A model generated the notes under the pieces. That model was not told the DNA's origin, did no database searches, and worked only from the letters and a program-made list of their open reading frames with translations. A stretch of 64,000 bases of DNA from a virus. The position numbers were made by a program, and so were the translations under genes. Each line of letters opens with the position of its first letter. Position 1 is the stretch's first letter. The DNA is taken from IMG/VR virus record IMGVR_UViG_3300029922_000024, positions 50,497-114,496 of that record; one strand, 5' to 3'. Below, piece after piece: positions 1-64,000 of this stretch.

Positions 1-34
1 TGCCGCAATTGAAGAAATCGTAATTGAGGCTTGA
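1..34 (+). CDS. C-terminal end of an upstream gene (partial)
   Basis: The frame beginning at base 2 reads through ten codons (AAIEEIVIEA) to a TGA at 32-34. It is probably the tail of a gene that starts before the window. The stop lies inside the -35 box of the promoter for the protease gene that follows. Too little is visible to say what it encodes. Confidence 0.4.
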   Translation, partial: AAIEEIVIEA

Positions 35-59
35 TTTTAAACAAAATAGATGGTACTAT
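31..59 (+). promoter_or_regulatory. sigma70-like promoter, leaderless type
   Basis: TTGATT (31-36), a 17-base spacer, and TACTAT (54-59), with an extended -10 TGG just before it. Seven bases past the -10 is base 66, the A of the ATG of the protease gene, so the mRNA is predicted to have no 5' leader. No ribosome binding site is seen before that ATG. Confidence 0.65.
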
Positions 60-65
60 CTTAAT

Positions 66-839
66 ATGAGACTTACTCCTCTCCTTTTAACCCTACTGTT
101 TGGTCTAACGCAAAACGCGCATTCGGTAGGGTTATCTGGAAAATGTGTCAAGCGCCAAATACGGATAGCCGTAATCGATACGGGATTTGGCTATAGTGGA
201 ATCAAAAAAGACACAAAGCTTTGTGGTATAGGCCATACAGATTTCTCAAAGGATCATAATTTTATATATATGAGACCACTTAGTAATTTGATCCCCAAAG
301 ACACAGTTGGACATGGTACCAATATTGTTGGGATCATAGAGAATTACGCCAAAAAATCCAATGTAGATTATTGTATCGTGATCCTTAAATTCTATTCGAA
401 AGATCAAACCGATAAGCAAAATTTGAAAGCTAGCATCGCTGCAATACAATTCGCTACCGAACTTAAAGCGGATTTTATCAATTATTCAGGTGGAGGCCCA
501 TCAGAAAACGCAGAAGAAGGACGGGCAGTAAGGAAGTTTCTAGATCAGGGCGGAAAGTTCATTGCTGCGGCTGGTAATGATGGAGAAGAGATTGGAACGG
601 GAGATACAGACTTTTATCCAGCAATGTATGACAAACGAATAGTTGTTGTGGGTAATTTGGACAAGTATGGCGTAAGATCTAAAACATCTAATTACGGCAG
701 ATTTGTAAATAGATGGGAAATGGGCGAAGACGTTACGGGTTACGGGATCAAACTTTCTGGAACTTCGCAAGCAACGGCTGTAGCAACGGGCAAAATACTT
801 GCCGCTAGTGAAAATAAATGCACCTTAAAGAAGAAATAA
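66..839 (+). CDS. Secreted subtilisin-like (S8) serine protease
   Basis: The 257-residue product has the full catalytic triad of subtilases: Asp38 in AVIDTG, His83 in GHGTN and Ser234 in SGTSQA. An AAAGNDG block supplies the usual oxyanion Asn. The first 20 or so residues (MRLTPLLLTLLFGLTQ) form a Sec-type signal peptide, so the enzyme probably acts in the periplasm or outside the cell. An in-frame TTG at 24 would add 14 residues before the signal; I prefer ATG 66 because the promoter -10 sits exactly 6 bases upstream and the signal peptide then starts correctly. There is almost no room for a propeptide. The substrate is unknown; host-envelope or defence proteins are possibilities. The fold call is secure, the role is inference. 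Confidence 0.88.
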   Translation: MRLTPLLLTLLFGLTQNAHSVGLSGKCVKRQIRIAVIDTGFGYSGIKKDTKLCGIGHTDFSKDHNFIYMRPLSNLIPKDTVGHGTNIVGIIENYAKKSNVDYCIVILKFYSKDQTDKQNLKASIAAIQFATELKADFINYSGGGPSENAEEGRAVRKFLDQGGKFIAAAGNDGEEIGTGDTDFYPAMYDKRIVVVGNLDKYGVRSKTSNYGRFVNRWEMGEDVTGYGIKLSGTSQATAVATGKILAASENKCTLKKK

Positions 840-876
840 GTTGCATAAAAACAAAATAAGAGTAGGATAGATAAAG

Positions 877-1125
877 ATGGATTTCAAAGAAGACTTTAAG
901 TTAATAAAAAGTAAAGAGATCGATACCGATACCTTTCTTAAAATTAGTAAAAATTTGATGAGTGGAAGAATTTTCGTAGAATTTTCTTGTAAAAATCCAA
1001 ATCTCATGATACAAAAGAACTTTGAGGATTCATTATACGGGAAGAAATTGGCCGATACTTTCTCAAGAAGTATCAAGAACGCAGATCAAATCAGAAAACA
1101 TTTTGGAATAAAAACGGAGAAATAA
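877..1125 (+). CDS. Hypothetical protein, 82 aa
   Basis: A small charged protein rich in Lys and Phe with no motif I recognise. It starts at an ATG preceded by an A/G-rich stretch (AGTAGGATAGATAAAG). It ends two bases before the next gene, so the two are probably cotranscribed at the head of the replication block. Confidence 0.6.
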   Translation: MDFKEDFKLIKSKEIDTDTFLKISKNLMSGRIFVEFSCKNPNLMIQKNFEDSLYGKKLADTFSRSIKNADQIRKHFGIKTEK

Positions 1126-1127
1126 AT

Positions 1128-1901
1128 ATGTCACTAAGCACAATCCTTCAAGAAATTGAAAAAACATTACCGGTCGCAACACAAGATCTTACTTTGGGAA
1201 ATGAAAGTACTTTCCGTGGTAGACAAGGAATGAAACGAGCTGCCGTTGATCGTATTGAACAACTAAAGACAGATTACAAAAAGGCTCTTATCGAATCTAC
1301 ATTTTTTATTATTCTAACAGGTGCCAATCGCACTCTATTTAATGAAGTGGCTTCTAATCCCGATTTTGAATGCTTTTCGGTAGATCCAGACAGTTTTTAC
1401 GATGACTTATCGTCTCGTGTGGACGCCAAACTGTTTGGTCGTGAGTCTACCAAATACCTATTCAATATTGCAAATAATGCTCTCTACGATAAGGCCTTAG
1501 AAATTGGTGTAAGCAGGAATTCTATCATGGAAATCAAATTCGATGAAAGATACAATAGAGCAGTGAAAAACCATCAAGAATTAGCTAACCTATTAAAACT
1601 CGCAGTAAATGACCAAATTGGTTCGGAAATCGTTGGGTTAGATGCTCTCAGTTCAATTGTTGATAGGGCTCTAGCAAAAAAACATGCCGGGTCTATCACC
1701 CCAGTATTACTTAATACAGGAGATGAAAATTTCGCCCTAGATCTACAAAAAAATCTTACGCGATTAAAGACCAAAACCTTTATTGTGGTTGCTGGAAAGG
1801 CATCTAAAACTCTTCAAAATCTTCCTGGAGCGTTTGTTGTTAAAAATGTTACGGAAGAAAGTGTTGGCGAAACGCTTAAGTCTATTCGCAGTAAAATCTA
1901 A
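1128..1901 (+). CDS. Hypothetical protein, 257 aa, in replication block
   Basis: A soluble, mostly helical-looking protein with no signal or membrane segment and no catalytic motif that I recognise. A stretch near residues 60-66 (FIILTGAN) and another near 215-222 (TFIVVAGK) look like buried beta strands followed by a turn, as in alpha/beta folds, but there is no P-loop. It sits just upstream of the ssDNA-binding protein and UvsX, so a role in DNA replication or in the early takeover programme is plausible only by position. Confidence 0.7.
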   Translation: MSLSTILQEIEKTLPVATQDLTLGNESTFRGRQGMKRAAVDRIEQLKTDYKKALIESTFFIILTGANRTLFNEVASNPDFECFSVDPDSFYDDLSSRVDAKLFGRESTKYLFNIANNALYDKALEIGVSRNSIMEIKFDERYNRAVKNHQELANLLKLAVNDQIGSEIVGLDALSSIVDRALAKKHAGSITPVLLNTGDENFALDLQKNLTRLKTKTFIVVAGKASKTLQNLPGAFVVKNVTEESVGETLKSIRSKI

Positions 1902-1908
1902 GGGAAAT

Positions 1909-2085
1909 ATGGAAAACAATAATAGAGTTGATCTAGAGACACCGGTAATTACCGCACTAGCAGTGGCATCTAAAACACCATTCTTAACGGCCTTTAAAGC
2001 TACTTTAGGTATTGGTTTAGCAAGATTCCTGATGTTTTTTGGTGTAGTAACAACAATCGTTTTGGCAGTTAAAGTTTTAAAATAA
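1909..2085 (+). CDS. Small membrane protein, 58 aa
   Basis: Starts at ATG 1909, seven bases after the upstream stop with GGGAAA before it. The frame is open further upstream but that part overlaps the preceding gene in another frame. The polar N-terminus is followed by a hydrophobic span (residues about 25-57, ending FLMFFGVVTTIVLAVKVL) long enough for one or two membrane passes. No family recognised. It lies between a hypothetical gene and the ssDNA-binding protein. Confidence 0.55.
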   Translation: MENNNRVDLETPVITALAVASKTPFLTAFKATLGIGLARFLMFFGVVTTIVLAVKVLK

Positions 2086-2094
2086 GGAGAAAAT

Positions 2095-3147
2095 ATGGAA
2101 GCGACATTTGGAAAAAGAGATTATGCAAAGAAGAATTATTTTAGTCAAAAAGACGGAAATGTAATTTTTCGAATTATTAAGCCTTTAGAACAATACACGA
2201 AAGATACGCATGGATGGGCAAAATTTCACGCAGTAATATTTGGCTACAAGAACAGTGAAGGAAAACTACGTCCTTTTCAAAGCGCTCAAGTTAAACGTGA
2301 TGGGGTAGTATTGGTCGAATGTCCTGCAATGAAACGAATTGAGGAACTTACTGCAAAATTAAATAAGGCCAAAGAAGAAGGAAATGATGATTTGGTTGCT
2401 AAACTCAGTAAGATAGTGGGTTACGGTGGAAACTACAGTGTTGACAAAAATTTTCATATGAATGTTATTGATTTGCAAGGAAATATTGGAGTTTTAAAGC
2501 TCAGATCAAAAGCAAAACAGGCATTGGAGGATGAACTTATTAGGCTTGAACAAGAAGAAGGCGTCAATGCGCTTTCCGATGAAAACGGACGCTTTTTCGT
2601 ATTCAATCGTTCTGGATCTGGGAATACTACTTCTTTTAAAGTAAGTGTTTATAAAGAAAAAATTGATGTACCTAATGTAGGTCGCGTTGAACGAGATGTT
2701 ATTCATAAAATTACTCCAGAACTAAGAGCAAAAATCGACCGTGAAGCTCAAGATTTAAACAAAATTGCAGCAAAACTTACCGTTGAAGAAATTGCAAGAA
2801 TTGTTGCTTCAGCAGATATTGCTACGGGCAAGACCCCTGTTTGTGATGAACTGTTCGACAATCGCTGGAAAGCAGAACGGGAAGCTCGTGGAGGTTCAAA
2901 CAATCGTCGCCAAGAAAGTGCTCCGGCAGCTAGTGCTCAAACACAAGCTCCTGCTGCAGCAGCCTCTACACCGGCCCCTGCAACTCAAACTGCGGCTCCC
3001 ACTTTTACTGCACCTTCATATGCAGCCCCAGCTACACCTGCAGCGCAAGCCCCAGTTACGGCTACGACTCCAGCAGCCCCTACATTTGCTGCAGAACAAA
3101 GCCACGAAGACTGGTTAAAAGAAATCGGAATTGATCCAAATAGCTAA
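2095..3147 (+). CDS. Phage single-stranded DNA-binding protein (gp32-like role)
   Basis: The 350-residue protein has a folded N-terminal part of about 265 residues, then a low-complexity Ala/Pro/Thr/Gln linker (about 270-335), and ends in a short acidic tail (SHEDWLKEIGIDPNS). A folded OB-type core, flexible linker and acidic tip is the layout of phage and bacterial SSBs, where the tip recruits replication partners. Position supports it: the next genes are a UvsY-like protein and UvsX. It starts after a strong AAGGAGAAAAT. The core shows no motif I can align residue by residue, so the family call rests on architecture and neighbours. It would coat ssDNA at the fork and in recombination. Confidence 0.72.
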   Translation: MEATFGKRDYAKKNYFSQKDGNVIFRIIKPLEQYTKDTHGWAKFHAVIFGYKNSEGKLRPFQSAQVKRDGVVLVECPAMKRIEELTAKLNKAKEEGNDDLVAKLSKIVGYGGNYSVDKNFHMNVIDLQGNIGVLKLRSKAKQALEDELIRLEQEEGVNALSDENGRFFVFNRSGSGNTTSFKVSVYKEKIDVPNVGRVERDVIHKITPELRAKIDREAQDLNKIAAKLTVEEIARIVASADIATGKTPVCDELFDNRWKAEREARGGSNNRRQESAPAASAQTQAPAAAASTPAPATQTAAPTFTAPSYAAPATPAAQAPVTATTPAAPTFAAEQSHEDWLKEIGIDPNS

Positions 3148-3155
3148 GGAGACTT

Positions 3156-3542
3156 ATGGAATTAAATCCAGAAGTAGATCTGTCCGTAGATATTCATAAT
3201 CTAACTACAGAGTTTAGAAATTTGCCAGGGCTATTGTTTCGTTACTACCAATATAAAGCAAAAATTGAGGCGGTACGAGACAATGCCAAGGCTAGATTAA
3301 AAGAAACTAGAGCTGTAGTTTATAAGACCATAAAAAGCGATGTTTCCGTAAAACATAGCGAAAATAGTATGGAAGCCCAAATTGATTCTCATCCAGATGT
3401 TCTAAAGGCCCTAATGAACCTGGTTAAAGCCGAACATGATGCGACTACCTGGGCAGGTGCAGTAGATTCAATGAAAGCCAAAAAGGATTGTCTAATCCAG
3501 CTGGGCTCGGATCGTCGAAAAGAAATCATAGGTTCAAACTAG
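3156..3542 (+). CDS. Probable UvsY-like recombination mediator
   Basis: A 128-residue, all-helical protein lying between the ssDNA-binding protein and UvsX, with a GGAG before the ATG. Its C-terminal helix (AEHDATTWAGAVDSMKAKKD followed by LIQLGSDRRKEI) resembles the closing helix of UvsY-type proteins, which load the RecA-like recombinase onto SSB-coated DNA. The gene order SSB, mediator, recombinase supports the call. The similarity is short and could be shared by unrelated phage helical proteins. Confidence 0.5.
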   Translation: MELNPEVDLSVDIHNLTTEFRNLPGLLFRYYQYKAKIEAVRDNAKARLKETRAVVYKTIKSDVSVKHSENSMEAQIDSHPDVLKALMNLVKAEHDATTWAGAVDSMKAKKDCLIQLGSDRRKEIIGSN

Positions 3543-3550
3543 GAGAATAA

Positions 3551-4453
3551 ATGGCAAAGCAAGAAGTGTCTTTAGTAGACCGCATTCGTAATCGATTAAA
3601 CGAAGAGGCCGGTAAAGAATTAGTAAAGACTTATGGAGAAGATGATGAATTGCTCCAAGTCAAATCATGGATTACATTAAAGCCCTTCTTTAAAGAAGGT
3701 ACCGGTGGAGAAGGGTTTCCATGCGGGCACATTACTCAGATTATTGGAAAGACCGATAGCGGTAAAACCACTCTGGTAATGGAAGGAATGGTACAGTGCC
3801 AAAAAGATGGCGGTGTATGTTTCTTAATCGATTCAGAGCATAAATTCTCCATGAAACGTCTAGCTTTGATGGGCGGCAAACCCAAAGAAGTTCTGGTTAC
3901 TCCTTGCGAAAACCTAGAAGAGGCGTGGACCGCGATCGAGAAGATTTTGACTGAAGCTAAAACCCTTAGAGAAGAAGGTTTTACTGGACCTCTCATGATG
4001 GTATGGGACTCGGTTGCTGCTTCGGTACCGGAATCAATTATGGATTCGGAAGCTGGTGATCATCACGTTGCGGTTGAGGCCAAACTGAACAATAAGAACG
4101 TTCGTCGTCTACGTCAAGCTATTGGAGAAACTGGACTTGCTTGCGTATTTATTAATCACTACTATATGACCCAACCTAAAAATAAGTATGAACAGTCAGA
4201 ACTCATTATTAAAGGTGGAGAAGAATTAAGTTTCTTTTCTACACTTATCTTAATCACCAAAAAAGGTGCCAAAATTACTCGTACAATTAAGAACGAGGAA
4301 CAACAAATTGGTCGTACCACACGATATACAGTACACAAAGGCCATTTCCATGGTCGTACAATAGTAAAAGATGTATCGGTAGTCGATATCGGTATCTTGG
4401 ATACCCCAGAAGCTCTGGAAGCGTACAAGAAGTCTCTTCGTGGAGAATACTAA
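3551..4453 (+). CDS. uvsX: UvsX/RecA-like recombinase
   Basis: A 300-residue RecA-fold ATPase. The Walker A motif GKTDSGKTT lies at residues 66-74 and a Walker B-like strand (LMMVWDS) near 148. A Gln/Thr-rich segment follows the ATPase core. The protein is shorter than bacterial RecA (about 350) and lacks its C-terminal domain, as in phage UvsX proteins. It should form filaments on ssDNA with help from the two preceding genes and drive strand exchange and recombination-dependent replication. AGGAGAATAA precedes the ATG. The stop is directly followed by the next ATG. Confidence 0.9.
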   Translation: MAKQEVSLVDRIRNRLNEEAGKELVKTYGEDDELLQVKSWITLKPFFKEGTGGEGFPCGHITQIIGKTDSGKTTLVMEGMVQCQKDGGVCFLIDSEHKFSMKRLALMGGKPKEVLVTPCENLEEAWTAIEKILTEAKTLREEGFTGPLMMVWDSVAASVPESIMDSEAGDHHVAVEAKLNNKNVRRLRQAIGETGLACVFINHYYMTQPKNKYEQSELIIKGGEELSFFSTLILITKKGAKITRTIKNEEQQIGRTTRYTVHKGHFHGRTIVKDVSVVDIGILDTPEALEAYKKSLRGEY

Positions 4454-4741
4454 ATGAAATATTTGGCGCTATTTGCTTTAATGTCAGGATGCTCTCTAAT
4501 TAAAATTCAAGAGGCTCCTCAGCCAGAAAAGCATCGTTCTCAGATTATTACGGTAATGGAATATACCTGTGGTGGCGATTCAAAAGAATGTCAGGCAGAT
4601 TCTACAGTACGAATTTCAAGGGATAAAATTATTTTTTATACTGAGTTTTCAAAAACTTGCTATGTGCAACTAGCAGGTTACCAAACACTTCATGTATTAA
4701 AAATGACTTGTTCCGAATTTGATCAATTATTAAATCAATAA
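4454..4741 (+). CDS. Small putative lipoprotein, 95 aa
   Basis: The N-terminus MKYLALFALMSGC is a short lipoprotein signal with the cysteine at position 13 in an MSGC lipobox. The mature part is polar and has four further cysteines (two in CGGDSKEC), suggesting disulphides outside the cytoplasm. It begins on the base after the UvsX stop. Phage lipoproteins are often superinfection-exclusion or spanin proteins, but nothing here identifies which. It implies a host that processes lipoproteins. Confidence 0.6.
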   Translation: MKYLALFALMSGCSLIKIQEAPQPEKHRSQIITVMEYTCGGDSKECQADSTVRISRDKIIFYTEFSKTCYVQLAGYQTLHVLKMTCSEFDQLLNQ

Positions 4742-4742
4742 A

Positions 4743-4968
4743 TTCTCGAAAGAGAACGTAAGCGGAGTGGAAAGCTGTGGGGACCGGACTTGGTTGAAAT
4801 GACTACCAAGCCTAGCCTACTAGAGACACTCTCAGACAGCCAGACCTTTTACGGCGACGAGCAGAGCCATGATTGAAGAATCAGCGAAGTGACACTCGAC
4901 GTGCTGAAGCCATACTTAACTTGAGTATGCTAGAAAATAAGGTTGCCAGAGTCGCGTCTGGCCTTACG
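4743..4968 (+). ncRNA. Structured RNA, copy A of a three-copy family
   Basis: This 246-base gap has no ORF and folds into nested stems. A hairpin with a GAAA loop (TTCTC/GAGAA, 4743-4756) abuts the closing stem CGTAAG/CTTACG (4757-4762 with 4963-4968). Inside it, stem two is GAGTG/CACTC (4765-4769 with 4827-4831), flanked by GAAAGC and AGAGA. Stem three is GTGGG/CCTAC and stem four CTTGGT/ACCAAG. The 3' end has a hairpin GCCAGA/TCTGGC with loop GTCGCG. The same loop sequences and stem order recur at 55111-55311 and on the other strand at 62715-62877, with different but still complementary stem sequences. A weak TTGTTC-N17-TAAATC lies upstream. Not a known family to me. Confidence 0.7.
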
Positions 4969-4987
4969 CTAAAATTAGGAGTCCGCC

Positions 4988-5893
4988 ATGATACAGGTTG
5001 ATAGACCAGCACCAGAGAAACGCAAAATCAGTAGTAAAGACGATTTCGAATTATGTTACTTAAGACATCAGTATCTTCGTAAAGCTAAGGGCAATCCTAG
5101 TATTGAAGAGATGGCTCCTTACATGAAAATTGTTGAGAATCTCTCAAGAAAAACTTTCTTTACCTATTACAATCTGTTTAAAACCGTTGGGATGTATCTA
5201 GATGACGTAACAAGCATTGGCCAAGTTCATTTGGTTTCTTTTTTAAATCTATTTACATTAGAAAAAATGGAAGAGAAAAACGATGAATGGATTGAAAAAT
5301 GGCTGTTAAGACATGAAGGCAATCCTCCTGAACCTAAAGATTTCTTACAACAAAACAGGGCAAATTTTTCTATTTTTTATAAACAAAGAATGGAAGATCT
5401 AGTAAGGATTTGTAAGAAAAAATTAAGAAATATTAAGGGTCAGTCATCAGAGGAATATTTGGCTTTTACAGGCAATTCTGAACTTCCACGATATCCAACA
5501 AAATTAATTAAGAATTATGCGGATTATGGATTCAAAAAAATCGATTTTCCAACATTCAAATCAATTAGAAAAAAAGCGAATGTAAAAAACAGTGTAACAG
5601 CCTTTCAATTCGATGAGTCCTGGTACATATGTTTTCCAATACAACAAAGGGATCTACAAATTGAAGATTTAATCGTTTCTGATGTCAATCCTTATTGTAA
5701 TCTCTACAATAAACGCCCAGATCAGGTTTATAATGCCGATGAACTTCAAAAGTTCATGAATAGATTTGACAATAAGCCTAATGATAAAAAGGCGCTTATT
5801 TTGAAGAAATTCATTGCAAAAAATAGAAATAAGAGCGAATATAGAAAAGAAGTGTCTACAGCCAAAAAACTTCTAAAATCAATCGGGGCGTAA
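4988..5893 (+). CDS. Hypothetical replication-block protein, possible sigma-like region
   Basis: A 301-residue basic protein. A helical stretch near residues 45-90 (ENLSRKTFFTYYNLFKTVGM then a DD pair and IGQVHLVSFLNLF) is reminiscent of sigma-factor region 2, where an acidic DD/ED follows a helix bearing aromatics. The rest does not show a clear region 4. It follows structured RNA copy A, with AGGAG seven bases before the ATG, and is joined to the next gene by a one-base gap. A phage transcription factor is one option; a helicase loader is another, given the helicase two genes on. Neither is established. Confidence 0.65.
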   Translation: MIQVDRPAPEKRKISSKDDFELCYLRHQYLRKAKGNPSIEEMAPYMKIVENLSRKTFFTYYNLFKTVGMYLDDVTSIGQVHLVSFLNLFTLEKMEEKNDEWIEKWLLRHEGNPPEPKDFLQQNRANFSIFYKQRMEDLVRICKKKLRNIKGQSSEEYLAFTGNSELPRYPTKLIKNYADYGFKKIDFPTFKSIRKKANVKNSVTAFQFDESWYICFPIQQRDLQIEDLIVSDVNPYCNLYNKRPDQVYNADELQKFMNRFDNKPNDKKALILKKFIAKNRNKSEYRKEVSTAKKLLKSIGA

Positions 5894-5894
5894 C

Positions 5895-6449
5895 GTGGAA
5901 GACGAAAAATTCTCAATAGAAGATATAATGCTAGCATGGAAGGAAAAGTATGGAGTTAACCGTACTTCTGAACGTGGCAAGCAATATACAGAAGTTTCAA
6001 GAACTGATCGAGAAGAACATTTCCACTATCTCTATTCTACTCTAATAGCATACGGATATACCCCTAAAGAAATTATTAAACCCCATGTATGCTTTTTCCT
6101 TGCCGAACTGTGTTGGTCAGAGGAAATTCAAAAACTTTCAAAAACTATAGTCGAAAGAAAACGAAAAGAAGAAATTAAGACCTGGAAAGGCATTGTTTTA
6201 GAAAAACAGATTAATTTCAGTGAAAATGCTCCTCCCAAGAAAATAGAGAAGCTATCTCCATCACTTACGGGAGGGTACAGGAATCCAGAAGAAGATATCC
6301 CAGATTTGGAAGTAGCTCTTAAGCCAGTAAAATATATTGATGACGATCCAAAATACGATACATCTGATTTAGAGCCAATGCAAGTTAACGAAGATTTATT
6401 GGCAGAATTAAATGCTATCAAGACAACTTTTAGGAACAGCAATGAGTAA
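5895..6449 (+). CDS. Hypothetical protein, 184 aa, GTG start
   Basis: The start is a GTG one base after the preceding stop. The N-terminal half is helical and contains a conserved-looking EEHFHYLYSTLIAYGYTPKE stretch. The C-terminal half is acidic and Pro-rich, likely disordered. Its last eight bases overlap the start of the helicase gene (ATGAGTAA arrangement), implying translational coupling. A helicase-loading or helicase-associated role would fit the position but is not shown by any motif. Confidence 0.65.
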   Translation: MEDEKFSIEDIMLAWKEKYGVNRTSERGKQYTEVSRTDREEHFHYLYSTLIAYGYTPKEIIKPHVCFFLAELCWSEEIQKLSKTIVERKRKEEIKTWKGIVLEKQINFSENAPPKKIEKLSPSLTGGYRNPEEDIPDLEVALKPVKYIDDDPKYDTSDLEPMQVNEDLLAELNAIKTTFRNSNE

Positions 6450-7584
6450 AGAGTTAGACGATTTTGATAAAAAACTAGTAATGGATAAGGAAAACGATGA
6501 ACGCAAAAAGAACGTTCAGGCGAAAGCCCTTATTTTACAAGAACATAGAGTTGAACGAGATCTCAATATTTTACAGCAAAATAAAGAAGAACTCGAAAAA
6601 GGTAAGAATGTAGATTTTTCGCACCTATCCAAAGAATATGTTGAGGGATTGATAAGTTCTAGTAATGAGTATATTGAGGCTGCAAAAAAATCTATGTCAT
6701 TTATGAATGATAGTTTTAGAAAGATAGTCCCTTTTTTTAGAAAAAATCTTATTTTGATTGGAGCAGATACAGGAGACGGTAAATCAACAGCGGTAGCAAA
6801 TATTATTTACTCTACTGTTACCAATATCAATCCAGCTACAGGAAAGCCAGGAAGAGTCCTTGTTCTATCTAACGAGGAAGCCCCAGAAGACTTCTACAAT
6901 CGTATTACGGCAGTACATTTAGGGTTAAAGTACACCAATCACAATGAAATTACAGGCGAAGAAAAAGATCAGTACGCTAAATTCATTCCACTTTGGTGTA
7001 AGAATGACACCCTATCCATTATCGGAGATACTTATCAGGGAATCTCTGGATGGACAACAACTCTTGAAGGTATCGAGAGAATCTTTACGAGTTTACTCGA
7101 AAGCGGTAACCCTCCAGATGTAGTTATTCTTGATTATTACCAAAACGTAAAGGTATCTAGGAATAATACCGATTTAGATCAGTACAAAGTTCAGGCAATG
7201 TTTGCCGCATTTCTAGATAAAATGAAGTTAGTTTATCCAGGCCCGATTGTCGTAATGGCTCAAATGAAACGATTAGTTAACGAAGAAGATACTACCCCAT
7301 TCAACGTGCGATTAAAGGGAAGCAAAGAAATATGCGATAAGGCCACTTTCATTGCTGAAATTTCTCCAGAGCGTGCTTATTTGAGAAGTAAATGGAAAGT
7401 GTGGAAGAGCCGATTTAATGATTCTGTAGGCGAAACTATTTATGTAGGATATGAACGTGGTAAGTTCGTTAAATACGACGAAAAATTTCAATTAAGAGTG
7501 GCCAAAATAGTACAAGAAAATTTAGAGAAGAAATACAAAAGTGACATAGGCTTGCCTAAAAAAGACGAAAAGAGTGAAGAATAA
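6442..7584 (+). CDS. DnaB-like replicative helicase (SF4)
   Basis: A 380-residue RecA-fold helicase. Walker A is GADTGDGKST at residues 107-116. Walker B is VVILDYYQN near 233-241. A downstream VVMAQMKR matches the DnaB segment bearing the sensor Gln. The N-terminal 100 residues are charged helices rather than a full DnaB N-terminal domain, so the protein is shorter than DnaB (about 450-470). I start it at ATG 6442, which overlaps the stop of the preceding gene, rather than at an in-frame ATG 30 bases earlier. It should unwind DNA at the fork together with the AEP-type primase encoded three genes later. Confidence 0.85.
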   Translation: MSKELDDFDKKLVMDKENDERKKNVQAKALILQEHRVERDLNILQQNKEELEKGKNVDFSHLSKEYVEGLISSSNEYIEAAKKSMSFMNDSFRKIVPFFRKNLILIGADTGDGKSTAVANIIYSTVTNINPATGKPGRVLVLSNEEAPEDFYNRITAVHLGLKYTNHNEITGEEKDQYAKFIPLWCKNDTLSIIGDTYQGISGWTTTLEGIERIFTSLLESGNPPDVVILDYYQNVKVSRNNTDLDQYKVQAMFAAFLDKMKLVYPGPIVVMAQMKRLVNEEDTTPFNVRLKGSKEICDKATFIAEISPERAYLRSKWKVWKSRFNDSVGETIYVGYERGKFVKYDEKFQLRVAKIVQENLEKKYKSDIGLPKKDEKSEE

Positions 7585-7751
7585 TGTGTGTTGTGTGCGT
7601 GTTATGGGAAAAAGAGAAATTAACGAATAAAGAGGCATTGTCCGCTTTATTTGAAATGGTTGAAAACAAAGATGTAAGCGATCAACATATTGAAGAAGTT
7701 TACATTAAAATAAGTGAAAAAGAGGAGAAAGAAAATGGAATACAAGACTAG
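7584..7751 (+). CDS. Small hypothetical protein, 55 aa
   Basis: The ATG overlaps the last base of the helicase stop (TAATG). The frame reads MCVVCVLWEKEKLTNKEALS and continues, acidic and helical, to a TAG at 7749-7751 inside the next gene. Tight overlaps at both ends fit an operon gene. There is a CVVC pair at the N-terminus but not enough for a metal-binding fold. Function unknown. Confidence 0.5.
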   Translation: MCVVCVLWEKEKLTNKEALSALFEMVENKDVSDQHIEEVYIKISEKEEKENGIQD

Positions 7752-8133
7752 ACAGGAATTAAATGAATTGTCACTAAAAGCTTTTGGGGCATCTTCGCGT
7801 TGGCAGAAGTTTGTCAATAGGGGGGTACCACAACTTTACGAACGCGATCGTGAAGTGGTCTTGGCCGACCAAATGGGTAAATTAGGAAAGAAAGTATTTA
7901 CAGATCAAAAAGTTGTAATTCATCGTTTTACCGTTGAAGAAGTTAAAAAGCATATGATGCAAATATTGGAAGATAGACATACACGAGAAAAACTTCAGAA
8001 AGAAATTGCAGAACAACAAGCCTTAGAAGCAACACAGAAAGATTTAGAGGCAGCATCAAAAGATAGCGCTGGGCAGAAGTTAATAGTGGATCCAACTACA
8101 TTTACTGCTTTACAAGAATTAGCTAAAAAATAA
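7735..8133 (+). CDS. Hypothetical protein, 132 aa
   Basis: I place the start at ATG 7735 because AGAGGAGAAAG lies just before it; a GTG 21 bases upstream would put a Lys/Arg run in front. The first 80 residues look folded (SSRWQKFVNRGVPQLYER), the last 50 are a charged coiled-coil-like helix rich in Gln, Glu and Ala. It lies between helicase and primase. No family recognised. Confidence 0.65.
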   Translation: MEYKTRQELNELSLKAFGASSRWQKFVNRGVPQLYERDREVVLADQMGKLGKKVFTDQKVVIHRFTVEEVKKHMMQILEDRHTREKLQKEIAEQQALEATQKDLEAASKDSAGQKLIVDPTTFTALQELAKK

Positions 8134-8135
8134 GT

Positions 8136-8996
8136 ATGAATGAAAAGACACAAGATTTTTTTAAATTGCTATTTAATGCAAATGAAAAAGTTTGTGTCCA
8201 GAATTCTCTTTATGCGACCGAGCCAGTTCCATTAGAAGAAGTGTTGGGGGGTAAGGTTACACTTATCCCCAAGGATCCTAAATACACCAAAATCGTAAAT
8301 AGCGATAAGTTAATAATGGTAGCTCTAAATCCAATGAAAGGATTTAGGTGCGATGAAGGTGTGGATAAATTTAGATCCTTTTTGGTTGAATTAGATGTTG
8401 GCACCCTAAAAGAGCAGATCAACACGATCAATCACCTAAAAATGCCTTTTACGGCCCAAGTATTTAGTGGAAATAAGTCTATCCATACCGTAATTACCCT
8501 AGACGAGGATCTAAAGGATAGGACTCAATATGGTTTGATTGCGCAATGGATCTTTGCTATAATAACTACTGCTGATAAGGCTTGTGCCAATCCATCTAGG
8601 TGTGTTAGGATCCCAGAAGTATTCCGAGAACCGGGTAAAAGGCAAAGACTGGTTCGATTAAAGAAAAGGGTAAGTCACAAAGAACTCTTCGCTTGGCTTC
8701 ATAAATGGCCTCACTTATCCCCTAAGTTAAAAACTAAGAGGGCTATTCCTGAAGGCGAGGGTGACTACGACAAACTTTCTACATGGGCTAAATACCAACT
8801 CAAGAACGGTATAGTTTTTAAGAACGGGCGTAATCAGACTTGGTTCGCTTTGGCCTACGATTTTGCTTTAGCTGGGTACTCAGAAGACGACGCTACTGCC
8901 GAATTAAGCAAATATTATCAAGAAGAAAGAGATTTTAAGGAAAAAGAATGGTTAAGCGCTATAGCAAGCGCATTTAAAAGCATTGATAAAAAATAA
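8136..8996 (+). CDS. AEP-type DNA primase with PriCT-like C-terminus
   Basis: The 286-residue protein has the motif set of the archaeo-eukaryotic primase superfamily: an acidic pair in FLVELDVG (motif I), SGNKSIHTV with the motif II histidine, and an RCVRIPEV segment near the usual motif III site. The last 70 residues (GRNQTWFALAYDFALAGYS onward) resemble the PriCT-1 helical domain that follows AEP cores in phage and plasmid primases. The motif assignment is by eye. It lies directly after the helicase region, so together they would form the priming and unwinding part of the replisome. The ATG is two bases after the upstream stop. Confidence 0.68.
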   Translation: MNEKTQDFFKLLFNANEKVCVQNSLYATEPVPLEEVLGGKVTLIPKDPKYTKIVNSDKLIMVALNPMKGFRCDEGVDKFRSFLVELDVGTLKEQINTINHLKMPFTAQVFSGNKSIHTVITLDEDLKDRTQYGLIAQWIFAIITTADKACANPSRCVRIPEVFREPGKRQRLVRLKKRVSHKELFAWLHKWPHLSPKLKTKRAIPEGEGDYDKLSTWAKYQLKNGIVFKNGRNQTWFALAYDFALAGYSEDDATAELSKYYQEERDFKEKEWLSAIASAFKSIDKK

Positions 8997-8998
8997 AC

Positions 8999-9027
8999 TT
9001 GCTTAAATTTTTCAAAAATGGTATATT
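8999..9027 (+). promoter_or_regulatory. sigma70-like promoter for GMP reductase
   Basis: TTGCTT (8999-9004), 17-base spacer, TATATT (9022-9027), with an extended -10 TGG before it. Predicted start near 9034, leaving a 16-base leader that holds an AGAGGGA ribosome binding site before ATG 9050. Confidence 0.6.
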
Positions 9028-9049
9028 GGTACTAACTAGAGGGAAACCG

Positions 9050-10171
9050 ATGCAAGAATTGTTCACTTTCGATGATGTCCTAATTGTTCCAAAATTCTCA
9101 ACGATTTCAAGTAGAAAAGACGTAGATCTACGTGTATCTACTAATCATAAGGTATTCCGTGATATCGGATGTAATTTCCCAGTAATTTCGGCTAATATGG
9201 ACACTATTACCGATGTAAAAATGGCTCATGCTATGTTAAATTACGGTGCCCAAGCATGCCTTCATAGATTTTGTACAATTGAAGAAAACGCCAAAATGTT
9301 CGACGAAGCTATGATCATCGAGGATATGGAATGTATTTACAGGCCTATGGTTTCTGTTGGTATTGGCGACCATGAATTCGAAAGAGCTGAAGCGTTGTAT
9401 TGCATGGGTGCCATTGTATTTATAGTCGATGTTGCTCACGGTGCTCAAGAAGCAGTTCTGAATCAAGTAAAAAGGTTGAGAGAACGTTTCCGAGATAACG
9501 CTGCCATAATCGTTGGTAATTTCGCAACAGGCGAAAGCCTTAAGCCATTTTTAGGCCAAGTATCAATTGACGGATTTAAGGTAGGTATTGGTCCAGGTAG
9601 TGCGTGTACTACTCGTATTAAGACCGGTGTAGGTTATCCTCAACTATCAGCCGTGACTAGCGTAGTAAATGCTTTAGAAGGCACAGGAATCCCAACCATT
9701 GCAGATGGGGGAATGAAGACTCCGGGAGACATCGCTAAAGCTTTGGGTGCTGGGGCTAGTCTGGTAATGCTTGGCGGAATGCTTGCTGGAACTGATGAAA
9801 CGCCAGGAGATGTAGTGTATATTCATGAAGGGACTTCTGAGATGCTTACCAAAGAACAATTTGAAAATGGTATTGCTGGTGGCTATCTTAGGCCTAACTG
9901 GAAAGCTCTAAAGAAATACCGTGGATCAGCCTCCAAAGAAGCTTACGATTCTCAAGGCAAGACCGGCACACACAGGACTACTGAAGGTGAATCCTTCCTT
10001 GTGCCATACAAAGGATCAGTAAAAGATGTTTTGGACGATATTCAGGGGGGCTTACGAAGCGCATTTTCCTATGTGGGCGCTAAAAACCTAGAAGAATTTC
10101 ACGCAAGAGTTGAATTCGTTAGAATTAGTCGTGCCACAAGAACAGAAAATGGATCGCACTGGCGCACTTAA
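9050..10171 (+). CDS. guaC: GMP reductase (IMPDH/GMPR family)
   Basis: The 373-residue barrel enzyme reads like Gua[11 protein letters not shown] at the N-terminus, the phosphate loop and catalytic-cysteine segment [13 protein letters not shown] with Cys186, then [11 protein letters not shown], and [20 protein letters not shown]. The Tyr in GVGYPQ and the absence of CBS domains favour GMP reductase over IMP dehydrogenase. GMP reductase turns GMP into IMP with NADPH, moving guanine nucleotides back toward adenine. I start it at ATG 9050, where the conserved FTFDDV region follows at once. A phage copy would reset purine pools; with the MazG-like and aminotransferase genes 2.5-4 kb on, altered purine metabolism or base modification is possible. 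Confidence 0.86.
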
Positions 10172-10179
10172 GGGATGTT

Positions 10180-10713
10180 ATGATTAGAGATGAAGAATTA
10201 AGCCGTTTAACGAAATACGCACAAGGAATGGGCGTTAAAGTATCGTTTAGTGGTCAAAAATCGGGAGATGCCGGTGGATGGCTCTTAGACGGTTCTGAAA
10301 TTCTTATTTATAAAAAACATCAAAGTTCTAAAACTGAAACCGTTATATCTCTAATACATGAGATAGCCCACCACCTATGGTTTATCCATGAAAAGAATAG
10401 GCAACCAGATTTAAAATTCGAAGATGCCATCCATAGGCAGAATTTATTTGAAGATGAAATCTATGAAACTCCAGCCCCAAAGACTTTAAGGAAAAAGATT
10501 TACGATGTTGAGGTAGCTGGAACCCAATATTGGGAAACCATATACAAAGAAACGAATTTAAAGTTTCCAAAATGGAAATTGTATGCGTCCATGGAATTTG
10601 ATACCTGGATGTATGAAGTTTATTATGAAACAGGAGAATTTCCGAATAGGAAAGAGAAAATAGAAAAAAATAAGGAAATCAACAATAAGCATAAAAATGT
10701 TAAATATGAATGA
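10180..10713 (+). CDS. Putative zinc metallopeptidase (HEIAH)
   Basis: A 177-residue protein with a HExxH motif at His60-Glu61-His64 (LIHEIAHHLWFIHE), the signature of gluzincin-type and ImmA/SprT-like peptidases. No signal peptide or membrane segment, so it is probably cytoplasmic. The N-terminal GMGVKVSFSG and GGWLLDGSEILIY strands before the helix are typical of small SprT/ImmA folds. The C-terminus is a Lys/Asn-rich helix. Target unknown; possibilities are cleavage of a phage repressor-like or host protein. Confidence 0.6.
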   Translation: MIRDEELSRLTKYAQGMGVKVSFSGQKSGDAGGWLLDGSEILIYKKHQSSKTETVISLIHEIAHHLWFIHEKNRQPDLKFEDAIHRQNLFEDEIYETPAPKTLRKKIYDVEVAGTQYWETIYKETNLKFPKWKLYASMEFDTWMYEVYYETGEFPNRKEKIEKNKEINNKHKNVKYE

Positions 10714-10720
10714 AAAAGAC

Positions 10721-10749
10721 TTGTATTTAACACAATAGCGTGCTAGTAT
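10721..10749 (+). promoter_or_regulatory. sigma70-like promoter, leaderless type
   Basis: TTGTAT (10721-10726), 17-base spacer, TAGTAT (10744-10749), preceded by an extended -10 TGC. The predicted start at 10756 is the A of the CYTH gene ATG, and no ribosome binding site is present. Confidence 0.6.
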
Positions 10750-10755
10750 ACTATT

Positions 10756-11343
10756 ATGGCCGAAGAACATAAATTTCTTGAAATAGAATGCAAGTATAAT
10801 GGAGATGACATCAACCGCATCGCCTTTAAGGATTTGGCCAAAAGTTTAAACCCTAAAAGTTTTATCTATGTAGAATCCAAAGATGTCTACTATGTCAGAC
10901 AAGAAAACGAATTTCTAAGGTATAGAATGGCCGCCGAAAATAAAATGGGTGGTGAAGACGAACATCGTTCAGAACTTACTTTTAAAAAGAAACATATTGA
11001 TCAAAACAATTGGGTTCGCACTGAAGTGAATTTGAGAATTGACAAGAATGATCCAGCATTAATCGTAGCGTTTTGCGAAGGACTTGGTTACATTAAAAAT
11101 TTTAGTATCGATAAGGCCTGCGATATCTACTTCTTTGATGATGCAGACATTGTTTATTATACCGTAAAGAATGAAGATGGCAAATACGCTACATTCGTTG
11201 AGATTGAAGCCGGTGAAAATATCGGAATGACCACAGAACAAGCTTGGGAAGTCATTTTAAAGTACGAAAAACTACTTGCCCCACTCGGTATTACGGCACA
11301 AAAGAGAAAACGACTGTCTCTATTTGAGATGTATAAAAAGTAA
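10756..11343 (+). CDS. CYTH-domain (triphosphate tunnel) protein
   Basis: A 195-residue CYTH protein. The N-terminal ExExK signature is LEIECK at residues 14-19. Further charged strands that line the tunnel follow: FLRYRM, RSELTFKKK, RTEVNLRI and TFVEIEAGE. This matches class IV adenylate cyclase, thiamine triphosphatase and inorganic triphosphatase relatives, which bind triphosphates with metal ions. It could hydrolyse nucleotide or inorganic triphosphate, or process RNA 5' ends. It leads a + strand unit with its own promoter. Confidence 0.8.
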   Translation: MAEEHKFLEIECKYNGDDINRIAFKDLAKSLNPKSFIYVESKDVYYVRQENEFLRYRMAAENKMGGEDEHRSELTFKKKHIDQNNWVRTEVNLRIDKNDPALIVAFCEGLGYIKNFSIDKACDIYFFDDADIVYYTVKNEDGKYATFVEIEAGENIGMTTEQAWEVILKYEKLLAPLGITAQKRKRLSLFEMYKK

Positions 11344-11397
11344 TATGGTGTTTTTCTTGATGTTACTATTTATTGATTTGTTAATCACTATTTTTCT

Positions 11398-11700
11398 ATG
11401 AAAACTTACTACGATTCTAAACTTAGACCAATCCATAAAGGTGACGTACTAAAAGTATTTCATTTTACTGGCTCTAGAAACAAGAAATACTATATGTACA
11501 AGGTCGTAATGGATTTTGGATATGACTTTCTTTTTGGGGTAAGCCTTTCAGATGTTGGGTTAAAGGATTTGAAAGAATGCCATAAATACCCAATTAGTTA
11601 TGGTGCTGATGGGCGTAATGTAATTGAAGGAACAGAAATAGTAGAAGGGTTCCATGGTGGAGACTTCGAAGACAGAGAAAGGCTAGAAAATGGAAAATAA
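11398..11700 (+). CDS. Hypothetical protein, 100 aa
   Basis: A small beta-rich protein; the opening MKTYYDSKLRPIHKGDVLKV suggests an SH3-like barrel, common in small phage proteins. It ends in overlap with the next gene. The 54 bases upstream are T-rich and contain possible -35 elements (TTGATG) but no convincing -10. Confidence 0.6.
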   Translation: MKTYYDSKLRPIHKGDVLKVFHFTGSRNKKYYMYKVVMDFGYDFLFGVSLSDVGLKDLKECHKYPISYGADGRNVIEGTEIVEGFHGGDFEDRERLENGK

Positions 11701-11977
11701 TATTTATCAGATCTCAGCTCGAATTAAGAATGCGGCTGCTAAAAACGATCACGCGTTTTCAGCCCAGGGAATGGCTCTTTGTAATATGTATACCCATGTG
11801 ATTAAGGCTCTATATGACTTTTCAGACACTTTGGAAGACAGGGATGCCGCCGCTAGATTGAATGATGTCATTTTAAAGCAAGAAGACTTCCCAGCAAAGC
11901 TTTTAGATTTATTTGTTCCAGTACAGGAAAAGATAGAAGAAATCGACTTACTGGGAATCGATGATGACGAAGCGTAA
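11690..11977 (+). CDS. Hypothetical protein, 95 aa
   Basis: A helical acidic protein ending in a DDDEA tail. It overlaps its neighbours on both sides by about 10-17 bases, as expected inside an operon. No motif recognised. Confidence 0.6.
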   Translation: MENNIYQISARIKNAAAKNDHAFSAQGMALCNMYTHVIKALYDFSDTLEDRDAAARLNDVILKQEDFPAKLLDLFVPVQEKIEEIDLLGIDDDEA

Positions 11978-12344
11978 AGCCATTCCTAAGAAGATTAGGG
12001 ATCAAGTAAAAGCAAAATACAATGGTCATTGCGGCTATTGCGGTACAAAGCCTGAAAAGCTTCAAGTAGACCACATTATTCCCCATGCTAGATCTCATCA
12101 GCATGCCCGAAAAGGTGTGGATTTGGACGCCATTGAAAATTTAATGCCAGCATGCGCTCAATGCAACAACTACAAGATCAGCTACTCCCTAGAAGAATTT
12201 AGGTCCTTGGTTACTCGTCAAGTAGAATTGGCCAGGAAATCTAGTGTGAATTTTAGAACCGCAGAACGTTTCGGTTTACTTCAAGTAAAGCCAGTAGAAA
12301 GAGTAGTGTTTTTCTTTGAACTATCAGTAGGGTACGCAACATGA
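11961..12344 (+). CDS. HNH endonuclease
   Basis: The 127-residue protein has a complete HNH core with structural zinc cysteines: CGYCG, then QVDHIIPHARS with the catalytic His, NLMPACAQCNNYK with the Asn and second cysteine pair. The N-terminus is Lys/Arg-rich and likely binds DNA. Phage HNH proteins of this kind are usually free-standing homing endonucleases; this one overlaps both neighbours cleanly (start inside the previous gene, stop overlapping the next ATG), which suggests an established operon member instead. Confidence 0.82.
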   Translation: MMTKRKAIPKKIRDQVKAKYNGHCGYCGTKPEKLQVDHIIPHARSHQHARKGVDLDAIENLMPACAQCNNYKISYSLEEFRSLVTRQVELARKSSVNFRTAERFGLLQVKPVERVVFFFELSVGYAT

Positions 12345-12622
12345 CATATCGTAAATGTAGAAATCCTCATCCTACCCCAGAAGGTGAAGAGCCAATTACT
12401 GAGGCCGAGATCATTGAGATGGCTATCAAATGTTTTGGTTGGGATCGCAAGAAGGTAAAGAGCTGGTACCTTAAAGAGAACCCAAGACTACGTAAAGCTA
12501 GACCCTCAGAATTGGTTGATCGTGGACAGGGACATCTCGTGGTGGAATTTTTGAAACTTAAGAACGAAGAGCGGTTAGCCAACGAAAGAGCTGACCAGAA
12601 GAGGAAAGATGACAAAATTTGA
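12341..12622 (+). CDS. Small protein resembling MbcA/ParS toxin-binding domain
   Basis: A 93-residue protein. The central stretch WYLKENPRLRKARPSELVDR followed by a Gly, small residues and VVEFL follows the pattern of the DUF2384 (MbcA/ParS/Xre) domain: a helix with WL, NPxL, P-x-E-L and then a Gly-containing turn and helix. In toxin-antitoxin pairs this domain binds RES-type toxins. No RES toxin is adjacent, and the flanking genes are an HNH nuclease and an aminotransferase, so a stand-alone decoy antitoxin or an unrelated fold are both possible. Confidence 0.5.
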   Translation: MTYRKCRNPHPTPEGEEPITEAEIIEMAIKCFGWDRKKVKSWYLKENPRLRKARPSELVDRGQGHLVVEFLKLKNEERLANERADQKRKDDKI

Positions 12623-13607
12623 CTTGGGTTGGGGAGAATCGGTTGCAGTAAGAAAAGCTTTCGTAGAAGCATCTGGAAATTTCTTTATACCTTTCAATAA
12701 CAAAGATATTGTGGAAATGGGATATACTCCTCATGAAGGAGATCCCGCCATGATTGAGGCCACACGTAAGGTTATAGAGCGTCAGACTGGTATTCGGTAC
12801 GATTACATAGTTCTGACACACGGAGCCACAGGCGGCCTTCACGTTGCTCTAAATGCCCTCAAACAGCAGGTGAGATACGAATCAGTTGTCACTGCACCAG
12901 CACCTTTCTTTAGAATGTATCCTAGCATCATTAAAAGTGCAGGATTTGAGCATGAAGAAGAAGTTAATTTCTCTAAGATCGACCGAAGTGCTGTCATATT
13001 AGTAGATTCTCCTAGCAATCCTATCGGTAATTTGTGGACTGGAGACCTTGGAATGGTCAGGACAGACAATAAGATGGTGGTTTGGGATTCCGTGTATCAT
13101 ACAGGTTCCTATCTCCCTAAAATCCATTTACCGCCTCCAAATCATGTCTTGAATGTAGGCAGTTTTAGTAAGATGACCGGCATAAATGGCATTAGAGTAG
13201 GTTGGGTAGCGACCAACAACGGATCTCTCTATGAGCGCCTCAAAGAATGTGTTGCCACAGAATATTGCGGACTAAGCAGTGCCCAGAATCGCATCATTTT
13301 GGACTTAGTAAAACATTGCGACTGGGATGCTTTCGAACAGGGTGCAAGGCGCAAGTTAGATGGAAATCGCGAAGAATGGTCTAAATTAGAGAAATACTTT
13401 GGGGACACAACCGTTTACCCAATTGGCATGTTTTATTATAGTAGAGCAGATCAGTCATGTAAAGATCTTCTAGATAGAGCGGGTATTACATATTTTCCTG
13501 GCTCAAAACTTTACCACAATGATGATTTCATAAGAATCAATTTAGGCCAAGATGTAGAGTTAGTCAGAGATGCTGTAAAGGCTATTTTGGCGGAGGATAA
13601 GATATGA
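12609..13607 (+). CDS. PLP-dependent class I/II aminotransferase
   Basis: The 332-residue enzyme carries the fold-type I landmarks: LTHGATGGL for the cofactor phosphate, SPSNPIGN with Asn137, the Asp160 and Tyr163 pair in VWDSVYH, the Schiff-base Lys188 in VGSFSKMTGINGIRVGW, and a C-terminal Arg in IRINLGQ that should bind the substrate carboxylate. It is about 60 residues shorter than bacterial aspartate aminotransferases. AGAGGAAAG precedes the ATG. A complete aminotransferase is unusual in a phage. It is coupled by a 4-base overlap to a MazG-like gene, which suggests a nucleotide-linked function such as making a modified base, but the amino donor and acceptor cannot be read from the sequence. 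Confidence 0.85.
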   Translation: MTKFDLGWGESVAVRKAFVEASGNFFIPFNNKDIVEMGYTPHEGDPAMIEATRKVIERQTGIRYDYIVLTHGATGGLHVALNALKQQVRYESVVTAPAPFFRMYPSIIKSAGFEHEEEVNFSKIDRSAVILVDSPSNPIGNLWTGDLGMVRTDNKMVVWDSVYHTGSYLPKIHLPPPNHVLNVGSFSKMTGINGIRVGWVATNNGSLYERLKECVATEYCGLSSAQNRIILDLVKHCDWDAFEQGARRKLDGNREEWSKLEKYFGDTTVYPIGMFYYSRADQSCKDLLDRAGITYFPGSKLYHNDDFIRINLGQDVELVRDAVKAILAEDKI

Positions 13608-14035
13608 GTGAAGATATTCCAGAAGGCGTAAAACAAATAATGGGCTCCCTTAACGAATTTAGTCAGCAGTTTGAAGAACATCGAAAGCCAAAAGAAAAAT
13701 TGGTTCGAGATAATATGACAGAACTTTGCAACTCAACACCTGGTATGACACCAATGACATATCGTGTGGCTTCCGAAGAGGAAATGTACGGCCTTCTAAT
13801 GAATAAACTATATGAAGAAGTTGGAGAACTTGGGCACTTAATTTTCCATGAGCGCGGTAAGGGTACGAAGACTCTTCACGATCTAGGCGAAGAATTAGCC
13901 GATGTCAAAGAAGTTCTAGAAGCAATTGCTGTAAGTGCTGGCTTGTTTCCTACTGACATTGAAATTATCCAAAATGAGAAGAAAGCCAAAAAAGGCGCAT
14001 TCAAGAAACGTATCGTATGGGATGGCAATTTATGA
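13604..14035 (+). CDS. MazG-like nucleotide pyrophosphohydrolase
   Basis: A 143-residue all-helical protein with the paired acidic motifs of the MazG superfamily: KLYEEVGEL in the first helix and EELADVKEVLEAI in the second, which bind magnesium and the nucleotide diphosphate. The opening KEKLVRDNM and the ending KRIVWDG match the small phosphoribosyl-ATP pyrophosphohydrolase-like subgroup. It would split a (d)NTP to the monophosphate. Start ATGA overlaps the aminotransferase stop. Some phages use MazG relatives to make dGMP for modified-base synthesis; here that is only a hypothesis, prompted by the nearby GMP reductase. Confidence 0.82.
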   Translation: MSEDIPEGVKQIMGSLNEFSQQFEEHRKPKEKLVRDNMTELCNSTPGMTPMTYRVASEEEMYGLLMNKLYEEVGELGHLIFHERGKGTKTLHDLGEELADVKEVLEAIAVSAGLFPTDIEIIQNEKKAKKGAFKKRIVWDGNL

Positions 14036-14316
14036 GTTGGTATAAAGACAGAGATTTTCCAGAATTAAAAAGAGATGTACACAACGAGCCTAGCGAAATC
14101 TTAGCTATTATTCCCAATCCAAAAGAATTAGATGCGGTCATTAAGGCTCATAATGATGAGGTTTTACAACTCCTAAATCTTGCTGAGGAATGGCGAGATG
14201 CTTATAACGATGAGACTAAAAGATTAAAGATTGAAAATGTTCATCTCAAACAAACAATTGAAGATTTAGAATATGATTTTAATGCCAGAATAAGAGAAAG
14301 AGAAGATGATAACTGA
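14032..14316 (+). CDS. Hypothetical coiled-coil protein, 94 aa
   Basis: Start ATG 14032 overlaps the MazG-like stop (ATGA). The first 40 residues are mixed, the rest is a long charged helix with a heptad-like spacing (LAEEWRDAYNDETKRLKIEN). No family recognised. Confidence 0.6.
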   Translation: MSWYKDRDFPELKRDVHNEPSEILAIIPNPKELDAVIKAHNDEVLQLLNLAEEWRDAYNDETKRLKIENVHLKQTIEDLEYDFNARIREREDDN

Positions 14317-14377
14317 TTTGGCTTGGACCATCATCGCATTTTTTGTGATTAGTGCCTTCGTATTATTTTTAGGCTAA
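14306..14377 (+). CDS. Transmembrane micropeptide, 23 aa
   Basis: The frame from ATG 14306, inside the end of the preceding gene, reads MITDLAWTIIAFFVISAFVL and stops at 14375-14377. It is almost all one membrane helix. It ends the + strand block and its stop overlaps the stop region of the convergent protease gene by nine bases. Overlap with the upstream coding end fits operon style, but such a short frame could be chance. Confidence 0.35.
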   Translation: MITDLAWTIIAFFVISAFVLFLG

Positions 14378-15145
14378 TCTGTAAGTCCAAAAATCTTCTG
14401 CCAAATTGGGATTTGTAACGAAACTATAGGGTAAATAAAAATAACCTTTATCTCCCCAATCTGCTCCCCAACTATTTCTGCATATTAGCCAACTGTTTTT
14501 ATCATCGAAGCCAACGCAAGTAATTTCGTGACCTCCTTGACAACTTTCAGAAGGTAAAGGAAGAGGCACTTTCCCAGTTTGAGCTACTTGTTCGCTTTCA
14601 AATGAATCATAGACATCAATGCCCATGATAAAAGGGTAACCATTGGCCAAACAATCCTTCATTTGATCCAAACTAACAATTCTAAAATTATCTTTGATTT
14701 TATTGTTTGCTGCGCTTTTATAGCAATCATCTGAGGGCTTAACCGTCATATCATTATTGGTATAAGGCCACATACTTTCTGGGCAGACCCCATATTGGCT
14801 TAAAGCAAAAATGATATCTCTTAATTCCGCTCCAGAATCTTGCTGAACCGTATTCTCATCTGTACGCTCGTTATAGTAAACAAACTGCCTACTACCAGGA
14901 GCAAATACCGATAAGGGATCTACGTGTGGGTTTACAATTCTTATATTTTTTAATTGAAGAAAATCGTAAACACCAGATACAGATGCTTGGGCTGTACAAC
15001 TACCTTCTTGGCCCTGATCTACAACTGGGGGACAAAGATGTCTTAAGTCAACCAATGAAGGCAATGATCCTTGAAAACTATTCTGGTAAATAGGATCTGA
15101 AATATTCTTTGAATCTTTCATCCGAGAATAGTTGTATTTTTTCAT
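14369..15145 (-). CDS. Papain-like (C1A) cysteine protease
   Basis: The 258-residue enzyme has the C1 catalytic residues in order: Cys50 in GQEGSCTAQA, His206 in GGHEITCVGF and Asn224 in CRNSWGADWGDKGYF. The Gln before the Cys (VVDQGQEGSC) gives the oxyanion hole. There is no signal peptide and only a short N-terminal extension, so no long propeptide. I start it at ATG 15145, five bases after the glycine-rich adhesin stop; a longer frame would overlap that gene. Its place at the 3' end of the fibre operon suggests a virion-linked or late-expressed protease, perhaps processing fibres or acting on the host surface. Its target is unknown. Confidence 0.85.
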   Translation of the reverse strand: MKKYNYSRMKDSKNISDPIYQNSFQGSLPSLVDLRHLCPPVVDQGQEGSCTAQASVSGVYDFLQLKNIRIVNPHVDPLSVFAPGSRQFVYYNERTDENTVQQDSGAELRDIIFALSQYGVCPESMWPYTNNDMTVKPSDDCYKSAANNKIKDNFRIVSLDQMKDCLANGYPFIMGIDVYDSFESEQVAQTGKVPLPLPSESCQGGHEITCVGFDDKNSWLICRNSWGADWGDKGYFYLPYSFVTNPNLAEDFWTYRLA

Positions 15146-15149
15146 ACAA

Positions 15150-17555
15150 TTATTGATAGAACTCTTCAACAGCAATATAACCTGATCCACCGTTACCACC
15201 AGTTTGGCCACTAGTACCCGCTCCGCCCCCATTTCCGCCAGCACCAACTGCATAACTATATGTTCCTGATGGATTATTGATAATCGCTACTATCCCTCCA
15301 CCTGATCCTCCGCCGCTTCCAGTGACTTGATTAATTATATTGTTACCGCCTCCGCCTGAACCACCACCACCCGTATTGGATGGAGCATTGATGCCTGGGT
15401 TTGCAGAATATACTTGAGCGGCTCCACCACCGAGCATTGAGGATCCTCCAATACCGCCAGATAAGACCACTGTAGTCCCACTATCCGACATTGCACTACC
15501 ACCGCCGCCACCCGTTACTGCTACAACTTGAACGGCTGGACTTGAAACCGTAACAGTTCCACCAGTTGCCCCAGGAGAACCATAAACTCCTTGGATACCT
15601 CCATTGGCTGTCAATAAACTTGTTCCGAATGTAGTAGTACCGCCAGCTGTGGCAACTGAACCAGTTGCTGTTCCGCTACCGGCTCCGCCACCACCACCGC
15701 CTACCATTGTTACTTTGATATATAGTGGAGTTCTTGGAGAAGTAGGAGTAGTATATGTTCCAGAACCTGAAGTAAATTTTTGAACTGTTGGTGCTGTAAG
15801 ATTTGCATTACTTAGAAGTCCAGTAATAGTTGTAGCAGTTCCTACTGAACCGTTAGCATAGTATTCTGTTACTTCTATGTAACCAGAGCCACCTGCTCCA
15901 CCTGCGCTCATACTGGTTCCTGCTGTACCACCTGTACCCGCTGTGCCAATTGAGTAAGAATAGGTTGCTGAAGGTGCTAGGATAATAGCTTCAATATAAC
16001 CACCTGCTCCACCACCTGATCCTGCGTATCCAGTAGCACTTCCGGTACCGCTGCCACCACCGCCAGAACCAGTATTAGCTATTGCTGCAAATCCTACAGC
16101 ACCGGTTGCGCCACCCGCTTGAGATCCACCTTGACCACCGAAAGGTGATGCAGCTCCAGATCCTCCAGGTTGTCCTGTAGTTGCGTTTCCTATACCTTGG
16201 CCTGATCCACCTTGAACTGCGACAACTTGTAACACAGTAGAACTACTTGTTACAGTTGCTGTGCCACCTGGGCCACCACCACCAGTACCAACGCCGCCAC
16301 CAGTACCACCGACTGCTGTCAATAGACTTGTTCCGAATGTAGTAGTACCACCTGTACCGCCTGTACCAGCGTTTTGTGTGCTCGCGAGTTCCGATCCACC
16401 TCCGCCACCACCACCGCCAACTAATTTAACTTGTATGTAAATTACGTTTGCTGGAGTGGTATATGTTCCTGATCCAGATAAGAATTTTTGAACTGTTGGG
16501 GTATAAGCTCCGCCACCATTTGCTGCCGCAGCAGTTGGAGCATAAAATTCAGTAACGATAACGACACCGCTACCACCAGCAGCACCTGCGTCGGCACCAC
16601 CACTAGCTGCACCACCTGCTCCACCACCACCAATTGAATAAGCGTAAGAGGCTAAAGGAGAAGTAATAATGGCTTTGATGTAACCACCAGCACCGCCTCC
16701 GGCACCACCACCAAAGGAACTACTACCACCTTGTCCACCGCCACCAGAACCTGAGTTAGGTATACCGGGAGTAGGAGAATTTACGCCCGTGCCTGGAACT
16801 GTATTGTTAAGTCCACCGCAACCTGCGCCGCCAAATGGAGTAACTCCACCGTTACCTCCGCCTGACGCTCCAGTTGCTCCGAATATCGATTGTGGATTAC
16901 CAGAGCCTCCTTGCAATGCTATCAATGCTACCGCAGGAGAATTTACAGTTACTGTACCACCGTTTGATATTCCGCCTGAGCCTGCTCCTCCACCGTTCGC
17001 GCCACCACCACCATTAGCGGTTAATAAACTTGTTCCGAAAGTAGTCGCAGAACCATTGCTACCGGCGTTTGATGAACCGGCATTTTCTCCACCACCACCA
17101 CCACCAACCATTTCAACTTGAATGAAGAGAACGTTTGCTGGAGTAGTATATGTTCCAGAACCTGATAAAAATCTTTGAACTGTTGGAGAATACGGACCTG
17201 CACCTGCTGCTGCAGAAGATGAAAGAACTGCCCAAGTACCTGCAGACGTAGCATTAGTTTGAAGAACGATGAAAAGGGATGTGTGTGCTGCAATGGTACT
17301 GTAATTTGTTCCAAATGCATCGGTGAATGCTCCGCCGCCGTTAAACTCTAAGGTAAGGTTTCCAGTTGATTGATTGAATATTTCGTATTTTTGACCAACG
17401 ACCATTGTAGTCGCGTTAGGCAAAACAATAGTTTGGGTTGTTGAACCCGTAAAAATTTCAATTTGTTTTGAGGTATTGACTAGCGTAGTTGTACCAGCCG
17501 CTGTTGCGGTGATTGCGATCTGCTCTACTAAGCCTCCGAGTTGGAACGTAGCCAT
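15150..17555 (-). CDS. Glycine-rich tail-fibre adhesin with three repeats
   Basis: The 801-residue protein begins with about 120 residues (MATFQLGGLVEQIAITATAA onward) that should attach it to a fibre. Three copies of a module of 185-225 residues follow. Each opens with APTVQKFLSGSGTYTTPAN or a variant, then VxxVGGGGGG, TTTFGTSLLTANGG, long Gly/Ala/Ser runs, and closes with GGxGxxxVxEFY. Such polyglycine domains match the Gly-rich fold of phage S16 gp38-type adhesins, where glycine helices stack into a sandwich whose loops bind the receptor. It is the likely host-recognition tip. The repeat count and loop variation suggest duplication and diversification. Confidence 0.78.
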   Translation of the reverse strand: MATFQLGGLVEQIAITATAAGTTTLVNTSKQIEIFTGSTTQTIVLPNATTMVVGQKYEIFNQSTGNLTLEFNGGGAFTDAFGTNYSTIAAHTSLFIVLQTNATSAGTWAVLSSSAAAGAGPYSPTVQRFLSGSGTYTTPANVLFIQVEMVGGGGGGENAGSSNAGSNGSATTFGTSLLTANGGGGANGGGAGSGGISNGGTVTVNSPAVALIALQGGSGNPQSIFGATGASGGGNGGVTPFGGAGCGGLNNTVPGTGVNSPTPGIPNSGSGGGGQGGSSSFGGGAGGGAGGYIKAIITSPLASYAYSIGGGGAGGAASGGADAGAAGGSGVVIVTEFYAPTAAAANGGGAYTPTVQKFLSGSGTYTTPANVIYIQVKLVGGGGGGGGSELASTQNAGTGGTGGTTTFGTSLLTAVGGTGGGVGTGGGGPGGTATVTSSSTVLQVVAVQGGSGQGIGNATTGQPGGSGAASPFGGQGGSQAGGATGAVGFAAIANTGSGGGGSGTGSATGYAGSGGGAGGYIEAIILAPSATYSYSIGTAGTGGTAGTSMSAGGAGGSGYIEVTEYYANGSVGTATTITGLLSNANLTAPTVQKFTSGSGTYTTPTSPRTPLYIKVTMVGGGGGGAGSGTATGSVATAGGTTTFGTSLLTANGGIQGVYGSPGATGGTVTVSSPAVQVVAVTGGGGGSAMSDSGTTVVLSGGIGGSSMLGGGAAQVYSANPGINAPSNTGGGGSGGGGNNIINQVTGSGGGSGGGIVAIINNPSGTYSYAVGAGGNGGGAGTSGQTGGNGGSGYIAVEEFYQ

Positions 17556-17568
17556 AAAACTCCTTTAA

Positions 17569-18108
17569 TTACAGATATTTGAATCTGAATCCTTTTGTAT
17601 GTGAATAAATATTGTTACAAACTTTACTTACTGCAGATGGGTCCAAGCCCAAATATTTGGCCGCATTATTGGCAGAAACGTATTTCCTAGAATCATTAAA
17701 GCAAAGAACAGGTTTTGCACTACCAGAACTTTTACCCCAATTTGGATGCTTGGTTTTATCTGAAAGCATTTTTTTTCTAGATTCAGATTGTTTTCTTTTT
17801 GTTTCTTCAGAGCGTATTTTGTTTTTCCCACCTGATTCAGCATTGTATCCATTTGGAACTAAACTATTGAATTTATTAATATAAAATTGTTCTTTTTTAT
17901 TTAAATCTTCCAAATCAACTGCCCTATCTACAAAATAAAAGTCAAAATTTTCAAATCCGTAACTAGCAACGGCATTATGGAACGGTAAATTATTGGTTCT
18001 TTTAGAGGCAGCATATTTATGCTCTCTAATGCGTTCGTTCAAACTCCTAATGGTTTGTCCTATATACGCCTTACCGTTAATTTTATTAACCGCTCTATAA
18101 ATAATCAT
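17569..18108 (-). CDS. GIY-YIG homing endonuclease
   Basis: The 179-residue protein begins with the GIY-YIG core (IIYRAVNKINGKAYIGQT with conserved Arg27/28 region and KEQFYINKFNSL). It continues with a NUMOD3-like repeat region (SEETKRKQSESRKKM) and a C-terminal NUMOD1/helix-turn-helix segment (SANNAAKYLGLDPSAVSKV). This is the standard layout of a free-standing homing enzyme. It sits between two fibre genes, under the late motif at 18135, so it has slipped between that motif and the adhesin gene. Confidence 0.87.
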   Translation of the reverse strand: MIIYRAVNKINGKAYIGQTIRSLNERIREHKYAASKRTNNLPFHNAVASYGFENFDFYFVDRAVDLEDLNKKEQFYINKFNSLVPNGYNAESGGKNKIRSEETKRKQSESRKKMLSDKTKHPNWGKSSGSAKPVLCFNDSRKYVSANNAAKYLGLDPSAVSKVCNNIYSHTKGFRFKYL

Positions 18109-18134
18109 ATATCCTTACCTGTATATATATATCA

Positions 18135-18142
18135 TAAGATTG
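18135..18142 (-). promoter_or_regulatory. Late motif CAATCTTA, copy 1
   Basis: On the - strand the sequence reads GGGCCGACAATCTTATGATATATATATAC. The octamer lies 27 bases before the GIY-YIG start. It matches six other late-block sites. Confidence 0.55.
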
Positions 18143-18149
18143 TCGGCCC

Positions 18150-19199
18150 TTATTGAAATCCGGCAAGTTGCCATGCAACACGATAATTATTCGTATCTAC
18201 GGGCATATTCCATTTAACGGTAAAGGTCGTAGTAGTCTTGTTTGTCACAGTAATTGGTTGAAATTGTGGGGTAGCGTCGGTATAATTAGCCAATTCTGCA
18301 GTAACTACATAACTACTTGAACTCATGGGAACATTTAAAGTAATGGTAGCCGTTACTTCGCCCATAGTTAAAGGAAATTCCCCTACTTGCTCGATTGTAC
18401 CGGCACCAACTAAATAATCGAGTTTGTAATTTGCCGTATCTAGAGGCATATTCCAGGTAGCAGTGAATCCCGTAGTTGTTTTGTTGGTAATTGTAATCGG
18501 CTGAAATTCTGGATCAGGATCAGTAGTATTTACCAATTGTGCGATTACCACATAGGTATTACTGCCTTGAGGAGTAACAAAAGTAACATTTACAGTAGTA
18601 GTACCTTGGCTTAGAGCGACCTCATTAGCTGCTCCGCCTCCGCCACCACCTGATCCGCCTCCACCAACAAATTGAAAAATAGTGCTTTGGGTAATATTTT
18701 GAATGGTTCCAGCATTATTAAAAATTGTAATATATGCAAATGGAAGAGTGCTATTTAAAGGAGTGGGAATTGCTGCATCTGCCGCAATAGCATTAGGAGT
18801 ACCAGTAGTAGCAATTAAATTACCACTTTGATCCAGGGATAAAAGAACTTGCATGTACTCATTTGATGGCAAAGTAAGTAATGTAGAGCCCCCAGTTGAA
18901 GTCGTAATATTTCCACCGCTAGCAGAAGGAAAAGTTACTGTTCCAGAAGCGAAAGCAGGAATAACATTATTAATAAAAGAGATTGATCTATTTCTATTGG
19001 ATTCAGGATTTGAAACAATAGCTGGTCCAATATCTACTACTAGACTTGGAGTGCTTGTTGCATCAACTCTAAGTGGCACAGTAAGATCTGCATTAATTGA
19101 AGCAAGTAAAATATCTAAGGTTTCACCGGCAACATATGGGAATAGTTGCTGGAGGATCCCTCTATACTCTATCTGTCTTGCATCTAACTCGATACTCAT
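18150..19199 (-). CDS. Tail-fibre protein with duplicated C-terminal lectin-like domain
   Basis: A 349-residue fibre protein. The first 190 residues are a beta-rich attachment part that opens MSIELDARQIEYRGILQQLF. A poly-Gly hinge follows (GGGGSGGGGGG). The C-terminal half holds two tandem copies of a domain of about 70 residues with the signature FQPITITNKTTTGFTATWNM and a closing DTxNYxLxW. The same domain ends the next fibre gene at 19217. It resembles the H-type lectin-like tips of phage fibres. Low-complexity, polar, no signal peptide. It lies in the late - strand fibre operon. Confidence 0.72.
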   Translation of the reverse strand: MSIELDARQIEYRGILQQLFPYVAGETLDILLASINADLTVPLRVDATSTPSLVVDIGPAIVSNPESNRNRSISFINNVIPAFASGTVTFPSASGGNITTSTGGSTLLTLPSNEYMQVLLSLDQSGNLIATTGTPNAIAADAAIPTPLNSTLPFAYITIFNNAGTIQNITQSTIFQFVGGGGSGGGGGGAANEVALSQGTTTVNVTFVTPQGSNTYVVIAQLVNTTDPDPEFQPITITNKTTTGFTATWNMPLDTANYKLDYLVGAGTIEQVGEFPLTMGEVTATITLNVPMSSSSYVVTAELANYTDATPQFQPITVTNKTTTTFTVKWNMPVDTNNYRVAWQLAGFQ

Positions 19200-19216
19200 A
19201 TAAACCTTATATCACA

Positions 19217-22200
19217 TTAATTATTAACAATTGCTTGCCAAAATAATGAATAATTTGCAGTTGCTACAGGATAGTTCCATGTAGCGGTAAAACCGGTAGT
19301 TGACTGTGCAGTTATAGTAATTGGTTGAAATTCTGGATTTGTATCTGTAGAATTAAACATATTGCAAGTAACTGAATAACTTGTACTTGGCAATCCTGAA
19401 CTAAAAGTAACGGATACACTTGTACCAGCACTAGAAATTGCTTGAGAACCTGATCTGATACCCGCAGCAGTTAAAAGTTGAGCAGCGGTACTAGCAACCA
19501 ATAGGCCCGTAGAAGTAGCAGCAACAGGTCTTGTACCAGTACCAGCTAAACCTGCTATGGTCACATTTTGTGTACTGTCAACGGTAACTGCAGTTGTTAA
19601 GGTATTGGGAGTAGCTGCACTACTTCCAGCAGCAGGAGCCGTTTGGATTATTACAGATCCGCCTGCACCCGTACCAGTAGAGTTACCACCAGCGATGGTC
19701 ATAGTTGCACCGGCAGTATTGCTTGTGCCTGTTATGATAGGAGAAGGTTGAATAGATGCATTGGTCGCAGTTGCACTTCCTTTAGCGCCTTGACCAAGAA
19801 ACATGCTACTGATAGGTACTGTAGGTGAACCAATACTAAATTGACTTGCTGCTGTCGTTGTAGCTGTTGCTGTAATGCTACCAATACTGCCCAATGCTAT
19901 GGAGGCAAAAGCGTTCTTTTGTCCAGAACCGATAGCGATACCATCTGTTTCAGAAGAAGTTGTAGAACCAATCGCAATAGTCCTAAGTGAACTAGCTGAG
20001 TTTGAATTAGCGGTAAAGCCTAGGAATACGTTATCGTGACCTGATGTTAAGGTTCCACCAGTCGTAGAGCCAACGGCTGTATTTTGTGCTCCAGTAGTAA
20101 TTGTTCCAATTAAGTTTGGTAGTGATCCAAAACCGATAGCGGTATTATCTGTAGCAACCGTATTGCTACCCAATGCAGAAGAACCTACTGCTGTATTGTC
20201 TGTACCCTGTGTATTATTGCCAAGTGCATTTTGTCCAATAGCAACGATCGTACCTGTAGTATTTGATGCACCGGCCAAATTTCCTACTGCTGTATTATTC
20301 GCTGCAGTATTGAGTTGTAAGGCGGCAGAACCTATCGCGGTATTGCCATTATGGGTGGTTACAGCGGCAAGTGCGTTTTGTCCAATAGCAGTATTATCGG
20401 TCCCACTTGAAACAAGTATTCCGGCATCCCAACCAAAAAAACTGTTGTTTCCGCCTGCTGCTAGAGCATTACCTGCAGAAACACCTACAACGGTGTTGTG
20501 ACCGCCTGTAAAAGATAGAGTGGTGTTAGTTCCACCGTATACAGAAGTATTACTAGATAAATATAAGAATCCATTACTACTTGCAGCAGTTGCCCATGCT
20601 GGTACTCCAGAAACTACTGTTAATACTTGACCAGTGGTACCGATAGCAAGTCTAGATGCGGTATTGGTTGCAGACTCATATTCTATATCACCGGTAGTAG
20701 TCATCGGTGATAGTGCATTATATGCCGCTGCAGCAGTAGTTTGTCCAGTACCACCATTTGCTATTGGAAGAGCCGTTCCAGAAAGAGTGACCGCTAAAGT
20801 TCCAGAAGTAGTAATGGGAGAACCAGAAACACTTAAAAAAGAAGGAACGCTTAAAGCAACGCTGGTAACTGTCCCATTAGTAGCAGGATTTACCCAAGCA
20901 GGGAGACCAGAAACTACCGTCAATACTTGGCCGGTAGATCCAATTGCTAATCTAGCCGGAGCAGGAGTTGCATTTTCATAAATAATATCACCGGCAGTTG
21001 TAAGAGGAGATAAAGCAACAAATGCTGACGCTGCGGTAGTTTGGCCAGTTCCGCCATGTGCAATTGCAATTGTTGTCCCATTCCAAGTACCAGAAGTAAT
21101 GGTTCCAACAGATGATAGGCTTGATGCTGTTGTTAAGGCTGAAAGTGTGGTTAAAGTTGCATTGCTAGTTGCAACCAAAGAAGTTGCATTTCCAACTGAA
21201 GTTACGTTTCCAGTTAAGTTAGCGTTGGTAGTTACTGTACCAGCAGTAAAACTAGCAGCAGTTCCAGTGATATTTGTACCGACCAATGTGCTTGGGGTAC
21301 CTAAATTTGGGGTAACTAATGTTGGAGACGTTGCGAGTACGACTGCTCCAGAACCAGTAGTTGAGGCAGCGGAAATTGCTGTTCCGTTACCCTGTAAAAT
21401 ACCGGTAATAGTGGTGGATACAGTTAAAGTTGTTCCGCTATATGTTCCTGCAAAACCATTTGCCGATGCCATCGACATAATTACTGCGCCATAAGCTCCA
21501 TTGACAGAACTTACACCAGCAGCAGGGGTAGTGAGTTCCCATGCAGTACCGTTATAAATCGCTAGATCACCTACAGAGAAATTAAGACTAGCGCCACCGA
21601 ATGCACCAGCTACTATTCCATTAAAGGCAGTACTTACGTAATAAACTTGACCAGTAGTACCTGTTCCATCTGCAAGCGCTGGAACGTTAGTCGCTGGATC
21701 GTAAAGACCCTGGTAAACAAACACGCCATTTGGCAACTGGGCGACTGGAACTTTTCCGCCGCTATCTAATGACGCAACGCCATTTGCGGCTCCCACTTCA
21801 GATTGCGTAACGTAAGTAGCGGATAGGCTCGGAATATCAGCGGCTACTAAAGCGCGGAAAGTGGGTTCAGCAGCAGAACCAGAACTTGGACCAGCAAATA
21901 CCTTATTTGCCGTCTGAGTTTCTAAAGTAAGTGTCAAATTACCGGTGCTAGTAATTGGACTATTCGAAATCGCATAGATCGGAGTAGTACTCGCATCGGC
22001 TAAACCAACAGAAGAAACTGTACCGCTAGTCGCTGGAGTTTCCCAAGCAGGAACACCCGAAACAACGGTTAAAATTTGCCCAGTCGAACCAATTGGAAGA
22101 CGTGCTGGGGCAGGAGTTGCATTTTCATAGATGATGTCTCCTTTTGTAGTCATTAGACCAGATGAAATCGTGGTCGTATCTACATAATTTTTAGTTGCTG

Positions 22201-23512
22201 CACCTTGTGCAGTGGTAGGATCAGCCATGTTGGTGATCTGATTTGCACCCATGTTGATCGCGCCTGACATTGTTCCGCCTGAAAGCAGAAGGTAAGTTGC
22301 AGATAAACTAGGAATATCAGCAGCAACCAGAGACCTAAATGTAGGTTGTGCAGCGCTTCCTGAGGAAGGTCCTGCGAAGACAGTATTCGCAGATTGAGTA
22401 GTAAGAGTCTGAGTTAAGGTACCTGAACTAGTTACTGGAGAGCCAGAAATACTATAGATTGGGGTTGTACTTGCATCAGCAAAAGCTACTGAAGTAACAC
22501 CCGTAGCCGGTGCATTCGCCCATGCCGGTAAACCAGAAACGACTGTTAATATTTGACCGGTTGAACCAATACCAAGTCTTGCAGCTCCAGGAGTTGAATT
22601 TTCGTAAATAATATCGCCAGCGGTCGTCATTGGATTCGTAAATCCGCCCGAAGCCGCTTGCCATGTTGGATTCGCTCCAGCGCCATTAGATGTGAGGACG
22701 AAACCTGAAGTTCCAAGTCCAGAAACTTGTTCTAATGGACCAGTAGAAGTTGTTCCGCCTACTATGACGGCATATGGAGTGAAAGCTTCTTGTCCAGTTC
22801 CACCTTCAGGAACTGTAAGCGGAAGTTCTGTAGGACTTCCTCCTCCACCAATCCCCATCATTTGCCCGTCAATCCAAATATTTGTGGTTGACATTACGAT
22901 ACCGATTTTAAGATCGGCTTCGCTACCACCACTAGGGGCAACTACGCTAAACGCACCATCGGTTGTTAGCCAAACAGGGTCACCGGTATTAATTACATTA
23001 AATGGGGTGTCCGAAGAACCTAAGGTATAAGAACCAAAAGAATAAACCGTGATATTTTGGCCAGCAGTAACGGCTGTTGTGGAGAATGCAATCCCGATTC
23101 CCCAGAATTCATCCATGCTTACAGTACTATAGTCAGCTTTATATACTGTATCTGTAGTTTCTGAAAGTGAATTCATTGCCCAACGAACAACAAATGAAGT
23201 ATTAGCGGCAAAATTTTCGCCAGCAGTAAAAACATTGGAAATAGCAGGACAACTAGAGACTGGGGACCAGGTTAGATTACCCGAACCATCATTTTGAAGA
23301 AAAGAAGAGGCTGCACCTTGAGCTCCTGGGAGACTAACTGAATACGCGCTTCCCGTGGCAGAAGCATTGATAGTAACACTTCCAGAAGTAGAACCTACTA
23401 GTTCTATAGCTGAAGTGCCCAAAACATTTCCGCTTACGGAGAAATCTACTGTTCTTGGAACTCCGTTAATAAGCGATAAAATTTTACTATAAACAGTCAT
23501 CTTTGGCTCCAA
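19217..23512 (-). CDS. Long modular tail fibre with YadA-like repeats
   Basis: The 1431-residue fibre starts with a domain shared with the next fibre gene (ILSLINGVPRTVDFS). Residues about 90-225 are a second shared domain ending DGQMMGIGGG. The shaft has four or five copies of a module with TTAGDIIYENATPAPARL, IGSTGQILTVVSGVPAW and GTVTSV, mixed with PTFRALVAADIPSLSAT repeats. Residues about 1040-1200 contain left-handed YadA-head-type repeats (NTAIGQNAL, NTAVGSSAL). It ends with the FQPITIT/ATWNYP lectin-like domain. A trimeric long fibre for host attachment is the best reading. Confidence 0.8.
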   Translation of the reverse strand: MEPKMTVYSKILSLINGVPRTVDFSVSGNVLGTSAIELVGSTSGSVTINASATGSAYSVSLPGAQGAASSFLQNDGSGNLTWSPVSSCPAISNVFTAGENFAANTSFVVRWAMNSLSETTDTVYKADYSTVSMDEFWGIGIAFSTTAVTAGQNITVYSFGSYTLGSSDTPFNVINTGDPVWLTTDGAFSVVAPSGGSEADLKIGIVMSTTNIWIDGQMMGIGGGGSPTELPLTVPEGGTGQEAFTPYAVIVGGTTSTGPLEQVSGLGTSGFVLTSNGAGANPTWQAASGGFTNPMTTAGDIIYENSTPGAARLGIGSTGQILTVVSGLPAWANAPATGVTSVAFADASTTPIYSISGSPVTSSGTLTQTLTTQSANTVFAGPSSGSAAQPTFRSLVAADIPSLSATYLLLSGGTMSGAINMGANQITNMADPTTAQGAATKNYVDTTTISSGLMTTKGDIIYENATPAPARLPIGSTGQILTVVSGVPAWETPATSGTVSSVGLADASTTPIYAISNSPITSTGNLTLTLETQTANKVFAGPSSGSAAEPTFRALVAADIPSLSATYVTQSEVGAANGVASLDSGGKVPVAQLPNGVFVYQGLYDPATNVPALADGTGTTGQVYYVSTAFNGIVAGAFGGASLNFSVGDLAIYNGTAWELTTPAAGVSSVNGAYGAVIMSMASANGFAGTYSGTTLTVSTTITGILQGNGTAISAASTTGSGAVVLATSPTLVTPNLGTPSTLVGTNITGTAASFTAGTVTTNANLTGNVTSVGNATSLVATSNATLTTLSALTTASSLSSVGTITSGTWNGTTIAIAHGGTGQTTAASAFVALSPLTTAGDIIYENATPAPARLAIGSTGQVLTVVSGLPAWVNPATNGTVTSVALSVPSFLSVSGSPITTSGTLAVTLSGTALPIANGGTGQTTAAAAYNALSPMTTTGDIEYESATNTASRLAIGTTGQVLTVVSGVPAWATAASSNGFLYLSSNTSVYGGTNTTLSFTGGHNTVVGVSAGNALAAGGNNSFFGWDAGILVSSGTDNTAIGQNALAAVTTHNGNTAIGSAALQLNTAANNTAVGNLAGASNTTGTIVAIGQNALGNNTQGTDNTAVGSSALGSNTVATDNTAIGFGSLPNLIGTITTGAQNTAVGSTTGGTLTSGHDNVFLGFTANSNSASSLRTIAIGSTTSSETDGIAIGSGQKNAFASIALGSIGSITATATTTAASQFSIGSPTVPISSMFLGQGAKGSATATNASIQPSPIITGTSNTAGATMTIAGGNSTGTGAGGSVIIQTAPAAGSSAATPNTLTTAVTVDSTQNVTIAGLAGTGTRPVAATSTGLLVASTAAQLLTAAGIRSGSQAISSAGTSVSVTFSSGLPSTSYSVTCNMFNSTDTNPEFQPITITAQSTTGFTATWNYPVATANYSLFWQAIVNN

Positions 23513-23552
23513 CTATGGTGTGATTAATTTCACCTTATACTTCATATATCAT

Positions 23553-23593
23553 GGAAAATAAAGTGGGGGCCACATTCTATAGGAGTGGCCCCC
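23553..23593 (-). terminator. Rho-independent terminator after the 23602 fibre gene
   Basis: On the - strand a nine-pair stem GGGGGCCAC/GTGGCCCCC (23585-23593 with 23565-23573) with an 11-base loop is followed by ACTTTATTTT. It begins eight bases past the stop of the 23602-26343 gene. Confidence 0.75.
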
Positions 23594-23601
23594 AGTTATT
23601 A

Positions 23602-26343
23602 TTAAGCAATTCCCATCATCTGCCCGTTGACAAATATGGTGGTCGTAGTTTCCATCATTCCAACTTTGAAATTGGCATATCCAGAAGTAGAAGGAGGGGT
23701 CATAGTAAAAGTACCAGCAGAAGACAAGTAAGCTGGTTTACCTGCAACTGCAGTACCAGTAAACGCTGTATCTCCTGATCCGAAAGTATAAGTTCCTAAT
23801 GAAACTACATCGATAGGACTTCCTTGGGCAACACCGGCAGCAGAGAATGCGATACCGATAACCCAAAAATTATCTGTAGTATTAGCGTTATCACTAGCTG
23901 CGACAACTTGTCCGGCCACAAATCCTGAATCGCCAGACATTGACATACGAACTGCATAACTGGTGTTAGCTGCGAATGTTTGACCCGCAATGAACATTTG
24001 ACTAGTAACTGGAGAACTTGCAACATATGCAGGAGTTCCAGCACCGCCCATAATAGTAACTTGGTCAAATGCACCAGTCGCTAATTGGGTAGCAGAAACA
24101 CCGGCAGCCTTGATTTCAAGGGTCCCACCAGCACCACTTTGATCAAGGGTGACGCCATCAGTAACAGTTCCTAATTTAGAAGCCGTTACTTTACCAGCAC
24201 CAATAGTCGTAACACCAGCATTGCTGATGGTTACATCGCCAGTAGGTGTAACTGCTGCTGCAACGTTTGAGCCATTGCCGACAAAAATTTCACCAGAAGC
24301 TAATACGGAAGTAAGTTTGTTGTTGAATGTCGTCCAATCAGTTGATGACAAATAACCGTTTTGAGAGCCGCTCGCTTGCGCTTGAGCGATTGAAGTTCCA
24401 GATCCAATAACTGCACCTATACCATTGGTAACGATGATGCCATCAGTTCCAACGTCGGTAAGATTACCAAATGTCAGGGCAGATTGTTTATTGTTGAAGG
24501 TAGTCCAATCAGCAGAATCTAAGGCTCCGTTTGTAGAACCTGATGCTAATGCCAAAGATAGGATTTGACCAGAAAGACTTAGACCATTTGCAGTACCGAT
24601 TGTGACATCGCCAGTATTGGTTCCACTTGAACTTCCAGAGAAGTTAGAAGCAGAAATCGCACCAGAGAAGTTAGAGGCTGCTGCAGTAATAGTTCCAGTG
24701 AAAGTAGGACTTGCACTGAAAACGACGTTTCCGCTACCTGTTGTTCCACTAACAGTTGTTCCTTGGATTTTTGCAACTGTTGCGGCTTCGGATTGTGATC
24801 CGCTAGCAGCACTTGTAGTTACATCACCAGTTAATTGATTAATCGCATTAACTGTTACGGCACCTTGAGATCCGTTAACGCTACTGACACCAGCAGCTGG
24901 GGTAACAAGTACCCATGCTGAACCATTGTAAATAACGAGATCGCCAATTTGGAAATTGGTCATCGAAGGATCGTTTAATCCGCTTACTGGACTTGCATCA
25001 GCAGCAGATACCCAATAAGTATAACCAGTAACGCCTGTACCATCTACGAGGGTAGGTGTATTGGTATTTGGATTCCAGTTACCTTTGAACTCCATGAGAG
25101 TAGCAGGGAGTTGGGAAAGAGGAACTTTTCCGCTTCCATCCAAAGAAGCTACGCCAGATGCTGCGCCGACTTCGGATTGAAGAACGTAAGTCGCAGATAA
25201 TGAAGGAATATCAGCGGCTACTAAAGCTCTAAATGTAGGTTGTGCTGCACTTCCTGAAGCAGGACCGGCGAACACTGCATTCGCGGATTGCGTTTCAAGA
25301 GTAATAGCAAGAGTTCCAGTGCTTGTAACTGGGCTACCACTGATAGAATAGATCGGAGTAGTGCTATCATCAGCAAAAGCAACGCTGGTAACTGTACCGC
25401 TAGTCGCTGGACTTGCCCATGAAGGGGTACCACTACCAGAAACGGTGAGAACTTGGCCAGTAGTACCAATAGCGAGTCTAGATGCAGTATTAGTTGCACT
25501 TTCATACTCGATATCGCCTTTTGTGGTCATTGGGCTTAAAGCATTATATGCTGCAGCAGCCGTTGATTGGCCAGTACCACCGTTTGCAATTGGAAGAATT
25601 CCAGATACTTGGCTAGTAAGAGCAATAGATCCAGATAATTGTGAAGTAGGTAAACTTAATGCTGAAAGAGTCGTTAAAGTTGAATTGGATGTAGCAACTA
25701 AACTAGTGGCAAAACTACCAGCAGTTGTTGTAATGTCACCAGTCAATGCTGGGAAATTTGAAGCCTGGATAGTCCCAGTTAACTGAGAGGTTGGGAGACT
25801 TAAACTTGACAGAGTAGTCAATGTTGAATTGCTAGTTGCTGTAATGTTTGAAGCAGTACCGGTCGTATTCTGATTTAAAGTAGGAATATCAGCGGCTACA
25901 ATTGCTCTAAATGTAGGAGCGCCACTTGATCCATTAGGAGCAGCAAAGAATGTATTGGCAGCCTGACTAGCAAGAACAGCTGTCAAAGTACCACTAGAAG
26001 TAATTGGGGAAACCGTAACCGTGAAAACGCTAGAAGGAAGACTAAGGCCTACGCTGGTAACTGAACCGGCAGAAGCACTGGCCCAACTTAATACGCCTGT
26101 TCCATCGTTGGATAATACGTAACCAGAAGAAGCCGCCTGAGCAGGTGGCAATGTGAGTGTATAGGTACTTGTTACTGCTGAAGCATTGAGAATTACATTT
26201 CCCGATGTAGAGCCATTTAATTCGATATTACCGGATACATCTAAGCCCCCAGCAACGGTTAAGATGTTGTTAGCATTGGAGAAATCGACCGTTCGAGGTA
26301 CGCCGTTAATAAGCGATAAAAGCTTAGATACATAATTTGCCAT
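23602..26343 (-). CDS. Modular tail-fibre protein, 913 aa
   Basis: It shares its N-terminus (KLLSLINGVPRTVDFS) and shaft modules (GDIEYESATNTASRLAIGTT, GSAAQPTFRALVAADIPSLS) with the fibre gene downstream. The C-terminal 140 residues (from FIAGQTFAANTSYAVRMSMS to FVNGQMMGIA) are the same domain that sits inside the other fibre at residues 90-225. So two fibres have traded modules. The gene has a late motif 48 bases upstream and a strong terminator downstream. It probably forms a separate fibre or the proximal part of the same one. Confidence 0.78.
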   Translation of the reverse strand: MANYVSKLLSLINGVPRTVDFSNANNILTVAGGLDVSGNIELNGSTSGNVILNASAVTSTYTLTLPPAQAASSGYVLSNDGTGVLSWASASAGSVTSVGLSLPSSVFTVTVSPITSSGTLTAVLASQAANTFFAAPNGSSGAPTFRAIVAADIPTLNQNTTGTASNITATSNSTLTTLSSLSLPTSQLTGTIQASNFPALTGDITTTAGSFATSLVATSNSTLTTLSALSLPTSQLSGSIALTSQVSGILPIANGGTGQSTAAAAYNALSPMTTKGDIEYESATNTASRLAIGTTGQVLTVSGSGTPSWASPATSGTVTSVAFADDSTTPIYSISGSPVTSTGTLAITLETQSANAVFAGPASGSAAQPTFRALVAADIPSLSATYVLQSEVGAASGVASLDGSGKVPLSQLPATLMEFKGNWNPNTNTPTLVDGTGVTGYTYWVSAADASPVSGLNDPSMTNFQIGDLVIYNGSAWVLVTPAAGVSSVNGSQGAVTVNAINQLTGDVTTSAASGSQSEAATVAKIQGTTVSGTTGSGNVVFSASPTFTGTITAAASNFSGAISASNFSGSSSGTNTGDVTIGTANGLSLSGQILSLALASGSTNGALDSADWTTFNNKQSALTFGNLTDVGTDGIIVTNGIGAVIGSGTSIAQAQASGSQNGYLSSTDWTTFNNKLTSVLASGEIFVGNGSNVAAAVTPTGDVTISNAGVTTIGAGKVTASKLGTVTDGVTLDQSGAGGTLEIKAAGVSATQLATGAFDQVTIMGGAGTPAYVASSPVTSQMFIAGQTFAANTSYAVRMSMSGDSGFVAGQVVAASDNANTTDNFWVIGIAFSAAGVAQGSPIDVVSLGTYTFGSGDTAFTGTAVAGKPAYLSSAGTFTMTPPSTSGYANFKVGMMETTTTIFVNGQMMGIA

Positions 26344-26391
26344 TTGTTATATTTCCTTTAAGATAATTTCTCCAGTTTATTTCTATAAATT

Positions 26392-26399
26392 TAAGATTG
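26392..26399 (-). promoter_or_regulatory. Late motif CAATCTTA, copy 2
   Basis: On the - strand: GCACCACAATCTTAAATTTATAG. It lies 48 bases before the fibre gene start at 26343, whose AAAGGA ribosome binding site follows the motif. The rest of the gap from 26344 to 26457 shows nothing else I can name. Confidence 0.5.
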
Positions 26400-26457
26400 T
26401 GGTGCTTCCTGGGGCCTATTTAAAAACTAAAATAAATTAATAACTTACAAAAATACT

Positions 26458-26907
26458 CTACAATGTTGCTACCATTTGAGTAAATAGGGCTATATCTATC
26501 TCAGAAGGATTGGCTTCATTAGGGACTAAAACGCCCATAAAAATTACCATATCGCCGCTTACAAACCCATTTACTCCAACTGAAGGAATGATATTTGTAG
26601 GATTTCCGTTCGTATCTATATAAAGCGCGGTTCCAATGGCATAAGAAGTGGTGATATTCTGTAAGCGACCATTTGCGATAATTGGTCCTTGAGCAGAAGC
26701 TGGTATGCGGACATTAGCGTAACCCACGAAATTTTGCCAACTTGCCTGATTTGAAACATCCAAAGGAACTAATGTTCCTGAATTGTTAATTGAACACGCC
26801 TGAGCTTGAGGAATCGCAACGCTCGCTGAAAAATTGGTATAATCAGTTACTAGTGAAGTTGCACTACCTAAACTCTCTGGATTAAAACTGAAAGGAGTAT
26901 ATGACAT
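26458..26907 (-). CDS. Small fibre/baseplate-associated protein, 149 aa
   Basis: Start ATG 26907 is one base after the stop of the preceding gene; a GTG 24 bases upstream is also open but overlaps. The beta-rich protein includes a segment YIDTNGNPTNI then GDMVIFMGVLV that recalls the domain ending DGQMMGI in the long fibres. It is probably a fibre accessory or chaperone-like piece of the same operon. Confidence 0.6.
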   Translation of the reverse strand: MSYTPFSFNPESLGSATSLVTDYTNFSASVAIPQAQACSINNSGTLVPLDVSNQASWQNFVGYANVRIPASAQGPIIANGRLQNITTSYAIGTALYIDTNGNPTNIIPSVGVNGFVSGDMVIFMGVLVPNEANPSEIDIALFTQMVATL

Positions 26908-26908
26908 A

Positions 26909-29848
26909 TTAGAATACCCACCATTGTCCACCGGATGAAATTAATGATACGGATTGATATTGAAAACCTACCACGAAAGAACTTATATCGTTGATAGTAT
27001 CTACTCCGCTTCCTACTATTGTTAGGGCATTTGCAGAACTATCTCCTTTTCGGCAATAAAAAATTCGTCCGGTATTTCCTGCAGCGGGAGGTAGAGTAAA
27101 AGTAATTGCTCCAGAAGTACAGTCAGCCGTTAAAAAACAGTCGCTGGTCAGAATGGTATAATTACCAACCTTAGTTGACACTGCAACTGGACCACCGGCA
27201 GCATTGAAGCCTGCTGGACCTGCGGGACCTGTTGGACCGGCTGGACCTGCGGGACCAACGCCACCGCCTCCACCGCCTCCTCCGCCGCCGCCAAGTCTGA
27301 ATTCTAAACTATCTCCAGCAACTAAGCCGCCTCCTGGCATTGCTAAAATTTCGATTGTGCTACTTGGAGTGTTTGGAGCACCAACTTCTTCGTATGCTCC
27401 TGTTTCGATATCTAAAAATTGTCCATTTAAAAATACTTGGAGCGTTCCTTTTCCTACAGTATACTGTGCAGGAATATTTCCTTCTCTTGAATTATTTGGT
27501 AAGGTAATGATTGAACCATTGGCAACTGGGCCAATAATAGAAGAAGGAGGTGTTGCACCACTTGCAACAACTGAAACTATTTCATCGTATGTTGGAGAAT
27601 CAAGAGATGCATATAAATTACCAAACGCTTGGTCGAGTTCTTTGATAGCTAAAGTTAAATTATCGCCATCATGAATTACATAGTTACCAGATCCAGTTCC
27701 TACTTGTGTTGTAGAAACCGCAAAAGGCGTGCCTACATTACCATTACTCGTTGCATTAGCAGTACCGGCAGAAGTATTAGTTACTGTTACAATTCCAACA
27801 CCTGCTACTGCACTAAAATTTCCAGATGCTTCGGTATTTAAGACGGTAGCCAATTTTGAGGCAACTGTGGTTGCACTGTCAGCACTAGAAACATCGACTT
27901 CTAAATAAGAATTAACGCCTGCTACTACTGGCTTGCCACCACCGCTATTGACATTAAACCAGACAGCATACTGCATTGCGTTTGCAGAAGAATTAATAAG
28001 AAAATATTCACCAGTAGTAATTGTAGAGCCTGCACCAACAGTAATGGCCGTAATTTGTGGAATAGAATTTGGATTTACCGAATTAACATACTGAGGTTGA
28101 GAAGATGCGCTTGATGAGGCCCCAATATATTGAAGCAATTCTTTTGAGGTCGTACCGCTAATTTCAACTGATTCTCCATTGTCAAGTTCTTGACCTAAAA
28201 ATCTAACATAGACTCGTGGGCTTCCACCATTGTCCTCGCGTAAAAATAACCAAAACAAATTACCAGAAACCGGTACTGCATTTCGAGCAGCAATATAGAT
28301 GTTACGATTGGTAGATGGAGTTGGAGCTGCTGTATAGGTACCAAACGCATATTTTGCTTGTGCGCCACCAATTCCAGTATTGTCGCCAACCACAACATTT
28401 GTTTTTAAGGTCACTGTATACGCATTGTTTACAGTTTCAATCTGGTAATATCCAGCAGATGTATTTGAAGCAACTTTAATGTAGTCGCCAGCTAATAAGC
28501 CTGAAGTCCAAGAAACAGAGCCTACTGAAGTTACGGTAGGGGATCCACCAACAAAAATTAAATTAGGTCCAATCACTACATCCCGTACCAAAGTAATATA
28601 GGCTACTTCATCGTCGGTAAGAGTGATATCTGCAGAAGAAGGATTTGCAGTTAAACTATATGTCAAAGAAGATCCAATTACTCGAATTTCAATGTCTTGA
28701 TCCCAGTTAATTTGACCTGGAGTAGTGATAACGCTTGGAGAGTAAAAAGTAAGTGAAGCACCGGTAATTGTAAGCGTGGCTTCTTGGCTCATCGTGATAG
28801 TTGAACCAGAAATATTTATGATAGTGGTATTTTGAGGAATTCCTGTACCAAAAATGTAGTCGCCATTTACAAGACCTACTGTAGACGCCAGGGTCGAAAT
28901 CGTGTTGTTACCCGTGGAGATATTCCCTGAAGTCCCAAGGACAGGATCTGAATTTGGCAGGATACCATTTGAAATCTCTCCAGATCCGGTAACAACAGTA
29001 TTACCTAGATCTTGAAAAATACTTTGAAGGGAAGGAGGCGCTCCTCCTCCAGATGGCCCAGAGAACCAATATGGAGTTCCTTTGATCTCCAAAAGGGTAG
29101 TCATTATGGCATTTTCCCAATCCTTAGCACATGTAAGTTGCTTATCGCCACCACTAAATGGATCTACTGAATTTGAAGTAGTAGTAACTGGAGCCTGATT
29201 TCTACCTGCTGCCCAAGGGTACATATAACTTGGATTTGGATTGAGTCCACCTGTCTCAAGGCTATAAAGCATCCAACGGCAATCAGAGATGGAAGTAACA
29301 TTACCATTTGAGTCGGTAGTTACTATAGCAATAGGGAGCACATTAATCGCCCATACTGAAGTTGTAATGTAAAGTTTGAAAGTTAATGTTTGTGCCGCAG
29401 GAGCGATTGTAGTGATCTCGTTGATTGCAGCAGCACTCCAAATATATTTAGTTTCATCTGTTGACGAATCTGCAAATCTATTGTAATCTATACCTACGTA
29501 ATTAGTGGAATTTGGAGCAAAAGATCCAGATACATTCGTATTCGTAGCAGCGTTCAGTACTTGATTTGGAGTACCTGTAGGAGTTTGAAAAATGGTCCCT
29601 GAGACAGAAGCATTGATGTTTATTACGCTACCCGGATCCACTACTAATTGGAGTCCGTTTGCAGGAGCTCCGATTGCTCCAGAGACTAAGATATTGAATC
29701 CACGAACGATGTACCCTTGGGTCGTATTCGTCCAAAGAGCGGTTACCATCGTATCAAAATCGTTACGAACCCCAGATTCTATCCGTCTGGCATCGCTAAT
29801 GTTATAACGCTGTTCGCTTAATAGATTTGAGGTAGTTAATATGGCCAT
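26909..29848 (-). CDS. Large tail-fibre/baseplate connector with collagen-like hinge
   Basis: The 979-residue protein has a folded N-terminus (about 1-260; MAILTTSNLLSEQRYNISDA) of the kind that joins fibres to the baseplate. A domain at about residues 620-690 (EYFLINSSANAMQYAVWFNV) is shared with the two large baseplate genes at 33946 and 35888. Near residue 880 an eleven-glycine run leads into collagen-type GPAGPAGPTGPAGPAG triplets, then a 70-residue C-terminal domain ending GGQWWVF. Collagen-like triplets are common trimerising linkers in phage fibres. Confidence 0.75.
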   Translation of the reverse strand: MAILTTSNLLSEQRYNISDARRIESGVRNDFDTMVTALWTNTTQGYIVRGFNILVSGAIGAPANGLQLVVDPGSVININASVSGTIFQTPTGTPNQVLNAATNTNVSGSFAPNSTNYVGIDYNRFADSSTDETKYIWSAAAINEITTIAPAAQTLTFKLYITTSVWAINVLPIAIVTTDSNGNVTSISDCRWMLYSLETGGLNPNPSYMYPWAAGRNQAPVTTTSNSVDPFSGGDKQLTCAKDWENAIMTTLLEIKGTPYWFSGPSGGGAPPSLQSIFQDLGNTVVTGSGEISNGILPNSDPVLGTSGNISTGNNTISTLASTVGLVNGDYIFGTGIPQNTTIINISGSTITMSQEATLTITGASLTFYSPSVITTPGQINWDQDIEIRVIGSSLTYSLTANPSSADITLTDDEVAYITLVRDVVIGPNLIFVGGSPTVTSVGSVSWTSGLLAGDYIKVASNTSAGYYQIETVNNAYTVTLKTNVVVGDNTGIGGAQAKYAFGTYTAAPTPSTNRNIYIAARNAVPVSGNLFWLFLREDNGGSPRVYVRFLGQELDNGESVEISGTTSKELLQYIGASSSASSQPQYVNSVNPNSIPQITAITVGAGSTITTGEYFLINSSANAMQYAVWFNVNSGGGKPVVAGVNSYLEVDVSSADSATTVASKLATVLNTEASGNFSAVAGVGIVTVTNTSAGTANATSNGNVGTPFAVSTTQVGTGSGNYVIHDGDNLTLAIKELDQAFGNLYASLDSPTYDEIVSVVASGATPPSSIIGPVANGSIITLPNNSREGNIPAQYTVGKGTLQVFLNGQFLDIETGAYEEVGAPNTPSSTIEILAMPGGGLVAGDSLEFRLGGGGGGGGGGGVGPAGPAGPTGPAGPAGFNAAGGPVAVSTKVGNYTILTSDCFLTADCTSGAITFTLPPAAGNTGRIFYCRKGDSSANALTIVGSGVDTINDISSFVVGFQYQSVSLISSGGQWWVF

Positions 29849-29866
29849 GTATTAGTCCTTAGATAA

Positions 29867-29874
29867 TAAGATTG
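29867..29874 (-). promoter_or_regulatory. Late motif CAATCTTA, copy 3
   Basis: On the - strand: TTAATGACAATCTTATTATCTAAGG. It lies 18 bases before the start of the 979-residue fibre gene, and TCTAAGGA just after it serves as ribosome binding site. Confidence 0.55.
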
Positions 29875-29935
29875 TCATTAAGGTTATATCGTATTAACTT
29901 GAATCTTATAGGTAGAAGTAACCTAGAGGTACCCG

Positions 29936-30331
29936 GTGGGCAAAACTAGAATTGGCCGCAAAGAATACAACACCATACAGGAATTTAAGCATAAAATTCA
30001 AGCACTTAAGCGTGAAAACGACGATTTGCGTAAACGACTGGCGAGAATAAAACTCGATGAATACGGTCAATTAAAGAAAACTATCAAAAAACACTATAAA
30101 AAGGAAGAAACTCAGCAAGGCAATGATATACTTGATAAAGTTAGGCAAGAATGGCGTTGTAAGGAACCAAATTGTGCTGGCTTTTTGGAGATTTTTTTGT
30201 ATAATAAACTGAGCGAGACTTGGTACTTTAGACGCTGTAGTGAAAATATGTGTAAAAATAGAACGAAAGCCAAGAAATACGATCCAAATTCAGTAAAAGG
30301 CATCATCAAGAAAGAAACAAAAAGTGAGTAA
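29936..30331 (+). CDS. Coiled-coil plus zinc-ribbon protein, 131 aa
   Basis: Starts at GTG 29936 with AGAGG upstream. Residues about 14-60 form a basic coiled coil (FKHKIQALKRENDDLRKRLA). The C-terminal half has four cysteines spaced as CKEPNC and CSENMC, a zinc-ribbon pattern. That combination suggests a small nucleic-acid-binding regulator. It is the first gene of a two-gene + strand island in the - strand late block. Confidence 0.65.
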   Translation: MGKTRIGRKEYNTIQEFKHKIQALKRENDDLRKRLARIKLDEYGQLKKTIKKHYKKEETQQGNDILDKVRQEWRCKEPNCAGFLEIFLYNKLSETWYFRRCSENMCKNRTKAKKYDPNSVKGIIKKETKSE

Positions 30332-30521
30332 ATTCAAAGAAGGCGATGTAGTAATGGTAAGCACCTGTCAGGCAGGAACGATTTGTGGCTTTATCAATGG
30401 AGTTATGGTTTTGTTGCAAAATAAAGATATTTGGTACGGAAAAGAATCTGAATGCTGGGAACCGACTAGTCCAGAGGAATTAGCAGCCGCAAAATTAGAT
30501 TTCGATCGATTTAAGAAGTAA
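30324..30521 (+). CDS. Small hypothetical protein, 65 aa
   Basis: GTG start overlapping the previous stop by eight bases. The sequence (KFKEGDVVMVSTCQAGTICG) looks like a small SH3/KOW-type beta barrel. Function unknown. Confidence 0.55.
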   Translation: MSKFKEGDVVMVSTCQAGTICGFINGVMVLLQNKDIWYGKESECWEPTSPEELAAAKLDFDRFKK

Positions 30522-30527
30522 AATCAA

Positions 30528-30585
30528 CTATTTACATTTTTACTAACGATATTCTGAAATTTTTGAATATAGCGTTGATAAATAG
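30528..30585. terminator. Inverted repeat between convergent genes
   Basis: CTATTTA (30528-30534) pairs with TAAATAG (30579-30585), and inside it AACGATATTC pairs with GAATAT-A-GCGTT, with a T-rich loop. It lies in the 75-base gap between a + strand gene ending at 30521 and a - strand gene ending at 30597, where a two-way terminator would be expected. Confidence 0.35.
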
Positions 30586-30596
30586 TATATACGTAA

Positions 30597-31349
30597 TTAC
30601 TCAGTAATCCAATATTTGGCGTAGGGATTGGTTACTTTAGGTTGATAATAAATTTGACAAACATCAGTCATGCCTAAAGGATAAGCGTTATAAAGCCTTC
30701 TAAGCCATATTTTAGAAGCTAACCAACAAAGAAGACTTGTGGGGGCAGTCGCCTGAATTAAGTGCCAAGCAAGTCTCCTAGCATCGGTATTTCCAACATC
30801 GGTACCCATACAACTTAAGGCTATTACAAATGCAGCGTACCAATAAAATAAATGGGCGCTTAATCTGGCAAGCCAATGTAACGGATTCCATAGACTGGGA
30901 AAGGCTCCAGAAACCATACATGCTACTAATTGAGGCTGTCTGAGTAACCAGGCGTCCCAATTCCCGATATGGCCTGGATTGGTGCTATCCATAAAACCCA
31001 AATATTTTATCATTGCCAAAAGGAATTTGCGAGGAATTTTAGTATTTCTTAAATTTTTACATCCTGAAAGCACGCCATAATAATCGTCAACCGACTCCAA
31101 TGAATCGATCTGAGTGACAGGAACTCTATTTAAAATTCCTTGTGGAAAAATACACTGCTCGATTTTTTGATTATAGTCAATTTTGTCCTGATCGCTTAAC
31201 ATGCTATTTTTTGCAAGAATTACGTAGTATTCTGCAGTGAAACAGGTGCCATTATCCGAACCCTTACCTGTTGATGGTTGAGATTGTGGGTTTGGGGCCA
31301 TTAAACCGTTTCCATCGATATAAATACAAAAATCAGAACGAAGTGTCAT
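30597..31349 (-). CDS. Hypothetical late protein, 250 aa
   Basis: No family recognised. The N-terminal half is polar, with several cysteines (residues 8, 36, 66, 97). The C-terminal half has hydrophobic, Trp-rich stretches (HLFYWYAAFVIALSCMG and LLCWLASKIWL) that may be amphipathic or membrane-associated. It is a single-gene late unit with a CAATCTTA motif seven bases before the ATG, so it is probably made with the virion proteins. A holin-like or virion-internal role are both conceivable. Confidence 0.65.
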   Translation of the reverse strand: MTLRSDFCIYIDGNGLMAPNPQSQPSTGKGSDNGTCFTAEYYVILAKNSMLSDQDKIDYNQKIEQCIFPQGILNRVPVTQIDSLESVDDYYGVLSGCKNLRNTKIPRKFLLAMIKYLGFMDSTNPGHIGNWDAWLLRQPQLVACMVSGAFPSLWNPLHWLARLSAHLFYWYAAFVIALSCMGTDVGNTDARRLAWHLIQATAPTSLLCWLASKIWLRRLYNAYPLGMTDVCQIYYQPKVTNPYAKYWITE

Positions 31350-31356
31350 ATCTACT

Positions 31357-31364
31357 TAAGATTG
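31357..31364 (-). promoter_or_regulatory. Late motif CAATCTTA, copy 4
   Basis: On the - strand: AAAGGGCTGCAATCTTAAGTAGAT then ATG. It is only seven bases before the start codon, so if it acts like a -10 the mRNA would be leaderless. Confidence 0.55.
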
Positions 31365-31380
31365 CAGCCCTTTAAAGACC

Positions 31381-31409
31381 TTGTCAAATGCCTATATGTC
31401 AGGTATTAT
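31381..31409 (+). promoter_or_regulatory. sigma70-like promoter for the lysis/nuclease island
   Basis: TTGTCA (31381-31386), 17-base spacer, TATTAT (31404-31409). A 12-base leader carries GGAGG before ATG 31428. It is divergent from late motif copy 4. Confidence 0.7.
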
Positions 31410-31427
31410 ATGTTATGGAGGTATTGA

Positions 31428-31856
31428 ATGAACTATTATTCAATCATTTTTTCTGCAGCAAAGGCTGCTAAGGTATCGGGACTGCTTCTCTACGCAATCT
31501 GTGGATACGAATCAAACGATTTCACCCAAACGTATGTAGCCCAAGATCACGGATCTCCAAGTGTAGGAATCTGTATGGTGAAATTAAATACAGCTCAGAT
31601 GCTTGGCTATAAAGGTACATTGGTAGATCTACAAAAACCAGAAGTTAACGCAAAGTATGCTGCTCTTTATTTGAAATACCAACAAGATCGTTATGGATCT
31701 GATGATTGGTGTAAAATTTCTGCCGCTTATAATTCGGGAAGTTTCCTTGAAAGTAAGAAGGCTCCAGGAAAACCAAAAAATCTAGAGTATGTAAAAAGAG
31801 TTCAGAAAAAACTTGCCGAGGACATAAGAGACAAGTTATCATGTGATAAGGAGTAA
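31428..31856 (+). CDS. Lytic transglycosylase (SLT-type lysozyme)
   Basis: A 142-residue muralytic enzyme. The catalytic Glu28 sits in AICGYESND, followed by SVGICMVKLNTAQMLGY, matching the family pattern GLMQ(I/L)xxxTA, and AAYNSGS, matching the family AAYNAG motif. It should cleave the glycan strands of peptidoglycan, forming anhydro ends. The first 22 residues are mildly hydrophobic but not a clear signal peptide, so a holin or a signal-independent route would be needed. It is the first gene of a four-gene island; the next ATG is preceded by AAGGAG inside its 3' end. Confidence 0.82.
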   Translation: MNYYSIIFSAAKAAKVSGLLLYAICGYESNDFTQTYVAQDHGSPSVGICMVKLNTAQMLGYKGTLVDLQKPEVNAKYAALYLKYQQDRYGSDDWCKISAAYNSGSFLESKKAPGKPKNLEYVKRVQKKLAEDIRDKLSCDKE

Positions 31857-31857
31857 T

Positions 31858-32541
31858 ATGAGATATTTCACTTCAGATCCCCACTACTACCATAAAAATG
31901 TCATTAGATATTGTAACCGCCCATTCACCAGGAATGTCGATAAATTAACGGAACTAACTGGTGGATTTGCTCCAGCGTTTGAACTTAATTTGGCTATCGA
32001 AAGAGATGTCGTGGAAATGAATGGGGCTCTCATAGCTAATTGGAACTCAATAGTGACTCCAGAAGACGAGGTTGTTGTAGTTGGAGATTTTTCCATGGCT
32101 TTGAGGCCTGTTGAACTATATACGAATCGCCTCAACGGGCGTAAAATTCTCGTTGCTGGAAATCACGATTTTTGTCATCCCGCACATAAAAAATCCAAGA
32201 ATCCAGAAAATCAAAAGAAGTGGACCGACAAATACCTATATTGGGGATGGTCTGAAGTACACCTAAAAATGGAATTAGATCTTCCCGGTATTGGTTTGGT
32301 CAATGTATCTCATATGCCATATAAAGGTGGAAGCGATTCAGGTGACGAAGAACGTCACGAAAAGCATCGATTGGATGATGACGGAAAAATTCTTATTCAT
32401 GGACATATTCATGAAAAAGGATTGATTACAAGATCCCGTAAAGGAACCTTACAGTTAAATGTAGGCGTAGATGTTTGGGGCATGAAACCAGTTTCTGAAG
32501 AAGAAGTAATTAGGGCTATTTTAAATGCAAAAAGAAATTAA
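31858..32541 (+). CDS. Calcineurin-like metallophosphoesterase
   Basis: The 227-residue enzyme has the full metal-binding set: Asp7 and His9 in TSDPHYYHKN, GDFS, GNHD, and HGHIHE near the C-terminus. The phage subgroup of this family includes small phosphodiesterases of unknown substrate. I start it at ATG 31858, one base after the previous stop and eight bases past AAGGAG, not at the in-frame ATG 15 bases earlier. Confidence 0.85.
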   Translation: MRYFTSDPHYYHKNVIRYCNRPFTRNVDKLTELTGGFAPAFELNLAIERDVVEMNGALIANWNSIVTPEDEVVVVGDFSMALRPVELYTNRLNGRKILVAGNHDFCHPAHKKSKNPENQKKWTDKYLYWGWSEVHLKMELDLPGIGLVNVSHMPYKGGSDSGDEERHEKHRLDDDGKILIHGHIHEKGLITRSRKGTLQLNVGVDVWGMKPVSEEEVIRAILNAKRN

Positions 32542-33085
32542 GCCAATTGAAATTTTCACTTCTTTGGATTTGGAGATGAACAATAAAGAAGGCAAGAAGA
32601 TCATTCAGATTGGTGCTGTTGTGGGGAATATCACGACAGGCGAAATTTTAGAAACACTATCCATAATTGTAAACCCTAAAGAGCAACTTACCGATTTCAT
32701 AATTGGACTTACTGGAATCACTCAAAATGATGTTGACAATGGCGTAACTTTAGAAGAAGCTTATTTAAAATTAAAAGAAATGCATTTAAGACACAAAAGT
32801 TTTATTAATTGTATCACTTGGGGCGGAGGAGACTCACACGAACTTGCAGAACAACTCCTGAAAGAGAATCCAAATTTTACGGGCTGGTATTTTGGGCGTC
32901 GTTGGATTGATGCAAAAACCTTATTTGTGTCATGGCGTTTTGCAAACGGCCAACCTATTCAGGGTGGTCTTGCCCGAAGTATGACAAAAGTTGGACTAAA
33001 ATTTAAAGGTCGTAAACACAACGCTCTAGATGACGCCACAAATACGTTCCATATGTATAGAGCGATGCTTGGAAAACTTAAATGA
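32525..33085 (+). CDS. DEDDh 3'-5' exonuclease (DnaQ-like)
   Basis: A 186-residue nuclease. Exo I is SLDLEM with Asp15 and Glu17; Exo II is the Asp in WGGGDSHEL; Exo III is HNALDDA with the catalytic His and Asp. It overlaps the phosphoesterase gene by 17 bases and the next gene by four. It may trim DNA or RNA 3' ends; no polymerase is attached. Confidence 0.85.
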   Translation: MQKEIKPIEIFTSLDLEMNNKEGKKIIQIGAVVGNITTGEILETLSIIVNPKEQLTDFIIGLTGITQNDVDNGVTLEEAYLKLKEMHLRHKSFINCITWGGGDSHELAEQLLKENPNFTGWYFGRRWIDAKTLFVSWRFANGQPIQGGLARSMTKVGLKFKGRKHNALDDATNTFHMYRAMLGKLK

Positions 33086-33546
33086 GTAAATTGGTTAGAC
33101 TTCTAAAGCTTGCCCACTCAATTGAAATTGGTGCGTACCATGCCTATGAGGGTCACTGGCGTAACACCAAAGATCCGACAACACGAAAGAGATTGCAAGA
33201 AATCCAAGAGGAAGAGAATTTCCATAGGCAGCAAGTACGCTTCATGCTCAGCGAAGTAAAATCTAGTCCCAATTTCTTTCTAGATTTTTCCATGTATTTG
33301 GTGGGGAAATCGGTATCTGTATCTTGCTATGTTATGGGATATAAAGCAGCAATGTGGGGAGCCAAGATCTTTGAAATATTAGGTTCAAACATTTACCGAA
33401 AATTGTCGAGAGAGGCTTTTAAGGAAGGACACTGTTTTATGTCCAATCTTTTATACAAAATGAATAGGACTGAATTAGAGCACGAAGAGTTCTTCAGAAC
33501 GTGTCTTATGAAAGGTCAAGAGGCCAAAAAAGTACTTGACCCATAA
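33082..33546 (+). CDS. Ferritin-like/Coq7-like di-iron protein
   Basis: A 154-residue helical protein with Glu/His pairs in the order of a four-helix di-iron carboxylate fold: SIEIGAYHAYEGH, EEENFHRQ, then KEGHCFM and ELEHEEF. This matches the Coq7/ubiquinone hydroxylase branch of the ferritin superfamily. A hydrophobic stretch lies in the middle, as in Coq7, which sits on the membrane surface. In a phage its substrate is unknown. The last 41 bases overlap the end of a convergent late gene. Confidence 0.72.
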   Translation: MSKLVRLLKLAHSIEIGAYHAYEGHWRNTKDPTTRKRLQEIQEEENFHRQQVRFMLSEVKSSPNFFLDFSMYLVGKSVSVSCYVMGYKAAMWGAKIFEILGSNIYRKLSREAFKEGHCFMSNLLYKMNRTELEHEEFFRTCLMKGQEAKKVLDP

Positions 33547-33937
33547 AATCAAAGTTCAATTTATATGTGCTCTTAACTTGGCCAGATTCATTAACCTTAG
33601 TAATTTTGGCTTTTGGAATACTCCAAATAGTTTCCCCTGTAGAACGATCTTCTAAACGAAGGCTAACATAATTTGATGCCGCAAGATCGGAAAATAAAGG
33701 CCTCAAGTTTTGCCCTTGAACACCACCGGATTGTTTTACCCTTAATCCTCTCACTGAGCCTCTGGTGGCCACTTGACCTCCTCCAGCCAGTTCTTGGGGA
33801 TAAGGGGAGTTGATACCATAAATGGCGTATTCTCCAGTATCAAGTTCTAAAGTGACGCTTTGTGCGACTTTATAAATTTGATTATTAACATACAATCTAA
33901 CCAAAGCTCCTGATAAAATTATACTTTGTTGTGCCAT
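33506..33937 (-). CDS. Virion structural protein, possibly tail-tube-like
   Basis: The 143-residue protein is beta-rich and starts MAQQSIILSGALVRLYVNNQ. Its alternating strands and segments such as ATRGSVRGLRVKQSGG and IPKAKITKVNE recall tail-tube and tube-like baseplate proteins. It is the last gene of the baseplate operon. Its 3' end overlaps the convergent Coq7-like gene by 41 bases. Confidence 0.55.
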   Translation of the reverse strand: MAQQSIILSGALVRLYVNNQIYKVAQSVTLELDTGEYAIYGINSPYPQELAGGGQVATRGSVRGLRVKQSGGVQGQNLRPLFSDLAASNYVSLRLEDRSTGETIWSIPKAKITKVNESGQVKSTYKLNFDFMGQVLFWPLDLS

Positions 33938-33945
33938 AAAATTCC

Positions 33946-35886
33946 TTAAGGTCCGTACACATACGAAATTTCATTCGCTCCAGGTATGGGACTTTCCCAG
34001 CCGCCCAACCCAATTGAGTTTGGATACAGCACCGTGTATATGACGGTTACACCGGCAGCAACGATAGTATCAATCAAGTTCTGTGCATATACCCGACCAC
34101 TTGCTGTATCTGTCAAATATGGCTGATAGGCACTTCCATCTGTAGGAAGTACAATTGGACTTTTGCTCGCAACCAATAAAACAGAAGCGCCTTCAGCATG
34201 AGCCTGTTGAATGAAATATGCTGGACTAATCAACAATGTTCCACTTGAAGGAGCGGCAATATACGGAATTGGTCCTTCTTGATCGCTACATCCATAATTG
34301 ATTATTAAATACCCTGTAGTATTTGGAAAATCGGTAGAATTCGCAACATTAATGATCTGTCCTGTTTCGCCATTTACTGCGGAAGTTAGCGTTGTAGAGG
34401 CCCCACCAATTGTAAAGCCTTGGCTCGTATCATAGATATATGGCCCTAAAGTTGTTGGTTGGGACGGTCCATTATCGGATGCTGTTGAAGCCGTTTCTGA
34501 TATCAAAATAATTGCATTATTTGATATAGAAAGGGTTAAAGTAGGAGCCGCTATAGCGATTGCGGTATAGGCACTTTGGGCTACTGTATTTGCGGTATCT
34601 TCAGGATTTGCACTAACTTCAATTCCGGTAAATCCAGGTATCGCTGGATCAGTATTACTTCCACCAGAAACATTAAACCAAACATAGTATTGGTTAGAAT
34701 TTCCCAAATCGCCAATTAAATAGTAACTTCCGGCCCCAATCGTATTAAAATTACTTGCAGCTTCAAAAATCAATTGAGTCTGTGGCATTTCAGAAATACC
34801 GTGTAGGTGGGCAGATCCAATCCTGGTTCTTTGGATTACCTGTGTTGTAGCCGGAACAAATATTTGTAAGATATTGGCTTGAGTCTGATATACGGCAGCA
34901 TAATAAGATTTACTTAAAATAGTTTCCCTGATTGGAACGAAAAATTGAATAGCAGAATCTATTCCTTGAACAATAATTCCAGGACTTCCTGTTGGATTGT
35001 TAATCTCGAAATATGAAGAATTAATTGCGCCACCTTCGGCAGATACAATAGTATAAGTACCTTCATTATTGGAAGATGTAAATCCACCACCGTAAATATT
35101 TACATACTGTCCAGGTTCTACATCGCCAACCCCAGGATCTGCGCCGCCAGTCCAAGTAAATCTTAAATTCCCACCGGGCTGTTGGGAAATGGTCCATTGC
35201 GTAGAAAAGTTTCCTGCTGTCGGAACAGTTGCTGGGAAAAGGAGTACGTTTTGTGCTCGACCTCCATAAACCGTAATGGAAGAGGAAGCCCCAATTGTAT
35301 CACTAAGCAACTGAACATAATTACCATTACCATCGTTATTTAAAATTGCGCTACCGGAAACACCTAAATTGCTTAGCCCAATTGAAATTGCATTAGCTAC
35401 TTCTTGTGCGGTTGCCGCTGCTATATTTGTAAATTGACTAGTAGAAAAAGTAACCGTATAAGTTCCAGTACCATCAAAATTGATCATTAAGGTATCGCCA
35501 TCTTGAAGGGCATACGGCTCAAAATTCTGAGAATTACTAGTTGTTTTTACGAATTGATCACCAAAAACGGCGTCTAAGATTTTGTTGATTAAATCGCGTA
35601 CCTGTTTTCTGTTTTTGACTTGAATTCCAATTGTTCGAAAGATATCATCGCTAAGACCAATAGTTGGGTCTCTCACGATACCGTAGTTGGATAAAACTAG
35701 ATCTAAATAGTTGCCTTGGGCAGTTGCTACGTAAAGACTGTCATTTACTGCCTGAACGTTGTTTACTAAATAGGCAGAATTCGTAGCCAAAGCATTTAAT
35801 ACGGCATCGACTTTTGGACCCTTCATAAAAGGATTCAAGTAAGAACGCAGTCTTTTGTATTCTTGTGCTTGTGTTGTTACTGCCAT
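33946..35886 (-). CDS. Baseplate/tail structural protein, 646 aa
   Basis: The N-terminal 120 residues are helical (RLRSYLNPFMKGPKVDAVLN) and the rest is beta-rich. One module (GNSNQYYVWFNVSGGSNTDP) is nearly identical to one in the giant gene upstream, down to a 62-base perfect DNA repeat. It follows that gene by one base, so the two are cotranscribed and probably assemble together at the baseplate. Confidence 0.7.
   Translation of the reverse strand: MAVTTQAQEYKRLRSYLNPFMKGPKVDAVLNALATNSAYLVNNVQAVNDSLYVATAQGNYLDLVLSNYGIVRDPTIGLSDDIFRTIGIQVKNRKQVRDLINKILDAVFGDQFVKTTSNSQNFEPYALQDGDTLMINFDGTGTYTVTFSTSQFTNIAAATAQEVANAISIGLSNLGVSGSAILNNDGNGNYVQLLSDTIGASSSITVYGGRAQNVLLFPATVPTAGNFSTQWTISQQPGGNLRFTWTGGADPGVGDVEPGQYVNIYGGGFTSSNNEGTYTIVSAEGGAINSSYFEINNPTGSPGIIVQGIDSAIQFFVPIRETILSKSYYAAVYQTQANILQIFVPATTQVIQRTRIGSAHLHGISEMPQTQLIFEAASNFNTIGAGSYYLIGDLGNSNQYYVWFNVSGGSNTDPAIPGFTGIEVSANPEDTANTVAQSAYTAIAIAAPTLTLSISNNAIILISETASTASDNGPSQPTTLGPYIYDTSQGFTIGGASTTLTSAVNGETGQIINVANSTDFPNTTGYLIINYGCSDQEGPIPYIAAPSSGTLLISPAYFIQQAHAEGASVLLVASKSPIVLPTDGSAYQPYLTDTASGRVYAQNLIDTIVAAGVTVIYTVLYPNSIGLGGWESPIPGANEISYVYGP
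34643..34704. repeat. 62-base perfect repeat, copy 1
   Basis: Identical to 37002-37063, starting GCTGGATCAGTATTACTTCC on the + strand. It codes for the NSNQYYVWFNVSGGSNTDPA part of a baseplate module. Perfect identity in otherwise diverged modules points to recent gene conversion. Confidence 0.85.
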
Positions 35887-35887
35887 A

Positions 35888-38800
35888 TTATGAGCCTATC
35901 AAAGAAACCGAAATATCTGAAATTTGATTTGCAATGAAAGCTTTCTCGCCAGTTACTAACTGAATCTCATCTGAAGCAACTGTGTAGGCAGGATTTGTGA
36001 TCACAACAGATATAACTCCAGGAATTGCTCTAACTGCTTCAACGATGGAAGACAAATCGATACTTTGACCTAACGGATTAGATTGAATGAGGGCATATAC
36101 AGTAGACTGAATTTGGCTAGTAATTTGCGCAAAAGACACGCCGATATTTGTCCTGATTGCAAGAGAAATCTGAATATTCTTTAAAAGCGGTTCTCTAATG
36201 AAAATATCTGTTCCTGCGGCATTTACACCAGGATAAGTAATAGAGTCTCTTGGATCTCCATAAATAACCCTGTTTGCTTCTCCAATAAGACCTATATCGA
36301 AATTGTAACTATCGATACCACTTCTAAAAGTTGTTGGAAAGTTTAATTTACCTAAAGATGTGAGCCCTACATTTGCAGATAAATTAATTTTATCGTATTG
36401 TGCAGAAGTATTAAGCACAATATTGTTAAAATTAGTTGTTCCAGGCTGAGGAGAAATATACGCAACTTGTTTGTATCCAGTATAAACTTTTCCTTCTTGC
36501 ACAGACAAAGAAACTGAATTTGTGGATAGATTGGTATTGTATTGCGTAGAAACAACACCGGCAATAATTGCCGTAGTTGGACTTAGAACTTCAAGGATTT
36601 CATAGGTTCCAGCATTTCCTGTACCTAAAACCGATCCATTAATTACTAACTTATCGCCAGGAATAGTTGCGTCATATTGGAAAAATTGGATTTGCGGTCT
36701 ACTTACAGAGAAGGTAACCGCAGACATGCTAGATTGATTAACGGCTTCTGGACTAATTACGGTTAAGAACGATTCTTGCCCTGTTTGAGTAACAACAAAA
36801 CTGAAAGCTGCTGGCATCGATACATCAACAGGAGAGTTAGTAGCAGCAGAAACAGTATTGGTAGCCGTAACAACATTAGATGCAACAGATACGTTTATTG
36901 CAGTCAGATGTCCGTTAAGGGCATTGTATAATTCGTTTGCTACAGTAGTAGAGGAATCGGAAGCGTTAATGGTTACTTCGATGCCAGTAAACCCAACAGG
37001 TGCTGGATCAGTATTACTTCCACCAGAAACATTAAACCAAACATAGTATTGGTTAGAATTTCCACCATTATAGAGTTCAAAATAATCAGCAGCGCCAGAA
37101 GAAGAAAATGTACTACCGGCTGGCATAGTGAATTGAGTAATTTGTACCTGTGAAGGTCCAGAATTTGTAACCATGAAACTGCCTTGGTTATCGATATTAA
37201 ATCCAGTTCCAAAAGTAACAACATCTCCTGGTAATACGTTTTGTAAATTAGGAGGTGTTCCAGTCCCTGTCCAGACCAATTCTTGTGTGCCTAAAGAGGT
37301 GACTACATTGAATACGGATGTTGAGTCATAACCAGTAGAAATTGGATTAACTACGCAAGTAATTTCTTCTTCTATTGCATTATCATTTTCGTACCAGATA
37401 CTGTTGTTAAACATTCTGATAACTCTATAAGTTCCTTGATTTAAAGGAGAGAAAGGAGAGGCAAGAATTACGCTATCTCCTTCTGAAACAGAAGAAGTTG
37501 AAGTAAAGGCTCCTGCAGCAATTGCAGTACCACTCTCAGCCACTGCATTTGGATTAGATACAGTAAAAGAATTTCCTGTAAGACCTTCTACAAAGAAAGT
37601 ACCATTATTGCCTGCATTGGCAGCGCCAGTAACAGTAACTAAATCGCCGATTGATAACTCAGAAAAATTTGTATTTCCAGATGCAACGGTATATGTTCCA
37701 GTAGCGGATACATTTAGGGTCCATCCTCCAGAATCATTAAAATTTAAATTTGTACTAAAATTAGGAGATGATCCAACACCATTCCAACTCAAACAAGCAA
37801 GGGATCCTTGCTTTTCAATTCTGAAAGTGTCACCCTCTACCCTTACATAATTTCTTGGGCTACCAAAGTAAAGTTGATCCGCTGTTTGGTTTTCCAAAAT
37901 AACGGTTGATTCGCCAGAAATTGGGGTATTGCTTAAAACAGTAACGCTCGTATTAGACGAGAAACCGGTATTCTTATTTTGATAATTTTGTGCCGCTGCT
38001 CTAAACCATTGATCGCTCGCCACAGCTTGACTTGCGATACTATTGGCAGAGAATATCATTTCGTTATTGCCTAACAACTCTCCAGAAGTAAGAACTGGCA
38101 CAACATACTCATTACCGCTTCCGCCCACAATTTGAATTGATCCTACAGATCCAACTGTATTGGTTGCTAATTGGAGATGCGTACCTCTATCAGAAACTTC
38201 AACATTTCCTACGGTAGTAAAGCCAGTTACTGCCAAAATAGACCAGAATTTCTGTACTTGATCCATTGTGGTTGGGACTAATACCACTGTGTCTCCGGCA
38301 TTAAAAGAATATCCTGTATCGCTTGGATAGGTTAACGGTTTTTTAAAGGTAAACTGAGGAGTTACACCAATAGAAGAGTAAGCGATTGTTGTGTCTCCTA
38401 CTCCACTTCCACTTACTTTAGTAAGCACTCCAGATGCTGGCGGAGTACCGATTGATCCAGTGGTGGTAAGGGATGTTCCAGCACTAATAGAAGATGTGAC
38501 CGTAAAATATTGTAATTGATTATTACTATTGAAAGTTGTATATACTGCTCCTACAGTAGCATTCGCAGCACCAACAGCAAATACATACTGACCATCATTG
38601 GCAATCCAGTTAATCCCGTCTTTCAAGAAATAAAATGGGATCGTGAATCCACTATCTTCATAGGTACTTAACACAATAATACCTGAACCAGAAGTTCCGC
38701 CATCATTCACGATTGTAGTCGTAAAATAATTAGACAAATTTGCGTTCACATAAGTATTAATTTGGGCTGCAGTAGTTGGAGATGATTGGTAAAAATAAAT

Positions 38801-41800
38801 ACCATTCAAAACACTGGTCGTAACATTGGTTTGAGCAACTGCAACTCCGTCAGGTCTTTGCACTGTAAATGAAGTTGAGGTTGGCGCAAATCCTGCAGCA
38901 GTTGAGATCCTGAAAGTTCCAGTATTATTTACATTAAATCCAGTAGAAGGCAATATCGTTACATATTCTCCACCAGACAAAGTAAGTGCTGGAGATGTAC
39001 CGGTTCCACTAAAGGAAAATGAAGAGAAAGTAATGGTGGTATCACCTGTACCACTAGTTTTCGTTAATGTTCCAGAAGCGGGAGGCGCCCCATTAGATCC
39101 GGTAGAAACTAAAGTTGTGCCGCCAGCTATCGTAGTAGTTACAGTAAAGTTTTGGCCGTTGCTACTTACATATGTGGCACCTGCAGTTGCGTTTGCAGAA
39201 CTAACAGTAAAGGTATATTGGCCTGCCCAATTATATGTTACTTGATCGATTCCTGCTGTAGGAGTGTTTGGAGTTATAGTAACATTCCATTTCGTATTCG
39301 AGGAAATATTTGTTGTAATTGGATTTCCAGAAGCCAAACTAATTTGTACACTTACATTGTTTGCTGAAGTAACTGAGATACTAGAATTAATAGCCTGATT
39401 AGCCGAACTTGGATAGACATAAGAAACATTTATATACTCCCCGCTTGCTCCCCAAGCAGTAGATCTATAAAGAAGAGCTGTTTGGGTGTTTGATCCTTGC
39501 AATACATATTTTGCTTGCAATAACGCTTTAAAGTTTGAAAAGTCAAACCCAGTGAAATTGGTAGAAAAGCTAGCAGTTGGTCCAGTTGCGGTGTCGTATG
39601 CATTAAAACTGTAATTGTTTATTGCGTATGTGCTATTTACTAACGCATTTCTATAAAGAGGAAGAGTATAGGTCTCACCAAGGGTATTATTGTCTACAAT
39701 TACAACTACAGAATCGTTATATCCAAAATCCAAAGGATTTGCTATATAAAATCTGTCTGCCACTCTTAATCTACGAACATCTGGGTATTCTGGTAGGATT
39801 GTAATGGCACTTCCAGCCGTTTCTGACATCTGAACGGTTTCACCGGAAGGCTGTTCATCATCAAGAATGGTTCCTGGAACTATTCCGTATGGGTTTAGGA
39901 ATTGAATTAGTTCATTAGGGTCAAAAGAAGATACCGAAATAGCTGAAGAGAAATTGGTTACATAGGTGTCAATCGGTTCAGCATATGAATCAGAACTGAT
40001 TGTTGAATGAAAAAACAAAGGAAGTTCTGCTTGGGCAGACTGAGTCTCATAATATGCAATTAATGCACTTTGACTTACACTATTAAGTCCGCTCTTGAAG
40101 TTTAAAAGAGATCCGGCAGTATCAGAAGTAACTACAGTAATTTGTCCATTTAAGTCATCAGAATTCGAAGTAATGGTAATGTTAGTATTGTCAATAATAT
40201 TAAATTGTAATTGATCGGTTTGAGTTTGTAGTTCAATAGCAATTGCATTCAGTGTTTTGGTTCCTGCTTGAACTCTAAATTTTTGCGGAACATTGCTGGT
40301 TCTTACGACAGCAAAGCCAGAAATATAAGAATTATTTGCAGAAGCAGAAGCTATAGCGTATTCTGCTGCGGTAACTTTAATATCTAAAGTGCTACCAGTG
40401 TTTGCATGAACTCTTCCTTCGAGTTGATCCCCAGACGGTACTTGAGGAGACCAAACAATTACATAGTCTCCCGGTAATACATTTGAGAATGCGGAAGAAG
40501 AATTACTTGTATACCTAACAGTATTTGAGCCTACAAGTGTTACCGACAAGAGAGATCCCGAAATAATAGTCGGTATAAGAACTGCATTTGTATCAATTGA
40601 AATCCATATGTGGGCATCTGACGAAAGCGTTAAGGAGCCTGAAGAAATGGCTGAAGATTCGATATTGGCTTGGGTAACTGGAGTTCCTGCAGACAGAGAA
40701 TCTCCCGCAACTAATGCTGTTACTAATTCAATTTGGGCTGTGTTTCTATCTAATATATAATCCGATGCTACCCCTTTAGAGAAAAGATCGCTAATGCTGA
40801 TGACGCCTTTTGCAATTAAAGAAGTGGGATTTGATGCTGGAGTACTCACTACCAACAGAGTGCCGCCACTAATAGTAACGCCTACGGTAAATGTAGCGCC
40901 ATTATTGGTATAAGTGGCTCCAGCAGTAGCGTTTGTACTGGATACTGTAAAGGCATATTGCCCATCAGATAATTGTAAGAAAGTAGAATAACTAATTGAT
41001 GCGTCTCCACTTCCACTTACTTTAGTAAGCACCCCAGGACCTGTAATTGGGGTGTACAGAGTATTAACGATATTAATCTGAGCTCTATCAATTGCTCCTA
41101 AGTTACTGGTAATTTCAATTGTAGATCCCACAATAGATGCGGTGATGCCGGAAACTACGCTATTTAGAACATTTACCCAAGATTGTAGGCTGTTTGAATA
41201 GGAAAGGGTCGTATAGGTTCCTTCAGCAACAAAGTCGGCATCCGTTAAAGTATAAGTAATAGGGCTCGTTCCATCAACTCCAATACTTAAAGTTTCTCCA
41301 GAAGCTAGAGTAGGAGACCAAAGACTTTGTTCTTGTGTAAAAATTGATGCAGTAGACCCATCTTCTGTTAGGAGTTTACCGTTCTTGTAAAGCCTTAAGG
41401 TTTCTGCTATTTGTGAAGGGAATTCCAAAACAGAGTTTGCATCTGTTACAGAAGAACTTGCGGGAGTTGTGACCTGAATCTTATTTGTGACTTCATCTTC
41501 TGGTCTGATAACTACATATGTTCCGCCACCAGCAGTTACTGCCTCAAAATTAAGTAGTGTATCTGCATTTATGCTTGCGCATACTTCATATGCAGTTGCA
41601 CTACCAGGATTCGCGAAATCGGTAGATGCAAAAGTGTGTTCGTAAGTAATATTACCAACAACAACCGTAAGTACCTCACCGCCAGATAAAGCAAAAGGTT
41701 CTAGCGCTACAGTTTGAAGGAAAGCCTTGGTTACAGAAGTTTGTTCTCCGCCAGTAACCAATTGAAAAAATTTCTCTCCACCTAAAGCTGAGTTTACGAT

Positions 41801-43060
41801 GGTCTCAATGGCAACACCGGTATGGGTTGCTTCTAATCCAGCCCCATTATCAATATAGACAGTAGTATTTGTAGCCGAATTCAATACGTCCGTACTTACA
41901 ATTGTGTCTGATCCAGTTGGGTCTTGGACTCCTTGAAGAGCGGATTCAATTGCGGTAACGGTACCTAGACCGGTAGAAGCTAAAGCATTCTTGATGTTGA
42001 TTCTTAATTCGTCATCTGTTTCAGTATCTAGCCCTGTAGTAATACCAAGCGGATTTGTTACAAAGGCATTTGGAAGACCGGTAGGATTCCCAGAAAATTC
42101 AGAGATTGCACCTGCAGGAACATTCGCTGCGGATCCCGGTAAGACGGCGACGATTGGAATATTGGTTACAGTCGTTTCTCCATCTAAAATAATTCCACTT
42201 TGGGTTACAGAATATTGAATATCTGGAGTTGTTCCAATTCCTGGACTAATTACTATAGTGTTTACTGGTACGGTTCTAACGCCACCTTGGGAAAGAATCA
42301 CTGTCTCGCTGATATTATGAAATTTTGTAGTTGGACTATCTAATGTTATTTCCCAAAAACTTCCAATTTGAACTGGTGGGGCCTTATAAGTAAATGCAGT
42401 ACCATTGGTCGATGCCGTATTGCTGATATGGATCTGACTTGAAGAGTCAATAGAAGAAATTGTTGTTCCAGTTGGGATTCCGGCTCCAAAGACAGTAAAT
42501 CCTACTAGTAAATTGGCCGTAGAAGGGATTCCTGAAATAATATTGGACGCTATAGAACTAACTCCAGTAAATCCAGTAGAGTTCGCTCCATAAGAAATGG
42601 GACCTTCTACGTTAACACTTCCTCGACCGATATAAATTGCGCCTGTGGCAGGAAAGGAAGAGGCATTACTTACAAAAATAGTGGTAGAGCCAGCGATTGG
42701 GGGATTCGCTCCTGCATAAATTAGAGTAGATATTTTTTGAAAAGAAAGATCGGTAACTGTTACGAAACTCGTAGCAGCGGAAGCTCCAACAACCGGAACA
42801 TTGAATTCGGCGGCCAAATTCTTTAAAGCTGGTCCAGTAGCACGATCTAGGTTGTAATCTCTTAAAATCTGGAATATGTCCCCACTTGCACGGGCTACCA
42901 TAAGAGCAACAACTTTAAAGAAACTTACGTTTGCCGACCCAATGTTTAGATCGTTGATCCCCAATGCAGACGCATAACTACTCGATGATTGACCAAGTAA
43001 GTCTTCATAGGACTGGGGCTGTGGTAAAGACGAACTTGGGGGAGTTGGGCTAGTTGCCAT
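35888..43060 (-). CDS. Giant baseplate J-like protein, 2390 aa
   Basis: The N-terminus and residues about 320-430 carry baseplate-J features, including GLDTETDDELRINIKNAL, the classic mid-domain motif. The C-terminal 130 residues (RTNIGVSFAQITSQIQSTVY and AVRAIPGVISVVITNP) match the end of J proteins. Between them lie some 1800 residues of inserted beta modules, including three copies of a module of about 75 residues (NATAGATYT..FTV..TGSxGxPPASGxLTKxSGxGDTTI). Typical J proteins are 300-500 residues, so most of this one is insertion, likely projecting outward. The late motif lies 19 bases upstream. Confidence 0.8.
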   Translation of the reverse strand: MATSPTPPSSSLPQPQSYEDLLGQSSSSYASALGINDLNIGSANVSFFKVVALMVARASGDIFQILRDYNLDRATGPALKNLAAEFNVPVVGASAATSFVTVTDLSFQKISTLIYAGANPPIAGSTTIFVSNASSFPATGAIYIGRGSVNVEGPISYGANSTGFTGVSSIASNIISGIPSTANLLVGFTVFGAGIPTGTTISSIDSSSQIHISNTASTNGTAFTYKAPPVQIGSFWEITLDSPTTKFHNISETVILSQGGVRTVPVNTIVISPGIGTTPDIQYSVTQSGIILDGETTVTNIPIVAVLPGSAANVPAGAISEFSGNPTGLPNAFVTNPLGITTGLDTETDDELRINIKNALASTGLGTVTAIESALQGVQDPTGSDTIVSTDVLNSATNTTVYIDNGAGLEATHTGVAIETIVNSALGGEKFFQLVTGGEQTSVTKAFLQTVALEPFALSGGEVLTVVVGNITYEHTFASTDFANPGSATAYEVCASINADTLLNFEAVTAGGGTYVVIRPEDEVTNKIQVTTPASSSVTDANSVLEFPSQIAETLRLYKNGKLLTEDGSTASIFTQEQSLWSPTLASGETLSIGVDGTSPITYTLTDADFVAEGTYTTLSYSNSLQSWVNVLNSVVSGITASIVGSTIEITSNLGAIDRAQINIVNTLYTPITGPGVLTKVSGSGDASISYSTFLQLSDGQYAFTVSSTNATAGATYTNNGATFTVGVTISGGTLLVVSTPASNPTSLIAKGVISISDLFSKGVASDYILDRNTAQIELVTALVAGDSLSAGTPVTQANIESSAISSGSLTLSSDAHIWISIDTNAVLIPTIISGSLLSVTLVGSNTVRYTSNSSSAFSNVLPGDYVIVWSPQVPSGDQLEGRVHANTGSTLDIKVTAAEYAIASASANNSYISGFAVVRTSNVPQKFRVQAGTKTLNAIAIELQTQTDQLQFNIIDNTNITITSNSDDLNGQITVVTSDTAGSLLNFKSGLNSVSQSALIAYYETQSAQAELPLFFHSTISSDSYAEPIDTYVTNFSSAISVSSFDPNELIQFLNPYGIVPGTILDDEQPSGETVQMSETAGSAITILPEYPDVRRLRVADRFYIANPLDFGYNDSVVVIVDNNTLGETYTLPLYRNALVNSTYAINNYSFNAYDTATGPTASFSTNFTGFDFSNFKALLQAKYVLQGSNTQTALLYRSTAWGASGEYINVSYVYPSSANQAINSSISVTSANNVSVQISLASGNPITTNISSNTKWNVTITPNTPTAGIDQVTYNWAGQYTFTVSSANATAGATYVSSNGQNFTVTTTIAGGTTLVSTGSNGAPPASGTLTKTSGTGDTTITFSSFSFSGTGTSPALTLSGGEYVTILPSTGFNVNNTGTFRISTAAGFAPTSTSFTVQRPDGVAVAQTNVTTSVLNGIYFYQSSPTTAAQINTYVNANLSNYFTTTIVNDGGTSGSGIIVLSTYEDSGFTIPFYFLKDGINWIANDGQYVFAVGAANATVGAVYTTFNSNNQLQYFTVTSSISAGTSLTTTGSIGTPPASGVLTKVSGSGVGDTTIAYSSIGVTPQFTFKKPLTYPSDTGYSFNAGDTVVLVPTTMDQVQKFWSILAVTGFTTVGNVEVSDRGTHLQLATNTVGSVGSIQIVGGSGNEYVVPVLTSGELLGNNEMIFSANSIASQAVASDQWFRAAAQNYQNKNTGFSSNTSVTVLSNTPISGESTVILENQTADQLYFGSPRNYVRVEGDTFRIEKQGSLACLSWNGVGSSPNFSTNLNFNDSGGWTLNVSATGTYTVASGNTNFSELSIGDLVTVTGAANAGNNGTFFVEGLTGNSFTVSNPNAVAESGTAIAAGAFTSTSSVSEGDSVILASPFSPLNQGTYRVIRMFNNSIWYENDNAIEEEITCVVNPISTGYDSTSVFNVVTSLGTQELVWTGTGTPPNLQNVLPGDVVTFGTGFNIDNQGSFMVTNSGPSQVQITQFTMPAGSTFSSSGAADYFELYNGGNSNQYYVWFNVSGGSNTDPAPVGFTGIEVTINASDSSTTVANELYNALNGHLTAINVSVASNVVTATNTVSAATNSPVDVSMPAAFSFVVTQTGQESFLTVISPEAVNQSSMSAVTFSVSRPQIQFFQYDATIPGDKLVINGSVLGTGNAGTYEILEVLSPTTAIIAGVVSTQYNTNLSTNSVSLSVQEGKVYTGYKQVAYISPQPGTTNFNNIVLNTSAQYDKINLSANVGLTSLGKLNFPTTFRSGIDSYNFDIGLIGEANRVIYGDPRDSITYPGVNAAGTDIFIREPLLKNIQISLAIRTNIGVSFAQITSQIQSTVYALIQSNPLGQSIDLSSIVEAVRAIPGVISVVITNPAYTVASDEIQLVTGEKAFIANQISDISVSLIGS
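37002..37063. repeat. 62-base perfect repeat, copy 2
   Basis: Matches 34643-34704 exactly and lies inside the giant baseplate gene. Confidence 0.85.
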
Positions 43061-43079
43061 TTAAAAACCTCTTATACAG

Positions 43080-43087
43080 TAAGATTG
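43080..43087 (-). promoter_or_regulatory. Late motif CAATCTTA, copy 5
   Basis: On the - strand: CATACCCTCAATCTTACTGTATAAGAGG. It lies 19 bases before the start of the giant baseplate gene; AAGAGG downstream is the ribosome binding site. Confidence 0.55.
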
Positions 43088-43137
43088 AGGGTATGTAAGT
43101 CCTCGTATATATTATATCGCCAGAAAATTCTTAAAAT

Positions 43138-45768
43138 CTAATTAGTTGTAGGTAAAGTAAAAGCAACCGGAAAAACCCCTTGAATTCCGGCTAGTTGAAC
43201 CAATAGATTAATTCCCAAACTAGGTCCATTTAATGTGACCTGTAATCCGTCAACTGCGGAGAACCTTGGGTCTGCGGTAACCATATTTACGATTTGTTTG
43301 TAAATATCGGAAGCCGTTATGTCGGATACAGCCGTACCTGGCTTAACACCTAGCCCAAACGTAGGATCTGTTAAGGAAGTACCCAATTGTGTGCCGAATT
43401 TGATGTTTAATGCCTGTATAAGGTTGGTAATACCGGCAGCAAGCCTAAAATCACCTGTATTGGTCGTAGCAAGGTCCCCAGATGGGTCGAGTAACCAATC
43501 AACCTTACTTAATCCAACCAAATTGACGTTGGCTACGCTTGAAGGAATAGAAATCTGGTCATAGGCCGGAGTCTGCAAGTCACTAGGTACAAAAATAACA
43601 TTTTGGCTATTCACCGTTCCTGGCAAATATGCTTGTATGTATGCGCTATCAGCAATCGTATAGTTGTCCAAATTAGATAAGCCGTCCAAAGTTAATAGAA
43701 AGCTAGTTTGTGAAAGAGGGACAATATCCAAAATTGTCCTAGCGGTAGGAGATTGCGTACTAGAATTTAAATAAATTGTTTGTCCGACAAACAAGTCTTG
43801 GCTAGCACCTATTACAATATTTCTACCATTTGCATTTGACAATAAGGAGTATTGAAATCCATTCTCGTCAATATAGGGCTCTCTTAATTCATTCAGGGTC
43901 ACAATCTCAAGCCACCGTTGCGAATCTCCCAAATATCTTTGAGCAATTTGCTCAACATTTAATCCAAATGGGACTGGGACTTGGATTTTAGAATTCGATA
44001 TAGAAAATTCAATGCCTGAAGTAGCGGCCAATGCATTCACGTACTGCATGTTATTTAATATTTGGTCGTTATCTAATTGATTGGTTGCAGTCAACAAATC
44101 ATAAGACTCCACTAAAGCATAGAAGGTTTGTAGTATATCGAACTCGTCAAGAGTCATTGGTTGCGTTCTTACTAATGGAGGCGGTTGATTGAAAAGGGTA
44201 CTATAGTAAGAATTTCCTGCACCAAATGAATTTGATAATTGAGTACAAAGAGTCAAAATAGTATTTCTCATATTTTGCAAGTCCTGTACCGTAAAGTCAT
44301 TTACTGTATCAAGTTCTGTTTGGAGCGCATTTTGTTGAGCATTATTTAAACTCAAACTGTTCACTGGTACCTGACTCATCAGCATAGGATACTGTAGCGG
44401 ACTAGAAAAAACATTGTTTGATGGATTTAAGGTTGAAGAAACAGTTGCAGAATTTCCGAGTTGCCCATTGGCAACAGCAGAAGAGGAAAGCCCTTCATTT
44501 GTCTGATTTAATTGCTGAATTTGAGACAATTTTTGGGTTGTTACTGAATCCGTGGCTGCATTTCCAGTTAGATTATTTATATTTAAAGTAGCCAAAAAAT
44601 TAGAAACTGTACTTTTTGCATCCCCAACAAGTTGTGATGGTAAGTCAGAAACTGCCAAAGCTACTCCTGCTAGTTGCTTTACAAGAATTCCTGTTTGTCT
44701 TATGATATTCAGAACGCTGTCAACATCTGAACGCACTGCACCAATTAAATTATACGCTGCCGCTGCAGTATTTTGAGCCGCACTTATAGTGTTTAATATT
44801 TTTTGTAGAATGCCAGGACTGAGTGGCGTAACTTGAAGAGCATTAAGTCCCGGTTCTTGATTTAAATTAATTCTTCGCCAAGCCTTCAATTGCAAAGTAT
44901 AGTCAATTTCTAGTGGGTGATTTACGCTTTCTTCCCAGTTAAAATTGATTGGGGTGACTACGAAGGATTGATTCTGTTTAACAATATCGAAAACTAATCT
45001 CCAACCAGCATTGGCGGGATTTCTTTTGCCTTCTTCATACTGTTCTAAAAATTGCTGAAGCATTATGGTCTGGTAATATCCCGTACCAAAACCTTCGGCT
45101 TCTGGATCGCTTCCATTTAATTGTTCTTGTGGATTGGTATTGTCTGGTCTATAATTTATTGGTTTAGCAGCGTTTGATCCTGTAGTTATATTGTTTATGA
45201 CAGATGTAAACTGAGTGGCTACATTTTGAGCAGCTTGAATCGTATTACCAAAGATAGATTGTAATACACCTGGTGTCCCAGGCTGAGGTACAATAGAAGG
45301 TCTTCCAGGCCAAACACCAAAGGTTCCTTTAATGGAAATGTTTTTAAAACGAACACCTGAATGTTCTTCCAAAACGCCTCTTAGGGTAGCCGAAAGATTG
45401 ATGGCAAATTGATCCGTAATAGATAGTTGCTGAGGAGTAATGGGCAATCTAAATTCCCAAGAAGAATCCATGGGAATAAAGGCAAGAGTTCCATTACCGA
45501 GTGGTTCAATATTTATTTCTTGGGGTTCATCTCCACCTACAACCTTATTTCCATTGAAGGTATCTATTACGATAAGTCGATAATAGGCAAGTTTATCCCA
45601 AAGATTTGGGTTAGGTTGCAATTGTGGGAAAAAAGCACTTGAAACCGAAGTCCAGGGAAAGGGAGAGTTTTGGAATGCATATGATTGTACTCCCCCAGAA
45701 ATAGTAAGGGGGCTCAAATTAGATGAACCAAAATTCAATGAGTTAGTATCGGCGACTCCAAATGGCAT
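43138..45768 (-). CDS. Baseplate protein with LysM-like and gp25-like domains
   Basis: In this 876-residue protein, residues about 600-690 form a LysM-like segment (VPFGLNVEQIAQRYLGDSQR then WLEIVTLNELREPYI) as found in tail and baseplate proteins. The last 110 residues look like a gp25/GPW domain: GDFRLAAGITNLIQALNIKF, GTQLGTSLTDPTFGLG, and DPRFSAVDGLQVTL. gp25-like proteins join the sheath initiator to the wedge in myovirus baseplates. The middle has long helices. A fusion of both units in one chain is uncommon. The late motif is five bases before the ATG. Confidence 0.75.
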   Translation of the reverse strand: MPFGVADTNSLNFGSSNLSPLTISGGVQSYAFQNSPFPWTSVSSAFFPQLQPNPNLWDKLAYYRLIVIDTFNGNKVVGGDEPQEINIEPLGNGTLAFIPMDSSWEFRLPITPQQLSITDQFAINLSATLRGVLEEHSGVRFKNISIKGTFGVWPGRPSIVPQPGTPGVLQSIFGNTIQAAQNVATQFTSVINNITTGSNAAKPINYRPDNTNPQEQLNGSDPEAEGFGTGYYQTIMLQQFLEQYEEGKRNPANAGWRLVFDIVKQNQSFVVTPINFNWEESVNHPLEIDYTLQLKAWRRINLNQEPGLNALQVTPLSPGILQKILNTISAAQNTAAAAYNLIGAVRSDVDSVLNIIRQTGILVKQLAGVALAVSDLPSQLVGDAKSTVSNFLATLNINNLTGNAATDSVTTQKLSQIQQLNQTNEGLSSSAVANGQLGNSATVSSTLNPSNNVFSSPLQYPMLMSQVPVNSLSLNNAQQNALQTELDTVNDFTVQDLQNMRNTILTLCTQLSNSFGAGNSYYSTLFNQPPPLVRTQPMTLDEFDILQTFYALVESYDLLTATNQLDNDQILNNMQYVNALAATSGIEFSISNSKIQVPVPFGLNVEQIAQRYLGDSQRWLEIVTLNELREPYIDENGFQYSLLSNANGRNIVIGASQDLFVGQTIYLNSSTQSPTARTILDIVPLSQTSFLLTLDGLSNLDNYTIADSAYIQAYLPGTVNSQNVIFVPSDLQTPAYDQISIPSSVANVNLVGLSKVDWLLDPSGDLATTNTGDFRLAAGITNLIQALNIKFGTQLGTSLTDPTFGLGVKPGTAVSDITASDIYKQIVNMVTADPRFSAVDGLQVTLNGPSLGINLLVQLAGIQGVFPVAFTLPTTN

Positions 45769-45773
45769 AAATA

Positions 45774-45781
45774 TAAGATTG
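45774..45781 (-). promoter_or_regulatory. Late motif CAATCTTA, copy 6
   Basis: On the - strand: CTAAACCGACAATCTTATATTT then ATG. It is five bases before the start codon with no ribosome binding site between them. Confidence 0.6.
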
Positions 45782-45817
45782 TCGGTTTAGGTTTACACAG
45801 ATATGTCACTAAATATG

Positions 45818-45826
45818 TGATATAAA
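45818..45826 (+). promoter_or_regulatory. Extended -10 promoter, leaderless type
   Basis: TGATATAAA. The -10 hexamer TATAAA (45821-45826) lies six bases before ATG 45833. No good -35 is seen at a 17-base spacing. Confidence 0.45.
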
Positions 45827-45832
45827 AAGTAT

Positions 45833-46363
45833 ATGATTAAATTTAGACTTATTAACTTCTTATTGCTTTTCCTAATTTTAGTATCATTTAACACATTGTT
45901 ATCTAAGGTAAAAATGCACCCTAAATTTAAAGGGGTGGACCCTAAAGTTCAGACCTATACAGACGAATGGATGGATTTGGCAGGCGCATACGGATTAAAT
46001 TTCAATCATGAGGTAACTATTGGGTTTGGCGATATTAATAGGCCAAACGTTGTAGCTCAATGCGAATACGGATGGAATTTTAGAGAAATCACAATAGATT
46101 CAACATATTGGAACAATATGGATCCTGTCGATAGAAACATGGCCGTTTGGCACGAATTAGGCCACTGTTACTGTAATGAAGGGCACCAATTTGGAAAAGA
46201 CCATAAAAAATATAATGATGACGGAATTAATCCTCCAGACGGCTTTTTTGACGATAGTTGCCCAAAATCCTTTATGTATCCATATGTTATATACCAGGGG
46301 TGTATTTATAAACATTTTTCGCAATATTTAGACGATATGTTCCAAAACTGTAAACCCTACTAA
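45833..46363 (+). CDS. Secreted or membrane-anchored zinc metallopeptidase
   Basis: A 176-residue protein with an N-terminal hydrophobic segment (residues 6-24), a signal peptide or anchor. The zinc motif is HELGH at residues 107-111 (AVWHELGHCYC). A later CPKSFMYP may supply a Met-turn. Several cysteines suggest disulphides outside the cytoplasm. With the subtilase at 66 it makes two exported proteases in the window. Its start is preceded by an extended -10 rather than a ribosome binding site. The substrate is unknown. Confidence 0.72.
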   Translation: MIKFRLINFLLLFLILVSFNTLLSKVKMHPKFKGVDPKVQTYTDEWMDLAGAYGLNFNHEVTIGFGDINRPNVVAQCEYGWNFREITIDSTYWNNMDPVDRNMAVWHELGHCYCNEGHQFGKDHKKYNDDGINPPDGFFDDSCPKSFMYPYVIYQGCIYKHFSQYLDDMFQNCKPY

Positions 46364-46367
46364 TATT

Positions 46368-46715
46368 ATGAACGAAAAAGAAGTGCAAGTAATAAAAGTT
46401 GTTTACGATAGATTTATAGAAAGTGAATCTAACGATTGGGGTGATTTGGATTGTAATTTGGAATTCTTTGATTGGTTAACTGATAAGGAATTGATAAATG
46501 AAACCAAAGTAAAACGGATAAAACATTCGGAAGGTAAAATTTTTAGATGTACTTCAGCACATAACCAGGAAGACTGCTTTGCACCGTACATTCTTGAGGC
46601 GGTGATTTGCATAGTAAACTTATGGGACAAAACAAGAATACTAAATAAAAAAAATAGATACATTCTCCTCTATTATGTTTCAATGTCTGAAATGGGCCTA
46701 ATTTTTGAATCCTAG
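46368..46715 (+). CDS. Hypothetical protein, 115 aa
   Basis: An acidic protein starting NEKEVQVIKVVYDRFIESES, with no recognised motif. It follows the metallopeptidase by four bases and ends with a 4-base overlap of a convergent gene. Confidence 0.55.
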   Translation: MNEKEVQVIKVVYDRFIESESNDWGDLDCNLEFFDWLTDKELINETKVKRIKHSEGKIFRCTSAHNQEDCFAPYILEAVICIVNLWDKTRILNKKNRYILLYYVSMSEMGLIFES

Positions 46716-46975
46716 TGGTATCTTACCGGCTCTATAATCATACCTAACATAATTTCTTTGGCGTAATCCTTATCTTTCTGAACGCCTTCATGAATTACTG
46801 CGACCAAATCTTTTATTAGTCCTGAATAGATTTTTTTCGCTTGAGACATTGTAAACAAATAGTATCCTTCTTGGTTAAAAAAATCCCCGTCAAAGTGAAT
46901 TACAAAATATTCCGATTCAATCATAGAAATTTGCTTTATAGTATAACTACCAAAATAAAAATTGTCTTTTTTCAT
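46712..46975 (-). CDS. Hypothetical protein, 87 aa
   Basis: I start it at ATG 46975, after GGGGAATT and seven bases past the stop of the preceding structural gene; the longer frame would overlap that gene. It has aromatic-rich beta strands (NFYFGSYTIKQISMIESEYF). No family recognised. Confidence 0.55.
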   Translation of the reverse strand: MKKDNFYFGSYTIKQISMIESEYFVIHFDGDFFNQEGYYLFTMSQAKKIYSGLIKDLVAVIHEGVQKDKDYAKEIMLGMIIEPVRYH

Positions 46976-46982
46976 AATTCCC

Positions 46983-47690
46983 CTATGTTGCCGTTCCAGT
47001 TCCATTTCCACTACCACCAATTCCACAAGTTTGCGATACACTAGGAGTGCAATTCCCAGTTATTGTAACCGTTCCTGTAGAGCGCTCTTCGATTAAAGCG
47101 ACATAGGATTCTGCTATGGCTTGAGCTAATCTGGGCCAAAATACTCCCACAAAGTTAGGTGCTCCAGAAACTATAGCGGCTTGAATTGCGGTTGCGATCA
47201 AGCCAGAAAATTGACCATCTGAAATAATTCCTGTGCCCATGTAAATTTCCGGGTGGGCAGAAACAAGTGTCCAGGCAAGTGGATAGTAAGTTAAAATAGA
47301 GTCGTTAATTCCTTCACATAAGGCTAACAGGTATTCTCCTGAATTTCCTGTACTGGGAGGATATGCATCGTGAGAAGTTTTACCGAAATCTGCAATAATA
47401 TAGTTTCTTACTCTGGTATATAGATCTTCAACAAAAAAAGTAGGATCTGTAACTATACCAATTCCGGCCCCCACTCCGGGAACAAGTGGCGAACCTTGGT
47501 TGCCGGTATCATTTGTCGTAAATTCAATTACTGGGCCACCAGAAACTAGGCCCATACCAATTGCATTTGCAAATTCAATATAATAAGAAGGATTGTTTTG
47601 GGATAAAGGGGCATGTCCGCTTACAGCAGTCATCCTAGTATTAACGTTTGTTTTGACCAATGCTGCTAGGGCTGAACCGCTGGCTGCCAT
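46983..47690 (-). CDS. Virion structural protein, 235 aa
   Basis: Starts MAASGSALAALVKTNVNTRM and is rich in small residues. It ends in a Gly/Thr tail (GIGGSGNGTGTAT) of the kind found on exposed virion proteins. It sits in the baseplate operon below the spike gene but is separated from it by an inserted nuclease gene that overlaps its start by 25 bases. Exact role unknown. Confidence 0.65.
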   Translation of the reverse strand: MAASGSALAALVKTNVNTRMTAVSGHAPLSQNNPSYYIEFANAIGMGLVSGGPVIEFTTNDTGNQGSPLVPGVGAGIGIVTDPTFFVEDLYTRVRNYIIADFGKTSHDAYPPSTGNSGEYLLALCEGINDSILTYYPLAWTLVSAHPEIYMGTGIISDGQFSGLIATAIQAAIVSGAPNFVGVFWPRLAQAIAESYVALIEERSTGTVTITGNCTPSVSQTCGIGGSGNGTGTAT

Positions 47691-48355
47691 AATTGTCCTT
47701 TGTTGATTCCAGACTTAACTCTTTCAAATCCTAAAGATTTAAAATACACTAAATCTGCCAATATAACGCTATTTTTTTTAGAAAATTCTTCAAATTTTAT
47801 CTTTGCATTTTCATCCCGAAAATACCCCTTAACTTCAAAATAACAATTCAATTCAGAAACCCAAAAATCTGGGGTATAAAATCCTACGGATGTCTTAAAG
47901 GCTTCCGGTTCATACTTCCAACTATAACTCTTTTCATTAAAATATTGAGCCAAAGATAGTTCCCACGAAGATCTCAATCTGTATCCTTTGTATTCAAATA
48001 TTTTACATTTAGAAATTGAATATTTTTTCTTACATTTTGTAGAGCAATATTTTGCCGTATCTCTTCTTGCTGGATAAACGCTGAATGTGTTCCCACAAGA
48101 ACATTCTTTTTTGATCAATCCGCCTTTATAATTTGGATTATTTTCACCACTAAAACTTTCTCTGGCGAGAATGATTTTCTTAGAAACATTTTTTCTTTCA
48201 TTGGATTTTTGATAACATGAATTGCAATATGGGTATTTTTTGTCTCTTAAATTTTGAACTCTTTGAGTAAAAATGTTATTACAAATAGCGCAACTAAAAT
48301 CTGCAACGGAATATTTCTTGTCGCAATCATGTCTTTGGTTAAAAAAATGTATCAT
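47666..48355 (-). CDS. Homing endonuclease with zinc fingers and PD-(D/E)XK-like core
   Basis: The 229-residue protein has an N-terminal CxxC pair (CAICNNIF...CNSC), a NUMOD-type ENNPNYKGG segment, a second CSCG/CSTKC cysteine cluster, and a nuclease core with YTPDFWV followed by CYFEVKGY, the PD and E-x-K of the PD-(D/E)XK fold. This matches the VSR/MutH-like family of phage homing enzymes. It lies between the spike and the next virion gene and overlaps both, splitting the operon without breaking it. Confidence 0.78.
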   Translation of the reverse strand: MIHFFNQRHDCDKKYSVADFSCAICNNIFTQRVQNLRDKKYPYCNSCYQKSNERKNVSKKIILARESFSGENNPNYKGGLIKKECSCGNTFSVYPARRDTAKYCSTKCKKKYSISKCKIFEYKGYRLRSSWELSLAQYFNEKSYSWKYEPEAFKTSVGFYTPDFWVSELNCYFEVKGYFRDENAKIKFEEFSKKNSVILADLVYFKSLGFERVKSGINKGQLWQPAVQP

Positions 48356-49269
48356 ACGTCACTCAAAACAGTGGTACTTGGTTGAACAGGGACTCCAGTT
48401 ATGAAATCGATTACATTCTGATGAGAATTTGCTGTGGTAATACCAGAAACTGGATTATTCAAATCAATTTCACTCGCTTTAATAACAGTCTTACCAGAAG
48501 AAGTTACTGTAGCGGAAGCACAAGTTATCTTTACGTCTGCGGTAGCCGTAACATTCAAATTAGTATTAGTAATTAAATTAATATCCTTTTTTGCATTAAT
48601 CGTAGCATTGCCCGTTGTTTTGTCCATTCTAAATGTTACCATAGAATGGTCTACTTGAAAAGAGCCATCTTTCTCTATTTTCACTTCGGTGTTCCCTTGA
48701 CTAGAATCGGTTGGAATTCCTTGGCTGTCAGTAGTCCCCTTAAAAATAAGGGAACAAGATCCATCCTGATTAATTTGTATGTTTACTCCGTTATACTCTC
48801 CGTAAAGTTGAGGGGCATTACTTGTAACGTTCGTAGGTCTATCTGGATGAATTAAGGTTCCTACCACAATAGCCTTATCGCCAATATTGTTAAGGCATTG
48901 GATCAATACAATAGCTCCGTCTTGATTTGAAAAGGTTGGAAAGCCCTTACTATCTTGTTTCATGAGAGGTCTTAATGTGAATTCAAGATAATCTGCAATA
49001 GAACCAAAGCCCTGCGTAGAAAGACAGTTTTTGTACAGAATTGAAGTCGATCCTTTGTTTTCATTTTGTTCAATTGTTAAAACATCATACTCTGTACAGA
49101 GACCATTTTGGTTTTGTGGGTCGGTAGGAGCATAGGATCTTTTTACTAGTCCGGCTTTAATACCAGTATTCTTATAGGAACGATTAAAGGCGGCAACTGC
49201 TGTCTCACTACCATTTGGGGACAACAAACCGAAAGGAACAACTGTGCCGCTAGCTAATTTGGTACTCAT
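48352..49269 (-). CDS. Baseplate spike protein (gpV/gp5-like)
   Basis: The 305-residue protein has an OB-like N-terminal half (GAIVLIQCLNNIGDKAIVVG is the barrel strand pair typical of gpV/gp5) and a C-terminal beta-helical stalk with regular TxxNLNVTATADVKITCASA-type strands that would form a trimeric needle. It should plug the hub and pierce the host envelope. It begins right after the hub gene stop. Confidence 0.72.
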   Translation of the reverse strand: MSTKLASGTVVPFGLLSPNGSETAVAAFNRSYKNTGIKAGLVKRSYAPTDPQNQNGLCTEYDVLTIEQNENKGSTSILYKNCLSTQGFGSIADYLEFTLRPLMKQDSKGFPTFSNQDGAIVLIQCLNNIGDKAIVVGTLIHPDRPTNVTSNAPQLYGEYNGVNIQINQDGSCSLIFKGTTDSQGIPTDSSQGNTEVKIEKDGSFQVDHSMVTFRMDKTTGNATINAKKDINLITNTNLNVTATADVKITCASATVTSSGKTVIKASEIDLNNPVSGITTANSHQNVIDFITGVPVQPSTTVLSDV

Positions 49270-51147
49270 TTATGGAGTCCTCTTGAATTTATTTATTCCG
49301 GTATTGGTGTTTGGTTGAGTAAAAGAGTTGGAATTAGCAATAGGAGGAGGTTCTGGATTGTCAGTTCTATAAACTGTGTCTTGTGCTTCAGATACACCCG
49401 GAAGAATCTGTGTTGTATCGTAATCATTAGTGCGTTTATCGTAACCGCTACCAAAACTCATTTCACTATAGTCAACCTGATTACCACTTTGAATGCTAAC
49501 GCCGGAACTTAAAGTCGTATCGGTTCTAAAAAACTTTTTTCCATCTGGCTGTTGGTATGCCGTATGATTTATTCCCTCAATGTGATAAACGGTCTTATCA
49601 AATTGTAGATTGTCTCCCACTGCAATAGGTTCTGGTATTCCAACCCAATTAATTGTTCCGCTAAATTTAAGGTGTCCACCAATTAAAGAATCTCCCATGA
49701 TTCTTGCCCATCCTGGAGATCTAAATCCATTTGCACTATAAGGGGCCTGAGGAAGTCTGTCGAACTCAGAAGTAACAACATATGGACGCAAACCATTCCT
49801 TCTTACATCATCAATGTCATAAACATAATTTTGTTGTGCGGTTTCGTCTGAAATGTCAAAGCCTGCAGGTCCACTTACAGATCTTCCGTAATACTGAACA
49901 AAATTCATTCTTAGGGCCTCATCTTTTCCCAAATTAAACCCAAAAGCTAAGGATGGATGGATATTCCATCTTGGTATTGACATAAACCTTGTAACTTTAT
50001 AAGATCCATTTGCAAAATTATCGGTCGTAAAGGGTATCTGTCTAAATACTAGAGTTGGCATGACACTTCCACTTGGGGCAACCCTAAAGCATGTATAAAG
50101 TTCATTTAATGGAGCATTAGTAAATTGATTCAAAATAGCCCATGCCTTAATTTGATTCCAGTACTCTGGTTTAGTTACTGTATCGCCTTCGACAGGATTT
50201 GGCAAGAAAATAAAACGTCCATTACCCTGTGCCGTTGCATTCTGAGGTACTCCAGAAGGATTCATTCCTTGAGCTAAAGTGGCATTTGAGTTTGCGGAAT
50301 ATTGTTGAATTCCGAAAAGATAATTATATGCGTCTTTGGCCGATTGCAAGTGCGAAAGACCAAGTAAATTCCCAACCCCTTGTGGCATAAAAAAGTGTAC
50401 ATTTGGCGTTACGGGAGCAGCGCTATTTGTTTTTCTTCCCAAGTCATCTAATCCGGTTCCAATAAAAGAATTGATAAGATATTGCATTACGGACTGAATT
50501 TTCGTTAGGCCTTTTTCGGTTTGCAGATTGGCCCAATCGATACCGATTTGATTTGCAAAAAGCAAAGTATTTTGATCGGACTTATCTATCAAATAAGGAT
50601 TGAAATAAATACAGTTGTTGAATTCTGTAAAAGCAAAAGCGGTAATCTGAATTGAATAGTATTTAGTTCCAGATTGAGGATCGGTATTTAATATTTTTCT
50701 AGCACTTTGAATTTTAAAAAATCCTTTAAACCCATCATTGATGCCATTTATTGGCTTTTGTGCTCTGGCATTGTCGGCAACCCTTCTTGCCTCTGATTCC
50801 CAATTAAGCATATTAACGAAAACAAAATCTCCTGGGCTCAACTCGGTTTCATAATTCACATCAGTAATTACCAATGTGGCCGACATAGAGGGTGTAAGTA
50901 CGGATTTTGAATCAGAAACAGTCAATTGAAGGCAATCGTTTTCAACAACCAATGGCTGAGAAGCAATAGTTGAATAGTTTTGAGTATTTGTAGGTGTAGT
51001 TCTTAAAGTATCTCTAACTTTCCATCTTAAAAAAGTTAATACCCAAGCAGGACTTGTTTGGTGAACAAAAATGTCATTTGCAAGATCATTGGCATTAGAT
51101 CCATTAGGTAGAATATCATAAGTGTAGGCTGTATGGTTGGCTGCCAT
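49270..51147 (-). CDS. Probable baseplate hub protein, 625 aa
   Basis: A large protein between the tape measure and the spike, the usual place of the gp27/gpD-like hub. An N-terminal barrel (LSPGDFVFVNM, KGFFKIQSARKI) and a C-terminal VGDNLQFDKTVYHIEGINHT strand pair resemble the tube-like domains of hub proteins. The stop is directly followed by the spike ATG. The call is by position and weak fold signs. Confidence 0.62.
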   Translation of the reverse strand: MAANHTAYTYDILPNGSNANDLANDIFVHQTSPAWVLTFLRWKVRDTLRTTPTNTQNYSTIASQPLVVENDCLQLTVSDSKSVLTPSMSATLVITDVNYETELSPGDFVFVNMLNWESEARRVADNARAQKPINGINDGFKGFFKIQSARKILNTDPQSGTKYYSIQITAFAFTEFNNCIYFNPYLIDKSDQNTLLFANQIGIDWANLQTEKGLTKIQSVMQYLINSFIGTGLDDLGRKTNSAAPVTPNVHFFMPQGVGNLLGLSHLQSAKDAYNYLFGIQQYSANSNATLAQGMNPSGVPQNATAQGNGRFIFLPNPVEGDTVTKPEYWNQIKAWAILNQFTNAPLNELYTCFRVAPSGSVMPTLVFRQIPFTTDNFANGSYKVTRFMSIPRWNIHPSLAFGFNLGKDEALRMNFVQYYGRSVSGPAGFDISDETAQQNYVYDIDDVRRNGLRPYVVTSEFDRLPQAPYSANGFRSPGWARIMGDSLIGGHLKFSGTINWVGIPEPIAVGDNLQFDKTVYHIEGINHTAYQQPDGKKFFRTDTTLSSGVSIQSGNQVDYSEMSFGSGYDKRTNDYDTTQILPGVSEAQDTVYRTDNPEPPPIANSNSFTQPNTNTGINKFKRTP

Positions 51148-51149
51148 GA

Positions 51150-53513
51150 TTAATGACTACCCCCAGAAGGACTAGGAGGACCCGCACTTTGCTGATTAGG
51201 TGCTTGGGCGGGTATTCCTAAGAAATTGTTTAATTGAGTTACTGCTTTCGCTCTTTCTACCGCATCGGCGGAAGTATTCATTATTTTTACTAGATTTGCA
51301 ATATTTTGTCCAAATTTATCAAGTGCATCTTTTGTTGGAGCAATCTGAGATTGTAAACTGGAAAATAAATTATTGAAAAGTTTATCTCCCTGAGCTTGAA
51401 TTGCATTCGTAGCATCTCCAGCCCTTCCACCAACGCCTGCTTCTAATTGGGCTTTCTTTGCATCTTCTAGAGCTTTATTTTGCTGTTTTGCATCTCCAGA
51501 CGCCTGTGCGTCAACATAGGCTCCAGCAAAACGGAAGTCTTTTCCTAAATCTGGATTCTCAACCGTTGCATTTATCTCTGCTTGACCCAAAGCAGAACTA
51601 ACTTCTTTTTGTTGATCTTTGGTTAAAGAGGAAGTATCCAAAACAGACTGAAGACCGTATTTTTTCTTAAGATCTTTAAGTTTTTGAATCGATGTGTCAC
51701 TGCTTTTAAATTTATTTTGAGACGCAGCAGTTACTTTATTTGCTTCCTGAATAATTTGCTCAGGACTTATTGGATTTCCAGCCCTAGAAGCATTCTCTGC
51801 CAATTTCTGGACCATAGGGTTATCAACTGTTAATTGATCAATTGGAATATTAAAAAGTGCTGCCCTAGAAAAAGTATCTAACTTATTGAGGACTGGATTT
51901 TTAATGATTCCGGCAGCACGCATTGTTCCGGTTGGACCAGTTTGTTCTACGGATTTTTGTCTATATAGTTCATATGCATTCTGACCAGCCTCGATACCTC
52001 TTGTAGTCTTATCTCCACCAAAGAATTTACCGACTGTACTCAAAATCTGATCTAGGCCCTCAGAACTTGAAGCACCGGATCTATTTACAATGGTTGCAGC
52101 AGATTCAATAAATTTTCTGTTTTCTTCTCTGTATTGGCTACCGTCTAATCCAGTTCTAGTTCCTTCAGCCAATATTTTTATAAATGCGTCTTTTGAGCCA
52201 GTGTCAGATCCAATAGACCCAGAAAGTTTTCCTAATACCTGACTGGCATTCGTAACATCTAAATTTCTTTCGGCTTGAAGTGCCGTAATTGAATTTCCTC
52301 TAGCAGATCTTGTTGATCCACCAGCACCAATGATATTGGATGCCGCCGTTCTTCCCTGTTGATCTGTAAAACCGGCGTCTTCTACTTTACCGTAAAAGCC
52401 TTTACCGCCAAGTCCATATCCATTGCCCCTTAATTCTTCATCGTTTAACCCCAACTGTCTCTGTGTCCCTAAATCGGTCTGATATGTTTGTAGGTACCTG
52501 TTAGCTGCTGCGGTTCTGATCCCTCTTTCTGGACCATTTTTAATGGCATTAAACTGTTCTTCTTGGGCTTGAGCTTGTTCATTTTTCTTTGTTTCTTCAA
52601 ATTCTCTTTGTTGATCTTTAGAACCAAATCGTCCTGCTATTGATCTAAAGGCCTGCATGAAGTTACCATGTTGGAGGGCTCCTGAGCCTTCCTCACCAAA
52701 TATTAAACTTCCAAGCATTCCTTGTGGCGTTTTTGTATTAGCCTTATACCTACCTGCAATTTTATCTTGGGCGTACTGAGCCGCCTGTAATCGATCGGAA
52801 TTGAATGTCAAATCTTCTGCGGCACCACCATTTAAAAGGGAATTAAGTCTTTGACCGCCTTGTCCTTGGGTTTGAAAGGTCTGAGCCTCTATTTCCCTGG
52901 TTCGAAATTGGGATTCCGCAAATACCCTTCTTGTAGCTTCTATTCCTTTAATCCCAGCAACGGCTGTACCGATACCAGCCATTATCATTCCAGGAACGCC
53001 CAAGGCTCCAATGAGACCGGAAAGACTGGTAATACCGCCTTTAGGCATATTGAATGCGCTTCCACCTGCACCGCCAGCGCCGCCTGGGGAAGGCGTCTTG
53101 CCGCCTTTAGGATTTAAGGACTGCTGAAGGCGATCTCTAGTCTTTAGAATGGAATTGTAGTCTTCTTCTGCCTTATTGCGCTCCCTTGTCCAATAAGCCT
53201 TTTCTTTTTCGTTCTTAACGGATTCAACTTCTTTTCTTGAAATCTCTTCTAGTTTTCTTTTTTTGTCGTCTAATGCCCTATTAGCGATCTGAACAGCTTG
53301 CTGATCAAGCCTAGTAGATTTCTCTTTAGATCTTGTAGACTCTAGATTCTCCCTAAATACATCTGAAGAGGTCTTTTCGGCAGCGTTTTTGGATGAAGTC
53401 GAGCCAAGTTTTAACTTATCTGCATCCCCTTGAATCTTTTTGATTAATGTCGAAAATGCCTTCTCAAGTTCTGAGGTATCCGCACCAATTTTAAGTTTTG
53501 TTTCTAATGACAT
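51150..53513 (-). CDS. Probable tail tape-measure protein
   Basis: A 787-residue protein with a helical N-terminus (heptad-rich, Lys/Glu, residues 1-135), a Pro/Gly hinge, a hydrophobic Gly/Ala segment near 165-195 (GGITSLSGLIGALGVPGMIM) and then long helices with few aromatics. Such a charged coiled coil with an internal hydrophobic segment, upstream of hub and spike, fits a tape measure. At about 0.15 nm per residue it would set a tail of some 120 nm. An alternative is another long helical virion protein. The unit has a late motif 37 bases before the ATG. Confidence 0.65.
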   Translation of the reverse strand: MSLETKLKIGADTSELEKAFSTLIKKIQGDADKLKLGSTSSKNAAEKTSSDVFRENLESTRSKEKSTRLDQQAVQIANRALDDKKRKLEEISRKEVESVKNEKEKAYWTRERNKAEEDYNSILKTRDRLQQSLNPKGGKTPSPGGAGGAGGSAFNMPKGGITSLSGLIGALGVPGMIMAGIGTAVAGIKGIEATRRVFAESQFRTREIEAQTFQTQGQGGQRLNSLLNGGAAEDLTFNSDRLQAAQYAQDKIAGRYKANTKTPQGMLGSLIFGEEGSGALQHGNFMQAFRSIAGRFGSKDQQREFEETKKNEQAQAQEEQFNAIKNGPERGIRTAAANRYLQTYQTDLGTQRQLGLNDEELRGNGYGLGGKGFYGKVEDAGFTDQQGRTAASNIIGAGGSTRSARGNSITALQAERNLDVTNASQVLGKLSGSIGSDTGSKDAFIKILAEGTRTGLDGSQYREENRKFIESAATIVNRSGASSSEGLDQILSTVGKFFGGDKTTRGIEAGQNAYELYRQKSVEQTGPTGTMRAAGIIKNPVLNKLDTFSRAALFNIPIDQLTVDNPMVQKLAENASRAGNPISPEQIIQEANKVTAASQNKFKSSDTSIQKLKDLKKKYGLQSVLDTSSLTKDQQKEVSSALGQAEINATVENPDLGKDFRFAGAYVDAQASGDAKQQNKALEDAKKAQLEAGVGGRAGDATNAIQAQGDKLFNNLFSSLQSQIAPTKDALDKFGQNIANLVKIMNTSADAVERAKAVTQLNNFLGIPAQAPNQQSAGPPSPSGGSH

Positions 53514-53550
53514 TGTGAAGACCCCAGATTAAAATTAGACCCTTATAAGA

Positions 53551-53558
53551 TAAGATTG
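53551..53558 (-). promoter_or_regulatory. Late motif CAATCTTA, copy 7
   Basis: On the - strand: TTAAACCGTCAATCTTATCTTATAAGG. It lies 37 bases before the tape-measure start. Its flank AAACCG(T/A) is shared with copy 6. Confidence 0.6.
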
Positions 53559-53587
53559 ACGGTTTAACCTTTACTTACTTATATCAC

Positions 53588-53616
53588 TTGACCTCAACCT
53601 TTAAATAGGGTATAAA
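53588..53616 (+). promoter_or_regulatory. sigma70-like promoter, leaderless type
   Basis: TTGACC (53588-53593), 17-base spacer, TATAAA (53611-53616). The predicted start at 53623 is the A of the next ATG. Confidence 0.7.
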
Positions 53617-53622
53617 TATAGT

Positions 53623-53856
53623 ATGGCTAAAAAGACCAAAAAACCCAAAAAGGTCGTAAAAAAGACAAAAGAAAACAAAAATACTAAGGAAATTAAGTAC
53701 TTAGAAAGATTAATTGAGTTAAGTTTGAGGAATGTTACTGGCAAATCAGAAGAATTAGATAAGTTATTCACGAATCAGGCCAATAGGATGAAGGAGCAGA
53801 TTATTAAATTAGAAGCAAATATCTATTTTAATAAGTGTTTTCTTGAAATTAAGTGA
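53623..53856 (+). CDS. Small Lys-rich protein, 77 aa
   Basis: The first 25 residues are almost all Lys, Thr and Pro (KKTKKPKKVVKKTKENK), then a helical stretch follows. A nucleic-acid-binding role is likely from charge alone. It leads a + strand unit with a strong leaderless promoter. Confidence 0.65.
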   Translation: MAKKTKKPKKVVKKTKENKNTKEIKYLERLIELSLRNVTGKSEELDKLFTNQANRMKEQIIKLEANIYFNKCFLEIK

Positions 53857-53862
53857 TATATT
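53854..53862 (+). promoter_or_regulatory. Extended -10 promoter, leaderless type
   Basis: TGATATATT. The hexamer TATATT (53857-53862) is six bases before ATG 53869. No convincing -35. It overlaps the stop of the preceding gene. Confidence 0.4.
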
Positions 53863-53868
53863 AATTTT

Positions 53869-54156
53869 ATGCATGACGACGATTACGATGATGATTGTTT
53901 TGACGCTTTTAGGTATCTCTTGGGAAGTCTTAATGATGATATTAAAGATGATTCAGAAGAATACCCTCGAATGGTTGGTATGAGTAAGTGGCTACAATTA
54001 GAAGCTGAAGCCGCTACTGCCAATATTTTTCCAGATGTTGGGGTAGATTGGGCTCGCATGGAACCAGAAGCCAGGACCTGTTCCCACGAATGGGCGATCT
54101 ATCAGGGACTAAATGAAAAATATGAATTTTGTAAGAAGTGCGATGAGAAAAAATGA
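53869..54156 (+). CDS. Small acidic protein with CxxC, 95 aa
   Basis: Starts with an Asp/Tyr-rich run (MHDDDYDDDC) and ends EFCKKCDEKK. A single CHxxW / CKKC set near the C-terminus may bind zinc. Its stop overlaps the dUTPase ATG by four bases (ATGA). Confidence 0.6.
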   Translation: MHDDDYDDDCFDAFRYLLGSLNDDIKDDSEEYPRMVGMSKWLQLEAEAATANIFPDVGVDWARMEPEARTCSHEWAIYQGLNEKYEFCKKCDEKK

Positions 54157-54617
54157 GAGTTAAAATTAAAAAATTGCATCCAGATGCCATCATACCAAAA
54201 TACGCAACTCCAGGCGCTGCCGGTTTTGACTTGGTTGCCATTGAAGATGTAGCTATCGAACCTAGCACTACGGTTCTGATTAAAACAGGACTATCTTTTG
54301 AAATACCGGAAGGCTACGAACTTCAAATTCGCCCACGATCTGGGACGTCTTTAAGAACACCTCTTAGAGTAGCAAATAGTCCAGGAACTGTTGACGCCGA
54401 TTATCGCGGAGAAGTTTGTGTGATTATGTCTAACATTCAAGTACATCCATCATACAGTGCTGGGCTATATGGTGTAAGTTTAGCGCAATACATTAACAAG
54501 GGTGATCGTATTGCTCAAGGCGTTATCTGTCCAATTATTCAAGGTTCGTTTGTTGAAGTCGAAGAGTTAAACAATACCCAGCGTGGTGCGGGTGGATTTG
54601 GGAGTACTGGGGTATGA
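54153..54617 (+). CDS. dut: dUTPase (trimeric)
   Basis: The 154-residue enzyme has all five dUTPase motifs in order: PGAAGFDL, RPRSGTSL, GTVDADYRGE with the catalytic Asp, GDRIAQGV, and the C-terminal arm RGAGGFGSTG. It turns dUTP into dUMP and pyrophosphate, keeping uracil out of phage DNA and feeding thymidylate synthesis. It overlaps neighbours on both sides by four bases. Confidence 0.95.
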   Translation: MRVKIKKLHPDAIIPKYATPGAAGFDLVAIEDVAIEPSTTVLIKTGLSFEIPEGYELQIRPRSGTSLRTPLRVANSPGTVDADYRGEVCVIMSNIQVHPSYSAGLYGVSLAQYINKGDRIAQGVICPIIQGSFVEVEELNNTQRGAGGFGSTGV

Positions 54618-54871
54618 CATCTAGAGATTTTGCATATTGGCTCCAGGGTTTCCTTGAGGTTTCTAATCCTACACATATAGGAGAAAATGAAACCACTATT
54701 ATTAAAAATCATCTAAATATGGTTTTTAAGCACGAGATCGATCCTTCTCATGGCGATAAAAAGCATCAAGAAGAATTGAGTAAAATTCATCAGGGATCCT
54801 CATTGCCAATTTCTGACGAAATGCGTCGCGTGCTGCAATCTGGGATTATCGAAGCTAAATTTAACTGTTAA
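54614..54871 (+). CDS. Conserved-looking phage protein, 85 aa
   Basis: Begins SRDFAYWLQGFLEVSNPTHI, a pattern seen in many small phage proteins of unknown role. Helical, no metal motif. It overlaps the dUTPase stop. Confidence 0.6.
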   Translation: MTSRDFAYWLQGFLEVSNPTHIGENETTIIKNHLNMVFKHEIDPSHGDKKHQEELSKIHQGSSLPISDEMRRVLQSGIIEAKFNC

Positions 54872-54880
54872 GGAAATCAT

Positions 54881-55105
54881 ATGCCCAAAGCAATACTGGA
54901 ATTTAATTTACCAGAAGAAAAGGAAGAGTTTGAGTCAGCCAAAAATGGTGGGTGTTATAAACTTGCTCTTTGGGATCTAGACCAATACCTAAGAGGTATC
55001 TTAAAATACAATAGTGATGCTCATGACCAAAAAACAATCGACGAATTACAAAATACAAGAAATAAACTTCATGAGTTTCTTCACGATTACGATTTGAGTT
55101 TATAA
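54881..55105 (+). CDS. Conserved-looking phage protein, 74 aa
   Basis: Opens KAILEFNLPEEKEEFESAKN and continues with a LxxLDxxLR helix, a pattern common in small phage proteins with no assigned role. AAGGAAAT precedes the ATG. A TATAAA overlaps its stop and may serve the RNA that follows. Confidence 0.65.
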   Translation: MPKAILEFNLPEEKEEFESAKNGGCYKLALWDLDQYLRGILKYNSDAHDQKTIDELQNTRNKLHEFLHDYDLSL

Positions 55106-55110
55106 AAAAT

Positions 55111-55311
55111 TTGCGGCTGCGTGGAAAGCTAGTTAGGTACTGGAAGAGTCGTGCGCTCCAGTTTAAGATAGAAATACGCCTACGAGAGACACGCCTAATA
55201 TATCTAAGGCTGGAGCCTTATTGTGCGTTGGACGATAATCTGAACGCATCGAGTGCAGGGTAGATACTGCATAGGTAAACATCCAGAGTGGGATTTGCGC
55301 CCCACCCGCAA
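55111..55311 (+). ncRNA. Structured RNA, copy B of a three-copy family
   Basis: The closing stem is TTGCGG/CCGCAA (55111-55116 with 55306-55311). Stem two is GCGTG/CACGC (55119-55123 with 55190-55194), flanked by GAAAGC and AGAGA as in copies A and C. Stem three is TAGG/CCTA, stem four ACTGGA/TCCAGT. Then come hairpins AAGGC/GCCTT, TGCGTT/AACGCA and TGCAG/CTGCA, a CAGAGT element, and a terminal GTGGG/CCCAC hairpin just before the closing stem. A TATAAA ends five bases before the closing stem. No ORF fits the region. The convergent 57-residue gene ends three bases after it. Confidence 0.72.
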
Positions 55312-55313
55312 TA

Positions 55314-55487
55314 TTAATTCTTGTTTTTTTCGTAGATCTTAACTTCTTCTTTTATTATCTGACGACCTTTTTGTCGTTCTTTTCTATTAGCTTTACGCAC
55401 ATCTTTTAGGGTACTATAGCCGTCTGTAGCCATTTCTATGGCTTGCTTACACCGTTTAGCGGTCTTTAGGGTATCTATCTTTGCCAT
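55314..55487 (-). CDS. Small basic protein, 57 aa
   Basis: ATG 55487 is preceded by AAAGGATAG. The frame reads MAKIDTLKTAKRCKQAIEMA and continues with a Lys/Arg-rich helix to a TAA at 55314. Probably nucleic-acid-binding by charge. Last gene of the - strand block that begins at 58997. Confidence 0.6.
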   Translation of the reverse strand: MAKIDTLKTAKRCKQAIEMATDGYSTLKDVRKANRKERQKGRQIIKEEVKIYEKNKN

Positions 55488-55524
55488 AACTATCCTTTAA
55501 ACGATACATAAAGAGGCTTTTGTG

Positions 55525-55791
55525 TCATTTAATCGCTTCATAATAAGATTCTGGCGCACCAATAAATTCAGTGTATCTGTAAAATTTTATAAGTCTATCG
55601 ATTATCACGATCAATTCTGGCGTAAAACCAATATCTTCACCTAAATAGAAAGCTACCACCACGCAGGGGCACCCAGTACTTGTGGCGCAAACCGAAATTG
55701 CACTCCCAAGATCGTAACTCACCTTATGTGTTTTGTAAAATTTTTGTACAAAATTCTTATTTACGATGTACCTATTTAGGTCTATCTTCAT
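55525..55791 (-). CDS. Hypothetical protein, 88 aa
   Basis: A small protein with CATSTGCPC in the middle, which may be a metal or disulphide site, and hydrophobic strands around it. No family recognised. Confidence 0.55.
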   Translation of the reverse strand: MKIDLNRYIVNKNFVQKFYKTHKVSYDLGSAISVCATSTGCPCVVVAFYLGEDIGFTPELIVIIDRLIKFYRYTEFIGAPESYYEAIK

Positions 55792-55801
55792 TTACGAAAC
55801 C

Positions 55802-55966
55802 TTACATGTTATTTTCTAGACCAAATTTTTTTATTATAGGGTTTGGAGTATCAAGATTTTTCTGTATCTCAGTCATGTTCTTGATTATTGCTTTAATTGT
55901 AAAAAATCCCAATAATATCCATACCAAACATAATACTAGCCTAGGAGTATTCCCACTTCTATTCAT
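55802..55966 (-). CDS. Small membrane protein, 54 aa
   Basis: I start it at ATG 55966, which overlaps the stop of the preceding gene. One membrane helix (LVLCLVWILLGFFTIKAII) follows a short polar N-terminus. Confidence 0.5.
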   Translation of the reverse strand: MNRSGNTPRLVLCLVWILLGFFTIKAIIKNMTEIQKNLDTPNPIIKKFGLENNM

Positions 55967-56294
55967 ATTCAAAACCCAAACCAATCATTGCCTTTAGTGC
56001 AAATGGATTTTCTTTAAGATCGGAAATCAAATGCGTAAATATAGGATCCTTTTCCATTTCACAAAGTACGGGGGCCATAAAATATCCTGGGCTGTGGTCG
56101 GCAGCAAATTTTAGATATTTTTCACCTTCTTCTTCCATATCCATGGCAAAATAATCATGGGCAACTGAAGTCATACATTTAGAGTATGCAAGATGTGGCA
56201 AAGCATCTTTGTTGAGAATGAGATAGTCCAATAGAACACCTAGTTCTTTTATGAGATCCTCATGGTCTTGTGGGATATCGCCGTATGTTTTCAT
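55959..56294 (-). CDS. Hypothetical protein, 111 aa
   Basis: A helical acidic protein (DIPQDHEDLIKELGVLLDYL). It shares a one-base junction with the previous gene and overlaps the next, as in a tight operon. Function unknown. Confidence 0.6.
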   Translation of the reverse strand: MKTYGDIPQDHEDLIKELGVLLDYLILNKDALPHLAYSKCMTSVAHDYFAMDMEEEGEKYLKFAADHSPGYFMAPVLCEMEKDPIFTHLISDLKENPFALKAMIGLGFEYE

Positions 56295-56512
56295 TAAAGA
56301 AATTTAATTTCCCCAGAAATGTTAGTAATACAAAAATCTAAATAGGTTCCAGTGTATCTGCCTTCTTTATCGTATTGAGCATTGAATTCCCTAAAAAAGG
56401 TTTCCATATCTTCCAATGAATAGAATTTCCTCATAGCGGGAGTGGCATCCTCGACATAATATACGACATGATAAGGTTTACTTTTGGTTTTTTTAGTGGC
56501 CTTCTTTTTCAT
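56294..56512 (-). CDS. Hypothetical protein, 72 aa
   Basis: ATG 56512 follows GGAGAGAACA and lies inside the end of the HAD gene. Lys-rich start, then a beta/alpha fold with YHVVYYVEDATPAMRKFYSL. No motif recognised. Confidence 0.55.
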   Translation of the reverse strand: MKKKATKKTKSKPYHVVYYVEDATPAMRKFYSLEDMETFFREFNAQYDKEGRYTGTYLDFCITNISGEIKFL

Positions 56513-56981
56513 TGTTCTCTCCAAATTTTTGAATTACTTTTTCTGCATCGGAAAATGTAAGTCCGTTCTTGCTATCTATTTGTACTAACCTGTCTATAAA
56601 GGGCGCTAAGTCTGTTCCGTCATCAATAATTACAAAATTTGTAATTTCTGGATGGTACTTTAAATAAAGAGCGATCTCGTGGCCTCTATATCCATTTTCC
56701 AAAACTGGGGTTACGCCAACAATAAAGGATCCTGAAATATGGTACTGGTCAAACATTTCTTGCAGAGCTTCTATGGTGTAGTGTTTTCTCCAACTAGAAG
56801 TGATAACTATTTCGACTTTGGGGACTTCTTCTAAAATATATTGAAGATTTGACATCGCAACTGGATCAAGAACTTTAGAACTAACGGTATTCGTTAAACC
56901 CAACAAATTCAAACGATTATTACAAATCATCGAACTAACTGAAACTAGGACCCCATCGATATCGACAAAGAGGGCTTTCAT
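56493..56981 (-). CDS. HAD-family phosphatase (RNA-repair type)
   Basis: The 162-residue protein has the HAD motifs: FVDIDGVL with Asp7 and Asp9, VITSSWRKH (motif II Thr/Ser) and FVIIDDGTDL (motif IV acidic pair). The size and order fit the stand-alone HAD domain often found in phage RNA-repair clusters, where it trims 3' phosphates. Two genes upstream is a YcgL-type nucleotidyltransferase and 5 kb upstream an Rnl2-type ligase, which supports this reading. A nucleotidase role is the main alternative. Confidence 0.75.
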   Translation of the reverse strand: MKALFVDIDGVLVSVSSMICNNRLNLLGLTNTVSSKVLDPVAMSNLQYILEEVPKVEIVITSSWRKHYTIEALQEMFDQYHISGSFIVGVTPVLENGYRGHEIALYLKYHPEITNFVIIDDGTDLAPFIDRLVQIDSKNGLTFSDAEKVIQKFGENNEKEGH

Positions 56982-57145
56982 ACTCTAAATACCTTAATGG
57001 TTCCACAATATCTACATTTACTGACCAACTTACGAGCCACGGGACGTTTCGTGCTTATCTCTTGATCAAATATGTCTATGGAATCCATAGTATGGAATCT
57101 ATGTGGACAGAAAAACAGTCTTAAAATTTTGTATAGATACTTCAT
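56978..57145 (-). CDS. Small zinc-ribbon protein, 55 aa
   Basis: The frame from ATG 57145 reads MKYLYKILRLFFCPHRFHTM and ends KCRYCGTIKVFRV. A CPH pair near the start and CxxC near the end give a typical small phage zinc ribbon. Start and stop each overlap the flanking genes by four bases (ATGA), which makes a chance frame unlikely. Confidence 0.72.
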   Translation of the reverse strand: MKYLYKILRLFFCPHRFHTMDSIDIFDQEISTKRPVARKLVSKCRYCGTIKVFRV

Positions 57146-58152
57146 TTGATCTCTCTTTTTACTTCATCAGAATAAACATGGTAAACGAAATCCTTGATCC
57201 ATTCAAGATCTGGTTTTGCTCGAAGAGTAGAAGTCTTTTCTACCTCGACCAATTCTTCTAGGCCAGAAGTAATCATTTCAGATACTTGTTCGAATGGCAG
57301 TTGTTCGGTCTTGATCTTAATTAGCAATTCCGCATCTGGACGAGGGAATGTGATATTTCCAGTACGAAGAAGTTCTAGGCCTTCACTGTTTACTCGAACA
57401 GCATGGGAAAGAGCCTTAAAACATACTCCACCGGCAATATTTGCCTTGCGTGAACGAGATCCGTACTCTGCATAGATTCGACTAACAATGTCTAAAGCGT
57501 CTTTTGCTCTAATTGCCATGGGAATAAAGCGACCACAAATTTTTAGGTGAGGTTGATTCATTTCGCCTTTAGGGTCTGGTTTCATTACCATTTCTATAAG
57601 CGGCGTTTTTTCGAGATTAACCAACGATTGCGTATGGTAAATTAAATCAAGAATTCCTTTTTCGTGATCTCTTAATCTGTCATATGGAGGAAAGGTTTCT
57701 AAGGAACCGATAGCCATTTTAAGGGCATCCATGCGAGTACCTTTTACGCCATACTTTGCAGCTTGTTTACGAGCATATCCAATGAAGGCATTAACATTCT
57801 TAGAAATAATTTTCTCTTTATTATCCCGAATTGTTTTGAAGATGTACCAGTTAGCGGGGTTCTTTGCCGTAAACATTTCGTCTGGGGAGAAGATCATATC
57901 AAGGGCCATGGTCTGGCCTTCTGCGAATAATTTTAAAAATTGATCAACCGAGAAAATCTCAATATCTACATCGTCCTTACTATTGCGCTCTCCATGGGCC
58001 TTCTTTCGACTCATGTTTACCGTTTTGTGGTAGTCGTTTAATACGATTTGACGGCCCGTAGGCAAATAAATGGACTTAAAATCGAGATCAGACTTTGGAG
58101 TAGTTGTTCCGTAAAGAGCCGACCCAAATTTCAACTCAAAAAGCTTATTCAT
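57142..58152 (-). CDS. Nucleotidyltransferase of the YcgL/RNA-repair family
   Basis: The 336-residue protein has the nucleotidyltransferase signature GSALYGTTTPKSDLDFKSIY at residues 10-29: the GS, then Asp22 and Asp24 that bind the metal. A third acidic residue (DVDIEIFSVDQF) follows. This matches COG3541-type predicted nucleotidyltransferases that occur with RNA ligases in phages. It likely adds or restores nucleotides at RNA ends. It is flanked by four-base overlaps. Confidence 0.82.
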   Translation of the reverse strand: MNKLFELKFGSALYGTTTPKSDLDFKSIYLPTGRQIVLNDYHKTVNMSRKKAHGERNSKDDVDIEIFSVDQFLKLFAEGQTMALDMIFSPDEMFTAKNPANWYIFKTIRDNKEKIISKNVNAFIGYARKQAAKYGVKGTRMDALKMAIGSLETFPPYDRLRDHEKGILDLIYHTQSLVNLEKTPLIEMVMKPDPKGEMNQPHLKICGRFIPMAIRAKDALDIVSRIYAEYGSRSRKANIAGGVCFKALSHAVRVNSEGLELLRTGNITFPRPDAELLIKIKTEQLPFEQVSEMITSGLEELVEVEKTSTLRAKPDLEWIKDFVYHVYSDEVKREIK

Positions 58153-58779
58153 TTATCCTCTTCCTGGAGTATCCGATGGTAGACCAAGATATTCCCGCCA
58201 ATCAACCCATCTACGAGTATTTGGCTTAACGATATTTCCATTAATAGCAACACCATCATTTAGGGTTTTAATAAAACCCCAATCTCGCTTAGTACGACCA
58301 GTAAAACAAAAAGTTAATGGAGCAAATTCTTTTTCGTTTAATCTATAAGAATGATCGGTTAGAACCTGATGCTGATCTGTTGCTTTTCTCCAAACAAATC
58401 TATTTTTTGCTACTGGATATGTTTTGATATCATCCATCAACCTTGTAGAGTTTCCAGAAGTTCTTGTAAAAATTAAAGAATTTGCTCCAGACTGTCTGCG
58501 TGTTAATTCTACTTCTTTTGTCTGAGGATTAAATTTCTTTTCTGTATAAGCACCACGAACCAAGTAGGTACAGAAATCCCAAGGATGATCGTGTAGATCG
58601 TCCCGATCAGAACGTAAAAATTGATGGATAAAGAAATTAAAATACTTTGATTTGATTACATAGTATCGGATTAGATAAACGTCCTGCGGGCCTCCAGTAC
58701 CAGTAATACGAAGTGTCTTACTTCTTTTTTCACAATAGGACATTAACTTGTTGGCAACAAAAAGAGTTAAATTATTCAT
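58153..58779 (-). CDS. Cupin-fold protein, 208 aa
   Basis: Start ATG 58779 overlaps the stop of the next gene upstream. The metal-site motif is DDLHDHPWDF with two histidines, followed by TYLVRGAYTEKKF, the first cupin motif with its Glu. A second histidine appears in ATDQHQVL. This fits a small cupin dioxygenase or isomerase-like protein. Substrate unknown. Confidence 0.7.
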   Translation of the reverse strand: MNNLTLFVANKLMSYCEKRSKTLRITGTGGPQDVYLIRYYVIKSKYFNFFIHQFLRSDRDDLHDHPWDFCTYLVRGAYTEKKFNPQTKEVELTRRQSGANSLIFTRTSGNSTRLMDDIKTYPVAKNRFVWRKATDQHQVLTDHSYRLNEKEFAPLTFCFTGRTKRDWGFIKTLNDGVAINGNIVKPNTRRWVDWREYLGLPSDTPGRG

Positions 58780-58997
58780 TTTGTACACTTCTTTAGCTCA
58801 TCGCCTTTAAAAGATTCTGGAACAATTGAACCCTTACAATCCAAATCTACATCGTATACCGGTGGATCTACTTGGATCTGATGTTCTACTGTGCCTTTAC
58901 ATCCTTCATAAAAACCTTTGGTTACAACTACACAATCCTTGAAATGGAATGGTGTCGATAACATAGTGGCCAACATAAGAACGAAATTAGTATTCAT
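58776..58997 (-). CDS. Small exported protein, 73 aa
   Basis: A 15-20 residue hydrophobic start (NTNFVLMLATMLSTPFHF) looks like a signal peptide. The mature part has four cysteines and an SH3-like GFYEGCKGTV turn. TAGGAG precedes the ATG. It is the first gene behind the strong promoter at 59018-59046. Confidence 0.6.
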   Translation of the reverse strand: MNTNFVLMLATMLSTPFHFKDCVVVTKGFYEGCKGTVEHQIQVDPPVYDVDLDCKGSIVPESFKGDELKKCTK

Positions 58998-59017
58998 CAT
59001 ATAGAACTCCTATCTAA

Positions 59018-59046
59018 AATATATCAAAAAAATATTGTTAAGTCAA
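59018..59046 (-). promoter_or_regulatory. Strong sigma70-like promoter
   Basis: On the - strand: TTGACT, 17-base spacer, TATATT with an extended -10 TGA. Its hexamers are identical to those of the structured-RNA copy C promoter. Predicted start near 59011, with a 13-base leader carrying TAGGAG. It abuts the ribonucleotide reductase stop and drives the small-gene block from 58997 down to 55314. Confidence 0.75.
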
Positions 59047-60672
59047 TTACAAACCACATACGCCATTAAGACAACCATTTTCAGTTTCTTCAAAAACTTT
59101 TCCTTCGTCAGCCAAAGCTTCTTCCAGAGAGCATCTGGTTAATGGCTGTCCACCGCGAGCACCATCTGGGTATACCGTAAACCCACGTAACCGCTTGGCA
59201 TACTTGAGTAATGTCGCCGCATTCTTTTCATAATTGTCTTTGTTATTAGTAGAAGATCCCCAACTTTCCATGTTGCAAGTACTAGAAATGGACATATCAA
59301 CATAATTTTGGACATCGGCTTGAAACTTAACTCGTTGTTTGAAAGTAAGATCTCCGGCATCTTTGATATTTTCAACCTTAATACCCTGTTCTAGAAGTCT
59401 TTTGACCGATCCATCAACAACATATTGGTACATCCATTTACCTTCTTTGAAGTAACGGCGTTTATAGGCCTTACAGAATAGTGGTTCAATACCAGTAGTG
59501 GTCTCTGCAATGATGCCAATCGTGCCTGTTGGAGCGATTGCGCGAACGCCCTTAGGAACAGATACCCCTAATTGTTTAGCTCCCATAAAAGCCGCTGAAT
59601 CGCTTTCTTGCTCGTATACGGATAGAAGTTTATGAAGTTCTGGTGTTACCTCATATTCCTGACCCTTGGCCATAAGCCATTCATGGATTCCACCTAATCC
59701 CAAACCGATTCGATTGTTTTTCAGTCCAATTTCTCTGATCTTATCGGTTGGAACATCACTGTACATACCCCCACAAAGGAGAAAGAGAGTGGAAAGTTTG
59801 GTGCTTTCTGCTAGATCCCTCTTATCTTTCATGCGATTAAGCCAAAGAGTTCCTAGATTACACTTGTCAGAATCATCTTCGCTGACTACTTCAGTACAGG
59901 CATTACGAAGAGATTCGTTATCTTTCCTGAAATTGAAACTCATTCCTGGTTCTGCAGTAGAGAAAGCTTGAAAGCAATTATCAAGCCATACTTTCTTGGT
60001 TAATTCGTGTTTTGGGTGTTCTGGATTCTCAATAGCAATAAAAAATTCTGTATTATAGACTACAGAAATGTTGGTTAGCTCCATAGGAAGCGGAAAATTA
60101 AGGTCTGCTAACTTAGCCGCCTTAAGAGCGTCGGAATAATCCTTAAGGTGCATAAATTTAAAGACATCTGGGTGAGACCATTCTAGGCCTGCCCAAATAG
60201 CAGATCTACGTTGTCCGCCTTGCATAATGTAACGGCCACCCTCATTTACCATATTCATTAAAGCTATAGGACCCGTAGAGCGACCCCCAGTACGTCTGAT
60301 AATTTCCCCTTCAGATCTAAGTTTTGAATATTCTACTCCAATTCCTCCACCGGTCATAAGGGAGGAAGTGACTTTATGTTGTATCTCTGCCCAAGATTCT
60401 CGACTATCTTCTGCCCTAAATAAAAAACAATTGTTTACCTGATGGAATTCTCTTCCAGCAGAATAAAGATAGCGACCTCCAGGAATAAATTTCCTTTCGA
60501 GGATCATATTGTAAATCTTTTCTTTGGTTTTACTGTCTAGAAGTTGAGAACACACAGCTTCCGTAACTCGTTTGGAGGTATCAGCCCATGTCTCTACTCC
60601 ATCTTTAGAGTATTTCTGTAAATAAATATCTTGTGCCCATTTAGCGGAAAAAACATCGAACGCATTCTTCAT
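59047..60672 (-). CDS. nrdJ: Class II (B12-dependent) ribonucleotide reductase
   Basis: The 541-residue enzyme has the adenosylcobalamin-type layout: HQVNNCFLFRA with the first redox Cys, GGGIGVEYSKLR, the substrate loop NACTEVVSEDDSDKCNLG that carries the thiyl-radical Cys and the second redox Cys, APTGTIGIIAETTTGIEPLF, and the C-terminal CLNGVC shuttle pair. The length matches the compact monomeric or single-chain phage forms, and no NrdB is nearby. It makes deoxynucleotides and needs host or scavenged B12. With dUTPase it secures dNTP supply. No B12 riboswitch is seen upstream. Confidence 0.9.
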   Translation of the reverse strand: MKNAFDVFSAKWAQDIYLQKYSKDGVETWADTSKRVTEAVCSQLLDSKTKEKIYNMILERKFIPGGRYLYSAGREFHQVNNCFLFRAEDSRESWAEIQHKVTSSLMTGGGIGVEYSKLRSEGEIIRRTGGRSTGPIALMNMVNEGGRYIMQGGQRRSAIWAGLEWSHPDVFKFMHLKDYSDALKAAKLADLNFPLPMELTNISVVYNTEFFIAIENPEHPKHELTKKVWLDNCFQAFSTAEPGMSFNFRKDNESLRNACTEVVSEDDSDKCNLGTLWLNRMKDKRDLAESTKLSTLFLLCGGMYSDVPTDKIREIGLKNNRIGLGLGGIHEWLMAKGQEYEVTPELHKLLSVYEQESDSAAFMGAKQLGVSVPKGVRAIAPTGTIGIIAETTTGIEPLFCKAYKRRYFKEGKWMYQYVVDGSVKRLLEQGIKVENIKDAGDLTFKQRVKFQADVQNYVDMSISSTCNMESWGSSTNNKDNYEKNAATLLKYAKRLRGFTVYPDGARGGQPLTRCSLEEALADEGKVFEETENGCLNGVCGL

Positions 60673-60716
60673 CTTGTTGTACCTATATTATTGTTTTGAA
60701 ACTAAACTGTTATTTG

Positions 60717-60872
60717 TTATCTGTGGTAAGTGTATAAGTTGCCCTTTTTATCGTTTACGGTTCTGCAATCGTCACATCCAACAAAAGTATTATCGCTTAA
60801 CCATATGGTGGTCGGACAATGAAATCTAAATAAGCAATGAAAGTGCCATTTAATTCGATATAAAAACAACAT
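60717..60872 (-). CDS. Small zinc-ribbon protein, 51 aa
   Basis: From ATG 60872, six bases past the previous stop. The sequence has HFHCLFRFHCP and CDDC, a zinc-ribbon pattern like that of the 55-residue protein at 56978. Ends at 60717. Confidence 0.5.
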   Translation of the reverse strand: MLFLYRIKWHFHCLFRFHCPTTIWLSDNTFVGCDDCRTVNDKKGNLYTYHR

Positions 60873-60878
60873 CTTATA

Positions 60879-61160
60879 TTACTCTTTATTTTGAAGAATT
60901 TTAAGCGTATCCGCTTTTAAATTATCTCCTAAAATACGCAAATTTTCAAGAAGTAATCGAGAAAAACAAAATCCAGCAGAAAAACTCATAACAAATGTGA
61001 ATACTTTAGAGTGTACATAAAATGCGTCCACAAATACAACCAAGAAATTGGCAAAAAGCAATAACAGGAAGATCTTGAGTGTCAATGCTCCTACTTTAAA
61101 ATAAAATTTCTTATTTATTACTTTTAAGTTTTTCTTCTGCTCTTCTGTAAAACCGTTCAT
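60879..61160 (-). CDS. Membrane protein, 93 aa
   Basis: Two hydrophobic helices (LTLKIFLLLLFANFLVVFVD and VFTFVMSFSAGFCFSRLLL) with charged ends. Overlaps the next gene by four bases. Could be holin-like by shape but lacks context for that. Confidence 0.6.
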   Translation of the reverse strand: MNGFTEEQKKNLKVINKKFYFKVGALTLKIFLLLLFANFLVVFVDAFYVHSKVFTFVMSFSAGFCFSRLLLENLRILGDNLKADTLKILQNKE

Positions 61161-61411
61161 GATACGGCCTCAAAAATGGTTTTGTATGTGTCTATAGACA
61201 AAATATCTATGGGCAGTGTGGAATGCGATGAATGTAATGTGACTACGCGATACTCTTTAATTGCCTCTACTCCAGCAATTCTTTCTTTGGCAACCGCCCT
61301 TTTGTTAAATTGATCATACGAATCTTTGTCTAACAAAATGTATTTTGGAGATCGACCGTTTTTAATCATGTATTGGTAAACTAACTCTTCAACATCTTCC
61401 ATACTTATCAT
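61157..61411 (-). CDS. Hypothetical protein, 84 aa
   Basis: I start it at ATG 61411, one base past the preceding stop, since the longer frame would overlap that gene. Charged, mixed alpha/beta (EDVEELVYQYMIKNGRSPKY). Function unknown. Confidence 0.55.
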   Translation of the reverse strand: MISMEDVEELVYQYMIKNGRSPKYILLDKDSYDQFNKRAVAKERIAGVEAIKEYRVVTLHSSHSTLPIDILSIDTYKTIFEAVS

Positions 61412-61412
61412 A

Positions 61413-61604
61413 CTACTTACCCTTCTTCTTGTTATGCGCTTCAAGAATTTTTTTAATATACTTATCTACTTTTTGTGGATCACATCGTTCTTCTACTAAG
61501 ATCTCTGTAAATCTATCGAAAGCTTCCTGTACATCAGAAAGTTCAAGCATTTCCACTAAAAAATACTGCTCTTCCTTTGATAAGAAGAACCTATCTGAAC
61601 TCAT
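61413..61604 (-). CDS. Hypothetical protein, 63 aa
   Basis: A helical acidic protein ending in a Lys tail. The start overlaps the stop of the membrane micro-gene upstream by ATGA. Confidence 0.55.
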   Translation of the reverse strand: MSSDRFFLSKEEQYFLVEMLELSDVQEAFDRFTEILVEERCDPQKVDKYIKKILEAHNKKKGK

Positions 61605-61729
61605 TTTTTACCGCCATGGTGTAAGATCAATTTCGGTTTTCTCTTTTTCTTCTTAAAAATAAAACTAAGTCCAATTAACGTAAAGGAAAAAAGAGGAATC
61701 AATAAAAAGCAAAAGATTACTATGTTCAT
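61601..61729 (-). CDS. Small membrane protein, 42 aa
   Basis: From ATG 61729, after AGAGGG. It reads NIVIFCFLLIPLFSFTLIGL, then a Lys/Arg-rich tail. One membrane helix with positive cytoplasmic end. Stop overlaps the next ATG (ATGA). Confidence 0.55.
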   Translation of the reverse strand: MNIVIFCFLLIPLFSFTLIGLSFIFKKKKRKPKLILHHGGKK

Positions 61730-61747
61730 TGAACCCTCTAAAATTGC

Positions 61748-62611
61748 TTATTTGATATTCATTGCGTGCTTAGTTTCAATTTCACTTTGGATGAATCTGA
61801 ACAGTTGTCCGCCCATAGTTTTAGTCATTCCCTTTACTTCTGCATCTGTTCCTGTGATCTGACCTTCTTTGATCAAATCCGCAATGTAGTCTTTAGTAAT
61901 CTGTGGAAGGGATTTAGGGTAACCAGTTAAATAGCGCTCATCTTTTGAAAGAAGTTTTTCGAGACGAATAGGTTGTAAGAGATGAGATACGTCGATTTTA
62001 GGCTTAGTATTTTCTCCAGAATTCCCCTTCTTGGGTTTTCCAGTCCATTGGGTTTCTTCTTCCTCAAATACAACTTTATATCGCTCGTCTTTAATACGAA
62101 CGACAACGCCTTCTGGGTGCATGAATCCAGAACTAAGTTTAGAGCCATTTGTTTTGAGTTCATCCATTGCAATTTGGACTTGATTGAGATCAATTGGACC
62201 CTCATAAAGAACTGGCACAAGAACGGTTCGTGGTGGAAGCGGCTTATCTTTATAACGATAATAGTCAAAAAGAACGAAAACTTTTTGTTCTAAACCTTCT
62301 CCTGAGTTAATGCCCTTGCCAGCCCATTCGCCATCATGACGACCTTCTCCAAGAAGGTCGATGAAAGCCTGCTTGTTTGCGTAAACATGTGTGGCGAAAT
62401 TGTAGTTATCATCGCCAGGAACTATGAATCGTGTGCGTGATCCACATGCAAGATCGAATCCATCTTCTACCTGCATAGAACCAACGCCATCGTGGACATC
62501 TTTAAATTTACGGTAAACAAGAATGTGAGCATTTGTACCATGAATCTTTTGCGTGATTGACATGACTACCGAACCTAATTTTTTAATTTCTGGGAAAGCT
62601 TTAAATTCCAT
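61748..62611 (-). CDS. Rnl2-type RNA ligase
   Basis: The 287-residue ligase has the nucleotidyltransferase motifs: Lys22 in KIHGTN (motif I, the AMP-accepting lysine), GSRTRF, GEWAGKGI (motif III), HPEGVVVRI (motif IV) and YKVVF (motif V). The HGTN after the lysine is typical of Rnl2. A C-terminal helical domain of about 90 residues follows. It seals nicked or broken RNA. I start it at ATG 62611, with GGAGAAT before it. Structured RNA copy C lies directly upstream, so read-through would place both in one transcript. Confidence 0.87.
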   Translation of the reverse strand: MEFKAFPEIKKLGSVVMSITQKIHGTNAHILVYRKFKDVHDGVGSMQVEDGFDLACGSRTRFIVPGDDNYNFATHVYANKQAFIDLLGEGRHDGEWAGKGINSGEGLEQKVFVLFDYYRYKDKPLPPRTVLVPVLYEGPIDLNQVQIAMDELKTNGSKLSSGFMHPEGVVVRIKDERYKVVFEEEETQWTGKPKKGNSGENTKPKIDVSHLLQPIRLEKLLSKDERYLTGYPKSLPQITKDYIADLIKEGQITGTDAEVKGMTKTMGGQLFRFIQSEIETKHAMNIK

Positions 62612-62629
62612 AATTCTCCTAAATATAAA

Positions 62630-62669
62630 CCCGTCACCACATGAAACCCATTTTAAGGCGCGTGACGGG
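62630..62669 (-). promoter_or_regulatory. Hairpin in the RNA ligase leader
   Basis: On the - strand CCCGTCAC pairs with GTGACGGG (eight pairs) around a 24-base loop, followed by TTTATATTT and then the ribosome binding site. It could attenuate, protect or block translation of the ligase mRNA. A further short CATGG/CCATG pair lies upstream. Confidence 0.45.
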
Positions 62670-62714
62670 CGCTCATGGAAAAGGTTAATGGTCAATCCCA
62701 TGAACAAAAATTTC

Positions 62715-62877
62715 GTGACAGGTCAGTCGCTACTCTGACAAGGATACTACTAGGGCTACCCAATGTATTGTCTGCTCCCGTTCATTCCTAAATCCTACAT
62801 TTAGATCTGCGTGTCTCTTAGTTTCTGGGGCGTCACGTCCAGTAAAGACTCAAACTGCTTTCCACGCCGCTGTCACT
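62715..62877 (-). ncRNA. Structured RNA, copy C of a three-copy family, with own promoter
   Basis: On the - strand the closing stem is GTGACAG/CTGTCAC (62870-62876 with 62715-62721). Stem two is GCGTG/CACGC (62863-62867 with 62809-62813), flanked by GAAAGC and AGAGA. Stem three is AGTTT/AAACT, stem four CTGG/CCAG, then CTAAAT/ATTTAG, a CAGAGT element and a GTCAG/CTGAC hairpin beside the closing stem. The promoter upstream predicts a start at 62877, one base before the closing stem, so a stand-alone transcript is likely. AAATTTTTG follows the closing stem and may end some transcripts. Confidence 0.75.
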
Positions 62878-62883
62878 TCATAG

Positions 62884-62912
62884 AATATATCGTTAATTAG
62901 TACGCAAGTCAA
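62884..62912 (-). promoter_or_regulatory. sigma70-like promoter of structured RNA copy C
   Basis: On the - strand: TTGACT (62907-62912), 17-base spacer, TATATT (62884-62889). The same hexamers and spacing occur at 59018-59046. Predicted start at 62877. Confidence 0.75.
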
Positions 62913-62913
62913 T

Positions 62914-62949
62914 ACTAAAAAGCCCCCTAAAAATTAATTTAGGAGGCTT
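62914..62949 (-). terminator. Rho-independent terminator of the ice-binding protein gene
   Basis: On the - strand AAGCCTCCTAAA pairs with TTTAGGGGGCTT (12 pairs, one G-U) around TTAATT, then runs into TTTAG. It begins about 29 bases past the stop at 62979. Confidence 0.75.
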
Positions 62950-62978
62950 GGATACGGAGGAATTTGGAGGTCTAAGGA

Positions 62979-64000
62979 TTATGAACTAACTGCAACATCG
63001 TCGAGAGTAACTGCGGTCTGAGCATAAATACCTGTTCCGTGATATGTAGAAGTAGTCTGCATTGCCACGTTTGTACTGGCCAATATTGTTCCTCTGAATA
63101 CGCTTGATACCCCAGCGGTTACGGATCCAGCAACAGCCCACATTACATTTGAAGCTTGTGCTCCGCCAGTCATTACGATCTGAGCAGAACTAGCTAAATT
63201 CAAGGTAGAAGAACATTGGAATACCCAAGTGTCGTTCACGCCACCGTTTAAGGTTAACGTTCCGGTAATAGAAGTTGGTACGGTTAATTTGTATAATCCT
63301 GGAGCGAGAGTTAAACCACCAAGAGCACCTGCGCCTGGATTGGTTTGTGTAGGAGTAGTAAGTCCTTGAGCATTTGTGTAAGCAGTAGTCATATTAGCAA
63401 CTGCAGTGGTAAGGTTAGCAGGTGTTGGAGCACTGTAATCTGCTGCGAAGATATGTCCAGTTACATTTGGAGCAGTAGAGAATTGACCAGAACCATCTAA
63501 GGTGAGTGTGAAGCCAGTAATTGCTGTGTGAGCGATTGGGGAAACACCCATTTCGCCAGTAACTGCAGATCCTGAAGTATCACTGATACCACTTTCTGAC
63601 AAAATTCTATATGCAGAAGCTGCTCCAAGACTTGGAAGAGCTGGTCCTAATGCACTAATGGTATAAGCAGCACTTCCAACGGCAGAGTTGCTCAATCCAG
63701 CCTTTACAGCTAAAACCTTAAGAGTTTCAGATGCATTGATCAGAATTGGACCTGCATATGCAGTACTTCCAGTAGTTGGGGTTGATCCATCAAGAGTGTA
63801 GTAAAATAATGCGCTAGAAGTAAGGGAAGAAACGGTAACCATTTGGCTACCAGCATAAGTTCCGGCTACAGGAGAGAAAGTTGGAGTTGCAACTTGACTT
63901 CCACCGATAATGTAGGCTGCTCCATTTACGATAGAGTTAGCAAATCCGTTTTTGATAGCAATAGCATTAACTTGTTCACTTGCACTAACAGTAATAGGAG
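62979..64000 (-). CDS. Ice-binding (DUF3494) domain protein with chitobiase-C repeats, partial
   Basis: The frame stays open to the window edge, so the start lies beyond 64000 and at least 339 codons are visible. From the edge, the end of one chitobiase-C-type repeat is seen (VSASEQVNAIAIKNGFANSI), then a full second copy (TPTFSPVAGTYAGSQMVTVS, FYYTLDGSTPT, LKVLAVKAGLSNS). The last 200 residues are a DUF3494 ice-binding domain: LGAASAYRILSESGISD, SAVTGEMGVSP, LTLNGGVNDTWVFQ, ASNVMWAVAGSVT, FRGTILASTNV and GTGIYAQTAVTLD. That domain folds as a right-handed beta-solenoid and binds ice or, in other proteins, acts as an adhesin. As a phage gene it is probably a fibre or surface protein. Confidence 0.87.
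   Translation of the reverse strand, partial: PITVSASEQVNAIAIKNGFANSIVNGAAYIIGGSQVATPTFSPVAGTYAGSQMVTVSSLTSSALFYYTLDGSTPTTGSTAYAGPILINASETLKVLAVKAGLSNSAVGSAAYTISALGPALPSLGAASAYRILSESGISDTSGSAVTGEMGVSPIAHTAITGFTLTLDGSGQFSTAPNVTGHIFAADYSAPTPANLTTAVANMTTAYTNAQGLTTPTQTNPGAGALGGLTLAPGLYKLTVPTSITGTLTLNGGVNDTWVFQCSSTLNLASSAQIVMTGGAQASNVMWAVAGSVTAGVSSVFRGTILASTNVAMQTTSTYHGTGIYAQTAVTLDDVAVSS

Follow-up and report, generated by a model that had tools for sequence, protein, structure and literature searches.

The 64,000-nucleotide stretch analyzed here (the window) makes up the final 64 kb of a virus record that is linear and 114,496 bp long, and positions 62979-63998 of its minus strand contain a 339-amino acid open frame that runs off the contig end. 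The 5′ end of this gene, which encodes a DUF3494 domain, is absent because the contig stops there, in agreement with a preliminary description of the sequence that had placed the gene start outside the window. When IMG/VR was scanned with this fragment, the complete gene was identified on IMGVR_UViG_3300029914_000011 (L006:9314-11161, plus strand). It encodes a 615-amino acid protein, P0001, and the open frame in the window corresponds to the C-terminal 339 of these 615 residues. The contig with the complete gene and window positions 52982-64000 share 100% identity over 11 kb. A third contig, 3300029922_001797 (L009), encodes an identical copy of the N-terminal 275 residues of P0001 and stops one base short of the window's contig. 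A chimeric contig as the source of the gene was ruled out, since the overlapping contigs agree letter for letter. Circular permutation, in which the missing 5′ end would be located at the other end of the contig, was rejected as well; P0001 had no match in the first 20 kb of the record (L002). The P0001 gene is preceded by a good ribosome-binding site, aaggagaaaaaaccATG, and a terminator-like hairpin, with a 12-bp stem followed by TTT, is located 29 bases past the stop codon (window 62920-62949, minus strand; L006:11191-11220). The hairpin was identified by a consensus match only, and matches of this kind are also expected by chance (mean of 2.0 in shuffled sequences). The DUF3494 gene is real and intact. 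The same phage also codes for a peptide deformylase, the gene of which (L006:7594-8094, plus strand) is about 1.2 kb upstream of the DUF3494 gene, and for a tmRNA (L006:3064-3464, plus strand), which lies past the end of the window and has the tag peptide AELDSQDSLYEEYEELQAA.

The record belongs to a large tailed phage and codes for a UvsX-like recombinase, a DnaB-like helicase, a ribonucleotide reductase, an RNA ligase and baseplate proteins, as well as for a portal, a terminase, a major capsid protein and a GroEL-like chaperonin. The tail sheath gene was found on a companion contig (L013). The assignment of the gene to a phage, made at first from the window sequence, was borne out, and an origin in host DNA ruled out, by the record's genes for replication and for the capsid, portal, baseplate and terminase. 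Over its full length, the capsid protein shares 46.5% identity with its counterpart in Myxococcus phage Mx1 (OR576727, 169.6-kb genome), which suggests that the host of the window phage is perhaps a myxobacterium. Several of the metagenome identifiers presumably belong to northern peatland series; a search of the literature for the IMG identifiers turned up no relevant paper. The chaperonin gene (L003:9239-11026, minus strand; record positions 29239-31026) adjoins the terminase and portal genes, and a chaperonin-like open reading frame is also found close to the capsid gene of another locus, L149.

P0001 consists of a helical region (residues 1-90), a beta module (residues 122-224), two chitobiase-C (Ig-like) repeats (residues 236-299 and about 319-383) and, at the C-terminal position, a DUF3494 domain (residues 408-613). 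Three of these elements are represented in the minus strand of the window: the tail of the first chitobiase-C repeat (63930-63998), truncated by the contig end and recognized through a domain search of the complete protein; the second repeat (63678-63872), a Pfam match to CHB_HEX_C_1/Fn3_assoc; and the DUF3494/Ice_binding domain (PF11999; 62988-63605), identified by its Pfam match and by homologues of known structure. Comparison of the 339-amino acid fragment with Pfam resulted in matches to Ice_binding PF11999 (E 6e-60, profile positions 1-207 of 208), CHB_HEX_C_1 (E 8.5e-19) and Fn3_assoc (E 9.5e-15). When the complete P0001 was used, the match to PF11999 covered the same profile positions (1-207 of 208) with an E-value of 2.5e-59 and a score of 200.9 bits, against a curated cut-off of 28.7. 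The full DUF3494 domain and the tandem chitobiase-C repeats of the preliminary description were therefore both recovered, and extension past position 64000, which had been suggested there, added the helical N-terminal domain and the beta module. The N-terminal half of P0001 was modeled with a mean pLDDT of 85. A Foldseek comparison of the N-terminal model with solved structures produced nothing significant, P0001 had no PHROG match, and the N-terminal domain likewise matched nothing in PHROG or PDB. Inspection by eye of the N-terminus of P0001 did not reveal an obvious signal peptide.

Structure prediction, also proposed at the outset as a check, generated an AlphaFold2 model of the DUF3494 part that matches DUF3494 crystal structures (a beta-solenoid with a bracing helix) with TM-scores on the target of up to 0.84; residues 432-465 of the model are of low confidence. 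Among solved structures, the nearest are those of ice-binding proteins from Candidatus Cryosericum odellii (9lhs, 50% identity, TM-score of 0.83 on the target) and Flavobacterium frigoris. P0001 has the whole domain in common with DUF3494 type 1 ice-binding proteins (9lhs; FfIBP, 4nu2/4nu3; TisAFP8, 5b5h), at about 42-51% identity, and is predicted to adopt the same discontinuous beta-solenoid with a helix and to present comparable b-face residues. However, known DUF3494 ice-binding proteins are typically secreted by cells, while the domain in P0001 forms the C-terminal portion of a phage protein in which a signal peptide is not evident.

The beta module of P0001 is also present in baseplate proteins. 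One paralogue (window 36851-37159, minus strand; 50% identity, E 1e-24) was found within P0002, a giant baseplate-wedge protein of 2390 amino acids (35888-43060, minus strand), and a second one (34477-34803, minus strand; 39% identity, E 9e-17) within the adjoining 646-amino acid protein (33946-35886, minus strand). P0002 is built of recurring beta modules, the number and kind of which vary between close relatives. While P0002 does not include DUF3494, its orthologues in the genomes G005, G008 and G009, mostly 59-80% identical per aligned segment, hold one or two inserted copies of the domain, at up to two positions. The genome G006 has two further copies, one in a 2287-amino acid protein and the other in a 932-amino acid baseplate relative. 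These insertions suggest that virion proteins in this group use DUF3494 as a movable display domain.

PF11999 genes in phages have been interpreted in a different way. One report describes PF11999 ice-binding-like genes, thus of the same Pfam family as the domain of P0001, on three Arctic marine vOTUs and links homologues to a Synechococcus phage (PMC11515562); another describes, in Southern Ocean viruses, one gene named there only as an antifreeze protein (PMC8407431); host protection was the reading in both. According to this published interpretation, P0001 would be the product of an auxiliary gene, a soluble ice-binding protein that shields the host cell during infection. We consider this improbable for P0001. 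A secretion signal is not evident by eye, the protein is fused to a module common to baseplate proteins, and in most relatives the gene adjoins capsid genes. Furthermore, the copies that reside within baseplate proteins of 2,200-2,900 amino acids cannot act as free or secreted cryoprotectants, which makes the auxiliary-gene reading a poor fit here. The same domain that elsewhere was read as a means of host cold-protection is here part of probable virion proteins, repeatedly and at various positions. The phage PF11999 genes themselves are already published and what is new here is the virion context of DUF3494: the virion fusions, the baseplate insertions and the capsid-linked slot described below go unmentioned in the available portions of PMC11515562 and PMC8407431, and a literature search found no paper naming both "DUF3494" and "phage".

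A scan of viral contigs for DUF3494 yielded 16 loci, ten of which (near-identical copies counted) code for the N-terminal domain of P0001. These ten proteins include from zero to three chitobiase-C repeats, and some of them have another Ig-like segment. The lipoprotein-type viral matches (L024 and L026-L029) were left out as bacterial-type genes. A separate scan with the N-terminal domain alone also identified 16 loci, and DUF3494 was present in every one with a complete gene. The idea that the N-terminal domain always carries DUF3494 was nonetheless dropped when a more sensitive profile detected 21 short relatives lacking it. In three of the loci, L033, L034 and L035, a divergent DUF3494 is nested inside the beta module and followed by a chitobiase-C repeat; another one, L037, is rearranged. 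DUF3494 is found, then, at two positions within one protein family, C-terminal or nested in the module. In the tree of N-terminal domains P0001 clusters with L033-L035 (92/93); a topology that unites the nested-type members was rejected (AU p 0.0045). In the DUF3494 tree the phage domains of the C-terminal type fell into one clade (SH-aLRT 100), far from the nested type, whose exact position is unsure because of long branches. Cultured phages with a similar DUF3494 were not found at the thresholds used.

That DUF3494 copies come and go, and do so at differing positions, is what would be expected if the rigid solenoid were a neutral structural filler without a ligand, an insertion tolerated in loops of virion proteins. 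This explanation seems unlikely given the single, conserved phage clade of the C-terminal type (SH-aLRT 100), with its intact b-face, and the recruitment of two distinct DUF3494 subfamilies to the same protein family.

The location of the gene was compared in 14 phages. It adjoins the scaffold-capsid genes in ten of them, and eight of these ten have it downstream of the capsid gene and on that gene's strand. The gene has moved out of the capsid neighborhood in the window phage and in L033-L035, and therefore it is from the relatives that we infer docking to the head. A capsid scan identified 79 related loci, and PF11999 was detected in 12 of the 49 Mx1-like records searched, with one to five copies in each. 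On the capsid tree, the presence or absence of DUF3494 takes seven changes, at least five of them forced by well-supported branches, although losses may be overcounted because some records are fragments. In relatives that lack DUF3494 the slot is mostly filled by a short protein that shares the N-terminal motif but has a different C-terminus. A search of 3,683 open reading frames from capsid loci with a profile of the N-terminal domain produced, at E-values up to 1, the 21 matches without DUF3494 mentioned above, nearly all of them short and with the same motif. Two of the short relatives scanned match a head-fibre PHROG weakly (E about 0.003), and one that has a fibronectin-like part shows a similarly weak match to Hoc-like PHROGs (E about 0.003). 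Sister phages with and without DUF3494, such as L164 and L186, differ at the capsid-linked slot.

This arrangement resembles that of the Hoc-type head decoration and head fibre proteins of T4-like phages, which have in common with P0001 and its family a likely location in the head cluster, Ig-like repeats, a variable displayed domain, and presence in some phages but absence in their close relatives. Unlike in Hoc, the displayed domain of P0001 is DUF3494, and the N-terminal domain of P0001 has no significant match to Hoc. Myxococcus phage Mx1 has a capsid like that of the window phage, but its genome lacks DUF3494 and has no match to the N-terminal family of P0001.

We propose that P0001 is probably a virion-displayed fibre or decoration protein, an adhesin with a swappable DUF3494 tip. 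The surface-type protein envisaged in the preliminary description is now backed, at the level of sequence comparison, by the module common to baseplate proteins, the capsid synteny in relatives and the presence of DUF3494 in baseplate orthologues. The helical N-terminal domain of about 90 residues would dock on the particle, most likely on the head, and the beta module together with the two Ig-like chitobiase-C repeats would serve as a stalk. At the tip, the DUF3494 beta-solenoid would then hold the particle on a surface. We infer from the comparisons above that the protein is present on the particle, that it docks on the head and that its role is adhesion.

The ligand is the least certain part of the adhesin proposal. 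Ice is plausible and is the leading single candidate, but as the true ligand it can be put forward only tentatively and stands about level with the polysaccharides of hosts or particles taken together. If ice is the ligand, its adsorption might keep virions with their hosts in unfrozen films, or shield them through freeze-thaw. The published positions of the TisAFP ice-binding site (PMC7966756) were mapped onto all DUF3494 domains. The outward sheet positions of the P0001 b-face are 83% T/S/A/G/V/N and 6% charged, like those of FfIBP, and cellular DUF3494s average 78% and 10%, respectively. This composition is compatible with ice binding but fits an average cellular DUF3494 as well, and it does not discriminate. 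It was consequently discarded as proof of ice binding.

DUF3494 proteins had initially been described as known mainly from cold-adapted organisms, which turned out to be too narrow: the domain is reported to occur also in substrate-binding and adhesion proteins (PMC12337378), and homologues of the P0001 domain are encoded by saline-soil haloarchaea (49% identity) and by many groundwater and lake bacteria. Therefore, membership in the family does not imply ice. P0001 could instead be a virion adhesin for a biological surface, in which the solenoid binds polysaccharide or slime of host cells or soil particles, as the Ig-type domains of Hoc and tail fibres do, and ice plays no part. We regard this as a serious possibility, its chances falling somewhat short of even. 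Besides the substrate-binding proteins and the haloarchaeal, groundwater and lake homologues, it is favored by the closest cultured relative being a phage that infects Myxococcus and by the presence of DUF3494 in the baseplate, a usual site of host binding. On the other hand, the nearest solved relatives are ice-binding proteins, and the b-face retains the small, Thr-rich make-up of ice-active members. Unrelated positions also converge on one domain, a weak indication of a constant ligand, which ice fits better than variable receptors. The idea that a lineage of large Mx1-like phages makes ice-binding virions, which would carry DUF3494 on an exchangeable fibre linked to the head, and in some of these phages on the baseplate too, and would ride on ice surfaces or survive freeze-thaw there, is one that we hold with considerable doubt.

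Attachment to ice through an adhesin has a cellular counterpart. The ice-binding domain of MpAFP, a protein of Marinomonas primoryensis, has an RTX-type fold. According to two reports, this domain is part of a long adhesin that tethers the cell to ice (PMC3492233, PMC5014055). The concept, a particle anchored to ice, is alike, but MpAFP is a bacterial cell-surface adhesin with a non-DUF3494 domain and is not part of a virion. If the P0001 domain binds ice, the virions themselves would be the ice-active agent, an extracellular trait that would add a new layer to the ecology of phages in frozen soils. Otherwise, DUF3494 would be a general adhesive solenoid, and annotations of virome genes as "ice-binding" would need caution.

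Some of the remaining viral matches to DUF3494 are of other kinds. The viral contigs L026-L029 code for apparently secreted lipoprotein-type DUF3494 proteins that form one clade, and may be cargo genes or host DNA. The DUF3494 of L024, a short contig classified as viral, is identical to that of L051, a Polaromonas genome contig, and L024 probably represents bacterial DNA or the edge of a prophage. In the unrelated viral contig L030 (positions 9731-10864), a DUF3494 is nested in another protein resembling a phage structural module, which suggests a further independent recruitment of the domain.
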